Shown one piece after another: positions 1 to 64,000 of a stretch of DNA of 64,000 bases. Within the stretch, counting starts at the first letter, position 1. Each line of letters opens with the position of its first letter. Source of the stretch: Strigamia acuminata (Eukaryota; Arthropoda; Chilopoda; Geophilomorpha; Linotaeniidae); assembly GCA_949358305.1 (NCBI GenBank), contig OX442314.1, positions 10,099,060-10,163,059 on the forward strand. Direction: 5' to 3'. Position numbers and translations under genes: made by a program. The notes below the pieces were generated by a model. The model saw only the letters and a program-made list of their open reading frames with translations, was not told where the DNA came from and ran no database searches.

Positions 1-141
1 AAACGCCCCCCAAAAACTATGATTTCCCCCGCAAAATAAAATAAAATGCCCCCCACTTTTTGAACCCCCCAAAAATATCTACTTCACTCCCTTTAAAATT
101 AAGTCCGCCCCATTTCCCTAAACCCCCAAAACAAGGTATTT

Positions 142-666
142 TCGCCTCGTTACACCGAAGTGTTTGGCAATGATGTTATTAGAGTTTATTGTTGGGCACA
201 TGTCATTAGAAATGTCGACAAAAAACTCTATCATCAAAGATAAGGAAATCGAAACGAATGTTCATAAGGATATTGTGTGCTTGCAGCTAGCCTCCTCCGA
301 CGATGAATTTGTTGCCGCAAAAAATCTCTTCTTAAAGGAGTGGCGCCTAGTTAAAAAAGCATCTGCATTCATTGATTACTTCAATGAGGAATATCTAGAC
401 CGGTTCTGTGGTTGGCACGTCGGCCATTGCATAGGATCTCCTTGCACCAACAATGAATTAGAGTCCACAAACAACGTCACCACACATTCCGTAATCGACA
501 GCCCATGCAACGTTTCATACCGATTTTAAAAGAAATGGTCCGCAATTGGTCTAATGAGCGAAAACCCGGTGTAGCAATTGGTGAGAAGCTATACTCTGTT
601 CCACTTGAGGTGAAAAATGTTCCTCTAGGAGAAAAAAGAAAACGTGGCAGGCCGTCTAAGGCTTAA
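142..666 (+). pseudogene. MULE-type transposase, C-terminal relic
   Basis: Decayed end of a Mutator-like (MULE) transposase. One frame reads a CWAHVIRN-type stretch near 190-225 and hits a stop at about 241. A second frame carries W-x-V-G-H...TNNELESTNN near 400-475, the usual NN-x-x-ES(F/T)N motif of MULE C-termini. The first frame resumes near 520 and ends with LGEKRKRGRPSKA and a stop at 664-666. At least two frame changes and an internal stop make it non-functional. The flanks (1-130 and 705-870) are rich in G6 or C6 runs and may be its degraded ends. The family call rests on motif recognition only. Confidence 0.7.
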
Positions 667-1210
667 AAGTCACTTGTAGTGCAATAACTGCAACGTATTA
701 TGCTCATTTTGGGGGGTTTTTGAGTTATTTTTGATATTTCTGTTTGGGGGGAAATTTAGTTTTTATGGGGCCCAAAAATGTTTTTTGGGGGACTAAGTAG
801 ATTTTCCTTATTAGTTTTATTTGGGGGGCCAAACATATATTTTCGGGGGGGAACCCGTTAATTCAGGGGGGTCATTAATAGCAATCCATTTTGCAGTATC
901 GCCGATACCGATACCTGCGCCGATATTAAAATTAAAATGTCCGTTTATAGAAACGGAAAAAGCCGAAACTTTGAACGTGCCTGACGTGCTTAACGTGTTT
1001 GTTTCTGAGCATGTTTATAGTGTCGTTTTTGGGTTTCATGCTCGGTCTTGAAAGTTAATGGCGATTAAAAATCCCATAATTTCAATCAACTAACGAATTG
1101 TGGCTCACTTGTTTGAACGCAATTTCTTTTATGCCTTTGAGGATGTGGATGTATTATCTGATAACAGTGTAAGGATTGGAAAGTTTGACCACATGATCTA
1201 ACTTTCATGA

Positions 1211-2304
1211 CAGTGTTGGGCACGGTACTTCCAACACGTACCGTGGTACCGGTACCGGTGCTTGCGCCAACGGAGAAATGTACCGCGGTACCGGTACCGG
1301 TACTTGCGGCGACGGAGAAATGTACCGTGGTCCCGGTACAGTACCGGTACCGGGATTTTGCGGTACATCACGCGGTACTCGTGAAAACGCGAGAAAACAC
1401 GAGATTTACGTGTTTTCTCCCGTTTTCCACGATAAAGGAGTTAAAAAGTGTATGTGTACAGCTGTACACTCGTTTTAAGGTGGTTTAAACTGTGTAAATA
1501 TTTAATTTTAAATTAAAAGTAATATTTGATAAAAATTAAATATTTACACAGTTTAAACCACCTTAAAACGAGTGTACAGCTGTACACATACACTTTTTAA
1601 CTCCTTTATTTTTACAAATACAGCTTTAAAAATTTTAAAGCTGTATTTGTAAAAATTCACTGAAATTTTACAAATACTGAAATTATTTCAGTAGACACAC
1701 GGACACGGTGTCACCTAAAAGAATTTGTAGTTTCGTACACATTTGAATTTGATTGTCAATGACAATATATTATATTTAATATTTAATATTTAATATTTAA
1801 TATATTTAATCAATATGACAATTTGTTATATTGATTAAATATTCATTTGCATAATAGATAAAGATAAAACCAATTAAATGTTAATTTACACACTCTTAAT
1901 CGTTTCGTTTTTTTATTACTGTAAAAGTTGAATTCAGATCTCATGTCGTTGTCGTCGATTCGATTGTGTTTCTTAGGGAATACGAGCGGCTTTCCTGATT
2001 AACTTCTACGGCAATTCTTAATCGCGTGTGCCGTGTGTGGCAAATCATGATGGAAAACGTGTGGAAAACGTGTAGAAAACGGGAGAAAACACGAGGATCT
2101 CGTGTTTTCTCGCGTTTTCCCGAGTACCGCGAGAGTACCGCAAATTCACGGTACCGGTACTGCATGGCGCTAAAAGTACCGCGGTACAAATACGCGGTAC
2201 TTGCTGTTTCCACAAAAAGTACCGCGGTACCGGTACCGGTACCCATGTCATCCTAAAAAAGTAACGCGGTACAGGCCTGCGGTACTGTACCGTGCCCAAC
2301 ACTG
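1211..2304. mobile_element. Non-autonomous hAT-like element with palindromic GGTACC-rich ends
   Basis: The termini are inverted: CAGTGTTGGGCACGGTAC at 1211 and its complement ending at 2304. The 8-mer ctttcatg occurs at 1202-1209 and again at 2305-2312, a typical hAT 8-bp target duplication with one extra base on the left. Sub-terminal regions on both sides carry many GGTACCG motifs and a shared inverted block of gaaaacgcgagaaaacacga type, so about 200 bp at each end is inverted. The centre holds a long hairpin and no transposase coding sequence. Open frames inside are products of the palindromes, not genes. Confidence 0.85.
1432..1609. repeat. 77-bp near-perfect hairpin inside the hAT-like element
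   Basis: Arms 1432-1508 and 1533-1609 are essentially exact reverse complements around a loop of about 24 bp. A second short palindrome follows at about 1611-1654 (ttttacaaatacagcttt and its complement). This could be a nested MITE inside the hAT-like element or its own internal structure. Confidence 0.85.
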
Positions 2305-2624
2305 CTTTCATGCCAGCCATTTTGAATTTGGTTGTATAAACCAAAACCTGACATAAACCACTTCAAAAACAACTTCAGCGTTGTTTTTGTTTTTGTAGTT
2401 TTTGGGTGTTCTTGATGTCAATTTTTTTTATAGAACTCCATAAACGGTAAAAATGATTGTTTTTGACCTCAAAATGAATTTTTTTTGGCGTAAATGAAAA
2501 TTTTAGGTCCATGATGAAATCTTTCTGCTGTGCCCGCCCCAAGGATCTGCCCCTTGTAAGAGGCATTGTCGGCAGAGTTAGTTGGATTTAAGTATTGTGG
2601 GGTCTTAAGCTACGTCAAACGTGG

Positions 2625-2705
2625 GAATTAGGAAATCATCTGCCCAGAATGGGATGTGCAGTATGAACACAGGCTATCTTGAAAACAAGATGTTGTACTG
2701 CATTT
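2625..2705. repeat. Diverged fragment of the 12.2-kb MITE family
   Basis: The stretch from gggaattaggaaatcatctg to about 2695 aligns with the right arm of the inverted-repeat element at 12224-12557 (ggaattagaaaatcgtctgc and following bases). Differences are scattered, so this is an older, single-arm copy. It shows the family is dispersed. Confidence 0.6.
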
Positions 2706-2823
2706 TAAGGTGATTTAATAGTTAGCTCAATGTTAATGACCCCAGCACTGGTTTAGCCAATTTCCATCCACAAGAGGCTGCATCGTGCTTGTGCAACCTG
2801 TTATGAAGTAACATCAACAGTTT

Positions 2824-3232
2824 AAAGCTAGGTTCACACTTGTGTTTACACTAGACACAACGCAAGAAATATTAGTCAAACGCAAGGCAGTCTGTTCACA
2901 CTGTAGGGCACGTGTAAACAGAGCTGAAACAATTGATGTTGCGTCTGGTCAATCAAATGGTTTCAATGAAACCTGGAATTGCATCTAGTTCTAGAACTAG
3001 TTCCAGAATTCGAAAATTGCGGCCTGTTTGCATGTGGTAAAGTCTCGCCAACCAGACGTGAATCGACGAGAGTCGGAGTTGATCGTGATTGGTTGGCCAC
3101 AAGACCTTTCCTTGCGTTGCGTCACTTACTTCTACTTGGAGTTGAAGCAGGAATTGGCATCAACGTCAAGAATTTTTGGACGCAAGCAGCTTGCGTTGCG
3201 TCTAGTGTGAACACAAGTGTGAATATACCTTT
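2824..3232. mobile_element. MITE with ~43-bp terminal inverted repeats
   Basis: The left end (from 2824, ttcacacttgtgtttacact) is the complement of the right end (to 3232), with a few mismatches over about 43 bp. It has no coding capacity. Size (~409 bp) and ends fit a TIR MITE, and the superfamily is undetermined. Confidence 0.75.
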
Positions 3233-3246
3233 ACAATCGATGGCGT

Positions 3247-3579
3247 CAGGGTTTCTGTTTTTCCGCCTTTTTGGAATTCCCGGTTTTTGGTACCAAAATG
3301 GCCGGCACTAAAAAAAATCAGGCGAAAGGCGACGAAAAATGGCAAAAAAAGGCCATTTTTAGCCATTTTCCACGGTAAAACTGGCTGTTTTTCGTCAAAA
3401 ATGGCCATTTTCATCATTGAAACGTAACAAAATGTAACGTTTCGATGACGAAAATGACGTTTCAGTGACGAATTTTTGACGGAACCGGTTTTTCTCAAAT
3501 TTCCCGGTTCCCGGTACCGTGATTTCTTACCGGGTTTCCCGGGAAACTGGTACCCCGGTTTCCTGGTACCGAAACCCTA
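3247..3579. mobile_element. Small hAT-type element with 8-bp target duplication
   Basis: Starts CAGGGTTTC and ends GAAACCCTA, flanked by gatggcgt at 3239-3246 and again at 3580-3587. The interior has inverted GGTACC-containing ends and A-rich sequence without a gene. It inserted directly beside the preceding MITE. Confidence 0.8.
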
Positions 3580-3587
3580 GATGGCGT

Positions 3588-5147
3588 CTTAGAACCGAAG
3601 AAATAAGATATCCAAAAAAAATTAACATTCAACTATTTCTGCCTCAATTTCTAACTGAATTTGCTTCGCTGCATTGTGAGCAGAAACTTCGTGCAAAAAT
3701 TAAATTTTGCTGCCTTCACTGTAGGTTAGACCAAAAGTTGTTAATTTCATTTACAGCGGCATGGTATGTTAAATGGCTCCTAATTGGCGAGATACAGTAC
3801 AAGTTTTGTTATATCCATTTCCTAGCTAAAATGACATAACAAAATCACAATTAGCATAACATGATTTGAATATTTACAACACAGTCTTGTTACAACTTGT
3901 TACGCTAGATGAATTTCAAATGCAAAGTGTTGTATTGCATAACAAATTGCCACAAATCACAGCAGGGGAGCTGAGAGACTTTTTTGCACTTCAAATTATG
4001 AACAATGTTAACAATCTCAATGGTTTGCATATCAAGTGCTAAGAAGCAAACACTCTGAATACCCATTTGATGAGTCAATTACAAATGAAAAAGTCAACAT
4101 ATAAAAGAAGTGGAATGTTGTGTATGTGAGTCTAATTTATTGCTGTTTTTTTGTTTGTTGTAATTTGAGGGAGTGTGTGGTCATTATTTGGAGTATTGGA
4201 TGGGGGTCAGTAGTAAAAGCAAGCCATAACTAAAGACACATTAATGAAGGTTAAAATTGAGTATAGTTTCTTAGGTCAAATGACAGTTGGCAGTTAGTGC
4301 TTGATGAATGGAGCCATCTTGGCAAGGGTCAGGAATAGTGAGGTGCAGTTATAATCCAATGAGTCTAAAGGGCAAATGAGGGTGAAATATATCACTTGTG
4401 ATATATCATGGTTGGAAGGTTTATCTAGCAAATAAATAAATTTAAAAAAAAATTAAATAAATAGGAAGATGTTTGAAATATTTTTCAATGATTTTTAATT
4501 GTTTTCATGTAATATATTTTTAATCAATAAATGAACATGTCAAAGCAAGGCTGTACTGTGTTAATAATGGAGTTCTTTTTCCAACTTTGTGAAATATTCT
4601 CCAATGGTTCACTGCATACAGTATATGAAGAGAATCGACGAAGTGATTACGTTTAGAACAGTAAATACAGTCTTTACATCATATTTACTTGACTTTCCGG
4701 TAACGTAAATATGAAATTACGTTTACAAAATCGTCTGTGCGATCGGTGTCGTTGGGACGACGTCATTGCACCACATTGTAATAAGTCCTCGATCATTGGA
4801 TCGCGAGGGAAAAAGGTTGAGAACCCCTGTGCTGAACACCAAACAATAGCAAAAAGGTCATTTAGGGACACTAAACTCAGTTCTTCCCTGGATTTCCCGA
4901 TGTTTCAATTTGGTGTCGATATTAGCGAGTGTATTCATTTATCAAGAATGTAAGTTAGAGGTTTGAAGGCAATCAAATACCGTTGTTTCTGTAACCATAA
5001 GAAAATGTGTTTATTGTGTCAATTGAAGTGTCTTATGTGGCAGTTGGAGGAAGGAAAGATGATGTGGGAAATTGTGTGTGTTTTGCTCACTTTTTATGCT
5101 GGAAAGCAGGCAGAAATATTCACACCCTTTTCGATTTATCTTTGCAG
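3588..5147. other. No gene recognised; one hAT-like terminus
   Basis: AT-rich sequence. The only recognisable piece is ggttgagaacccctg at 4815-4829, which looks like the terminus of a Charlie-type hAT element (ends CAGGGGTTCTCAACC). Upstream exons of the YLPM1 homologue could lie here, but I could not identify any. A GTAAGT at about 4950 is a possible donor of such an exon. Confidence 0.5.
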
Positions 5148-5468
5148 ATAAGCTGGATGGGTTACGAAGCATGAAGAGACGCCGCGACGAACCACAATCC
5201 CTCGAAGACTATCTTCAACTACCCGATGACTATGAACAGCGAGATTCACAACCAGGAAAGAAAAGGGTAGATATGTCGGAGTGAAGATTTTGGAAGCAGA
5301 TGTTATAAAATGGGGGAATGATTTCAGGTCCGGTGGGCAGATATCGAAGAACAGAAAGACCAAGATAGATGTCGAGCGTTGGGTTTCGTCGTTGGACAAA
5401 CCAATTGGGATAAGATAACGGACCCCAATCATGCCGAGAAGGCATTGACGAGGACTAAATACATTTGA
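5148..5468 (+). CDS. YLPM1: YLPM1/ZAP3 homologue, last two exons (partial)
   Basis: Two exons, 5148-5266 and 5328-5468, with a tttgcag acceptor before the first, GTAGAT donor, tttcag acceptor and stop TGA at 5466-5468. They encode 39 complete codons plus a split codon, then 46 residues. Joined, they read LEDYLQLPDDYEQR...PGKKRVRWADIEEQKDQDR and end EKALTRTKYI. This matches the conserved C-terminus of YLP-motif protein 1 (ZAP3), a nuclear protein phosphatase-1 partner whose KKRVRW segment is the PP1 RVxF-type docking motif. The kinase-like domain and YLP repeats expected upstream are not in the window, so the gene either starts to the left or is a truncated duplicate. No internal break is visible in these exons. 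Confidence 0.85.
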
Positions 5469-5789
5469 TAGTGTTTTCTTTTTCTGGTATTGTAGTCGAA
5501 AGTCGATTAAATCAACCGAGTAGTTCTCATATCTGCCAATGTGATTGGCCGGAATCAGTGGTTCTTGACCTTTTCGGAGTCCGTAGAAAGGTTTTACTAC
5601 AACGTCACTGTCATGGAAAGGGGTAGCCAATGTTGAAAATCTCGTATGGGCAAAGATTTTGGATTTTAAAATCCCAGAAATCCTGGAAATCTTAGAAATT
5701 GTTGTGGGATTTGTCGGAAAATCTGAAAGAAATCCACCTGAAATCCTGAGAAATCTGTCTGAGATCTTCAAATCCAAAGTAAATCCCTG

Positions 5790-6095
5790 AAATCTTTATC
5801 AAATCTTTGAAATCTTTAGTAAATCTTTGAAATCTTTAGTAAATCTTTGAAATCTTTAGTAAATCTTTGAAATCTTTAGTAAATCTTTGAAATCTTTAGT
5901 AAATCTTTGAAATCTTTAGTAAATCTTTGAAATCTTTAGTAAATCTTTGAAATCTTTAGTAAATATTTGAAATCCCTGAAATCTTTAGTACATATTTGAA
6001 GTCCTTGAAATCTTTAGTAAATCTTTGAAATCCCTGAAATCTTTAGTACATATTTGAAGTCCTTGAAATCTTTAGTAAATCTTTGAAATCCCGAA
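5790..6095. repeat. 20-bp tandem array
   Basis: Unit aaatctttgaaatctttagt repeated about eight times with little divergence, then degenerating, just downstream of the YLPM1 end. Confidence 0.95.
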
Positions 6096-6771
6096 ATCCA
6101 TAAAATGTTATAAATGGTCTCACAAATTGTAGCAAAATTGAACAAAATCTTTAAAGAAATCCGCCTGAAATTCTGAAATCTTCAAGATTTAACAGGATTT
6201 CAAAATCTCATGTGTTATTTTTTCAATTGGTTGCCCCTTCGCCATCACGTAACGTTATTTAAGCGACTTTTTGATGCGTTAATCAGTTTTTATCTTGGAT
6301 TTACAATTCAGTGCAGTTACACAGGGAATGACTAAAAGCCGAGCTAAAAGCCTATGTTTATTGCATGCCAGCAGCTGTTAATGCAAATTGCAGGGCGGGG
6401 CCATGAGAATCATTCCACTGGCTGGACCGGTTATTAAACTTGTTGGTCCACATCTCCCTTTTGAGCATGGTGGCAGATGTGAGAACTAATAACTCAAATA
6501 CAAAACCTACTTTGCTAACATCTAAAAAAAAATCTCTCCAAACAGTTAATTTAATACATACGAAGATCCATCCAGCAAAACCACTTCAGATTTCGACGAA
6601 TTCTAAAAGCCGAACAAGTTTCACCTTAGAAACTTCAAACTGATCAAAATATTCCCTGTTGTAACCAATTGTTTTTACAGTCTTGTCTATTTGTACAACA
6701 TGAAGAAAAAGCATTAAAAATCCAAATTTGACCTATTTTCATTTTATCACTCAAGAAACGACCAAACTTTA

Positions 6772-7283
6772 GGCGCATTCAATCTTCAAAAGACGAATCG
6801 ACTTATGCCCTGTACACACCTAAACCACTTTTGTAGAAAACCTGTGTTCACACTACCACAGGTTTTCTAGAACTCAAAACAAGATGGCGGACTTTTCTAC
6901 AACTCAAGAGGGATTATTCCAGAGGACCGCGGAAGGTCGAAACTTGGACCGCGGTGACGTTTTAGCGACGTTTTTTCCTCGGTTTCTTTGGTTTTTCGGT
7001 GTTTTTTTTATTGTTTTTCCTGTTTTTTTTGTGATTTTAGGTTTTATTGGTATTTTTTGGGTTGTGTGTGTTTATTGGGGGGTTTATTTGGTTTAAGTGT
7101 TTTTTTTCTGGACCTCGATAAAAATTTTTAATATTATCCGGACCCCACTTAAAATTACTCGCCGACCCCTGGATTATTCACTACTCGAATAATCCTTGTC
7201 ATCCCTGTTTACATGACAGTTGCGCAAACGGAATATGTAAACGTAGTACAAGACAAATCGTCTTTTGAAATTCGAATGCAGCT
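6772..7283. mobile_element. Possible MITE with imperfect terminal inverted repeats
   Basis: The stretch around 6772-6803 (attcaatcttcaaaagacga) is complementary with mismatches to 7250-7283. There is no coding potential. The interior includes aagatggcgg at 6881 and T-rich sequence. Confidence 0.45.
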
Positions 7284-8149
7284 AACGACGCAACAAACCC
7301 ATCCTTTGATTTCCGAAACAGCGATACTAATCAGAAATTAAAAGAAATTAAAATTAGTAATGCGCAAGTGTGCAAACCAAATATAAACAAACACTCTCTT
7401 TCTAGTCCATAAATCAGCCGAGCGAAAAATCAAAAATGTTGATATTTACCCGAATAAGTCACTAGATAGCACTTAAGACAAGTGCGAGTAATTGGCGCGA
7501 ACAGAGCGCCATTGATGGCGCATTCGTGTTATCGCACTGGGCCGATGTGATCGCGTCATAAATCGCTGGAGATTTCGGCGTAGAAATTAAGGATGAGAAA
7601 ACGAGTTTATATCCGCGCGTAGAATGGGACCTTTGAACTGGATCGGGGTGCCGGGAGTCGGAAGTCGGTTCCCATGACACGGCGCTCGTAAAAGGGGCCC
7701 TCTGAGCTCATCAAGGCCTTTTTCGTCGTTTTAATATACAGTAATTATTATGTGAAAGTGCCTTTCAAAGCTGGAGGGTCGAGGGAGGGAAAAAAGGAGA
7801 TGTTGATGTTTATTTTTCGGGTGATTAGGACAAAGCGAGCTTTTGTGAGTGTGGGGAAATGGTGGAGGCCCATTTGAGATGATGAGGCTGCTAAATGATT
7901 TTGAGTTCTCGGGTTTCATTGCCGGGAATGACACCAGTTTGTTGTGATTGTGTGGGGAAAAGGAGACGAGGGATCGGTTTGGGTGTGGGTTGTAGTGGAG
8001 GCGGAAGAGGTTTTCGATATGATTTGGTGATATTTGAGAGGATTTCAGTGAAAGAAGTTTTAGGGGATTTCAATGAAATCTGATCGAATTTCAGGGAATT
8101 TCTATATAGTCTGATGAAATTTCAAAGAATTTAAAAAAAATTGAACAAA

Positions 8150-8365
8150 TTTCAAGGAATTGTAATGAAATTTCAACAAAATCTGGTTAAATTCCAATAA
8201 AATCTGATCAAATTCCAATAAAATCCGATCAAATTCCAATAAAATCCGATCAAATTCCAATAAAATCTGATCAAATTCCAATAAAATCCGATCAAATTCC
8301 AATAAAATTTGATCAAATTCCAATAAAATCTGATCAAATTCCAATAAAATCTGATGAAATGTCAC
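8150..8365. repeat. 21-bp tandem array
   Basis: Nine or so units of about 21 bp (attccaataaaatctgatca). Because 21 is a multiple of three, the minus strand reads as a repeated DQILLEF peptide. I regard that as an artefact because there are no splice sites, promoter or non-repeat coding sequence. Confidence 0.95.
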
Positions 8366-8940
8366 AAAATTTCAGTAAAATCTGAAGAAATATCACAAAA
8401 TTTAAGTAAAAAATTATGAAATATCACAAAATTTCAGTAAAAAATTATGAAATATCACAAAATTTCAGTAAAATATTATGAAATATCACAAAATTTCAGT
8501 AAAATCTGAAGAAATATCACAAAATTTCAGTAAAATCTGAAGAAATATCACAAAATAGTAAAATTTGAAGAAATATCACAAAATTTCAGTAAAATATTAT
8601 GAAATATCACAAAATTTCAGTACAATATTATGAAATATCACAAAATTTCAGTAAAATATTATGAAATATCACAAAATTTCAGTAAAATATTATGAAATAT
8701 CACAAAATTTCAGTAAAATATTATGAAATATCACAAAATTTCAGTAAAATATTATGAAATATCACAAAATTTCAGTAAAATATTATGAAATATCACAAAA
8801 TTTCAGTAAAATATTATGAAATATCACAAAATTTCAGTAAAATATTATGAAATATCACAAAATTTCAGTAAAATATTATGAAATATCTCAAAATTTCAGT
8901 AAAATATTATGAAATATCACAAAATTTCAGTAAAATCTGA
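8366..8940. repeat. 31-bp tandem array
   Basis: At least 15 units with a 31-bp period containing aaatatcacaaaatttcag, the central copies almost identical. It directly abuts the 21-bp array and shares its word content. Confidence 0.95.
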
Positions 8941-10020
8941 TGTTCGTGTTGGCTTAAACAATAATTCATACACATTAAAATCTTTCGGTTTTTACAGCCC
9001 GTTTAACAACCCGAGTTACGGTTATATTTTTAAGTAACTTTTGGTCCGTAGCTGGAGATGACGTTTTCTCCCTGTCGGAGCCCCCTTAACACTCTTCGCA
9101 TTTCACTGCAATGCTTCGGCCATATAGTACAGTAGAACTCTAACGTCTCTTCTCCACAGTACAGAGAAGAGAAAAAGCAACGGTACTTTAAAATAATTAA
9201 ATAATAAAATGGTGAATTGATACAAATACAACTCACGGTGCTAGTCATTCTCAGTATGCAAGGATGTGTATTTTTGCAAATTGATTGAAAAGAAGAGAAA
9301 AAGAAGTAAAATTGAATTTCGAATATACTTCAAACAAATTTTAGAGGAGAATTCCGATGTTGTACTAATTCACCACTAGAGGCGCAACATGACTTGTTGA
9401 CATTTTGTGACGTATCAATGACATCAACTCCATGCCAGCTACATCAAAGGAACCGCCCAAAAGTCACTAAAATATTGTTAAAGAGCATTAAAATCGACCA
9501 AAAATGGATATAAATCGTCAAAAACCATTAAAAACCGATTGAAAATAGGTGAAAATAGTAAAAATAACACTAAAAATCGAAAAAATCGGTAAAAAATCGC
9601 CTAGTGCTGTTCGGATAATTGATTGTTCGTATAACCGGTGTTCCGAAAATCGAGGTTACAGTAGAAGAAATTTTGATTATTGCGGTTTTTCCCTTCTGCA
9701 GATTGGACGAAATAAAAATGTCTGCTGCGCCCATTTTGGGCCGCCGAGCACGAAATGAGCTTTTTTATTAATTGGTGATTGCACTTGGAAGTGTTAATGT
9801 TTCTGTTACTAACGCAGCTGGTCCCGCGAAAAGTTTGGATGGGTTTTGGTTAAATTTATTTCATTTGGAATATTGGGATTTGCAAATGTATTTGCACTAT
9901 CGGTATTGGGCCATTTAATGGAGGCATGACATGTCACCCGCGCGAGCAAACTGTGCGGCGCAGGCGAACATAAATAAATAAATACGGAGACAATTGGGAC
10001 AGTCTTTTCTCTTTTAACAA
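8941..10020. other. No gene recognised
   Basis: Mixed AT-rich sequence. aatcgaggttacagta near 9645-9662 resembles the end of a pogo-like element, but no partner end could be fixed. Nothing else is supported. Confidence 0.4.
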
Positions 10021-10024
10021 CACT

Positions 10025-10470
10025 TTTCTAACTTTTGATACATTTTGACAAAATTTTCGAATTTTTGGTACATTTTGACAAAATTTTCTAATTTTTTGTA
10101 AATTTTGACAAAATTTTCTAATTTTTGGTAAATTTTGACAAAATTTTCTAATTTTTGGTAAATTTTGGTAAATTTTGACAAAATTTTCTAATTCTTGGTA
10201 AATTTTGGTAAATTTGGACAAAATTTACTAATTTTTGGTAAATTTTGGTAAATTTGGACAAAATTTACTAATTTTTGGTAAATTTTTGGTAAATTTTGAC
10301 AAAAATTTTCTGATTTTTGGTAAACTTTGACAAAATTATCTAATTTTTGGTAAATTTAGGTAAATTTTGACAACATTTTCTAACTTTTGGAAAATTTTTG
10401 GAAAATTTTGACACAATTTTCTAATTTTTGGAAAATTTTTGGAAAATTTTGACAAAACCTTATTTTTTCT
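10025..10470. repeat. 30/40-bp tandem array
   Basis: Units of 30 bp (aaattttctaatttttggta plus ten more bases) alternate with 40-bp versions that carry an extra aattttggta block. It is a higher-order array built from 10-bp modules. Confidence 0.9.
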
Positions 10471-11159
10471 AAATTTTTCTCGAAAATCTTTTTATTTTCT
10501 TCAAAATTAACCAAAAAAAAATTTCCAAAATCTCAACTTTTACCAAACAAAATCATCCAAAAATCTCAAACCCTACAACTCCAACAAACAAACACAAAAA
10601 CAAAAACTTCCAAAAAAATCCAAAAAATCCTTAATAACTCATAAATGCCAACATACATTTCCTGATGCTGATGGAATCCAATCTCCAATGCGAACATGAA
10701 ACACGACTCCTCCACTAAAAAAAAAAAAAAAATAGATAAATAAAAAAATAAAAAAAAATAAAAAAATAAAAAATAAAAAATAAATCTAAATTTATCATAT
10801 TTAGACCTAAATTTCTTAATGAATGTGTTTCTTACATTTCCCAGATGTTGTGATGGGAGAAATAAATGCAGCGACTCGAATTTCCGGTTTACTGATTGAC
10901 ATACTAACCTCCCCTGCCCTCCCCCGACGAAAAAACATTATCTAGCAGCACGCGTCTGCGTCTAGCCAATACACAACACCATACAATACAAGTTGCATTA
11001 TTTATAACTTTTAATCACCTCTCCCCGCATTCCGAAACCTATCAACAATTGACCCTCAGAACCAGCTGTTACGTCATTAATTTTAGCTTTTCAAATAAAT
11101 TAGACATCGCGCGAGTGTTAACTGATGCGATTTCCCAAGAGCTCTTAAACCGTTTCATC

Positions 11160-11375
11160 GCGAGCATAAATGGCGATTTGTGACGTCACAAATCAACAAC
11201 CATTTTATTAGATCAAATCGGATAAATGGTGATGTATGACGTCACAAATCCTCACATATCTCATCAATCAACTTCGGAAAAATGGCGACGCGTGACGTCA
11301 TAAATCAACAACCATCTTCATTAATCAAGTTCGGATAAATGGCGACGGATGACGTCAAAATCGGATTAAGTTCGG
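11160..11375. promoter_or_regulatory. Four-fold ~56-bp tandem unit, each with a CRE palindrome
   Basis: TGACGTCA occurs at 11181-11188, 11237-11244, 11293-11300 and 11350-11357, a spacing of 56, 56 and 57 bp. Each copy is preceded by aaatgg(c/t)ga and followed by related sequence ending tcggataaatgg. TGACGTCA is the full CREB/ATF site (established). Tandem placement suggests a regulatory cluster or a small satellite; no adjacent gene was recognised, and HLX is about 7.5 kb away. Confidence 0.6.
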
Positions 11376-12223
11376 AATTCGGACAATTTAATTTTTTTTT
11401 TAAAAAATGGTTGTTATTGTTGTTTCCGCGATTATAATTTGTTACCTAGATCATTGATGCGAGTGGGAGGTCGGGATTGGGCTTGTAATTTGTTTATTTG
11501 CCCATCTGCACTATTTATTTCATCTGCAGCTCTCTTTAACGAAGCTGTAATGGCTCGCAAGTGGCTTCCAGTCACGCCAGCAGATCCGGCGCAGGCGCGG
11601 ACAGCTGCTGAGAGATGCGCTGGGATAGGCCTAACGTCAACGGGTCCTCTCACTGACTTTGTGTGGTCCGTATCCTGTTTATCTGTTTATGCCTCGAATA
11701 AACACTGTGACAAGACGCATTTGTTTGGAAAGCCACGATCATTTCCTAGCAATTAATGTCTGATTTTGCTATTTGATTATGCTAGCTACAGACTGGCTTC
11801 TCCTTGATGCATCTAATGCTTGTCTGGCTGAAATTGTTGTATTCAAAAAATGATTAAGGGCCAAGAGTACCCTCAAATTCCCAAATCAAAATTTCTGATA
11901 AATAGTATTCAAAAAAGATTGGTATGTTCCTGTATCTTTACCACTTGTAGTTTAGAACCTCCTAGGCCTCCGGAGCTTACACTATAACTGAAAATAGCGT
12001 AGTTTTCCACTATTTACATCACTGACTAAAAATCTGGATTAGCATTGACCTCTTTCGCTGCCATTTTGAATTCTCCGCTTCATTCGCAAGCGGAGCACAT
12101 GTTAAGGTTTATCTTATCGTTTGCGCTTTTAATACTTTTAAATTCACAATAATAAAATGTTGCAGCATTGTATTGCAACAGTTAAAAACAGGAATTCTCT
12201 CTTTTTATGCGAATGAGACATTA
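11376..12223. other. No gene recognised; GC-richer patch
   Basis: 11430-11760 is more GC-rich than its surroundings and open on both strands, with no recognisable domain or convincing splice sites. It may be a conserved non-coding element or a lost exon. Confidence 0.35.
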
Positions 12224-12557
12224 CTACAGTCAGCGCACGATATCTTGATGCTAAATTCGTACTGCGCATCCCATTCTGTGCAGACGATTTTCTAATTCCA
12301 GTTGTTATTTAGCAGTATTAAGCCTAATATTAGGCCTAATAATGCTAAAATAAAGTAAATAAACAACAATAAACTCATAATTAAAAGTAATTTACAACGT
12401 AGTACCAAAATATTTTTGTTTATTTACCTTATTTTCGCATTTTTGGCCTAATATTAGGCTTAATACTGCTAAATAACAACTGGAATTAGAAAATCGTCTG
12501 CGCAAAATGGGATGCGCAGTACGAATTTAGCATCAAGATTCCGTGCGCAGACTGTAG
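12224..12557. mobile_element. Foldback MITE, ~113-bp inverted arms
   Basis: The left arm from ctacagtcagcgcac and the right arm ending gtgcgcagactgtag are nearly perfect complements over about 113 bp, including agtattaagcctaatattag. The central spacer is about 110 bp and AT-rich. No transposase. A diverged relative lies at 2625-2705. Confidence 0.9.
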
Positions 12558-14010
12558 TTTCGGTTATCATGTGGCATGTATAAGTGTTAACTCTAATTTT
12601 ATAACTATAACTTAAAACTTCAACCACAACCTACTTTTACTTTACAGTGTCAAAAATATCATTATTGTAAGGGTAAAGTACCTGCCGTAAACTGTGTAAT
12701 GTCACGACAATGCCGTATTTTTGCTCCCTCGCCTGCAGCTCTTAATCGAAGGAATACAGTACGCTATTCTTTCCAAAGGCCTTTCGACCGTTTCCAACTA
12801 CCTTCAGTGATGAAATAGAAGTTTTAAATATTTAATTATGTTTTACCGAAGTCCATAAAATGTGATTTTATTTTTACAGTGAAGATGGGGGCCTCATGAG
12901 CCTCACACCTTTTGCCTAAAACCGCCAGTGAATTTGAATTTGATCCTTCTAGTCCATATTGTCACATTTTGCAAAAAATATGTCACGATGTCCCGTTTCT
13001 TACTCAATAATTTTACCTAGAATTTGTTTTCTTTAGAAAGTTAGACCCCTCAGAGTTCATCATTCATTTGTGACCTCATTTATGATTTATTGAATTATTC
13101 GAGTTTAAATAAAAATATAAAAATGTCACTTCCTGTCTCCAAAAGGCAGCAATTTGATCCATTAAACTTTGAATGCACCTTGTGTGAAAAGTCAGGGATA
13201 AAGGGTCTTGTGTCCATTTTACAGTTGAAACATGGGACACCCAAGGAGTAATTGCCCAGAAAAAAAAAGTATGGCCGCTCCGTAGGTGGTTGCCAAAGAT
13301 TTGGCGCGAACTTGAATTTTAACACGAAGAATCCAGCCCTTCTCTGCATGGGACTTGACAAGAAGGCACCCACCAAGAAAAAAACTCGGAACAACAACCA
13401 CAAATTATTTACTGTTCAGCACAAAACTACCTGTACATTTTAATACTGGAGGTTTTGTTGTTTTGCCACTGTTGGCGAGAAGAACGGTTTTACCGCGACA
13501 GCCCGATCACACTGGAAAAAAAAGTAAATTTCCAAACATTTCCAAGTTGGAAATTAATACGGAAAATTTGAATTTCCTATTACGAGAAAATTTGTTGGAA
13601 ATGTGTTGTCGATATTTATACGTTTCCACACTTTTGGAAATTAGCTGTAAATCCTAAAGGTGAAATCTAATATTTCCAATAAATTGTAAATTTGTTGTTT
13701 AAAATATTATATTTACAATCAGTTTTCTTTCAGATGGAAATGTTGTCTCAAAATATTTACAATCTAGTAAAGAGATTTGGTTGAACGTCGATGTCGTACT
13801 TCCTGGCGCAGATTCATTTTTTCCAGTTTGCGCAGCTTATTTTTTGAAAAATCGTGTATTGTCCAGGTTTTACATTGACCACATCTGGTCACCCTGCAAA
13901 CGGGCTCAAAAATTAACATATTCACAGTTTATACGCGATGAGCTAGAGATTTCTGACGATTTTGAACATTACTCCATAACGAATAAAAAAAATTATTTGA
14001 ACCTAAAATG
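12558..14010. other. No gene recognised
   Basis: AT-rich sequence with short open frames only. 13500-13760 is rich in tttcca/ggaaat words on both strands but has no clear period. Confidence 0.4.
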
Positions 14011-14693
14011 ATTATAGAGAGTTTGAAATGCCATTTTTATGTCTGAAAAATTATACCACTCAGATGCAATTTTTTGTTCTGCAGACGCATGCGATAGATT
14101 TGCTGTCCACTGCTCCATGACTACTGAAATGGTGTTGGTTGAGGTAGTGCTTCCCTCAATAATTACCATGTTTATATGTACCCAGTTATCTGGTTAAGTG
14201 AAAATGCAAATTTTATTTTTCTGGAAAACTGATCATGTAAACAAACCAGTTTTTAAGAAAAGATCGATTTATTTGGAAAACTAAATTCCAGTTGTACGAG
14301 GTATAGATTTTGGGCGTTTTGCGCATTGGAAACTGCATGTAAACACCCGTGCATGCGAAAATTAAAAACTTTTAACGGAATATCATCGAATCGTCGCAGT
14401 AACGATACGTTACACCGATGTACCAACGACACTTAATACCGAAAACGATGTGAAATGAGCTAAAAACACGATTTCTACGGTCAGAATTTGATTTGTTTCG
14501 GGGCTTAAATAGATCAACAACCATTTTGTTGTCCCAGATAATCAAAATGCATTATGAGTAATTCACATTTGTCGTCATGTTTACCAGAAAACTAAGAACG
14601 TGTAAACGCATACGGTTATCCGGATAAATAAAATCCGGATTTTAACTTTTCTGGAAAACAGGTATGAAAATGGCATTTCAAACTCTGTATAAT
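14011..14693. mobile_element. MITE-like element with ~45-bp inverted ends
   Basis: attatagagagtttgaaatg at 14011 is the imperfect complement of the right end (14650-14693, catttcaaactctgtataat). A second inverted pair (tttttctggaaaac with atccggat/ttatctggt words) lies inside. No coding sequence. Confidence 0.65.
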
Positions 14694-17600
14694 GTTTTTA
14701 GATTAAAATAAAAATTTGAATTAAAATTTGATTAATTAAATTTTCAAAATCGTCAGTCAATTTACGGCCAAAATCATGAAATTTGTATGTGAAAAATTAA
14801 ACCAAAATGGCCATTTTCTGTTATCTTATGGCTGCTATTGTTTCTTCTCAATCCAAAATTCCAGCTCAATTAGTTGAATTGTGTTTTCCTCTCGTGTTTT
14901 ACCTTTCTCCCAACATGGGGCCATCATAACAAGATGGCGCCCGCCTTGGCTTTGTTATTTCTTGTGTTGCAAACAGGTGCAATTGAGTTTATTTACACTG
15001 CAACATGACGGATAACCGGCAGGGGGTGATCTTCCATCCACTCGCATCCACTTGTGTCATTTGTGTCGCGAAATATGAGCTTACCCGGAGCGCGTGCCCT
15101 CGCGCCTCCTACTGCGCACCTTTGCCACGATTTGTTCGTGTTACACATCATTAAAATCCGGGCCCATTATACGATGAATTATGGTTTTTCATAAAAATAA
15201 TTGTGATTAACGTTAATAACATGTCTGTTTATAAAAATTAAATTGATGTTCACGTTTTGAATTTAAAATAAATAAAATTAAATTAAAATATGTCTGACTT
15301 GTTTGGCTTTTTCCGTCCCCCTGGTGAGCAAATATTAATACTCGTAACTGCTGACCTGGCGCTGAGTTGGAGACCTTTGACTTTGCTATCACAACGAGTT
15401 CGGATGCGAATTTTTATTTTTGTTTTCAGGTTGAAATAAAATAAAAAGAACGGTGGGGAAAATAATGTAATTTTTCTTACCTTAAATGGCGCTCGGCACG
15501 GATTGCCAAAATGGCGGCTTGGGTTGATAAATTCCTTAATTTCATAATTTCTTGTATTTTTTATTGAAATTTTGAGTGAAATTATTCGTGAAAAAGGGTG
15601 AAAAAATAAAATTGAGTTTTATTCACTGGATTTTTATATTTATTTTGTGTTTTTTTTTTAAAATTTGTTTTCGTATCGTTTCGGATTTGTTGCGGCTCGA
15701 TCCCAATCGTCAAAAAATGGCGGCTTGTGTAATTACTTTCCGCTTAACTTTCACATTTCTCGTGTTTGTTGTCTTTGAATTTCGAGTAAAATTATGACGA
15801 GAAAAATAAATCGATTTTAATTTCTTGCATTTTTATTTTTATTTATTTATTTTTTTCATATTTTATCAGTTCGGAATTCGGATTTATTGCGGCTCATCAA
15901 GATGGCGCCCGCGATTAGCGATTAATAATTTCTCATTGTGCGGTCCATTTATTTTCATGTCTTTTAAGTGATACGAGTCGGAATTAAATCGGAGTTGACA
16001 TTAACACGACCGTAAAGTTTATCCCCTAGTGAACAACAGCCATAAAGGCGCTTGACGTGACGTTTATATTCCCACAATATCCATCAGCAGGTGTTTGCAA
16101 TTACAGACACAATAGGACGTCACACGTGACTCCAAGCGACCGATCGCAATATCGAATAAAAAGATAATAAAAAATTGATGTCAAGTTGAAGCGATCGTTT
16201 GATTTTTATTGTAAAATCCGAGCCCACCTAGGGAAATCGAAAGAAAACGGACAAAAATGTTTGTTGAAGCTCGTAAATATGAGTGGGCGCGAGCATCTTT
16301 ATATTTATGTCGGAATGAGTCGCAGATCACGCTGGGCGCCATGATTGGAGTCGTCGGCCGCTACAAATCAAGCGCACAACGGGTAACAGCAGACCGACCC
16401 CGGTCACGTGATGTCCGCCTCGAAATGCTATCGGGTGTCTCACTCGCTACAAATCATTTTGCTACGCGATTTGCAACCCCAAGTGTTTTCCGCGCTTTGC
16501 GAGGATATAAATTAAATATATTGAATTTCATTCCCGACATGTTTGAACTTCTCGTTCGAATTAAATAAAAATTTAAAAATTTAAAAATTAAAAAAAATTT
16601 AAAAAACTAAATAAAAAACTAAAGAATTAATTTTTTTTATGATTAAATAAACGATTCATTTGATTAGATGAATTTACGATCTTTATTAACCCAAATATGA
16701 AATAAAAATGGAAAAAATCCTTTAAAAAAATGCACTTAACCTTCGTTTACATCGTAGTCTTAAAAGCCATGTTTTTGCATTAATAAAACCAGATGCGCGT
16801 CACATTTTAAATGAAGCGGAATCGGAAAAAACGAGGCGCATTAACATGTCAAAAGGAAATTATAACGTGTTATAAACTTAATTCCTAATTAAAATTTTTA
16901 ATACTCAACTCAAAAAAAAAAATATATACACACTAAATCTAAAAAAAAATACAACAACTTCCGCTATTGAAATTCACGCCACGTTTTCCTAATTCCAAAA
17001 TGGCGTTTCTTCTTTATCGCGCAACGATTTTTTTTAATTTTAATTTTTTTTAATTCCTCAATAATAATAAAAATAAGAATAAAAAACACAAATGCAACGA
17101 CAGCGAGCAATTACAATGTCCAAACGGGCCAAAGGGTTATTTGTTTATGGACAACAACGGCTTTGTTTATGTTTATGCTGTCGTGGGGCGTTGCGACATA
17201 ACTTAGGTCTCTAACTAGACAGCGTGACAAGGAATAATTCTTGTTCAATAATCCTCACTGCGCATTCTCACCTGCCGCCCCCTGATGTGAGGTAGCGTCA
17301 TTTATGTTGTGACCATTAAAACGAGATATTGGGCGCCATCTGAATGCATATACATATATGAATGTTGGCTAGCGAGAGAGCGGCGCTCCCACGCGGTTGT
17401 ACGTTGATGCCGGTTGAATATTAACGGTTGGAAATGCGATAACTTGCATGAGAGCCACGCGTGAGAGAAAAATGTTTAATGAATTGGCACGCAGGGGTAG
17501 CGGAGGGGAAAAAATGAGTTGAAAGATTGTGAATATAATAAAAAATAATTGTATTTAGTTATGGCCGCGTTGAATTAATCATTTGACATGTTTGCAAACA

Positions 17601-17735
17601 TCGAAATATTTGATGGTGCAGATTTAATTTGTGATTTCAAATTATTTTGATGCAATTTTGGGTGGAAAATCAAGTTGAAAACGGAATAAAACGGAATGAA
17701 ATGAAATAAAATGGAATAAAAAGGAGTTTCGTCGC
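14694..17735. other. Gene-free tract rich in AAGATGGCG words
   Basis: No gene recognised. The motif (A)A(G/A)ATGGCG(G/C)C recurs near 14931, 15508, 15713 and 15898 and resembles the YY1/Pho site. A short open frame at 16257-16568 has no recognisable domain. Confidence 0.4.
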
Positions 17736-17739
17736 GTTT

Positions 17740-18380
17740 AACGATGGGAAATGGTGGTTTACGTGGGGTATCGTTCGGTTGGTATCATTTTACCGGATAA
17801 TCGCAAGTGAGAAATTTAAAACTGAGGTAAGATTCAGTGATTTTAATTCGTATTTCTTCAAATTTAGGGGTAAAATCAAGTTAATTCGAACGAAAACGGA
17901 ATAAAAAGAGGTTTAGTCGAGGTTTAACGATGGGAAATGACGGTTTACACGCGGTATCGGTCGGTTGCTATCACATTGCCGGTAAATCGCAAATTGGAAA
18001 TTTAATTTTGCGATTTTAATTCTTATTTCTTCAATTTCGGGGCATAAATTTAGAAAAGAAAGGTTTTACTCCATTAAAACTAAATTAAAAAAATGAAAAT
18101 ATTGTTGTTTTTATTAATTTTTTCAATGCAGTATCGCTCGCTCGCTATCATTTTACCGATAAAATGCAAGTAAAAAATAAATAAAAAAATGCATGATTTC
18201 ACTTTCAAATTTCCTCAATTCAGGGCTTAAAATTAACCCTAATCCACAAAAAACGATAAAATCAACACCAATTCGCCTAAAACAACAAAAAACGAAAAAC
18301 CCAGAATCGATGTACAAGATTGTACACAGAGTATCAGTCGGTCGCTATCCCCCACCACCAAATCGAAAGTGAGAACAAAC
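17740..18380. repeat. Four diverged ~185-bp direct repeats downstream of HLX
   Basis: A block of type gtatcggtcggttgctatca, followed by a loose ttaccggataatcgcaa, recurs at about 17767, 17953, 18130 and 18329 (spacings about 186, 177 and 199). The first two copies also share acgatgggaaatg upstream. Divergence between copies is much higher than in the simple arrays nearby, so the duplication is old. Confidence 0.7.
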
Positions 18381-18741
18381 GGCTCGAATTACATTTTCAT
18401 TTTTGCGAATAAAAAAAAGGGCCGAGCGAGCCTCGTTCTCAAGTCCAAACAAGTGTACAGTCTGTAGTTATACGAGCTTAATCCAAACAGCGAGTTGTTT
18501 GAATTGTTATTGTTGACACGTGAGAAACCCCAGGACACTCGCCATGTTGTGTCTGTGTCCACTTGTTGACTTGTCGACGGACGGGGGGCGCCTCGAATCA
18601 ACCTCTGGCGCTGGCGGGAGAGTTATGCGGGACCACCCGGGTTGGTTTACGGCTTCGTAGGCCACTGCATGACAGAACAGCGTCATCTCAATTAGCGACC
18701 CATGTTACCCCTACTCGGCCACACATGACCTTTCTCGGCTC

Positions 18742-18772
18742 TAAGATGGCGGCTCCAAGATGGCGGCGCCGA
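18742..18772. promoter_or_regulatory. Two adjacent AAGATGGCGGC motifs
   Basis: aagatggcggc occurs at 18743 and again 15 bp later, just 3' of the HLX coding end. The sequence equals the vertebrate YY1 consensus and resembles Drosophila Pho sites (established). Function here is inference. Confidence 0.4.
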
Positions 18773-18872
18773 TGGAATGAAATGAGTTACGGATTCGTCA
18801 ATGTTATTTAGATTTTAATAATGATAAAAGATAGAGAGAGAGAGTGGTGTATTTACATGGGTATTTTGAGAC

Positions 18873-21800
18873 CTACATTGTGGTTGTTACAGTTTGTTTG
18901 GAGTTTTCTGTTGTTGTTGTTGTTGTTGTTGTTGGGGTTGTTTGTTCGGGTGTTGAATCTTCGACTTTTTTGTCGGTTTTGAACTGTTCGCGGGCTTCTT
19001 TTGAATGCCGCCATTTCATTCTTCGGTTTTGGAACCAGACTTTCACCTGCAAATGGAAATTCAGCAACTGTTAGTTGATTTATAAAATTGATGTAAAACA
19101 TTAAACAATGGTGTAAAACAATGATCAACAGTGTAATACAGTGAACAATGATGTCAAACAATGATCAGCAGTGTAAAGCATTGAACAATGATTTAAAACA
19201 ATGATAAACAGTGTCAAACATTGAACAATGATGTAAAACAACGATCAATAGTGTAAAACAATGATCAACAGTGTAAAACAATGATCAACAGTGTAAAACA
19301 ATGATCAACAGTGTAAAACAATGATCAACAGTGTAAAACAATGATCAACAGTGTAAAACAATGATCAACAGTGTAAAACAATGATTAACAGTGTAAAACA
19401 ATGATTAACAGTGTAAAACAATGATTAACAGTGTAAAACAATGATTAACAGTGTAAAACAATGATTAACAGTGTAAAACAATGATTAACAGTGTAAAACA
19501 TTGAACAATGATGTCAAACAGTGATAAACAGTGTAAAACATTAAAAAATGACGTAGAAACATTGAACAAGAATGTTAAAACATTAAACAATGACGTAAAA
19601 ACATTGACAATGATGTAAAAACATTGAACAAGAATGTTAAAACATTAAACAATGACGTAAAAACATTGACAATGATGTAAAAACATTGAACAATGATGTA
19701 AAAACATTGAACAATGACGTAAAAACATTGAAAAATGATGTAAGAACATTTAACAATGATGTAAAAACATTAAAAAATGATAAAAAGTGATCAACAATGT
19801 AAAACATTGATGTAAACAATGATCTAAAACATTGATGTGAACAGTGATCTAAAACATTGATGTAAACTATGATCTAAAACATTGATGTAAACAATGATCT
19901 AAAACATTGATGTAAACAATGATCTAAAACGTTAACCAATAATTTTAAACGTTAACCAATGCTCTTAAAAATTGAACATTGACGGAAAACCGTAATCAAC
20001 AATGTAAAACATTGACCAACGGTGCAAAACATTGAACAATTGCTTTAAAACAGCGAACACCAATCGTTTTAAACCATTTCCATTAAATCTAAAACCAAAA
20101 TTGCAAAAAATTCACCAACCTGAGCATCGGTTAGGCCTAGCGTAGCTGCCAGCTGCCGCCTGTCCGGCTTCGTGATGTATTTCTGAATTTGAAACCGTTT
20201 TTCTAACCCTTTTCTCTGCAGATTGGAAAACACCGCTCGCGACCACGACCGCTTTCGCTTCCCGTTGGCCGTGTGGTGCGCGTGGTGCGCGACCGAACTC
20301 ATCGTACCCAACCGCATATCCAATTCGGAACTCGAATAAACTGAAAAACAGTCAAGAAAACAACGCAAAATTAAAATAAATCCAAATTCGTGTTTGTATC
20401 CGAGCGAGAAAGAGAAAATAAAATGAAAACAAACAGAAAATGACGAGTATTTATTTAGTTTGGCGAAATAGGCCTAAAGTGTCGTGATTTATCCGGGCGA
20501 GCACTTGGCGAGAAATGCGTTAAAATTATTTTAATGATGTTGTATATAGATCGGGATGAGCGTGTATTTGTTTAGCGGGCGCTCTTACGACTCGTTAGTC
20601 TTTGTTTGGTCATAAAGTCCAATGTAAATCAAGTGCTATTTATTTATCGAAGCTTGATTCAAAGATTGCTATTGCTGCAATGGGTTGTGGCTATTAAAAG
20701 CTTGCAGAGAGAAAAAACGGAAATGTTTCAAAGACCACCCGGTAACATGTTTTGCCAATTGCGTTCTTTTTTGTTCTGGGGGTGATTGGGTAGAAATCTG
20801 GTCGTGTTTATTCGAATTTTATTTGGATTTCGTCAAATGTTGTTTAGGAGTTCACTAAAATGTGGTGAGATTTGTATATTTCGTGGATTTCACTAAAATG
20901 TGATTAAATTTGTAAATTTCATGGATTTCACTAAAATGTGATTAAATTTGGAAAATTTCATGGATTTCACTAAAATGTGATTAAATTTGTGTATTTCATG
21001 GATTTCACTAAAATGTGATTAAATTCATAAAATTTCATGGATTTTACTAAAAAGTGATTAAATTCATAAAATTTTATTCAAACTGTTAAAGTTTCGGGGG
21101 GAAATGTCTTGGAATTCAAAAAATTAATGAAATTTCATTTAGAATGTGATTTTAATTTGATAATGTGATTTTAATTTGATAATGTGATTTTAATTTGATA
21201 ATGTGATTAAAATTCATAAAATTTCTCTAAAAATCACTTAAAATCTCATAATTGTGTGATAAAATTCGTAAAATCTTGGATGATTTTGTAGAATTTCATC
21301 AAAAAAGTGTTGTAAATCATTTTAAAAATTTATCAAATTTTTTTAAAAAAATTTATGATTCAGAATTCAGAATTTCATTGGAAAAAATTCGGAATTTCAA
21401 TGAAAAAAATTCAGAATTTCAATGGAAAAAATTCAGAATTTCAATAAAAAAAATTCAGAATTTCAATGAAAAAAATTCAGAATTTAATTAGAAAATTCAA
21501 AATTATATTTAAAAATCAAAATTATATTTAAAAATCAAAATTATATTTAAAAATCAAAATTATATTTAAAATTATCAAAATTCCTTTTTAAACCTTCAAA
21601 ATTCCATTAAAAATATCAAAATTTCATTAAAAATATCAAAATTTCATTAAAAATATCAAAATTTCATTAAAAATATCAAAATTTCATTAAAAATATCAAA
21701 ATTTCATTAAAAATAACAAAATTTCATCAAAAACATTAAAATCTCATTAAAAACTCTCAAAATGTCATTACAAAATATGAAAATTTCATGAAAAACCCAC

Positions 21801-24172
21801 AAAAGTCCATTAAAAATCCTCAAAAGTCCATTAAAAACCCTCAAAAATCCATTAAAAATCCTCAAAATCCCAAATTCTGACCGTTTCCCAACTTACTCGA
21901 ATTTGAATACGACATCAAAGGCTGTGCGCTGAATTTAGGATAAGCCGTCGGTTGATACGGATAAACGGGATACGGCTCTATGATGTGATTACAACGACAA
22001 GACGGCATCGGACAACAGCGTGAAATGCACGCGGAGCACGACAGCGAACAGATCGGCGACGGACTCGACGGCATCGGCGACTCCGATTCCGCATCTAAAA
22101 CAAAACAAAAGATTAAAAAAATTAAAAAAAAAATTCCCAAAACTAAATTTAGCATCTAAGATATTCATGAGCACTTTTATTATCGTAATTAAAGATGTTT
22201 GCCTAATGGTTTCATCAAGACAAGTGAGATGATAGGAAGGCGAGAGCGGCCATGATTCTGTCATCACATTTCGGTCCGCGGAGAGTTTGAGCTAAGTGCT
22301 CTCCTGTCATCAACTCTTTCCTTTTTATACGCTCATTTATGACCCTCTTCACATATTTATATATAAATATAGTCTCGGAACTTAATGATTTAGAAAACTT
22401 CAACTTTATGGCCACTTGAAATCTGTTTTCACTTCAAAATCAGTCAATTTTTATGTTCTCCGAGCCAGACAGGCCTTAAACGACTAAAATCCGTCTGATT
22501 TTGTGACGATGCATCGGGAATCGGACAATTCATAATAAAATATGTCCGACTCTTTTGGAAAATAAAAAAATCAGTATCAAATGCATTAGAAGCCAGACAG
22601 ATTTTAAAAAATAATTTTTTTCATTTCAAAATCCGTAAATCTCTGCAATTTGCGAGTCGGACAGGCCTTAAGCGACTAAAATCCGTCTGATTTTGTGTCG
22701 ATGCATCGGGAATCGGACAAATTGTAACAAAATCTGTTCGACTGTTTGCATTAAATTCTTCGGTACATCGAAGCGTTAAAAATCAGACAGTTTCTAACAA
22801 AATCAGTCAGACAGATTATAATTCTTCCCAAAATCTGTCTGACTCCTCTCACATTCATCCGGACTGTTTTCGACTTGATCAGAAACAACGAATCGTCGCT
22901 TCCCAATGCATTGGGAATCAGACAGCTTTCCCAAACCCTGTCCAACTCCTCTTAACAAATCCTTAAAAACGACGCAGAATAAAGTGGAAAACATTTTGTA
23001 ATTGGATCCACAAAAGCATCAGGTGTGGCAATATTAATATAGGAATAGTTTTACAATATATATATGTATATATAGCCCGAGAAAGACTAGAACCTGTGCG
23101 ACTTGTGTCCATGTTAATCACTTGGCTATCTCGAGTTTCATCCGCGACTGGAAAGGCGAAAGTGTCATCTATTGTACTGATCACGCACACGTGTTGAATG
23201 AACAATGCATTACCGCACATGGCCGCACGTGATTACAATGAAACATGACACAAATTCGGTTCCAATTTTAATTCAGGTTTCAATTTATCTCTCGCTTTCG
23301 CTGCCCTTTATACCCCTCATCACAACGGATCAAATATTTGCCACCTATCAACATCACGTGACGTTATTTAGGGTGGGGGCACCAAATGGGGATAAACATT
23401 GTTTTATCTCACCCCCAATGTCAAGATTAAACTTTTAAAACACCAATAAAACGTAAACAAACAATTTAAAACACAAATTTTAACATTTTTCTATTTTTTC
23501 ACCATTTTTCTGCGTTTTTCCACCATTTTTCTGTGTTTTTCGACCATTTTTCTGTGTTTTTCGACCATTTATCACAATTTTTCTGTGATTTTCGCCATTT
23601 TTTCACGTTTTTTCGGTTTTATATCCGCCATTTTTTTATTTTTTTTATTTTTTTTTTTAAATTTTGATTTAGAAAATGTAAAATTTTGATTTTTTCTTAC
23701 CTTTTCGAGTGGAAATGGCGTCGGACAGAATTTTGTCTATGCCGAATTTGAGATCTTTGCTGGGGATGGACGGGGCATCGTGCAGGGCCGAGCGTAGGAC
23801 GACGCACGCGGCTTTCCTGGGCGCCATTTCCCGAGCGGCGGTGCCGAGGATGTCGTCGACTCGGAAGCCGTTGGAGTGTTTTTCCATTGACGGGGAGTAG
23901 AGCATGTAGCTGCCTGCGATGTACATGTTGGGGCGATCGATTCGGTCGGATCGGGTCGGGTATTGTCGGGAGTTGGGATGTTGTGCGAGATGTGAGAGGC
24001 GATAACTAGTTGCTTCTGTTTTTAAACTCGGGCCTTTTGGTTTCCGCCCCGTTTGTGTTGAAATGCGCGTGGCGGGCTCGAAGCGCCGCCCTGTTCTGAG
24101 GGGGTCGGACGAGTCTGGCCAATCGCGTGCGAGGGGTTGGTCATGTGCGTGTTGGAGGAAGTTATCAGCCAT
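18873..24172 (-). CDS. HLX: H2.0-like homeobox transcription factor (HLX)
   Basis: Four exons on the minus strand: 24172-23701, 22094-21897, 20340-20120 and 19046-18873, all with GT-AG junctions and consistent phases (1, 1, 0), giving 354 residues. The homeodomain (about 254-313) reads KRSWSRAVFSNLQRKGLEKR... and ends WFQNRRMKWRHSKEA, with Gln50. The intron between homeodomain positions 44 and 45 (Q|V) is a classic site. Upstream, LKFGIDKILSD (141-151) matches the conserved N-terminal motif of HLX, and FRVDDILG (103-110) is eh1-like, suggesting Groucho recruitment. Exon 2 encodes a Cys/Pro/Tyr-rich linker. The tail is Thr-rich and short compared with vertebrate HLX. Known role: nuclear developmental regulator (visceral mesoderm or muscle in animals). 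Introns 1, 2 and 3 are filled with tandem arrays. Identification is firm; the 5' end and UTRs are not mapped. Confidence 0.95.
19078..20050. repeat. 20-bp tandem array filling HLX intron 3
   Basis: Unit gtgtaaaacaatgatcaaca, near-identical from about 19245 to 19500 and diverging on both sides. It occupies almost the entire intron that splits the homeobox. Minus-strand open frames within it are repeat artefacts. Confidence 0.95.
20830..21860. repeat. Series of short tandem arrays in HLX intron 2
   Basis: Successive blocks: ~38-bp units with ggatttcactaaaatgtgat (20850-21060), ~19-bp units of aatgtgattttaatttgat (21135-21205), 22-bp units with attcagaatttcaatg (21360-21480), ~19-bp units of aaaatcaaaattatattta (21490-21560) and 20-bp units of aaaaatatcaaaatttcatt (21600-21720). 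Confidence 0.85.
22455..22930. repeat. ~190-bp diverged direct repeats in HLX intron 1
   Basis: A block containing gacaggccttaaacgactaa, ccgtctgattttgtg and gatgcatcgggaatcggaca appears near 22465 and again near 22655. Weaker echoes (aatcagacag, tctgtctgactc) run to about 22930. Unlike the other arrays this unit is long and not A-tract based. Confidence 0.7.
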
Positions 24173-24264
24173 GTTTTTTTTTGGTGGGGGGTTTTTTTTC
24201 GGTAATTTTTATTGTTATTTGATTTTTTTTGCTGTTGGGGAAGATTAATGAGGTGAAATATTGT

Positions 24265-24760
24265 AAAATCAATATTGGAATTGTTTTATGGGAAAGATGT
24301 GGATAATGATTGGGGGAATGGGGAAGTGGTTTTTAATGATGGTGGCAATGGGAAAATGATGTTTTGACAATGGAAAAAAATGGAAAAAATGGAAAAAGTG
24401 ATGTTTTAACAATGGGAAAAGTGGGGAAAATGGAAAAAATGAGGTTTCAACAGTGAGAAAAATTGGCAAAGTGGAAAAAATGATTTTTTAACAATGAGAA
24501 AAATGGCGGAAATGGAAAAAATTGAAAAATGGAAAAAAACAATGTTTTAACATTGGAAAAAATGGAAAAAATAATGTTTCAACAATGGAAAAATTGGAAA
24601 TATGGAAAAAAATAATGTTTTAATAATGGAAAAAATTGAAAAATGGAAAAAAAATAATGTTTCAACAGTGGAAAAAATGGAAAAATTGATGTTTCAATAA
24701 TGACAAAAGTGGAAAAATGGATTAAAAACCATTAACAAAATAGAAAACATGTACAGCAAT
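24265..24760. repeat. Degenerate aatggaaaaa array upstream of HLX
   Basis: Irregular repeats of aatggaaaaa and aatgatgtttcaacaatgg words directly 5' of the HLX start. No coding sequence. The HLX promoter or 5'UTR must lie within or beyond it. Confidence 0.8.
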
Positions 24761-25559
24761 ATCAGAAAAAGTGAGAAAAGTGGAAAAACAAACTTCAAAC
24801 CGGTTAAAAATGGAAAACATTTTTTAAAAAAATAAAAAAACATGAAAAACATGAAAAATACACATCATTGAGATATTAAAAACAAAAAAATGAGATATAA
24901 ACATCCAAAACAAAACAAAACAAAACACAAAGCAATCAAAACCACTAAAAACAAACCAACAAACACCAAACACATTAAAAAAAAACATTTAATCAACCAA
25001 AAAACTCACAAATCTCTTATTTACTGACCTAGTGAATAAAAACGAATATTAGCATGCAATACTAACCCAATACTAAATTACTAACCCATATACAGACGCA
25101 AAAAGAACCCACACCCTAGTCACTTCACTTTTCCCTAAATTGGCACACAAGTGTGTCTAATTTACTTTAGACTTGTCATAAAATGATAAAACCCAACTTA
25201 ACTGATAACACTGAGTACTATAGTAGCTTTTGACTTGACAATTCCCACCAGATGGGCCCAATACAATCAAGTGATTGCTTTGCTGGACCCATCTAGTCCC
25301 GATTAAATTCTACACAATCTCAATCTCGAAAAATAAAACGGTTCTCACCGATTGACATTTATTGAAGTCACAAACAACCGCCATCTTGTAATCCAAGAAG
25401 CCAAAACAACAAAGCGTACCAAAGTGTCTTTGTAATTAAACACCCGGACAAATCTTCAATGACAATTCCACGAAATCAATCTCAAGCACTGACCTCGAAC
25501 TGACCTGCAAAACAATAGCAGAAAAATACACATTTGCCCTTTAACTCCCACCAAAAAAA

Positions 25560-26130
25560 AAACAATAGATAAAAAAATTAATAAAAAATAAACGACAAAA
25601 TAATCAACAAAAATAAGAAAAAACAACAAAATAACCAACAAAAAACAAGAAAATACAACAAAAAACAACAAAAATCAGCAAAAAACAACAAAAATTAACA
25701 AAAAACAACAAAAAATAACAAAAAACAACAAAACACAACAAAAAACAACAAAAAACAACAAAAAACAACAACCAAACAACAAAAATCAGAAAAAAACAAC
25801 AAAATAATCAACAAAAAACAAAACAACAAAATAATCAACAAAAAACAAAACAACAAAAATAACAAAAAACAACAAAAATAACAAAAAACAATAAAAAACA
25901 AGTAAATACAACAAAAATCAACAAAAATCAACAAAAAACAACAAAACACAACAAAAAAACAACAAAAACAAAAACCAAACAACAAAAATCAAAAAAAAAA
26001 CGAAATAATCAACAAAAAACAAAACAACAAAAATAACAAAAACAACAAAAAACAACAACAAAAAAACAACGAAAAACAACAAAAAACAACAAAAATCAGA
26101 AGAAAAAAAGAAAATAACCAACAAAAAACA
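25560..26130. repeat. 10-bp aaaaacaaca array
   Basis: Long run of the decamer aaaaacaaca and near variants, an almost G-free strand of more than 500 bp. Minus-strand open frames of Phe/Leu/Cys/Val residues are artefacts of this composition. Confidence 0.95.
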
Positions 26131-26169
26131 AAAACAACAAAAAACACCTAAACCAACCAATAAAAAAAT

Positions 26170-26945
26170 AAAAATCCAAAACTAAACCCCAAATATTTTT
26201 TTTTTTCAAAAACATTACACAACCGAGTTGACATTGACAGTGTCGCACTCGTCGTCGGCCGCGATTGGTGGAAAGCGACGCGAAGGACCTCCCAATTCGC
26301 GTTGAGACTTGTAAACAATTTTTCTTTTTCTCGCCTCGAATCAAATGTTGTTTTGTTTTTGTTTTCGACTCGCTATCACGAAGCATTCGATGAAGGATTC
26401 GCACGAGGCAGCAAGCCCCTGCTGGGGGTCTGCGGGGGTGGTGAAAACATTCCCCCCGTTGGCCGTTTGGCCGTTTCTAATGGTCAAACAAGGTAGATTA
26501 CAAGCTGGCATTGTGTCTTTGTTGGTTCTTTGAGCACGCCGCTAGTGGCGTGCTAGTGTTGACACATTAGTGGCACAATGACCTTTGCCAGGGCGCTATT
26601 GTGGACACCGTTAGTGGACAGTGATTGCTGCTGCAAATTGGTGGATCTTTACATCTTTTATTGTTGTAAGTGGATGGCAATCAGCGACAGATGTGTGAAG
26701 AGTTGAACAAGGTAATTGTAGTTGGATTGGATGCTTGAAAATGATTGCGATGTCAATGTGTTTCTTTATTTGCTGGGTTTTTGTTGGGTTTCTGATGGAT
26801 TTTTTGGTTGTTTTGTGGGGGTTTTTTGATGGAAATTGGGGGGTTTGGGGTTATTTTGGTGCTGGAGATGGTTTTTTGAGGTGGTTGGTGGGAGAATTGA
26901 TGGGTTTTTTTTATTATTTCACGAGGGTTGAGTGGAGTTTGGATG
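26170..26945. other. Non-repetitive island between arrays
   Basis: A more balanced, CpG-containing stretch (26220-26520) followed by repeated ctagtggcgtg/ttagtggac words around 26540-26620. No gene recognised. Its position suggests it could be a distal HLX control region or an unmapped 5' exon. Confidence 0.3.
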
Positions 26946-26949
26946 TGGT

Positions 26950-27760
26950 TTGGGGAAAAGATGGATTTTGAAGGGAATTGGAAGTGAAAAAATGAATTTT
27001 GAAAGGAATTGAAAGTGAAAAAATGAATTTTGACAAAAGTAAAAGTAAAAAAATTCATTTGACAAAATTTAAAGTGAAAAAATAAATTTTGACAAAATTT
27101 AAAGTGAAAAATAAATTTTGACAAAATTTAAAGTGAAAAAATTAATTTTGACAAAATTGAAAGTGAAAAAATGAATTTTGACAAAATTGAAAATGAAAAA
27201 TAAATTTTGACAAAATTGAAAGTGAAAAAATGAATTTTTACAAAATTGAAAGTGAAAAATTAATTTGGACAAAATTGAAAGTGAAAAAATGAATTTTGAC
27301 AAAATTGAAAGTGAAAAAATGAATTTTTACAAAATTGAAAATGAAAAAATGAATTTTGACAAAATTTAAAGTGAAAAAAATGATTTTTGACAAAATTTAA
27401 AGTGAAAAAATGAATTTTGACAAAATTGAAAATAAAAAAATGAATTTTTACAAAATTGAAAGTGAAAAAAAATGAATTTTGACAAAATTTAAAGTGAAAA
27501 AAAAAGAATTCTGATAAAATTTAAAGTGAAAAAATGATTTTTGACAACATTAAAATTGAAAAAATTCATTTTGACAAAAGTAAAAGTAAAAAAATTCATT
27601 TGACAAAATTAAAAGTGAAAAAATTCATTTTGACAAAAATAAGTAAAAAAAAAATTAATTTAAAAAAAATTAAAAGTTAAAAAATTTTTTTTTGACAAAA
27701 TTAAAAGTGAAAAAATTCATTTTGACAAAACTGAAAGTGAAAAAAAACTCCAAAAATCCA
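26950..27760. repeat. ~30-bp tandem array
   Basis: About 25 units of 30 bp containing acaaaattgaaagtgaaaaa and atgaattttg, with small indels. Confidence 0.95.
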
Positions 27761-27779
27761 AAAACCAAAGAACAATTTT

Positions 27780-28565
27780 TTGAATTACGACACGTTTTGC
27801 CTGACTAATGTGCTGTTGACAACCCTTGACTTTAGCCACTCCCAAATGTCCTATCGGTCAAGCTGTCTCAAGTTAACCTTTGAAGTCGTCCGTGTCGCCA
27901 AACCGTCCTCAATGCGCCGTGTGGGGTTGGCACCCAGAGATGCGCCAGTTCCCATGTGTCCTTCACCGTGTCCAATCGTGGAACCCACACAAATTCCACC
28001 CCCGCATTCACTAACAGTCGGGGGCACGGGCACCAATCTAGCACTCAACCGTGATAACTACAAACTATAAACCATTTAACTCCTGCAATAAACATAATTA
28101 CTCATCAAAATGATAAGAAAATTGACAAACAAATAGAAAAAACTCACAAAACGACTTCTTCGATCATTTTTTGACATTTTCTTTCCATCTTTAAGCAGAT
28201 TTTAAAGGAATAAATTTAAAATTTATTAATTTATAATTTAATTACTATATAGTTTAAAATTGTATCATCAGATGGCGCCACCGCACAACCATGATGGAAT
28301 CTCGATTCAACCCACTGAAAGGTCAAATAAAATGGCCTAACCTGAACACACTTTGTAATCATTGTTAAATCTTTAAATCCATAGCTTTCACTCGTAGACT
28401 TCGGTCACATTTTAGAAAGCTTGACCCGTTCACTCGAGAGAATCGGAGCGTTATTAATCAGTGAAATTGTGTTTATTCAGTGTAACAAAAGTGTACTGGA
28501 AATAACACTGTACAAAATGTTACAAAAGTGTGTAAATAAATGATTTGTAGTTGCATATATAAAAT
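27780..28565. other. No gene recognised
   Basis: Unique sequence between two arrays, with an open stretch at 27780-28070 that has no recognisable domain and no clear splice or promoter context. agatggcgcc occurs near 28271. Confidence 0.3.
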
Positions 28566-28569
28566 CATA

Positions 28570-29095
28570 AAATGTATTTAATTTCGAATACATTTTGATA
28601 TCATTTTTTAATCACAAATCACATTTTGGATAACAAAATCACATTCTGATACACTAAATCACATTTTGGTTCACAAAAACACATTTTGGTTCACAAAAAC
28701 ACATTTTGGTTCACAAAAACACATTTTGGTTTACAAAAACACATTTTGGTTCACAAAAACACATTTTGATACATATAATCACATTTTGATACATAAAATC
28801 ACATTTTGATAAATAAAATCACACTTTGATACATAAAATCACATTTTGATACATAAAATCACACTTTGATACATAAAATCACATTTTGATACATAAAATC
28901 ACATTTTGATATACAAAATAATATTTTGATACACAAAATCACATTTTGATATACAAAATAATATTTTGATACACTAAATCACATTTTGATACACTAAATC
29001 ACATTTTGATACACTAAATCAGATTTTGATACACTAAATCACATTTTGATACACTAAATCAGATTTTGAGAGACAGAATCACATTTTAAAATAAA
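28570..29095. repeat. 20-bp tandem array before the secreted-protein cluster
   Basis: About 24 units of 20 bp, acattttgatacataaaatc and variants (acattttggttcacaaaaac in the first part). It ends about 135 bp before the TATA-like box of the first cluster gene. Confidence 0.95.
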
Positions 29096-29230
29096 AAAAA
29101 CGTTTAATTGAAAACAAAAACTGTCTTCTCTGAAATACATTCAGGTGAGGTCACTTCCGTGACCTGGATTCGTTTTGGCCAATCCCCGCCAGGGGTCGCT
29201 CCAACGAAAACGATTACGTCCACTTCCAGC

Positions 29231-29310
29231 TTTAAAAAGGAAATTTCTCGGGTCAAGAGACATTCCCCAACGTTTTTCCAACCATTTTACACGCGAAAAA
29301 GTAAGTTCGT
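29231..29310 (+). promoter_or_regulatory. TATA-like box and 5'UTR exon of cluster gene 1
   Basis: tttaaaaagg at 29231-29240 is followed about 70 bp later by a GTAAGT donor (from about 29301). A ttttcag acceptor precedes the start codon by 12 bases, so the 5'UTR is interrupted by an intron. Confidence 0.5.
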
Positions 29311-29381
29311 ACAACGTTTTTTTCTTCCTTTCTATTTTTTATTTCTATTTAAAAATTCGAAATTTTCAGTCAAAATCCAAA

Positions 29382-30755
29382 ATGGATTTCTGGACTCGCT
29401 TGCTCATCGCCGGAACTCTTTTATCCCGATTACAATTCCCAATACATTCTTTCAATTCCAACCATCGCATGCCGGGATGGTCGCCTTGGATCGGCCGAAG
29501 TTTGGTGCTCAAACACCCGTTAGTTTCACCGACACCGACCACAGATGCACAAATCGAAACCGAAACACCGCCCGCGCCAACAGTCGTCACGGGAGCGCCG
29601 TTACCGCAGTTTTCGCCCGTGTCGCATTTGGGCGTCCCCGTATACGTCCAACCGATGCAGCATCGAGTTGGGGTCATCGCACCGCCATGGTTCGTCAAGG
29701 GGCCCCCCGTCGCGACCCCGCAAGTGTCAAGGACGTCCAAGTCGTTTTTGGAAAAGGCGATTACGTTTTTGCCGAGTTTGTTGAATTTGTTCGGGTTCGG
29801 AGCCCCCGCGACCAATCCGAAATCGAAAGCGGCTTTTGACGAACTGTTTAGGATGTTCGGCATCGAGTCGAGTAGTGTCGGGGTGCTGGCAATGAATTTG
29901 CTCGTTTTTGTGGCCGAAAAGGTGAAAAGATTAAATTTTTTTTTAATTTTTAATTTAATTTTATTTATTTTGTTAGATTGCTGGTCGGTTTTTGCCGTCG
30001 GATGGGAATGATGTGGCGGAAGGTCGAGGGTTTGGTCGAAATAAATTGTTTGGTTTGAATTTACCATCGCAAGAAAAGGTGAGTTTGATATTTTGAGATT
30101 TTGTGACGTCACAAGTCGCTGGTAATGCACAATGAGGTTGTACGTAATTAAATGTTTGTTTTTAAGGAATTTAATGTCGTTTTAGAATGTTTTAAACGTT
30201 TTTTTTTGGGAATAATAAGCACTGTATGTTGATATTTTTCGCTTATTTATTGAAATTGGGTGTTTTTGGCGAATTGTGACGTCATAGGATCTCATTGGAT
30301 AGGAGTTAATCGCTGGATGGCGCGGAAGAGAGTTAAATTTTGATTCTTCAGGAATAAATAGATTTTTAATTTTCTTTTTTTAGATTTCTGCGATTACAAA
30401 TGCGCTTGCTGATAACCAATTGACTGAGAAAGTGATGCACAATATGGAGATGATGAATGGGAACAAAACCGCCTGTCAACAGAAACTCGTTTGCAAATTA
30501 TCGCCGTTTGTTAAAGGAATGCAGAGCTATCTTTTCAACCGCCATGTCAATCAACATCAGGACAATGAAATCAAGTAAAAAAAAAATTTAAATTTTAAAA
30601 AAACAATTCAAATAAGATTTATTTATTTATTTATTTTTATTTTTAGTTTATCGGGGTCCTGGACGAGTCGTTTATACAATTCATTGCCGTCGTTATTCGA
30701 TTTCAAAACGACGAGTAACAGTTGCGATTTACGATTTCCTCAGTGTATATATTAG
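29382..30755 (+). CDS. Secreted cysteine-pair protein 1 (DM4/12-like cluster)
   Basis: Four exons, 29382-29921, 29977-30078, 30384-30574 and 30647-30755, give 313 residues. The N-terminus MDFWTRLLIAGTLLSRL is signal-peptide-like. It is followed by a Pro/Thr-rich segment and a hydrophobic stretch near residues 140-180 (FLPSLLNLFGFG, GVLAMNLLVFVAE). The C-terminal part has C-x5-C at 245/251 (CQQKLVC) and C-x6-C at 304/311 (CDLRFPQC). These two pairs and a phase-2 intron between them are shared with the next four genes. The pattern resembles the arthropod DM4/12 domain (inference); unlike genes 3-5, the second cysteine is followed by Lys rather than Glu. AATAAA at about 30926. Exported or membrane-associated; function unknown. 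TGACGTCA palindromes sit in the introns at 30104 and 30277. Confidence 0.75.
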
Positions 30756-31962
30756 GAACGAAACCTAGAGAGCGAAACTTAAAATTCTGTCACGTGATGC
30801 TTAGTTTGGTTTTACGACCATTAGAGGGCGAAGTGTGGGTACCATTATTTTGTAAATAGATTTTTGTTATTTATTTATTTGTTTTATTTTATTTTATTCA
30901 TACTTTCTGTGTATTATTTTTCTGAAATAAATCATTTCAACCGAAAAAAGTGCAAATTATTTTTAAAAAATTAAAAAAAAATTAATAAAACCCAATAAGA
31001 TAATTAAGAAAAATCATTTTTAGAATAAAATAAAAATCTCATTGCATTTTTTATCATTTATATATTGGAATTTTGAATCTACTCATTGTATAACTGCACA
31101 GTACAGGGCACCATGCATGGTGCTTTAGGCCAATTCAGTTATTTCCTGTTTTCAACTGTTGTGTAATGGCTAATTGTCTTTTCACAGTTCATCTTATAAG
31201 TCATATTTTAATTACGATAAGTTGACTTATGAAGTGACAAATTTCTAACGACAAAATTTCTAATGATAAGATGCTAGGTTAGATTAGGTTTGGATTAGAC
31301 ATTTTGTCATTCGACATTTCGGCTTTGACATTCAGAAAATCCACCTTCGACCACGAAAATCGAAGAATCCGTTCATCAAAGACGGGAAAGTCGTGGGAAG
31401 AAACTAAAAAGAGAAGAAAACGGTCAAAATATGTGGCGGCGACATCGTAAAGTCGAAGAAATTCACTTACGAGAGTTGCTGCACATGTCGAGACATGAAA
31501 CATATCTAAACTTTCTTTGATTTTAGTTTAACAGTAGATGCTTATTGTTTCATGTATAATCCAACATAAACTATTAAATTAATCGTTCCAGCTAGCATGA
31601 AAATTGAAATAACAAGCATGTGCACTATTAATCTACCCAACACAAAATGATATATCTTTTTCTGAATATGGTTTTTCATCCAAATAATCGACAACTGTCA
31701 TTTCACTTTAAATGCAAGTTCAAATCATTTCCTTTTCATCTCACTGACTTCTCTCATAAAAAAGAAAAATCCTAATTACAGTGTGCACTTGACATCTTTT
31801 CACGCTCTACAACATATATCCCAAAATTAATGGATTTATTTTCTTTCTCTTATTCCTTTCTCCACAATTAACCAAGACATTATAATTGCTTATACTAAGT
31901 AAGGTCACACTTCCACCAAGTGGACACTCATTCACAATACACCTGCACACCAACAAGTAAAC
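30756..31962. other. Intergenic, no gene recognised
   Basis: AT-rich spacer between cluster genes 1 and 2. 31210-31320 contains repeated gacaaaatttcta / gacattt words of a possible small element. Nothing else is supported. Confidence 0.4.
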
Positions 31963-32765
31963 ATGAAGGTAAGATTTACAACAAAAAAACAAATTGTATG
32001 CTTAAGACCACACAATACAAGTGAAACCAAACTACTTCCGTCACATTTTCGTTTGGAATCATTCGTGCCTAAAGAAAATTTCACTTAAAAAAAAAAAAAA
32101 AAAAAAAATTAATGCATTTTGTTTCATATACAAACAGGTTTTGCTTCAGTTTTTACATCTTTTATTTCTTCTCGATGTGTGTGCTGCTTCTGCTTTCTGG
32201 AAAAGCAAACAAAATCAAACAACAAAGACTAAATCACATGACTACAACAATACCACCCATTTTTCCCAGTCAATGCTGAGAATGAAACGAAATTCTATGA
32301 TGGCTTCTAGTTTTGGGAGCAACTTGTATCCAATATTAGATGCAAGTGTGACCATTTTGAGTTTTGCTGCTTTTGCCAGTCTCTTCACGATGGCCATATC
32401 CAGATTCATCATGAATAGGCCTTCGAGTAACACTGGTGGTACTGGTGGCACTGGCTCTGGTGGTTTACTGGGCAGTATTGTATCATTGGGTCAAAGGAAA
32501 GAGGTGAATAGCACTGATAGTAATGATGACGTCATGAAGATTCTCAATAAGGCCGACAGAGCGTGCATTGAGTGGCGAAAATGCATGAAAAAGAATTTTT
32601 ACGCGAATAAAAATAAAATCAGTCCACAGGTGGGTTCATTTCGGGTGGAAGATAATTTAAAAAAATTTAAATGATCGATTTATTTCGTTTCAGGAGTGTC
32701 CGCGACGCCCACGTTCGTGTTCGCTGAACGAAGCGCTTCAACCACCGAAACCGAAAACCCGATGA
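31963..32765 (+). CDS. Secreted/membrane cysteine-pair protein 2 (cluster, divergent member)
   Basis: Exon 1 is only ATG AAG (31963-31968) followed by GTAAGA. Exons 32138-32629 and 32694-32765 complete 189 residues. Joining exon 1 to the caaacag acceptor gives MKVLLQFLHLLFLLDVCAAS, a clean signal peptide, which is why I chose this start rather than an upstream methionine in the same frame as exon 2. Residues about 75-100 are strongly hydrophobic (ILSFAAFASLFTMAI), a likely membrane segment, followed by a Gly/Thr/Ser-rich linker. The C-terminus keeps C-x5-C (145/151) and C-x6-C (168/175), but the spacing between the pairs is far shorter than in its neighbours. Divergent or shortened paralogue; function unknown. 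Confidence 0.7.
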
Positions 32766-33526
32766 TGGAAAATTGAATTTTAAAAACTTTATAATTTATT
32801 TATTTATGTGTTATTTATTAATTATTACCGTTATTTATTAAAATTGTTTCTTAAGTTTTTTAAAAAAAATGTTTTATGAGTAAATTACGAGATAAAACCG
32901 AGAGAAAACTCGTTAGGTTTAGATGGGTAGGCCCAAAACGCGGAATAAAAAACGAAATTTAATGTTTTTGATCGCTATTTCCTTTGTGTAACGAATTAAG
33001 AGATTAAACCAGCTATTAAAAACGAATTTTATTCTATTCTCGTGTGATTTTAATACGATTAAATTAGGAAATTGACCCCTAGAATCCGAGGTTTCGTGTT
33101 GACACAACTTTCGATTCGCATAAAACACGTGCAAAACTCCATTTTATTTTATTTATTTAATTTATTTAATTTCCAACATCAGAAACGTGTAATTCAATGT
33201 TTAATCATTCATAAAAAGGCTTATTTGCAAGACGGAAGGAAGTCGTAGTCAATAAATTAACTATTACTGCATACAATGAGTCATTTAGTTGTTACAGCGA
33301 ACTTGAACTCGATATAAGAGAATCAAGTGCACGAACTGGTTGATAGGAATTGATAAATCAGACGCGAAATCCGGATCGGCGACGAGTGAATGCGAAGTGG
33401 GCGTTTCCAATGGCGCAAGTTGCCAAGCAACGGCATCTAGCACATCTGGGTTCGCCTTGGTTGGCCGAGGATGACGGGCAGTGGGACGCAAGCGCATCAC
33501 CAGGTGGTGTCGGAAGCACGGAGATG
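32766..33526. other. Intergenic, no gene recognised
   Basis: AT-rich 3' flank, then a GC-richer stretch at 33360-33530 leading to the TATA-like box of gene 3. Overlapping short open frames on both strands there look non-coding. Confidence 0.4.
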
Positions 33527-33600
33527 TTATAAAGAGATCCGTACACGAATTTCTTCTCATTCTGCTCTTCCTGGCTCCCAAAAACTCATCAAACTTGAGG
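33527..33600 (+). promoter_or_regulatory. TATA box and 5'UTR exon of cluster gene 3
   Basis: ttataaag at 33527-33534. The 5'UTR exon ends cttgag followed by GTAAAT near 33600, and the intron closes with ttttag a few bases before the start codon. Confidence 0.6.
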
Positions 33601-33665
33601 TAAATTTATTTATTTATATATTTAAATTTGAATTAAATTTTTTTTGTTTGGTTTTTAGATTTATT

Positions 33666-35147
33666 ATGACATCTTACGTGAGTTTGTTGGGGTGTGTGGT
33701 TTTTGTCGTGGCGGTTGCGGTGCTGCCCGGCAGTGCACAGATGATGGAAGGGAGGAAATTCGCGACGAAAATGGAACCGATGGTGTCGAATGTGGCGGAT
33801 GCGATGCCGTCGCATTCGATGCCGATGCCGAAGCCGTCGGAGTCGATGAAAACACCGGCTTTTAGCTTCCAGACGTTGTTTAAGACGTTGTTTTCGATGT
33901 TTACGGGGAAAAATGACGGCGAATCGGCAACTAAACAGGTTTTGTGTGTCTCTTTAATGTGTTTTTTAAAGTGGTTTTTGGTGAATTTTTAGGGATTATT
34001 AGTGATTATTAGTAATTTTTAGTGATTTTAGTGTTTTTTAAGTGATTTTTAGTGAGTTTTGTTTTATTTTTAGTATGTTTCGCGTTTTTTAAATGATTTT
34101 TAGTGTTTATTTCGTAGGTTTTGTGTTTATTTTGTTGTTTTTTGTTGTAGTTTTGTCTGAAATTTGGTTTTCTTGGTTTTCTTGTGTTTTTCTTGGATTT
34201 TAAACAAAAAAATACTTTTAGTGATTTTTTTAAAAAGTGGTTAAAGTGATTTTTTAAAAAGTGATTTTAGTGATTTTTTTTAAAAAGTGATTTTAGTGAT
34301 TTTTAAAAAAAAAATAATTTTAGTGATTTTTGATGTTTATTTTGTATTTATTGTGTTTTTTTTTATTTTTACTTTAATTATTTCTATTTTTAAAAAAAAA
34401 AAAAAAAAAAAAAAAATTAACTTTCATTACTTTTTCCAGATTCTCAATCTCATCTTAAGCGTAATTGACACTTTAAAACAAAGTTTCACGAACCGGGCAA
34501 TGCAAGCGCGATCTCACGGGAGCAACAACATCGGAAGCGATGCGGTCGTAACCGGTCTCACATTTCTCAAGGTCAAATTCACTTCTAGTTACTACAACTC
34601 TCACCAAAAAAAAAAAATAAATAATCAAACCAAAAAAAAAAAACCATCTTATTATTTACATTTTAAAATTCTAACATAATAATTAATAACTATCATTTGC
34701 AGGCCTATGTCCGCAGCATGGCCGCCCACGACAACCTGTGCGTCCAAAAATTCCTCTGCGAAGCGAACAAAGAAGCGGTCGATCGAACCAACGACATCGG
34801 ACACTGGATTGGCACAGCAACAAGGTGAAGGACCCTCGAAATTGCTATTTGCAAAAATGATTTAATTCGACACCGTAGGGTGGAGACACGTTTCCAAGTT
34901 CAAAGTTAATGGCTTCACGCTCTTGTCTCTTCCGGGTTGTTGTTTATTTAATCGTTAGTGCACTTTTTACTCGCTAAAATGGTAATAATATTTTTATTTC
35001 TATTTTTTCTCGTCTAGTTCCGCCATTGGGTATTTGTTAGAACGATCCAAGGTCGCTACGGGCGACGTGATTGCGGATGCGAGTTGGAAAGGGCGACGAG
35101 GTGAAGACTGCGCCATTTTGTACGCAATGTGTTCGGACAATTTGTGA
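33666..35147 (+). CDS. Secreted cysteine-pair protein 3 (DM4/12-like cluster)
   Basis: Exons 33666-33938, 34440-34571, 34703-34824 and 35018-35147 give 218 residues. The signal peptide MTSYVSLLGCVVFVVAVAVL is followed by a Met/Pro-rich stretch, a hydrophobic FSFQTLFKTLFSMF segment and an amphipathic exon 2 (ILNLILSVIDTLKQSF). Exon 3 contains CVQKFLCEANKE (Cys148, Cys154). Exon 4 holds GYLLERSK, WKGRRGEDC and CAILYAMC (Cys207, Cys214). Exon lengths 122 (exon 3) and the phase-2 AG|T junction are the same as in gene 4, so the two are recent paralogues. The C-x5-C-E ... G-x-D-C-x6-C layout resembles DM4/12 proteins, whose function is unknown. Confidence 0.8.
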
Positions 35148-35579
35148 TGAAAAACGTCGAGAAAGCATCGAAAAAAATTGAAAAAACATCGAAAAATGAA
35201 TTTTAATCATGAAAGATTGTTTTTGAACGTTTTTATTTGATAAAAACCATTTATTTATTACTATATTTATCATTTTTTATCGATTTTTATTGATTTTTAT
35301 ACACGATTTTTGTACCCTTTTAATTTATAAATTCATTAAAATCAAATTACAAACTTACTTTTGTGTTTGTTTATTTATTTTATGAAATTATCGATTATTA
35401 TCGTAAAAAACTTGTTTTTTTGGGGGGATTTTTTATTTTATTAGTTTATGAACTGGGGATTTAAAAAATGAAAAAAAATGGCCAATAAAATTCGAGGAGT
35501 GGCCGTTTGACGTCTCTTCCTGTTAAAAACAAAGAACGCTAAGGGTCATTTAGTTCGTGACCCCTGCAAACGTGTTCTG

Positions 35580-35665
35580 TATAAGAAGGAAAGGAAAGCA
35601 AGTGCCGCATCATTTATCAGCGACATTTCATTGAGTCGCTGTGCAGCTTCATCAACACTCGGTGA
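35580..35665 (+). promoter_or_regulatory. TATA box and 5'UTR exon of cluster gene 4
   Basis: tataaga at 35580-35586. The 5'UTR ends aacactcg followed by GTGAGT near 35661, and the intron runs to tttcag ten bases before the start codon. Confidence 0.6.
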
Positions 35666-36204
35666 GTAGATTTTCAATGGTTTTCTTTATAGTTACGTAA
35701 TGGCGCTTTAAAATGGTGGCGATTTTTCGAGTTAAATTCGAGTTTTTTGGGAAATAATTTAATTTTCTTGGGAATTAAATTGTTAATTGAGGAAAAAAGG
35801 AGAAAATTGTTTTGGATTTCGAGGATTTTTGTTTACTTTTGCTTGTAAATATTAGTTCGGGAACTGAGAGACTCGAGTTGAAGTGAGGTCAGTGACCGCG
35901 ATCTTTTCTTCCGGTTACTTCCAGCTTTTCTTATGACCTTGACTTCTGGGAATGGCGAGGCCGTGGTCAATAGTGCATTAATAAAAGAAACCAGGGGTCC
36001 AGGAAATGCAAAAATAACTGATATTATACAATGATTGAGTCAATATTCGCAATGAAATATTTAGTTTTGAATTAAATTTCGATTTTTTTAAAAAAAAATT
36101 TGCATTTCCGATTTTACCATAGTTCGGGTTTTAGTGTTCGCTATGTTACTTGGATCGATCTGACGGAAAATTGTGTTTTATTTGTTATTTTCAGTTGGAA
36201 CGAC

Positions 36205-37108
36205 ATGAAATATTTAATCGCAGCATTTGTTTATGGCTTTTTATTAATCCAAGCATCGACGCAAGATGTAAGCAATGAAAATTCGGTGCAGAATCAAATG
36301 TTTTCGTCGAAGCCTTTTAGTGGCAGCACGAAAGAGAACTCGCTCGATTCTGACGAGTTAGATCCGGGATCCAAATCGCCCTTCACTTGGGGAACTCTAT
36401 GGTCGACTTTGCTCGGGTTCTTCAGAGGAAAAAGTGATGGCTCTGGAACCAAACAAGTCAGTAAAATAAAAATAACTTTGAAAAGAAATTTATTTAAATT
36501 TAAATTTAAATTTTTCAGTTAGTAAACTTCATGTTGTCAGTGTTGGACATGTTTAAACAGTATTTCATGCAACGATCAGCGCAATCCCGTGGTGCAATAG
36601 GAATTGGGCGGGTTGGAAGTGACGCAGCGAGTGCCATTTTAACTATGGTGAAGGTATGTTATCAGCGCCGCTTAGATTGGCTGCGGCGGTTATTGTCAAC
36701 AGGCTCAGCGCCGCGCAGTGATAAAAACTTAAATTAAAAATTACAAATGGCCGTTGTTTCTTTGTTTGATTTTTAGGGCTATATTAAATCATCTTCTGCT
36801 CGAGACGAGGGCTGTATGCAGCGTTATTTATGTGAAGTTAATCAAGAAGTTGTGAAGGATGCTCGTGAGATTGGTTACATAATTGGGAAAGCTGGCAGGT
36901 AAAATATATAAAATGAAACAAATGTGAAATACCAATAAAATATATCAAACTAATTTTCTATATATTTTTTTAAAAATCTAGTTCTGTTATCAGCTATTTG
37001 TTGGAACGATCACGCTCAGCTCCCTACGATGCAAATTACAATGCAAGTAGACGAGGATTGGACGGAGACAACTGTGAAACACTTAGTTATGATTGCAATG
37101 AAACTTAA
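36205..37108 (+). CDS. Secreted cysteine-pair protein 4 (DM4/12-like cluster)
   Basis: Exons 36205-36456, 36519-36653, 36777-36898 and 36982-37108 give 211 residues. Signal peptide MKYLIAAFVYGFLLIQAS, then an acidic Ser-rich stretch, SPFTWGTLWSTLLGFFRGK, an amphipathic exon 2 (LVNFMLSVLDMFKQYF), CMQRYLCEVNQE in exon 3 (Cys142, Cys148) and SYLLERSRS...GLDGDNCETLSYDC in exon 4 (Cys201, Cys208). Exon structure and phases equal those of gene 3, and all exons align residue by residue with it. Likely exported; paired cysteines suggest two disulfides. Function not known. Confidence 0.8.
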
Positions 37109-38035
37109 CTAAGACTAATACCATTTGCAAAGCTGTTTACATGACCGACAACAGTATTACTATCAACTTACCGTATCGTAAACTTACCGCACCGGGCACC
37201 GAACGACAGAGCTGGACTGGGAACAAATTTATTTCTGAACGTATCGGCAACAAAAAACACCTAAAAGTGTGACAATTGAAACGTTTTCCAAACGTTTCGG
37301 TAATTTTCTGCCGAAATGTATGCAAAACATGTCATTTGCCATCTTTTTTGGCACATTTTGGGCCTCCAATTGTGTACCCGCGCGCAATTCGAGGTCCGCA
37401 GGCTATTAGAGGCCCGCGTAGTAACTAGTAATTGACAATATACGGTATTGAAAATTAAAAATTAAATAAAAAAAAATAATAAAAATTGCATATTAGATGC
37501 CCAGGTGGCAAGGGTGCTTGATATTTTAAGCCCAGGACGCTGAAAAGTGTTAGGATGGCTCTGTCTGTCCATCGTATTTCTCGAATTTCGAAATTTGGCA
37601 GCCATTTTGTAATAGTTTAGAAATAGTCACATCAGGTCTAAGCGCTTGGGATTTACGCTAATTACGCTTTTATTTAGGTGTGCTTACAATTCGAGAAATA
37701 CGGTGTTAGATTGGTACCCTGCGCGGTAATAGAACTTTTACGGCATTTTTGATTTTGTTGTAACTATAATTTAATTTTGTTTGTTTAAATTACGTGGTCC
37801 GCTTTAAATGTTTTTAAATTTGTAAAAAACGTTTTTATTTTATTATTATTTATTCTTTTAATAAATGAAATGTGTATTGAAATGGAATGTTGAATTATTT
37901 ATTACACACGAGGAAACTTGGAATATTTATTTTAAAAAAAATTTTTTCCTTTATTTTTATTTTAATTTTTAAATTTCGGGTTCGACTCTGCGCACTGTCG
38001 GCCATGGCGACCTGTCATTATTTGTCATGCGGAAC
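37109..38035. other. Intergenic with a short inverted-end element
   Basis: cgtatttctcgaatt at about 37572 is repeated inverted as aattcgagaaatacg at about 37688, bounding a roughly 130-bp element. The rest shows nothing recognisable. Confidence 0.4.
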
Positions 38036-38132
38036 TTTATAAATAAACAGAGAAGAAATTTCCAATTGGTTTCATTTTCAGTCGCACTTGTACAAAGAGA
38101 TTTACGGGCATTTCTTTTCTGTTTCATTTGGA
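38036..38132 (+). promoter_or_regulatory. TATA box and 5'UTR exon of cluster gene 5
   Basis: tttataaata at 38036-38045. The 5'UTR ends catttgga followed by GTAAGT near 38132, and the intron ends tttag exactly at the start codon. Confidence 0.6.
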
Positions 38133-38179
38133 GTAAGTATGAAGGATTGTGACGGGAAAACTAAAAATCTAAAATTTTA

Positions 38180-38255
38180 ACCACGGGTTTTAGTAAAAGC
38201 TCGTTGTAAATGGCCGCCATTATAGAGTTGTTACTAAAACCCGCGAATTCGTATT
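38180..38255. repeat. Short inverted-end element, GGGTTTTAGTAA family, copy 1
   Basis: cgggttttagtaa near 38185 and ttactaaaacccg near 38240 are inverted, enclosing gttgtaaatggccgccatta-like sequence. A second copy lies at about 39893-39964. Confidence 0.65.
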
Positions 38256-38328
38256 TCGTATTTCCGGCACACTATTTTTTTAATTTTACTAATATTTATG
38301 TTTTTTCTGTTTGTTTCCTAATATTTAG

Positions 38329-39586
38329 ATGAGGAGGTTTTTACTCGTATTATTTATTTCATGTTTTATTTCTCAAACCGAATGTGCAGGAATGTGGGAA
38401 AGAATATCTTCAGGAATAACCGAATTTGGTACCGATTTAAATTTAAATAAAACCAAAAAAATAATACATTAACAAAATTACAAAATTAATAATTATGTAG
38501 TTCGAGGTTCCAAAAACCGCCGCGATACGACAGTGCCTTATTATAACCCAGGCTCTAATTATTACAACTACAACCGCTACTATAACAATAGAAATGACAT
38601 GTACGAGTTACAAGGCGATAGATTCGGGTAAATTATAAAACTTAAATAAACAAATAAACACAGAGAAATGCAAGAGCCTCGGTGGCTCAGTAGGTAGAGC
38701 GTGAGTCTCATAATCTCAAGGTCGTGAGTTCGATCCTCACCCGGGGCACTTACTTTTTATCTTTAATTTTTATTTTTTTAATTTTAATTATTCTAGACTA
38801 GAAAATGGAAGTCAATATTCGCCAGCAATGTCGGCATTGTCGCTTTTAGGTTTTTTATTTTTCCTCAATTTAATATCGGTAAATTTCTCTTTTTGTCTGG
38901 ATTTCAAAACCGGAAGTTGAATTTTTTAAAAAAAAATTTCAAAATAATTTTTCCAGCAAACGATGATGATGCCAATGATGGGTGGTGGCGGTGGGATGAT
39001 GGGACGACGAAAAAGGCATGTAAACGCGATTAATTACACGTCGGAGCAAGTTAATGCGTGTATACAGCGATTTATGTGCGAAGCGAACGAATACGATGCT
39101 AATGGCGATAAGTACTCGAACTTGAAGCGAGTTTTAACGCAATTAGCGAGGTGTGTATATTGAGAGACATAAAGGCAGCGCCATCCCCGAAAAAGTCTTT
39201 AGCCAATAGGGTGTCGTGACGTCACAATTCGCGCTTGGAATATGGAATGTGGAGAGATTTAGTTGCGGAGATGTATTATAGGGATGGTTGGGTACATCGG
39301 AGGTCTACGAACAATAAAAATTGTTCTTATTTAGCAAGAAATAAGATTTATGTAATTATTTCATTAAAAATTTACGCAGAGGGCGCTGTCTTTATGTCGC
39401 TCTGTGGTTGAAAGCGGAATTTGAATGTTCTAATGAGATTTTTTTAGTGTTGGATTTAGTTACGCGATACGTGGGACGAACCGAACCGAATTATTGTCCG
39501 ATTTGAGCGCCATCCAGTGGGGGATTAGTGGAAAAAAGTGCAATTTTATAGCGGAAGAAGAATGTCCCGATTCGATTTTTCTTTAA
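38329..39586 (+). CDS. Secreted/membrane cysteine-pair protein 5 (DM4/12-like cluster)
   Basis: Exons 38329-38428, 38501-38627, 38797-38878, 38957-39150 and 39448-39586 give 213 residues. Signal peptide MRRFLLVLFISCFISQTECA. Exon 2 is Tyr/Asn-rich (NYYNYNRYYNNRND). Exon 3 is hydrophobic (MSALSLLGFLFFLNLIS), probably membrane-spanning. Exon 4 starts with a Met/Gly-rich run, then GRRKRHVN, a possible furin-type cleavage site, and CIQRFMCEANE (Cys138, Cys144). Exon 5 has GISGKKC and CNFIAEEECPDSIF (Cys199, Cys207). The last phase-2 AG|T intron is shared with genes 3 and 4. Closest in the cluster to the usual DM4/12 arrangement (C-x5-CE, terminal C-P). A tRNA-Met gene sits in intron 2. Confidence 0.78.
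38676..38748 (+). tRNA. tRNA-Met (CAT), inside an intron of cluster gene 5
   Basis: 73 nt with seven-pair acceptor stem GCCTCGG/CCGGGGC, B-box gttcgatcc, anticodon CAT in the loop ctcataatc, and discriminator A. The acceptor stem fits elongator Met. It lies on the same strand as the host gene, between its second and third exons. Confidence 0.93.
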
Positions 39587-39712
39587 TTTTTTTTAGGAAT
39601 CCAAAGAAATAGTTTTTGTTGTATTTATTTATTTATTTATTTTAGAAATAAAAAAATATTTATCTGAGTTTGTTTGTTTGTTTTTGTTTAAAAAAATAAA
39701 TAAAAAATTATT

Positions 39713-39796
39713 TGTCAGAAGTGGGATTCGAACCCACGCCTGGAAAACCAGACTGCGACCTGAACGCAGCGCCTTAGACCACTCGGCCATCCTGAC
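39713..39796 (-). tRNA. tRNA-Leu (CAG)
   Basis: Minus strand, 84 nt, begins GTCAGGATGGCCGAGTGG and ends CTTCTGAC-A. It has the long variable arm expected of Leu and anticodon CAG (gttCAGgt). It lies about 130 bp after cluster gene 5, convergent with it. Confidence 0.95.
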
Positions 39797-39892
39797 ACAC
39801 CAAACATAGATCTTTATTCATGTTTCAATTAAAAAATTAGAAATAAAGAAAAGAAAAATTAAGAAAAAGTATAATTTGTTGGGACAGCGACG

Positions 39893-39964
39893 CAGGTTTT
39901 AGTAATAACCCGCTTTAAATCGTATTATGGTTGGCCATTGCAGCGGGGTGTTACTAAAACCCGT
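39893..39964. repeat. Short inverted-end element, GGGTTTTAGTAA family, copy 2
   Basis: ggttttagtaataacccg at the left and ttactaaaacccg at the right, enclosing ggttggccattgc. Same ends and a similar core to the element at 38180-38255. Confidence 0.65.
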
Positions 39965-40452
39965 TTCGCTCCCGTTTACAATTTACGTCATAATATTTCT
40001 CAGAATTAGAATTCCTCCAGTACCAATTTTAGATATCGGTGCAAAAATAATGTGAAGCTAAAAGAAATAAATATTTTTTCAGTCAAATGCTTCCTAAATC
40101 TTGCAGGTAAAACATAAAACCGAGATAAAACGAACGGGCAGAACAACCCGGTATAGCGAAAACCTGGTTTCCACCAAACCATGATGGTGAACACAAGCGG
40201 GAGATACAAAATCCGGTATTGGCTAATCTCGAAAAATGGAAACAAAATGTAAAATAGACAATGAAAAATCAGAAACAACCTGAAAATGAAAAAAATAACC
40301 ATAAAAATAAATCATTAAAATTATTTTACGCCAGGAAAAGACACTATCTAAAAATGAAAGTGACAATTCTTGATCCTACGTTGGGCTTATTCTTTTATTG
40401 GTGAAAATTAGCCACTTAGTATAATTAAGACATCGTGAGACTTACCATTGTA

Positions 40453-40469
40453 GCCTCCGTGGCGCAATT

Positions 40470-40509
<40 letters not shown>

Positions 40510-40526
40510 GAGTCCACCTGGGGGCG
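40453..40526 (+). tRNA. tRNA-Asn (GTT)
   Basis: 74 nt, starts GCCTCCGTGGCGCAATTGG, anticodon GTT (ctGTTaac), T-arm ggttcgagtcc, and ends TGGGGGCG. The acceptor stem pairs with a wobble. Third tRNA within 1.9 kb. Confidence 0.95.
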
Positions 40527-40639
40527 TTTATTTTTATTTTAAATCCTCAAACTTTGTCGTTGTTTGTATTTTATTTTTATAAATCTACTTCCTTAGAAGA
40601 TGAATTTATTTTTGCAAGCCAGTAATGTTGTTTTAGATT

Positions 40640-40870
40640 TTTAGATTTGATTTTGTTTTCTCTAATCTCTCCTAATCTCGCACATCTCGTGTAATCTCGC
40701 ACAATCTCACACCTCATCTTGCCCACGATCTCGTGGATTCTCGCGTAATTTTTTCATTTTGCGACAAAACTATCATCTCGCGTAATCGCGCATAATCTCG
40801 TTTTTTCTCACACCTCATCTCGCCGACTCTTGCCCACGATCTCGTGGATTCTCGCGTAATTTCTTAAAAA
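40640..40870. repeat. atctcg-rich repeat with a ~100-bp duplication
   Basis: Many taatctcgc / cacctcatct words. A block cttgcccacgatctcgtgga plus ttctcgcgtaattt occurs near 40719 and again near 40825. Confidence 0.6.
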
Positions 40871-41141
40871 TGTCATAAAAATACGAAAAAATATATCGAA
40901 AAAAATTTATTTTGTGCAGAAATTGCTCGACAATTTGCAATTGACAATTTACACTTTATTAAACGCACATAATAATAAAAGAAAAGAGAATTGGCATGCC
41001 ACATTTAAATCATTAATATCATACAATTTATCGATCTCATTTATAAAAAGAAGGAAACAAAAAAAGGTCTAGTAAAATCTCATCCACAAGCGACTAAAAA
41101 AGAATCAAAGTGCACAAATAAAGAAAACGAGCGATATCCAT

Positions 41142-43869
41142 TCAACGACAAAACTGAGGAACATTCACATTGAGCCGTCGCCGTTTTCGGGCCTGCAAAT
41201 CCGTGAAAAACTCGTCGATGTCTTCTTTTGTAACCACTTTCTTCTTCTCAGCGAAAGACTTCAAGAAACCTTTAAGACGACTTTTCATACTGTTGTATTC
41301 TGCAAACCAAGAAAAAAGAAACAAATTGTGAAAAAAAAGCAAAATATTTGCATAATAAATGGCGAAAAACACCGAAAAATGGTAAAAAAGCACCAAAAAA
41401 TAGCGAAAAAGCACCAAAAAATGGCGAAAAAACACCGTAAAATAGCGAAAAAGCACCAAAAAAGGCGAAAAAACACCAAAAAATGGCGAAAAAACACAAA
41501 AAAATGGCGAAAAACACAAAAAAATGGCGAAAAACACCAAAAAATGGCGAAAAAACGTAAAATAAAACCAAAAAACAAAATAAATGGCGAGAAAACGTAA
41601 ATTTAAACAAAATAACACAAAAAACAGCAAAAGAAAGTCGAAAAAGGCCAAAAATGCCGAGAAAACACAAAAAAGGCGAGAAAACTCAAATTAAACCGCG
41701 AAATTTCGGGAAAAAACGCAAAAAAAACTGTTTTTCCTTTTTTTTCCTCTCTAAATTTATATAATTTTCGCACCATGAATCGCTTCGACTTGTCGCACAT
41801 GGCCGAGCGTCGACAGTGCCTGCATTCCTTGATCGTACCGCGACGCACCAGCCCGTTTGGCTTTCCCTTGCTCCTCATACGAATGAACCGTATCCTGGAG
41901 ATCCAGAAGAAAATTCACGTTTTTCTCTTTAAACAACGTCTAAAAAAAAAAAAAAAAAAAAATTATGATTAATTTGTTTTCTTTGGTTTTAAAGACTAAA
42001 TACTTTGCACTGGTCGCAATTGCATAGTTTTTCCCGCCAAGTCGAGGGCCAAAACGTGGCTCTGCAGACTTTCTTGGCCGCACTACGTGATTGGATCTTG
42101 CAGGCGAAGTCCGACGAGTCGGAAAACGCGGAATCTTCCTGTTTGTGACGAACAAATGATTGATTTTTGTGTGTTTAGGGCCGAGAAATCGAATTTACTT
42201 GAGAATTTGTGACGGAATTTATGGATTCACTCGATTCGTCGGTCAGTTTGGGCTTTTCGTTCGATTCTTCGCTCGTTGCGACGTCGATCAAAGCCGAGTC
42301 GTTCGAGTCTTCACATTTCGAAACGTTTTGATGGAATTCTATTTATAAAATTTTTTTTAGTTTAATTATTTTGTTGTTGATTGTCTGGCGAGTAATTGAC
42401 TAATTACCAACTGCAAGATGAGTGTAGGGCCATAAAACATCCGTTTTAGACATGCAGTCGCCGCAAATCATCTCTTCGTAGTCGTCGCCCTTTGGAATAT
42501 TGCTTCCCAAATGCTGGAAAAAAATAATAGAATTTCAAATAAAAATATTTTTTTTTTATATTTTATTTTATTTACCCTGCCATGATACCAATCTTCGCAT
42601 ATAATACATTGTATCATTTCATCCTCGATCTGAAAAAAATATTTTTTCATTAAAATCTACAAATATGTGAAAAGATCGATTATTTTATATACAAAATCGA
42701 TTATTTATGTGTAAATCGATTATTTTATGTGTAAAATCGAATATTTTATGTATAAAATCGATTATTTTATGTATAAATCGATTGTTTTATGAATAAAATC
42801 GATTAATTTTTGTAGAAAATCAATAAATATGTCAAATAATCGATTAATTTATATCAAAAATCAACAAATATGTCAAATAATCGATTAATTTCTATCAAAA
42901 ATCAACAAATATGTCAAATAATCGATTAATTTCTATCAAAAATCAACAAATATGTCAAATAATCGATTAATTTCTATCAAAAATCAACAAATATGTCAAA
43001 TAATCGATTAATTTCTATCAAAAATCAACAAATATGTCAAATAATCGATTAATTTGTATCAAAAATCAACAAATATGTCGAATAATCGAAAAAATTGAAT
43101 CAAAAATTAACAAATTTGTCGAAAAATCGATTATTTTTAATTAAAAATCAACAAATAAATCAAATAATCGATTTTCTTTGACACAAACCTCATCTTCAGG
43201 ATCCGGATACGGCCGAGCACAAGTACAATAAACACCCTTAAAATTCTGATTATAAGAGTTCCGAACGTTGCTATCATTCTTATTCTAGCCAAAATAAATA
43301 AATAAACAAATTAATTAAATTGAAAAATCAAAAAAAAATTTATCCACAAACAAAAACTCACAGAATACAATTTACAAACATTCTTAGGAAAACTACTGTT
43401 CCCACAATCGCAGCAAAAATCTCTAAAAACAAAAACAAAAACAAATAAACAAAAAATAGTTTTTATTCAAAATTTCAATTTGTTTTCACCGTTTTGTATA
43501 AAGTTCGACAAGTTCGTGGCCCTCGTGACAAGCGTAACTACAAGCCAGACATATCCCAGCCGGTTTATTGGCATTGGAAAGGCAGGTTTTGCAAGCGTAT
43601 AGCGCCTGTCGATTCACGTAACCCTGCAATAAAGAAACAGATGCGCAACAATTCGCCATTGCTCAAACTTGAGTGACAGATGATGAAAAGACCTGTGGGT
43701 AAGTGCAGTTTTGGTCATCGCTGCCTCCCAGCACCGCATTCGCATCATCCTCCAATTCCTTCTCCTCTTCCAAAACATCGACCATAGTAATGCTATTTTC
43801 ATCGTGATCTACGTCTTTTACGCTGCAATTCACTCCTTCCCCGCTTGTTCCCGCTACTTCGTCCGCCAT
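41142..43869 (-). CDS. UBR7: UBR7, UBR-box and PHD-type E3 ubiquitin ligase
   Basis: Ten exons on the minus strand: 43869-43693, 43623-43490, 43422-43362, 43284-43189, 42629-42576, 42513-42408, 42338-42199, 42138-42004, 41939-41774 and 41299-41142. The product is 408 residues (human about 425). The UBR box (about 56-124) reads GYVNRQALYACKTC, GICLACSYACHEGHELVELY and RDFCCDCGN, with its zinc ligands intact. The PHD-like finger (about 143-195) has YCTCARPYPDPEDE and MIQCIICEDWYHGRHLG. The C-terminal part keeps FWPSTWREKLCNCDQCK and ends VVTKEDIDEFFTDLQ..RKRRR. UBR7 is a chromatin-linked E3, reported to act on histone H2B (established). Intron 4 and the last intron hold tandem arrays. Transcribed divergently from SEL1L. 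AATAAA (complement of 40956-40961) lies downstream. Confidence 0.95.
41330..41640. repeat. ~20-bp aaaaatggcgaaaaaacacc array in the last UBR7 intron
   Basis: About a dozen units of 19-22 bp built on aaaatggcgaaaaa-caccaa. Open frames through it on both strands are repeat artefacts. Confidence 0.9.
42690..43165. repeat. 41-bp tandem array in UBR7 intron 4
   Basis: About six units of exactly 41 bp containing aatcgattaatttctatcaa and tcaacaaatatgtcaaat, preceded by ~20-bp units of the word atcgattattttatgtataa. Confidence 0.95.
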
Positions 43870-44352
43870 GTTTATTCACCCGCCAATTTCTCGTATGAGC
43901 ATCGTGCGAGCTTTAGTTTATTTTTTTTTAAAATTTTTAGATAATTTTGTTTACACAGTTATAAAAAAAAATAAAAATAAAAAATAATTCTAAAATAATT
44001 TCGTTCTCTCATTTCTCTTTATTTTCAACCAAGGGTTAAGAATTAAGATCCAGGGTCAAATCTGCACTCCACCAACATCGCAAAAAAAAATCGAGTTTCA
44101 AATTAAGAATTGATAAAATGTGACGTCACACACTTTTAAACCAATTGAATGTCTCGCCGTCGACGTTGTCCGTGGAGCTGGAAACATTACGTGGCTTCAA
44201 CATGTTTCGATTTTTAATCGCCCGTCAATTTGTGCCGTGTCACTGAAACATTTCTATCATTCATGAAACTAAAAAAGTAAACCAAAGCACCACCGATTCT
44301 CACCCAACCTAAAATTCCCCTTGTTTATTTAATTATTTCCTAGGGAAGCAGA
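43870..44352. promoter_or_regulatory. Shared divergent promoter of UBR7 and SEL1L
   Basis: Only 483 bp separate the two start codons. The interval holds a full CRE/ATF palindrome TGACGTCA at 44121-44128, a CCAAT at 44141, and tttcctag ending a 5'UTR intron just upstream of the SEL1L start. An ER-stress element needs CCAAT-N9-CCACG; here CCAAT is followed after nine bases by CGCCG, so it is not a match. Confidence 0.6.
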
Positions 44353-49227
<4,875 letters not shown>

Positions 49228-49585
49228 AGCTAATTGAACTTATGTAAAGTGATGTTGTATATGAAAAATATTGGAGGAAATATTTGAATTTTTAACAATA
49301 AATTCACTTGATCATGTTTTCTCTTGATTTGTAGTTTTTTAAAAAATGGATTTTTTTTGTTTGTTTTTCATGTTTCGATTTTTGTGCAGATATGTAAATA
49401 CAATAAAAAGTGTTTTTTTCTTTTTTTCTAAATTATTATTTACAGGGTAAATTGAATGATTTCAATTTACAAACAAGTCGTGTGGAAAATTTAGATTTTT
49501 AATTTTTTTTCAAGTGAATAGAATAAGGAACAAACATAAACGTCTACATTTAAAATAAAAACAAAAAAAAAACCATTTCTTTATA

Positions 49586-50124
49586 CGGTCGAAACTCTTT
49601 ATAACGAATCGCGATATAACGAATTGTTGAAAATTACTTGGTTGGCCAGCCATAGAACACCATGTTAAATATTTTCGTTATAACGAATTATTCGTTATAA
49701 CAAACAAGTTTTCGGGTACACTATAATACCCATAAGCTCTCGTTACAACGAATTTTCAAAACTGATCACATGACTCACAACATCCGATGCCCATATTTAG
49801 AAAACAAAGGAAAATGAAAATGGCTGCCAAACGAAAGGCAATTTCGATTCACGACAAGCTGAACATTATTGATGCCATTGACAATGGCAAGAAGCCATCA
49901 ATTGTAGCGTAGAAGTTTAATTTGTACCGTTCTACAATTTCAACAATTTTAAGGAATTGTGATAAAATTAACATGAAACTTGCAAGTCGTAATCAAGGTT
50001 TACAAAAAAAAATAGTGCTTGGTGCTAAAATTTAATTTTTTCACCTAATTTGTTTTAACGAATTCTCGTTATAACGAATCGATTCGTCCGGTCCCTTGCG
50101 ATTCGTTTTTAAGAGTTTTGACTG
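49586..50124 (+). mobile_element. Relic pogo/Tigger element, copy 1
   Basis: Ends are imperfect TIRs (cggtcgaaactctttataac at the left; aagagttttgactg at the right), flanked by TA. Both ends carry many TTCGTTATAACGAA palindromes. Inside, on the plus strand from about 49815, is the start of a CENP-B-type HTH: MAAKRKAISIHDKLNIIDA, then IVA, an in-frame stop, and KFNLYRSTISTILRNCDKI. The DDE domain is absent. A dead, internally deleted derivative of a pogo-superfamily transposon. Confidence 0.85.
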
Positions 50125-51190
50125 TATAAGTAAATGATGAAAGTTTGTCCTAGAATTCTGATGATACAAAATGTCAAAAATGGCGCCCAAAACGGGGCGC
50201 CTCTTACGGCCATTTTGTTAAATTTGAAAAACTAAATTTTTTATTTACCGGTATTAAGATTCAAGGATAAATCACCAAAATTCAGGTCCAAATGGCACAA
50301 ATCCAGGTGGAAATGGCACGAATTCAGGCGTCCACCTAGACGTGGACGTGAACGTGGAAACGAAAGTTCATTTTCCCCTTAGTTTGATTTAAATGTATTA
50401 AATCTTTTACTTAAAATAAAAAATTTATTTGCCAGTTTCGTAATAAAAGAAAAGTAGTTTCATTAATTTCATAAATTAAAATAAAGAAATCAATAAAAAA
50501 AATAAAGAATGAAATAAATTCGTTGTAGGTCGTGTTGCTGCACATGCACACTGTGTCGCTGTTCTAAAATCTAACGCTAGATGACACGCGGTACGGCAGA
50601 CTTCAAACTTGTAATCTCAGTTCAAAACGTACAATTCGTTTTCAATTCGTGTTAAATACGTTTTAATTTGTGTCCAATTCGTTTTAATTCGTTTTAAACA
50701 AGTGTGGTAAGAGCCACGTATATTTTCAACCGATTGGTTGAGCCGGATTACGCCTAACTGTGGATTGTGCTCTACTATGTGGAAAAGTAGTACTGTTTCT
50801 TTTCAATGAATTTCAGTGTAAAAGTGATTAGAATGATGCATTTTATTTAATTGGTAATAAAATATTTATTTTATTTGGCAGGCAAGCAAAGGTTTAATTT
50901 ATTATTGGTTGTTTTGCCTAGTTAGATAACAATTCTGGTGTTGTGGGCTACTATTTTGTGCCACTACACCAGTGATACGGCTGAGAGTTCAGAGTATATT
51001 TGCCGATGAAAAGGAAGACTTATTTTCAACAGTAAGTATAATAAAAGTCAGGGCCAGCTCAAGATTGGAGTGCTAAACCCAATGAGGCACCCAAAATTAT
51101 TGACGAGCACTGAAAACAATGGGGACCACCATCAGGGCACACTTAGAAATAGCACAGGACGCTGATTGACCTTGAGCCGCGCCCGCACCC
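50125..51190. other. No gene recognised
   Basis: AT-rich spacer with a few local repeats (tcaggtccaaatggcac/ tcaggtggaaatggcac at about 50284-50325; aattcgttttaattcg words at 50630-50700). Nothing codes convincingly. Confidence 0.4.
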
Positions 51191-51191
51191 A

Positions 51192-52152
51192 CGTGTGGGG
51201 AAATAACATGTACCTTATTTTCCCACATGTGTGGGGAAATAGTCGGCCTTCTTGGGGCCAGCTGTTTCCCCATACAATATGATTACAATGTTTTGCCGAA
51301 TATGCCGAATATTCGGCAAAATCATTCCAAGAAGTAAACTTAGTTGACAGTAATGTTGGAGCTATACAGGGTGGTTCAGAAAGTGTGGTTCACAGTAAAT
51401 AATTTCCAAACCGTTTCAGATGTTGATTTAGCAAAATGATTGTCAGGGTAGTTGCATAGTAACTCAGCTTTGTAACCTAAAACTATTAAGGCAATTAAGC
51501 TAATCCTCAATTAGGACACTTTATTGGGTCATACTTGTAAGTGGAAGAGAGGAAACACAAAAGAAATAAAGGAAATAATTTATTTTGGAAAAACATTCCA
51601 ATATGATAGTTTTAGGTTACAAAGCTGAGCAGACTAACGTTTCAAACCTTTTTTTCTCAAAACTTTTGAGTAAGAGATAATTATTTTAAGAACAGTTCTA
51701 GACTAATTAGATGGTGCTCTACAACTTTTTAATTCACTTTTTCTCTCTATCTGTCACGGTTCTCGAGTTACAAGATGGATGACCTTGAAGATGACCTCTG
51801 AGGTCAAGTTGGATGTCACAATTGGATTTCCCCCAAACTACTACCCTTACAATCATTTTGCTAAATCAACATCTAAAACGGTTTGGGAATTATTTACTGT
51901 GAACCAGACTTTCTGACCCTGTATAAGATTCATGGGATTCGGTAATAATATCAGCCGTGATAGTAGATAAGAATATTAGCTAATGAAATATGTGACCTTT
52001 AAATAGTGTCTTACAACATGTACGAACAGTGTATGTTCGTACAAAAAGAAATGAGAAAATGGAATGAAGAGTGCCACCCTTATACAAAAAACGTAAGCAA
52101 TGACGGATGTATCACTTGTGGGGAAATAAGGTACATGTTATTTCCCAACACG
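51192..52152. mobile_element. Probable larger inverted-repeat element hosting a nested MITE
   Basis: ggggaaataacatgtacctt (51197 on) reappears inverted at about 52116-52152 (ggggaaataaggtacatgtt), with cgtgtgggg-type ends. The MITE at 51367-51921 lies between these arms, so it may have inserted into an older element. The outer limits are not fixed. Confidence 0.45.
51367..51921. mobile_element. Long-TIR MITE, CAGGGTGGTTCAGAAAGT ends
   Basis: About 85 bp at each end are inverted (cagggtggttcagaaagtgt at the left; acagactttctgaccctg-type at the right), flanked by TA on both sides (TATA). The arms share ttgatttagcaaaatgattg. No transposase. TA duplication suggests a Tc1/mariner-related family (inference). 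Confidence 0.85.
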
Positions 52153-52438
52153 TTTGGGGAAATAGCCTCGGTCTTATTTTTATTCAATAAAAGGCTGAAA
52201 TTTGCTATAAATGCAATTTTCTAAAAATGAGAAAATAAATGCATAAATCGCCATTTTTCCAGATAAAAACGGCGATTTGTGTCTTTGTGATACCTAACAT
52301 TTACGTATCAATTTTTTTTAATATTCGTATTTTGTACGTATGCTTGATAACAACGCAATCTAGGGACAAAATTAGTCATTTATTCGAATAGGGTTCATGA
52401 TTTCATAAATTGAACAAAATTTGAGCACTTTAGAGATA

Positions 52439-53006
52439 CAGTCGAAACTCTTTATAACGAATCGCAAGGGACCGGACAAATCGATTCGTTATAACGAGAA
52501 TTCGTTAAAACGAATTAGCTGAAAAAAATAAAATTTCATCATAAACAACATTATTTATTCATAAAATCATGTTAATTTTATCCCGATTCTTAAAAACTGT
52601 TGAAATTGTAAAACGGGACAAATTAAACTCAACTGCTACAATTGGTAGCTTCTTGCCATTGTTAATGGCATTAAAAATGTTCAACTTGTCCTAAATCAAA
52701 ATTTCTTTTCATTTGGCAGCCATTTTAAAACAGAAAATTTTTCATTTTTTCTAAATGTGTTCCTAACATGGGCATAGGATGTTGTGAGTGATGTGATCAG
52801 TTTCGAAAATTCGTTATAACGAGGGCTTGTTGGTATTACAGTGTACTTGAAAACTTGTTTGTTATAACGAATAATTCGTTATATTGAAATTCGTTATAAC
52901 GAAAATATTTAACATGGTGTTCTATGACTGGCCAACCAAGTCATTCTTAACAATTCGTTTTTCGATAATTCGTTATATCGCGATTCGTTATAAAGAGTTT
53001 CGACTG
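52439..53006 (-). mobile_element. Relic pogo/Tigger element, copy 2 (inverted)
   Basis: TIRs cagtcgaaactctttataac and its complement, TA flanks at 52437-52438 and 53007-53008, and clusters of TTCGTTATAACGAA. The minus strand at about 52590-52720 carries the same CENP-B-like HTH start as copy 1, also degraded. Opposite orientation to copy 1, 2.3 kb away. Confidence 0.87.
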
Positions 53007-53369
53007 TATTGCATTAAATCCAAAATTTTGGAACAGACACACAAAAATTGCTTCTTTCTTGCTTGTACGACAAGATGTTTAAATTTGGGCTAAATAGTGC
53101 ACTAGAACAGGTCATTCTAAAGATATTTTTAAAAATAATAATAAAACAGACCCATTTTAAGCTAGATACAAGGGAAATACGAATTAACTTGCGAGTCTAT
53201 GGGAAAACAGTGGTGCTATCTGTATTTCAAAGTTGGTGTGAACTACGGTAGGGGTTACAAACCCTCTTAAGTATGAATTTTTATTCAATCCAAATCTTAT
53301 TATTTTGGATTTAATAAAAAAAATGTATTTTTTATTTATTTTCAAATAAAGATCTAACCCTGAGATGAG

Positions 53370-53882
53370 ATGTCAAACCATAAAACACTAGTCAACGAGT
53401 TGATTTTAAGCATAAAGTTGTTAAATCCAGCCAGCAGTTCTACTTCTTCGCAGGGAAAAGTTAAGTCTGCACAACAAATTATCAATAAGGTTTTTGAGAT
53501 TGGTAAGCTTCAGGTGGATTTCAGTGAAGAAGACAAAAAAGACATTGGATATTGGATTCCTGAGGCTTGTACAGCTATTGGATTGTGCGTAAACTACACA
53601 GCTTGTGGCTTGGTCAATGATCCACTGAAATCTGCTTGTAAGCAGCGATCAGCTATACAGTTTTTGCTCGACAAATTTGGTGATTTTCCATCCGAAGATA
53701 AGAAGACCGTCAGAACAAAGCTGGAAGAATCGGACATTGGTGAAATCATCAAAGTGTGCGACCACGTTATTAAGAAGTGGACGGATAACCCTGATATTCC
53801 TCCATTGGATCCTGAGGACGATTATAGAGTCAAGATTGATATTAAAGGAGTGCCAGAATCCCATACTTGGTGGCCTAAGTAA
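53370..53882 (+). CDS. Orphan single-exon protein, 170 aa
   Basis: Uninterrupted frame from ATG 53370 (gagATGtca context) to TAA. Not recognised. No signal peptide. Lys/Asp/Glu-rich with predicted helical stretches (AQQIINKVFEIGKL, DKKTVRTKLEESDIGEIIKV) and four cysteines in the middle (ACTAIGLCVNYTACG...KSACKQ). Codon usage looks like real coding sequence rather than a repeat. It lies in transposon-rich DNA between a Tigger relic and a second orphan gene and has no visible intron, so it could be a retrocopy, a domesticated mobile-element gene or a lineage-specific gene. Confidence 0.65.
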   Translation: MSNHKTLVNELILSIKLLNPASSSTSSQGKVKSAQQIINKVFEIGKLQVDFSEEDKKDIGYWIPEACTAIGLCVNYTACGLVNDPLKSACKQRSAIQFLLDKFGDFPSEDKKTVRTKLEESDIGEIIKVCDHVIKKWTDNPDIPPLDPEDDYRVKIDIKGVPESHTWWPK

Positions 53883-54085
53883 AAGTAAAAATCTTTATAG
53901 ACTCATGAAATGCTACAACACTTCTGTCTGCTATTTTTGTATTTTCTACCTTTTGTAAGTAAATTTTGTCCGTCAAAAAAATCAAATTTCTTCTGCGTTG
54001 TCTATATTCTTCTACTGCTTTATTATCCAACTAACCTGTGTGTTGTATTCAATGCTTTTACTAAAACATGCATTAAGGAATAATA

Positions 54086-54228
54086 CAGTCGAGCCTCGTT
54101 TTAACGAATTGCAATAGACCCAAAAAACATGACATTTTATGGCCAACCAATAACCTACTAAGCGATTTTTTAGTATTCGTTTTACATAAAATTTGTTATA
54201 TCTCAGTTCGTTATAACAAGGTTTGACT
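54086..54228. mobile_element. Mini-element of the Tigger type
   Basis: cagtcgagcctcgttttaac at 54086 (preceded by ta) pairs imperfectly with ttcgttataacaaggtttga ending near 54227. Same TTCGTTATAACGAA vocabulary as the two Tigger relics but with different outermost bases and only about 143 bp. Confidence 0.65.
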
Positions 54229-54517
54229 AAATTATTTTTAGACTAACATATGTCAATAGCCTTATCATTTCATTAATATTCAGTAATCTTTTTACATCTT
54301 ATGCTGATACTTGCTTCTCGCGGCAAATTTTCAGGAGTGGTGGGTGGAGAAAAAACTGTAGTGCATAATTACTTTGCTTAAGTAATTAATTTCTGTCTGT
54401 TGTAGGTATAGATCCACAGAACCTGGCAAATAATTGATTTCAAGTTTAAATAAGCAAATTACATTGAGAGCAATTATTTTGAAGATAAACTGAGTTGTTC
54501 TTTTTAAAATCTTGAAA

Positions 54518-55540
54518 ATGGCAGAAGCACAGGCAGAACCACAGACAGCTGTAGTTCGAAAATTTTGTCGAGTGTTAGATGTACAATTAATTGAAAATGT
54601 TTATATCAGAGGACAACAAATTTTTCAAGTAATGCCTCCTCAAATATTAAACCGGCTGACAAGACTTCTAAAGAGAATTGAAAATAGTAATTTTAAATTT
54701 GATTTAATGATTCATAGCATTGTTGAATTTGTAAAAAGACACCGGATAATAGAAGTTCTTGATTTTATTAGCTTAGCTGAATTTGTTATTCAATTTACGG
54801 GAGAAGTGGCACATCAATTTGAATGTAGTTACCAAAAAGCTGTTTCGACAGGTGAACTAGAGATATTTTATAAAACATATCCTAAATGTCCAAAAGATTA
54901 TTTAGCTCGCAATGAATACTTTGCTTTTGGGATATTAAACATGATACTTGTTTGCCGAGAAAGGTTCGATCATTCCTTGCCTATCAATCCTTGCCACAAC
55001 AGATTCCTTTACCACTACTTGAGCGAATACCACGACTTGAGTGAACACCACCACTTGAGCGAATTGCTAGACTTGAGCAAATACAACTTACTGGTATGGT
55101 ACTATCGGTGTGACAATTATTATTCCCTTGACGATGACCTTGGACTTGCTCCTGTTTGCATGGAATCCATGTGGTCTGACTTTGGCTCAATATTAACAGG
55201 CGTGAATGCTCGAAATACAACGTTTGAAATTGACGTTGAGGGATTCAATCGCCCATTGAATTATTTCTCGAATGGTTATTCGGGCACTTATCACTATTAC
55301 AAACATCGCAGAATTGGAGTTAGTATGTTGACCATTGCGATGTATTTCGAATTGATTCCAGTTGCAACTCAACAAGCTTTGATTAGTCCAAGGGGTGAAA
55401 GGTTTCTAAAAGATTCCAATGATTTAAGTACCCTAGTAGAGGAAGTTAAAATTAAAGGTTATAGAGAAAAATTTAAGATCGTGTTGAGATGGGTAAATAG
55501 ACAAATTTTTGTTGCTTCTTTTTATTATGTAGATGAGTAG
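54518..55540 (+). CDS. Orphan single-exon protein, 340 aa
   Basis: Frame from ATG 54518 (gaaaATGgca) to the TAG ending at 55540. Not recognised. Long helical first half (RKFCRVLDVQLIENVYIRGQ, LNRLTRLLKRIENSNFK), a short degenerate repeat of YHDLSEH / HHLSEL / LDLSKY at about 168-190, then an aromatic-rich second half (WYYRCDNYYSLDDDLG, YFSNGYSGTYHYYKHRR). No signal peptide or clear membrane segment. AATAAA at about 55590. No intron is apparent, as in the other orphan 0.6 kb upstream on the same strand; the two do not obviously align. It is convergent with DDRGK1. Confidence 0.7.
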   Translation: MAEAQAEPQTAVVRKFCRVLDVQLIENVYIRGQQIFQVMPPQILNRLTRLLKRIENSNFKFDLMIHSIVEFVKRHRIIEVLDFISLAEFVIQFTGEVAHQFECSYQKAVSTGELEIFYKTYPKCPKDYLARNEYFAFGILNMILVCRERFDHSLPINPCHNRFLYHYLSEYHDLSEHHHLSELLDLSKYNLLVWYYRCDNYYSLDDDLGLAPVCMESMWSDFGSILTGVNARNTTFEIDVEGFNRPLNYFSNGYSGTYHYYKHRRIGVSMLTIAMYFELIPVATQQALISPRGERFLKDSNDLSTLVEEVKIKGYREKFKIVLRWVNRQIFVASFYYVDE

Positions 55541-55789
55541 AGAACAGTTTTCTGGCGGTTTGTAGCGTTGAGGATATTACAACAAATTTTAATAAACTGT
55601 TAATCACAAATAATTTTTATAATAAACATTTTTTTTTATCCATAACCACAACTGCGAATTGTTGTATTAAACCAAACCTTTTTATATCATACATCACACA
55701 ACAGACAATCTATTGCTTGAGACAACAAGTAAAACCAAATGAAATTTCTTTCTCTTTATTAAACCGTACATAATATTTTAGAGATTTAT

Positions 55790-57948
55790 TCAGCTGACAC
55801 AGCCAGTTAAATTAATTAAGGTATTACTGGCTTCCACAAGTTCAGCGATAGAAACACGACCCCGTTGACGAATAAAGCGCGACACGGATTCGAGTTCTTC
55901 TCGGGACACGTAAATGAATTTGCCCCTGTCGTCGATCACGCCGGTTAAGTGTCCAGACTTTTGAAGCGACTGTAAACGCTCAATGGTGTCCTGAGTCTTT
56001 AATTTAAACGTCGCTGCCAAATCCTCCATTAAGACCACTTTGTTTTTCTAAAAAAGATTCAATTAATGTTTTTCATTTAGAATCAATCGTATAATCTACC
56101 TTAATATGATCGATAAACTGTCGCAACAAATCTTTAGTCTGAAATAAACAAATAAGTACAACGAATTACAACAAATGTGACGGATCGTATTCTGGGGGAT
56201 GAGCATTTCGTCGGCATAAAAACGTAGTTTTTAGTTACAAAAAAGTTAACTAAGGTAAGAAACATTTATATTTTGATGAAAATATGCAATTTTTTAAGCA
56301 GATAGCACTTTTTGATGCAACGTTTGATGCAAAAAGCAGTTTTTCATGCATTTTTTTTTTTACAAATGAGGCAGATATTTAATTTTTTCATTATATATGC
56401 AATTTTTGATGCTTATATGCAATTTTTGATGCTTATATGCAATTTTTGATGCTTATATGCAATTTTTGATGCTTATATGCAATATTTGATGCTTATATGC
56501 AATTTTTGATGCTTATATGCAACTTTTGATGCTTATATGCAATTTTTGATGCAAAAATGCAAATTTTTGATGCAAAAATGCAAATTTTTGATGCAAAAAT
56601 GCAAATTTTTGATGCAAAATTGCAAATTTTGATGCAATTTTTGATGCAAAAATGCAAATTTTGATGCAATTTTTGATGCAAAAATGCAAATTTTGATGCA
56701 AAAAGCAGTTTTTCATGCAATTTTTATTTTTACAAATGAGGCAGATATGTAATTTTTGATGCAAAATATGCAATTTCTTGTGCAAAATGCATTTCTTGGT
56801 GCAAAATGCACTTTCTCGAAACGAAATCCTTTTTTTGAAGGAAATATTTAATTTTTTGATCATATATGCAATTTTTGATGCTTATATGCAATTTTTGATG
56901 CTTATACAGTATGCAATTTTGATGCAAAAATGCAATTTTTGATGCTAAAATGCAATTTATGATGCGAAAATGCAATTTTTGATGCGAAAATGCAATTTGT
57001 GACGCAAAGATGCAATTTTTTTATGCAAAAATGCAGTTTTTGATGCAAAAAGCACTTTTCAAACACACATCCAATTATTATTTTTTTTTATACTAAATTC
57101 CAACCTCGGTTTCACCCTGCAGTTGATCAAAACCAGAATCCTCAACACTGAAACTCTCTTTCAACAACAAATATTCCTCATGTTCCTTCTTCGCCAACTC
57201 TTCTTTCCTCAACCGTTCTTCCTCTTCCTACAAAAAAAACAAAAAAAAAACACAATTTAACCCAAAAAAGCCACAAATCCAAAAAAAAACTACAAAACCA
57301 AAATACCAATTTCGCCTGCTCCGCCTTCTCCTTCTCCTCTTCCTTCTTCCTCTGCTCATCCAACATCAACTGACGCTGTTTCCTCTCCTCTCGCTCCTCT
57401 TCGTCTCTCTAAAACAAACCCCCACCATTAAAAAAACCAAACCAAACACTCCAACATCAACCAACCTCTCTCTGCAATTTTTTCTCCGCCTTCATCTCGA
57501 GTTTTTTCCGCTTCTTAGCGCCGATTTTTCCTTCCGGCAGCGCGATATGTTCGGCGAGCGGATCCTCTTCCTCATCGTCATCCTCAACAGCTAAGAAAGA
57601 TTAAAAAATAACATAAAAATTGTGTTCGTTAATTCATTTCAGACGGTAAAAACCTTCTTCTTCCTCAACATGGTGTCGCAAATGCCTTCCACGACTCCGT
57701 CTAGCTCTTATAAATCGAGCGGCATCTTGATCTAGGTTTTGCCTCACCGCAGCAACCCGAGGTTGTATTTCCTGATTCTCCTCACCGACGTCAGGGGTTT
57801 TGTCTAAAATACACAAATCACTTAATTTAACACTTCTAAAGGTCTAAAATACCTTACCGTTCGTTAATTTCGGCCGTAATAAGGCTATCAATATGAGAAA
57901 TATCGATATTAGTGCGATTACGGCTATTACGAGCACCACGTCCACCAT
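55790..57948 (-). CDS. DDRGK1: DDRGK1, UFMylation adaptor at the ER
   Basis: Seven exons on the minus strand: 57948-57858, 57803-57654, 57590-57466, 57408-57307, 57227-57105, 56138-56100 and 56047-55790. They give 295 residues (human 314). N-terminal membrane anchor [20 protein letters not shown] (4-23), then a long charged helical region of Glu/Lys/Arg repeats (about 75-190), REEHEEYL-type segment [17 protein letters not shown], and a C-terminal winged-helix/PCI-like domain (about 198-282) with KVVLMEDLA, the name motif DDRGK in [13 protein letters not shown], and [23 protein letters not shown]1 recruits the UFL1 ligase to the ER for UFM1 conjugation and ER-phagy (established). Intron 6 holds a 20-bp array. 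Head to head with SPATA7. Confidence 0.96.
56390..57060. repeat. 20-bp array in DDRGK1 intron 6
   Basis: Unit gcttatatgcaatttttgat, about eight clean copies, then a looser series of atgcaaaaatgcaaattttt words. The minus-strand frames rich in FASKI/HQKLH are repeat artefacts. Confidence 0.95.
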
Positions 57949-58262
57949 ATTGAGTTCTTGACACAAATTACCGAAATGTTCACTGCACGCTACCGTAGTT
58001 TGTCGCTTCGTGACCCGGGCGCCACGATCGAAAGTGCGGCGTAAATAAACAAAATGGCGATGTCCTATGAGGAAAACTGTATGGATTTCTTTTTGTTTAC
58101 ATTACAAAGGGAATTTCTACGAATGAAGCCATGGAAACGATGAACTGAATTAAAGGATTATCAATTTTTGCGTCATGTAAGTGGAGATGTAATTTCTGCG
58201 TGCCTAGTTTGAACTAATTATGTTGTTTTATGTTGTTTTTAGGTTATTTTAAAGCCGTAATT
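57949..58262. promoter_or_regulatory. Shared divergent promoter of DDRGK1 and SPATA7
   Basis: 314 bp between the two start codons. It includes a GC-richer core (gtgacccgggcgcc at about 58010), aaaatggcga near 58052, and a 5'UTR intron for SPATA7 (GTAAGT donor near 58178, gtttttag acceptor near 58243). Confidence 0.6.
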
Positions 58263-61077
58263 ATGTTGAACACTGGCAAAAAGGAATCTGGAACAGGTTT
58301 TACACATTTTTACACATTTTATTTGCTTTATTTGATTTTAAATTTTAAATTTCAGGATGTGAAACTCCGGGTTCGTCAAGTGGTTTTGTGAAAAGTTCAG
58401 CGTACGCGCCCGTGTCATTGAATTTAATGGGAATGTATTTGGTTAAAGAGCACATGAATGCTCATTACAAACGAATTTACAATGTTAAAGGTGTTTAATT
58501 TAATTTTTTGGAGTTTGGAACGGATGTGAATTGTTTTTTTAATTGTTTTGATGTTTTTTTTTAGCTGCTGTTGATACTAAACCGCCGCATTCGATACAAA
58601 ATCGAATAAAATCGGCAGGAGGAGCGTCGAGGTGCAGTTCGAGACAGAGTTATGCGAAGTCTCCTCATTTTCAACACGATGGCAACGACGGAAGGAGCGC
58701 GAATTTTAATTTCATTGATAAAATCGATAAGTATTTAGAGTCGGTTCGAGATTATGCATCTTCACCATCAACGTCGGTTAAAAATTGCTGTAGGAATTCA
58801 TCCGCACATCGTATTCGAGTAGGTTAAACGTGGTTGTGGTGATTTATAATTGTGTGATGTTTTTTTTTTTTTGGTTTTAGGAAGGGTCGAGAAATGGTCA
58901 ATCGAATGTCAAATATGAATACACAGAAGCACCAAATGTAAATTTGTTAGGGTTTGTGTATTTAGAATTGGGTTAAAATTGGTTTAATACGGTTTTAGTT
59001 GGTTAATTGAATTTTTTTCATGATTTTTCTTGGTTTTTATGTTTTTTTTAAATGGTTTTTATCGTTTATCATGGTTTTTCATGTTTTTTTCATGTTTTTT
59101 CATGTTTTACATGATTTTTCATAATATTTTAAAATGGTTTTTAATGGTTTTCATGAATTTTTATGAGTTTTCATGTTTTTAAAATGTTTTTTCATGTTTT
59201 TTAAATGTTTTTTCATGTTTTTTAAATGTTTTTTCATGGTTTTTAAATGTTTTTTCATGATTTTTCACGGTTTTTCATAATTTTTCATGATTTTTCATGA
59301 TTTTTCTTGATTTTTCATGATTTTTTTTGTAATTTTTTATAACTTTTTATGATTTTTTGTAATTTTTTATGTGTTTTTGTAATTTTTTATGATTTTTTAT
59401 AAAACAAAAATATTATTATATTTTATATTTTAACTGGAACTATTTTTCATACAACGAATTTATTTTTTACAGAGAAAATACAGCACATGTAACAAATATT
59501 GCAATCACGAGAAACGTGTTGTTCCGGCACTGAGAATTCAGCGCGATTTGGATCATGCGCGATGGTTGAAGGACCAAGCACGTAAATTTAGGGCCGACCA
59601 AAGGTTAAGCGAATTAGAAAGATTCGACAAATCATTCGAGGATTTCGACGACGATAACAATTACGACGAGTGCGATAGGGATTTGCCGAACGACACCGAA
59701 GAAGCGGATTATGAGTTAGTAATTCCAAAATTAATTAAAATCACATAGAATAATAAATTTTATTCCAGGGATTTCGTGACTATAAATTCGCCCGTGGAGT
59801 CCCCGATGAGCTTAAGGGATCGTGCAATGTTAGCACCATTAAGTAATCCACGAATTAAATCGTCAAACCGATACTCCAGTATGAGATCTTTGGTCAAAGA
59901 ACAACTGGAAGCAGAGTAGGGATTAGCTTTTCTAACTAAAAATAACTATTTTGGATCTAAAAATGCATTTTTCCACCTAAAATACATATTTTGAACATCC
60001 AAATATGCATTTTCCACATAAAAATGCAGCTTTACAAGTAAAAAGTGCAATTTTACACGTAAAAAGTGCAATTTTACACGTAAAATGTGCAATTTTACAC
60101 GTAAAAAGTGCAATTTTACACGTAAAAAATGCAAAAACTGCATTTTTGCAGCGGAAAAGTGCAGTTATACATGAAAGCGCCTTGTTGAGGTTATTTCAAT
60201 GTTTGTTATTTATTCAGGGAAGAAGAATTGAGGTATTTAGAGTTTATAACGGATGTAACCAATGACATTTTGCTCCGTGGTGTTTACACAGACAGGTGAA
60301 GTTTATTTTTATTTTTTTTAAATCAGAAAATGGATTTAAAAATTATTTTATTTCTATTTTAGGGCGCTGAAACAAGTTTTCCAATATCACATGAACAGAA
60401 GAAATGATTTAAATTTTGTAAGATTCATTTATTTAAAATTTATTCATGAAATTTTATTTTATTTTATTTTTTTTAATTTCAAGAGCAAAATGAAAAATCT
60501 GTTAGGAAAACTTCAAGACGATTTGGGCATTCCGCGATTCGAGAAACAATTCCCATCGAGCTTCGTGGAACCGAATTCAAAAGAAAAAAATATTTCGACA
60601 CACAATCCGACAAGAAACGAACCGGAAGTGGCCGAAAATGGCGACTCGCCCAGTGGAAAAACGCCAGCAAATAAAAAAACAACCGTTCATTTCAGTCCTA
60701 ACTTGGAGAAAGAAGAAACGTCGATAAACGACGAACCGGAAATGAACGAAAACGAATGGGAATTTGGTGAAAACGAAGAAAATAACGAAAATTCGAGGCA
60801 AGATGGCGGAAATGGGAGGAAAACCGACGAAAAAGCGAACCAAGATGGCGGAAATGAAGCGATTATCAAAGAAAAGAGCAACGGGGAGTTGGATGCAGAG
60901 TGGGAATTAAGTCGACAACTTGTCGGTGACTTGAGTGACGACAGTGACGAGGAAATCTCGGAAGATGAATCGTTGGAAGACGACGACTTGGAAGTGGATG
61001 AGAATGATGAAGCCTACGCGCCATCTGTGGGCGATTACTCGGACGAAGATTTCTGTTCGTCGCGATCGGAAAATTGA
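58263..61077 (+). CDS. SPATA7: SPATA7 homologue, ciliary protein
   Basis: Nine exons: 58263-58296, 58356-58490, 58565-58818, 58881-58937, 59473-59714, 59769-59915, 60218-60295, 60363-60417 and 60484-61077. Phases close to 531 residues. Two conserved blocks identify it. SSAYAPVSLNLMGMYLVKEH, then MNAHYKRIYNVKAAVD (about 25-60), matches the N-terminal block of human SPATA7 (LVKNHMAVHYNKI...AKAAVD). EEELRYLEFITDVTNDILLR, then GVYTDRALKQVFQYH and LLGKLQDDLGIP (about 290-355), matches its second block. The tail is acidic (Asp/Glu/Asn-rich, about 370-531). SPATA7 is a photoreceptor connecting-cilium/transition-zone protein in vertebrates (established); the role here is inferred to be ciliary. A long ttttcatgat array fills intron 4. 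Confidence 0.88.
58990..59420. repeat. 10-bp ttttcatgat array in SPATA7 intron 4
   Basis: Irregular to regular runs of the decamer tttttcatga and relatives (ttttttatga, tttttgtaat). Confidence 0.9.
59950..60165. repeat. ~20-bp array in SPATA7 intron 6
   Basis: Units of cacgtaaaaagtgcaatttta, about five near-identical copies flanked by looser ones. Confidence 0.9.
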
Positions 61078-61617
61078 AATATTTTCATTTTAAAATTGTA
61101 TATATTTATTTATTAAAATTGTAGATAACGATTTATTTATGATGCTGGCATCTTTGGATTAATAAATATAATTTTACGAGTCGGACTTTAGCGCGTATTT
61201 ATTAAGTTGGTTTGATTTGGCAAATTGCGACGTCTAGTGGGTATTATTTGAAACGTTTTGCAAATGGCGATGTGGGAAGCTGGACGACGATGAGTTTTAT
61301 TGTTTAATTTAATACTAGCAAACCAGCAAAATATTCAACTTTTGACTAAAAACATCCAATTATTGATTAAGATCGTTTAATTTTTGTGTGAAGAATTGAA
61401 CCAAAATGGCCACTTTTTGTGCGTTTTCTTGAACCGCTCTTGGCTTTTACTCGTGTTTTTTGGTGGTGTATATTTCACCTGCAAGCATTAGAACATTAGA
61501 ACATTGTGGCGTGAATAAGGATTCAGTTTTGCTAATTCCAAACACATTGAATTGAATTATTTTACTTTTATTATTTTATATTTTTTAAAGCAATCAACAC
61601 ATTACTATTTAGAAAAA

Positions 61618-62039
61618 TCATAAATTGAAAAGGGAATCGAATGGGTCGCCTTCATCAAACAAATTGAAGTTTTGATTTGATGATTGCCGGTTTGGATATT
61701 GGTTGTTTGGATATTGTTGGTATGGTCGGTCTTCCTCTTCTGGGAATAATAGGTTTCCGTTATCTGGGAATAATGGGTCTTCGTATCCTGGGAATAAATC
61801 GTCTGTGTCTTTTTCATCTGGGAATAATCGGTCTTCGTCTTCGTCTTCGTCTTCGTCTTCGTATTCTGGGTATAGTAGATCGTCTATGTATCGTCTATCT
61901 AAATTGTCTAAGCCAGGTTGAAAGGAACGGTCGCAGAAAGCCAAAAAATTGTCTTATTTAAAAAAGGAATCTTACCTCTGCTACAACTGCAAATGCCGGC
62001 CAACGGCACGAGACAAAAGAGGATTAAAATTAGCTTCAT
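61618..62039 (-). CDS. Small secreted acidic repeat protein, 117 aa
   Basis: Two exons on the minus strand: 62039-61976 and 61907-61618. Exon 1 encodes the signal peptide MKLILILFCLVPLAGICSC. Exon 2 encodes a short linker (NLDRRYIDDLLYPEYE), an (ED)n run and loose repeats DRLFPDEKD, DDLFPGYED, DPLFPDNG, NLLFPEEED, then an Asn/Gln/Tyr-rich stretch and a second LF motif end (NLFDEGDPFDSLFNL). Splice junctions GTAAGA and cttag agree in phase 1. Not recognised as a known family. An acidic, low-complexity secreted protein could bind calcium or matrix (inference). Convergent with SPATA7. Confidence 0.7.
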
Positions 62040-62500
62040 TTGGACTGGGAAATAGAGATTTATTATAATTGATTTGATATTTTAATTAAATTATTATGTT
62101 TATTATTACCTTATGCTGGACTGACAAGTGAGACTAATGAATCTTGCTGACTGCAGAATTTTTTGAAGGCAAATGAGGTGATTAAACATTTAGAGCAGAA
62201 ATTGATTTTACATTTTTAATTAATTTATTAAGTGTTTAATTAATTTTATTATTTTTTAACACTTGGTTAAATACACCTATCAATTAAATGAAAGCGTCAT
62301 TAATTGATTTTTTTTTATTTAAACAAATAAAGAGAATTTAAAAACGTTAACAATTTTGATATATTTAATTTTATGAAGTATTTTAATGAAGTGCTGAACA
62401 GAAATGTGAATAAATGCGCAATAAGACAAACGCGCAAAATAAAAGTAAAGCATTTGAATAAACGCCCAAATATAATGTTAGTAAACGCGCAATAAGAAAT

Positions 62501-62976
62501 TGATTTAAAGGTTAAGTGCACTGAATGTGTTTTATTTTTTTTCTGATAGAGCCTAATAAAAAAATATTTTTCATGAGAAAAAAAATAAAATTTGGGCCTT
62601 TATCACTGTTAAATAACAAAAAACTTGACTTTTTCAATGTGATGCATGATAGTTGTTGGCTGGATGACCTACGTCATAAGTTCGGTGGTGGTTGGTGGTG
62701 GTGTTGTTGCGCATGGCATCAGATTGCGCATGCGCAGAGGACAGTTTTCACTTCCGCAATCAAGGTCAGCCATTATGAATCCAACCTAAACTCAGAACAA
62801 GTTCCTGGTCAACTGAACGAGAGAACTGACAACATCATACTCCCATGATTCTTTGCTTTGTCAACACCGAATATTGCGATTGTTATTAAACAATGATAAA
62901 GGCCCAAATTTTATTTTTTCATTAGGCTCTATCAGAAAAAAAATAAAACCCACTCAGTGCACTTGACCTTTATCAT
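62501..62976. mobile_element. Long-TIR MITE
   Basis: The left arm (62501-62618) and right arm (62882-62976) are inverted copies sharing gttttattttttttctgata, gagcctaat and aaatttgggcctttatca. The flanks both carry tttgaataaacgc (62455-62467 and about 62976-62988). The interior contains unique sequence with no gene. Confidence 0.85.
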
Positions 62977-63299
62977 TTGAATAAACGCAGAAAATGGATT
63001 TTCAGTAATGCTGGTGCGTTTTGCAAAAAGTACATGCACCAAGTACTTTTTGGTCCGCGATTTTGATCGCAACCAATCAGGTGCGACCCGACGTCATTTT
63101 GGATAAACGTCCAAATCGCAAAGCGACGCGATTCGCGCTGCATCGCGCTCCGTGTGTCACCAGCATAATGTTGTATCTGCGTTCTGCAACGTCACCACGC
63201 ATATGTTCACGTGTTACAAGAAGTATAAATAATACTTTGAATGATGACATAGCATACCAAACTAAAAGTACCAACTTGTAACTTCCAAATGGAAACCAG

Positions 63300-64000
63300 A
63301 GTATTCGAAGGACTTTGCAAGAATTTGAAACTGTGGCTGACGGCTTGATGCACAGATGCAATGGTAAGTACCTCACTAATTACTACTTGTGGTGCAATGA
63401 TGAGAGTTGTAGCGGTCACGTTATCTACAACCCTCAGACAACGGTGAGCAAAATATCTCAACCACACTGTGTAGAACCTGCGGACGCATCTACCGGTAGC
63501 CCGGTTGCAAATAGGCAATTCGCAGCCGCTGTGAAGAGGAAAGCTGAGACCAAACCATCCGCTGGATTGCAACTGTATCACTTCGGCATATTGACCCCAC
63601 GATGTCTAAGCATCGTAAAGGCAATTTTCCCCCACTACCGGCTACAACTGAGCTGCTGGAACAAGTTTTACCAACTTTTGCATATTGCAAAACAATTGAC
63701 AACAATTTATTTTTCGTATCTGCGCGTCGGACAATGTCGAAATTGTCAGCAGAGAACATTCCTGAAGGGCTGGAATGCGTTTGGGATGTATTTGTGGAGG
63801 CAAACTTCACAACGGAAACAGACCGTAAGGTGTACTTGTTTATTGAGTACATTTGTGACAGATGGATCATATTGGTGGGTGTAGAAAGAATGACCGTGGA
63901 TGAACAACCAAACAGAGCAAACAACGCAGTAGAATCGTTCCACGTAGGTTTGGCGAGGAAGATAAAAATTGGGCATTTCTTGGATTCATGCGTACCGAGA
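63300..64000 (+). pseudogene. MULE/FLYWCH-like transposase, frameshifted and cut by the window end
   Basis: First frame (from 63315): MHRCNGKYLTNYYLWCNDES with CSGHVIYNP and a later PHC resembles the FLYWCH-type zinc finger that heads many MULE transposases, followed by a basic KRKAETKPSAG stretch. From about 63580 the homologous reading continues in another frame (KGNFPPLPATTELLEQVLP, ECVWDVFVEANFTTETDRKV) and ends at the window edge with NRANNAVESFHVGLARKIK, the NNA-x-ESFH motif typical of MULEs. The stretch between these blocks is too short for a full DDE domain, so the copy is shifted and internally shortened. Confidence 0.65.

What the first reader, a model, noticed from the sequence alone, without database searches (positions are those of the whole stretch)
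29382..39586. Five-gene tandem cluster of secreted, cysteine-paired proteins
Five consecutive plus-strand genes encode signal-peptide proteins of 189-313 residues. All end with the same layout: C-x5-C, a variable middle, then C-x6/7-C. Genes 1, 3, 4 and 5 share a phase-2 intron between the pairs; genes 3 and 4 have identical 122-bp third exons. Sequence identity is otherwise very low (gene 2 lost most of the middle), so the family diverges quickly while keeping its frame. The layout resembles arthropod DM4/12 proteins, which lack a known function. Such a pattern suggests a secreted multigene system (immune, reproductive, cuticular or venom-like roles are all open).
Basis: partly seen in the sequence, partly recalled or inferred. 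Interest (0 to 1): 0.8.

Follow-up and report, generated by a model that had tools for sequence, protein, structure and literature searches.

The report
Arthropod DM4/12 secreted-protein gene cluster
Five neighbouring arthropod genes make small, apparently secreted proteins with four paired cysteines; two of them clearly and two more probably belong to a known but functionally unexplained arthropod family (DM4/12), so the cluster is real but of a known kind.

Summary
The five gene models hold up: GT..AG introns, open frames of 189-313 aa, and a C-x5-C ... C-x6/7-C tail in all five. Genes 3 and 4 pass Pfam's DM4_12 cut-off; gene 5 scores below it; genes 1 and 2 do not match. The host genome shows six more DM4_12-like loci. 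A first-pair-exon profile built only from those six ranks genes 5, 4, 1 and 3 as numbers 1-4 of 6433 ORFs in 264 kb, at modest E-values (0.02-0.4); gene 2 ranks 186. The phase-2 intron between the cysteine pairs is a family mark: 9 of 11 genes have it. Gene 2 is linked only by place and layout. "Identical" 122-bp exons are equal in length; 58 of 122 bases match. Fast divergence is not shown: synonymous sites are saturated. The host is an arthropod, probably not a winged insect. Best reading: an old tandem DM4/12 array, new members of a known kind. A matrix or cuticle role is the likeliest guess but rests on thin literature; no expression, orthologue or fold data were available.

The parts
29382..30755 (+). 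Gene 1, 313 aa; exons 29382-29921, 29977-30078, 30384-30574, 30647-30755; intron phases 0,0,2. Probable divergent DM4_12 relative with a long N-terminal half.
   Evidence: model; no DM4_12 match (only TruD at 12.7 bits, cut-off 27); rank 3 of 6433 (E 0.2) with a profile from other loci, but rank 25 (E 13) when only gene 1 was left out, and its last exon was not found by the second-pair profile (ranks 764 and 2375); pairwise scores against L008 and L009 reached by 1 of 300 shuffles each, against the other seven proteins by 22 to 193 of 300.
31963..32766 (+). Gene 2, 189 aa; exons 31963-31968, 32138-32629, 32694-32766; phases 0,0. Same cysteine layout but only 16 residues between pairs; hydrophobic segment then Gly/Thr run. 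Membership unproven.
   Evidence: no DM4_12; only Brr6_like_C_C at 9.7 bits, cut-off 25; rank 186; 0 of 300 plain shuffles against gene 5 and L012; 32 and 30 of 1000 locally shuffled controls reach those scores.
33666..35148 (+). Gene 3, 218 aa; exons 33666-33938, 34440-34571, 34703-34824, 35018-35148; phases 0,0,2. DM4_12 at residues 134-214.
   Evidence: 23.8 bits, cut-off 22.
36205..37108 (+). Gene 4, 211 aa; exons 36205-36456, 36519-36653, 36777-36898, 36982-37108; phases 0,0,2. DM4_12 at residues 124-208. Nearest relative of gene 3.
   Evidence: 26.5 bits; 36% identity to gene 3.
38329..39586 (+). Gene 5, 213 aa; exons 38329-38428, 38501-38627, 38797-38878, 38957-39150, 39448-39586; phases 1,2,0,2. 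Hydrophobic segment, Gly run and RRKR site (residue 120) ahead of the cysteine domain.
   Evidence: 15.5 bits, below cut-off; rank 1 of 6433 with the first-pair profile from other loci, but rank 809 with the second-pair profile.
30575..30646 (+). Phase-2 intron between the two cysteine pairs of gene 1
34825..35017 (+). Phase-2 intron between the cysteine pairs of gene 3
36899..36981 (+). Phase-2 intron between the cysteine pairs of gene 4
39151..39447 (+). Phase-2 intron between the cysteine pairs of gene 5
33528..33562 (+). TATA box plus initiator (TCATTC) ahead of gene 3; inferred 5'UTR intron 33600-33658
   Evidence: pattern chosen after these upstream sequences had been read.
35580..35615 (+). 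TATA box plus initiator (TCATTT) ahead of gene 4; inferred 5'UTR intron 35662-36194
   Evidence: same caution.
38038..38077 (+). TATA box plus initiator (TCATTT) ahead of gene 5; inferred 5'UTR intron 38133-38328
   Evidence: same caution.
29301..29369 (+). Inferred 5'UTR intron of gene 1
   Evidence: GTAAGT donor, TTTTCAG acceptor; no TATA plus initiator was found ahead of genes 1 and 2.

Best explanation
This is a tandem array of DM4/12-family genes (Pfam PF07841), old rather than recent. Each gene makes a protein that enters the secretory route by an N-terminal hydrophobic signal. The C-terminal four-cysteine domain is spread over two exons joined across a conserved phase-2 intron. Inferred mechanism: C-x5-C and C-x6/7-C lie on two helices held together by two disulphides, giving a small stable extracellular hairpin. 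In gene 5, and in some family members elsewhere in this genome, a hydrophobic segment followed by a basic, furin-like site suggests that the domain is cut free of an N-terminal pro-part. The most likely place of action is the apical extracellular matrix or cuticle of ectodermal epithelia, where the domain would act as a structural or assembly factor. Shown: gene structure, family membership of genes 3 and 4, intron conservation. Supported but weaker: genes 5 and 1. Inferred: one promoter per gene, disulphide pairing, cleavage, site of action. Gene 2's membership is open.
For: Models and layout. Pfam DM4_12 over cut-off for genes 3 and 4, and for 4 of the 6 other loci, the four that were joined and scanned (L008 32.4, L011 38.6, L012 26.7, L009 23.1 bits). 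A profile of the first-pair exon trained on the six other loci ranks genes 5, 4, 1, 3 first to fourth of 6433 ORFs (E 0.022, 0.071, 0.2, 0.42). The phase-2 intron between the pairs is in 9 of 11 genes: genes 1, 3, 4, 5 and L008, L010, L011, L012, L013 (read by eye); gene 2 has phase 0 and L009 has no intron there. The gap is 52 in five of ten genes measured. Codon-position conservation in the shared exon of genes 3/4 is 22/25/9 of 40. L010/L011 show dN 0.10, dS 2.18 over 56 codons. Basic sites follow a hydrophobic segment in gene 5, L008 (only GKR), L009 and L012, 4 of 9 proteins scanned. Literature, thin: in a honeybee larva study DM4/12 is one of the InterPro groups in a table of genes that change over time, beside cuticle and chitin-binding groups but also peptidases, transporters and heat-shock proteins (PMC9764631, passages read; which rows were marked significant was not visible in the text). 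Planthopper Osiris17 and 24 carry DM4_12, described as a function-unknown motif with four conserved cysteines (PMC12825958, passages read).
Against: No expression data. No relative outside this genome was found (289 candidates, none at E up to 0.001; 7995 scored, none at E up to 1), though I do not know how many arthropods that database holds. The second-pair exon profile does not find gene 1 (ranks 764 and 2375) or gene 5 (809 and 1866) when they are left out, and finds gene 4 only at rank 9, 28 or 463 depending on what else is left out. Gene 1 drops to rank 25 (E 13) on the first-pair profile when it alone is left out. Genes 1, 3 and 4 have no furin-type site, and gene 2's RMKR lies early in the chain, before the hydrophobic segment, so cleavage cannot be general. 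A cleaved signal peptide plus a true membrane span would put the cysteines on the cytosolic side, so the hydrophobic segment cannot simply be a membrane anchor if the disulphides form. The cuticle role rests on one bee table and on the Osiris link.
Confidence: 0.45

Rival explanations
1. A fast-evolving secreted effector family (immune or venom-like): the cysteine frame is kept while the surface changes under an arms race.
For: Secretion-like N-termini, paired cysteines, tandem array, low identity between most members (genes 1, 2 and 5 are 17-19% identical to gene 3).
Against: Rate could not be told from age: dS is saturated for genes 3/4. The one pair with an estimate, L010/L011, points to purifying selection (dN 0.10, dS 2.18 over 56 codons, dS itself near saturation). 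The domain keeps its gap length across distant genes.
Confidence: 0.15
2. A reproductive (seminal or egg-coat) family in tandem.
For: Only the general fit: secreted, duplicated, divergent.
Against: Nothing in this genome's sequence points to the gonad; no such report showed up in the listings and passages I saw.
Confidence: 0.1
3. The array is mixed: genes 1, 3, 4, 5 are DM4/12, while gene 2 is an unrelated or lineage-specific gene that sits among them and has a similar cysteine layout by chance or convergence. (Not exclusive of the other readings.)
For: Gene 2 has no DM4_12 match, ranks 186 with the family profile, has a phase-0 last intron and a 16-residue gap; locally shuffled controls reach its best scores 32 and 30 times in 1000.
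Against: Same strand, position between family members, a cysteine layout that shuffles give 2 times in 20000, and the same order of hydrophobic segment, Gly run and cysteines as gene 5 (alignment; 0 of 300 plain shuffles).
Confidence: 0.45
4. Wrong or dead gene models; the exon chains were chosen to fit the layout.
For: No transcript data; gene 2's first exon is only two codons.
Against: Independent Pfam and profile matches, codon-position conservation, the same intron in unlinked loci, TATA plus initiator ahead of genes 3-5 (3 of the 7 such sites in the window, pattern chosen afterwards).
Confidence: 0.05

Closest known systems
DM4/DM12 family, Pfam PF07841 / InterPro IPR006631 (30 genes in the 'CGh' class of a fly wing RNAi screen, PMC8664486, one passage read)
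   Same: Hydrophobic N-terminus, C-terminal four-cysteine domain; genes 3 and 4 over Pfam's cut-off; same domain and intron in unlinked loci of this genome.
   Different: Genes 1 and 2 do not match the Pfam model and gene 5 is below cut-off; gene 2 lacks most of the middle. The family's function is described as unknown, so nothing can be transferred.
Osiris family (DUF1676, PF07898), two planthopper members of which also carry DM4_12 (PMC12825958, passages read)
   Same: Secreted or membrane-linked multigene insect family; shares DM4_12 in two planthopper proteins.
   Different: No DUF1676 match in the five proteins, and none found in this genome (0 candidates, no positive control of an insect).
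Chitin_bind_4 (R&R) cuticle proteins, PF00379
   Same: Secreted arthropod multigene family (recalled) in tandem clusters; 54 matched places in this genome.
   Different: No Chitin_bind_4 match in the five proteins.
Twin CxnC helical hairpins (CHCH, alpha-hairpinin); recalled, from no call
   Same: Two cysteine pairs with fixed spacing, likely on two helices.
   Different: Spacings, cell compartment and sequence differ; a resemblance of layout only.

Membership tests
DM4/12 (PF07841), genes 3 and 4 | Score over the curated cut-off (22 bits) | tested here: met
   23.8 and 26.5 bits.
DM4/12 (PF07841), genes 1, 2 and 5 | Score over the curated cut-off (22 bits) | tested here: not met
   Gene 5 15.5 bits, genes 1 and 2 no match at E up to 10. 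They are therefore not filed under Pfam's criterion; genes 5 and 1 are called probable relatives on other grounds.
DM4/12 (PF07841) | Four conserved cysteines near the C-terminus (PMC12825958, passage read) | tested here: met
   All five, C-x5-C and C-x6/7-C; gene 2 with a gap of 16 against 47-56 in the other nine measured.
DM4/12 (PF07841) | Recognised by a profile of other family genes of the same genome | tested here: inconclusive
   All four of genes 1, 3, 4, 5 left out: first-pair exon, genes 5, 4, 1, 3 rank 1-4 of 6433, gene 2 rank 186; second-pair exon, gene 3 rank 1, gene 4 rank 9, genes 1 and 5 ranks 764 and 809.
DM4/12 (PF07841) | Phase-2 intron between the pairs (a feature of this genome's members, not of the published definition) | tested here: met
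   Genes 1, 3, 4, 5 yes; gene 2 no (phase 0); 5 of 6 other loci yes, L009 no.
DM4/12 (PF07841) | Secretion signal | tested here: inconclusive
   Hydropathy only: clear in genes 2-5, weaker in gene 1; no predictor on hand.
DM4/12 (PF07841) | Fold of the domain | not tested
No solved relative in the PDB by sequence.
Osiris (PF07898) | DUF1676 domain | tested here: not met
   No match in the five proteins.
R&R cuticle proteins (PF00379) | Chitin_bind_4 domain | tested here: not met
   No match in the five proteins.

The most novel reading that the evidence does not exclude
In an arthropod with no detectable Osiris (DUF1676) genes, DM4/12 genes form a proprotein family: an N-terminal hydrophobic part is cut off at a furin-type site and releases a two-disulphide hairpin that helps assemble the apical matrix. 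The tandem array would then be a pre-Osiris counterpart of the Osiris cluster, with gene 2 as a shortened derivative of the domain.
Probability: 0.08. Interest if true: 0.55.

Novelty: new member of a known kind. Interest (0 to 1): 0.25.

Why it matters
DM4/12 is a sizeable insect family (30 genes in one class of a fly screen, PMC8664486, passage read) described as of unknown function. The finding adds a clear tandem array and six further loci in one genome, shows a shared phase-2 intron that can help to find diverged members that Pfam misses (gene 1), and points to a basic cleavage site in part of the family that can be tested. It does not by itself say what the family does.

Tried and rejected
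Searching 5.8 billion proteins with gene 3 and with the five-protein alignment: nothing. Solved structures: nothing relevant (two SIN3A chains at E about 0.6, taken as chance). The first own-genome search with PF07841 at E up to 0.001 found nothing; the six loci came from the same search at E up to 10, so they rest on their later Pfam scores (four of six), and on the tool's own note for L013 (28.6 bits with its neighbours) and the likeness to L011 for L010. Own-genome searches with genes 1, 2, 3 and 5 found only the cluster itself. Looking for further members within 100 kb on either side: none beyond genes 1, 3, 4, 5 by the first-pair profile (next best E 1.0); one weak second-pair match at window-relative 75272-75361, minus strand, not followed. 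Plain shuffles made gene 2 look related to gene 5 and L012; locally shuffled controls removed most of that, so I do not claim it. dN/dS for genes 3/4: saturated. Naming the organism: the mitochondrial contig gives trnI-cox1-cox2-cox3, with no tRNA found between cox1 and cox2; with Chitin_bind_4 in 54 places, no DUF1676 candidate and one 7tm_6 match just at the cut-off out of 26 candidates this suggests an arthropod that is not a winged insect. The searches are exon-wise and lossy and had no insect as positive control, and the taxonomic meaning of these marks is recalled, so this is a lead only. Papers: six fly gene numbers that I recalled as DM4/12 genes gave a listing of 17 papers, none of which by its title or abstract dealt with the family; I opened none of them.
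Full report
What is there. Each ends in C-x5-C, a gap, and C-x6-C or C-x7-C. Shuffling each protein after residue 22, 20000 times, gave the layout 1, 2, 0, 3 and 0 times, so it is not an accident of composition. That the reading frame is real is best shown by the shared 122-bp exon of genes 3 and 4: 58 of 122 bases match, with 22, 25 and 9 of 40 matches at codon positions 1, 2 and 3. The exons are equal in length, not identical in sequence.

Family. Pfam DM4_12 (PF07841) is matched over its cut-off of 22 bits by genes 3 (23.8) and 4 (26.5), below it by gene 5 (15.5), and not by genes 1 and 2, whose only matches are chance-level ones to TruD and Brr6_like_C_C. A search of the own genome with the same family found nothing at E up to 0.001 and six places outside the window at E up to 10, three of them marked over the cut-off. 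Four of these six loci were read as spliced genes and scanned, and all four pass the cut-off (L008 32.4, L011 38.6, L012 26.7, L009 23.1 bits). I then built a profile of the first-pair exon from the six loci alone and ran it over 6433 stop-to-stop ORFs of at least 25 residues in the window plus 100 kb on each side. Genes 5, 4, 1 and 3 came first to fourth (E 0.022, 0.071, 0.2, 0.42); gene 2 came 186th. No single E-value is strong, but four of four in the top four places is. The same test with the second-pair exon found gene 3 first and gene 4 ninth, but genes 1 and 5 only at ranks 764 and 809. When only gene 1 was withheld it fell to rank 25, E 13, on the first-pair profile; when genes 3 and 4 were withheld together, gene 4's last exon fell to rank 463. 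So genes 3 and 4 are members, gene 5 very probably, gene 1 probably.

Intron. Genes 1, 3, 4 and 5 share a phase-2 intron between the cysteine pairs. L008, L010, L011, L012 and L013 have one in the same place and phase, as I read from their sequence; L009 has none there, and gene 2's last intron is phase 0. That makes 9 of 11 genes. The gap between pairs is 52 in genes 1, 3, 4, L011 and L013, 53 in L012, 54 in gene 5, 56 in L008, 47 in L009 and 16 in gene 2.

Gene 2. It lies in line with the others, has the layout, and shows the order hydrophobic segment, Gly-rich run, cysteines that gene 5 has. Plain shuffles put its similarity to gene 5 and L012 beyond all 300 controls; against the other seven proteins it is ordinary (28 to 173 of 300). 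Shuffling within 15-residue stretches, which keeps the hydrophobic and glycine runs, lets 32 and 30 of 1000 controls do as well. Its membership is therefore open.

Promoters. A TATA box followed by an initiator occurs 5 times on the plus strand and 2 times on the minus strand of the window; three of the plus sites lie just ahead of genes 3, 4 and 5, each followed by a likely 5'UTR intron that ends 0 to 10 bases before the ATG; none was found ahead of genes 1 and 2, though gene 1 also has a likely 5'UTR intron. I chose the pattern after reading those regions, so this is description, not a test. It suggests one promoter per gene for genes 3-5.

Selection and age. Between genes 3 and 4 synonymous sites are saturated (pS 0.83) with dN 0.72, so the pair is old and a fast rate cannot be inferred. 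The only pair with an estimate, L010/L011 on other contigs or places, has dN 0.10 and dS 2.18 over 56 codons of the first-pair exon: purifying selection, with dS itself near saturation. This speaks against a general arms race in the family, without testing the five genes.

Mechanism. Inference: secretory entry, two disulphides that pin two helices, extracellular action. Gene 5, L009 and L012 carry a furin-type site (RRKR, RKRR, RRKR) and L008 a GKR, each after a hydrophobic segment and ahead of the cysteine domain (4 of 9 proteins scanned, and GKR was added to the pattern after L008 had been read). That suggests a pro-part removed by cleavage in a subset; genes 1, 3 and 4 have no such site. 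A role in apical matrix or cuticle is the best single guess. The support is thin: DM4/12 appears in a table of InterPro groups that change over time in bee larvae together with cuticle and chitin-binding groups, but also with peptidases, transporters and heat-shock proteins (PMC9764631, passages read), and two planthopper Osiris proteins carry the domain (PMC12825958, passages read). A fly wing RNAi paper counts 30 DM4/12 genes in its CGh class (PMC8664486, one passage read). In my paper searches I saw no paper devoted to the family's function; the library lacks most subscription journals.

Host. The genome has 54 Chitin_bind_4 places, so it is an arthropod (the family's restriction to arthropods is recalled). 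DUF1676 (Osiris) gave no candidate, the insect odorant-receptor family one match at the cut-off, and the mitochondrial order is trnI-cox1-cox2-cox3 with no tRNA found between cox1 and cox2. I read this as probably not a winged insect, without more precision.

Verdict. The new points are modest: the intron as a family mark, gene 1 as a probable member that Pfam misses, the doubtful place of gene 2, and the partial presence of a cleavage site.

Noticed in passing
38676-38749: A complete tRNA-Met (CAT) gene lies on the same strand inside intron 2 of gene 5 (38628-38796); tRNA-Leu (39712-39797, minus) and tRNA-Asn (40453-40526) follow closely.
   Followed up: no
38183-38224 and 39923-39964: Two 42-nt stretches that are 74% complementary, carrying TTACTAAAACCCG-like ends; the first lies in the inferred 5'UTR intron of gene 5. 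They may be a small dispersed inverted-repeat element.
   Followed up: no
28616-29087: About 24 copies of a 20-bp tandem repeat (AAATCACATTTTGATACACA) just upstream of gene 1; the window holds many other arrays with periods near 20, 30 and 40 bp.
   Followed up: no
20069-20473 and 23669-24208: Minus-strand homeodomain ORF (Pfam 39.8 bits); by recall of its sequence an H2.0/HLX-like gene, perhaps with an upstream exon at 23.7-24.2 kb (no Pfam match there).
   Followed up: no
44344-44898: Open frame with a signal-like start, an acidic middle and a hydrophobic Cys/Phe-rich end; no Pfam match; a TATA plus initiator site lies 1.1 kb upstream at 43251.
   Followed up: no
L010 (C5:9176730) and L011 (C1:35341909): Two DM4/12 genes on different contigs are alike (61% and 73% identity in two exons) with low dN on the first-pair exon (0.10 against dS 2.18), unlike the diverged cluster genes.
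   Followed up: partly
L022, window-relative 75272-75361, minus strand: Weak match (E 5.6e-4 among 6433 ORFs) to the second-pair exon profile, CLIFFPHCIYSIG; could be a chance match or an exon of another family gene.
   Followed up: no
L049 (C157:3248-4588): The mitochondrial contig has cox2 followed directly by cox3, without atp8/atp6 between them, and trnI ahead of cox1: a rearranged order.
   Followed up: partly
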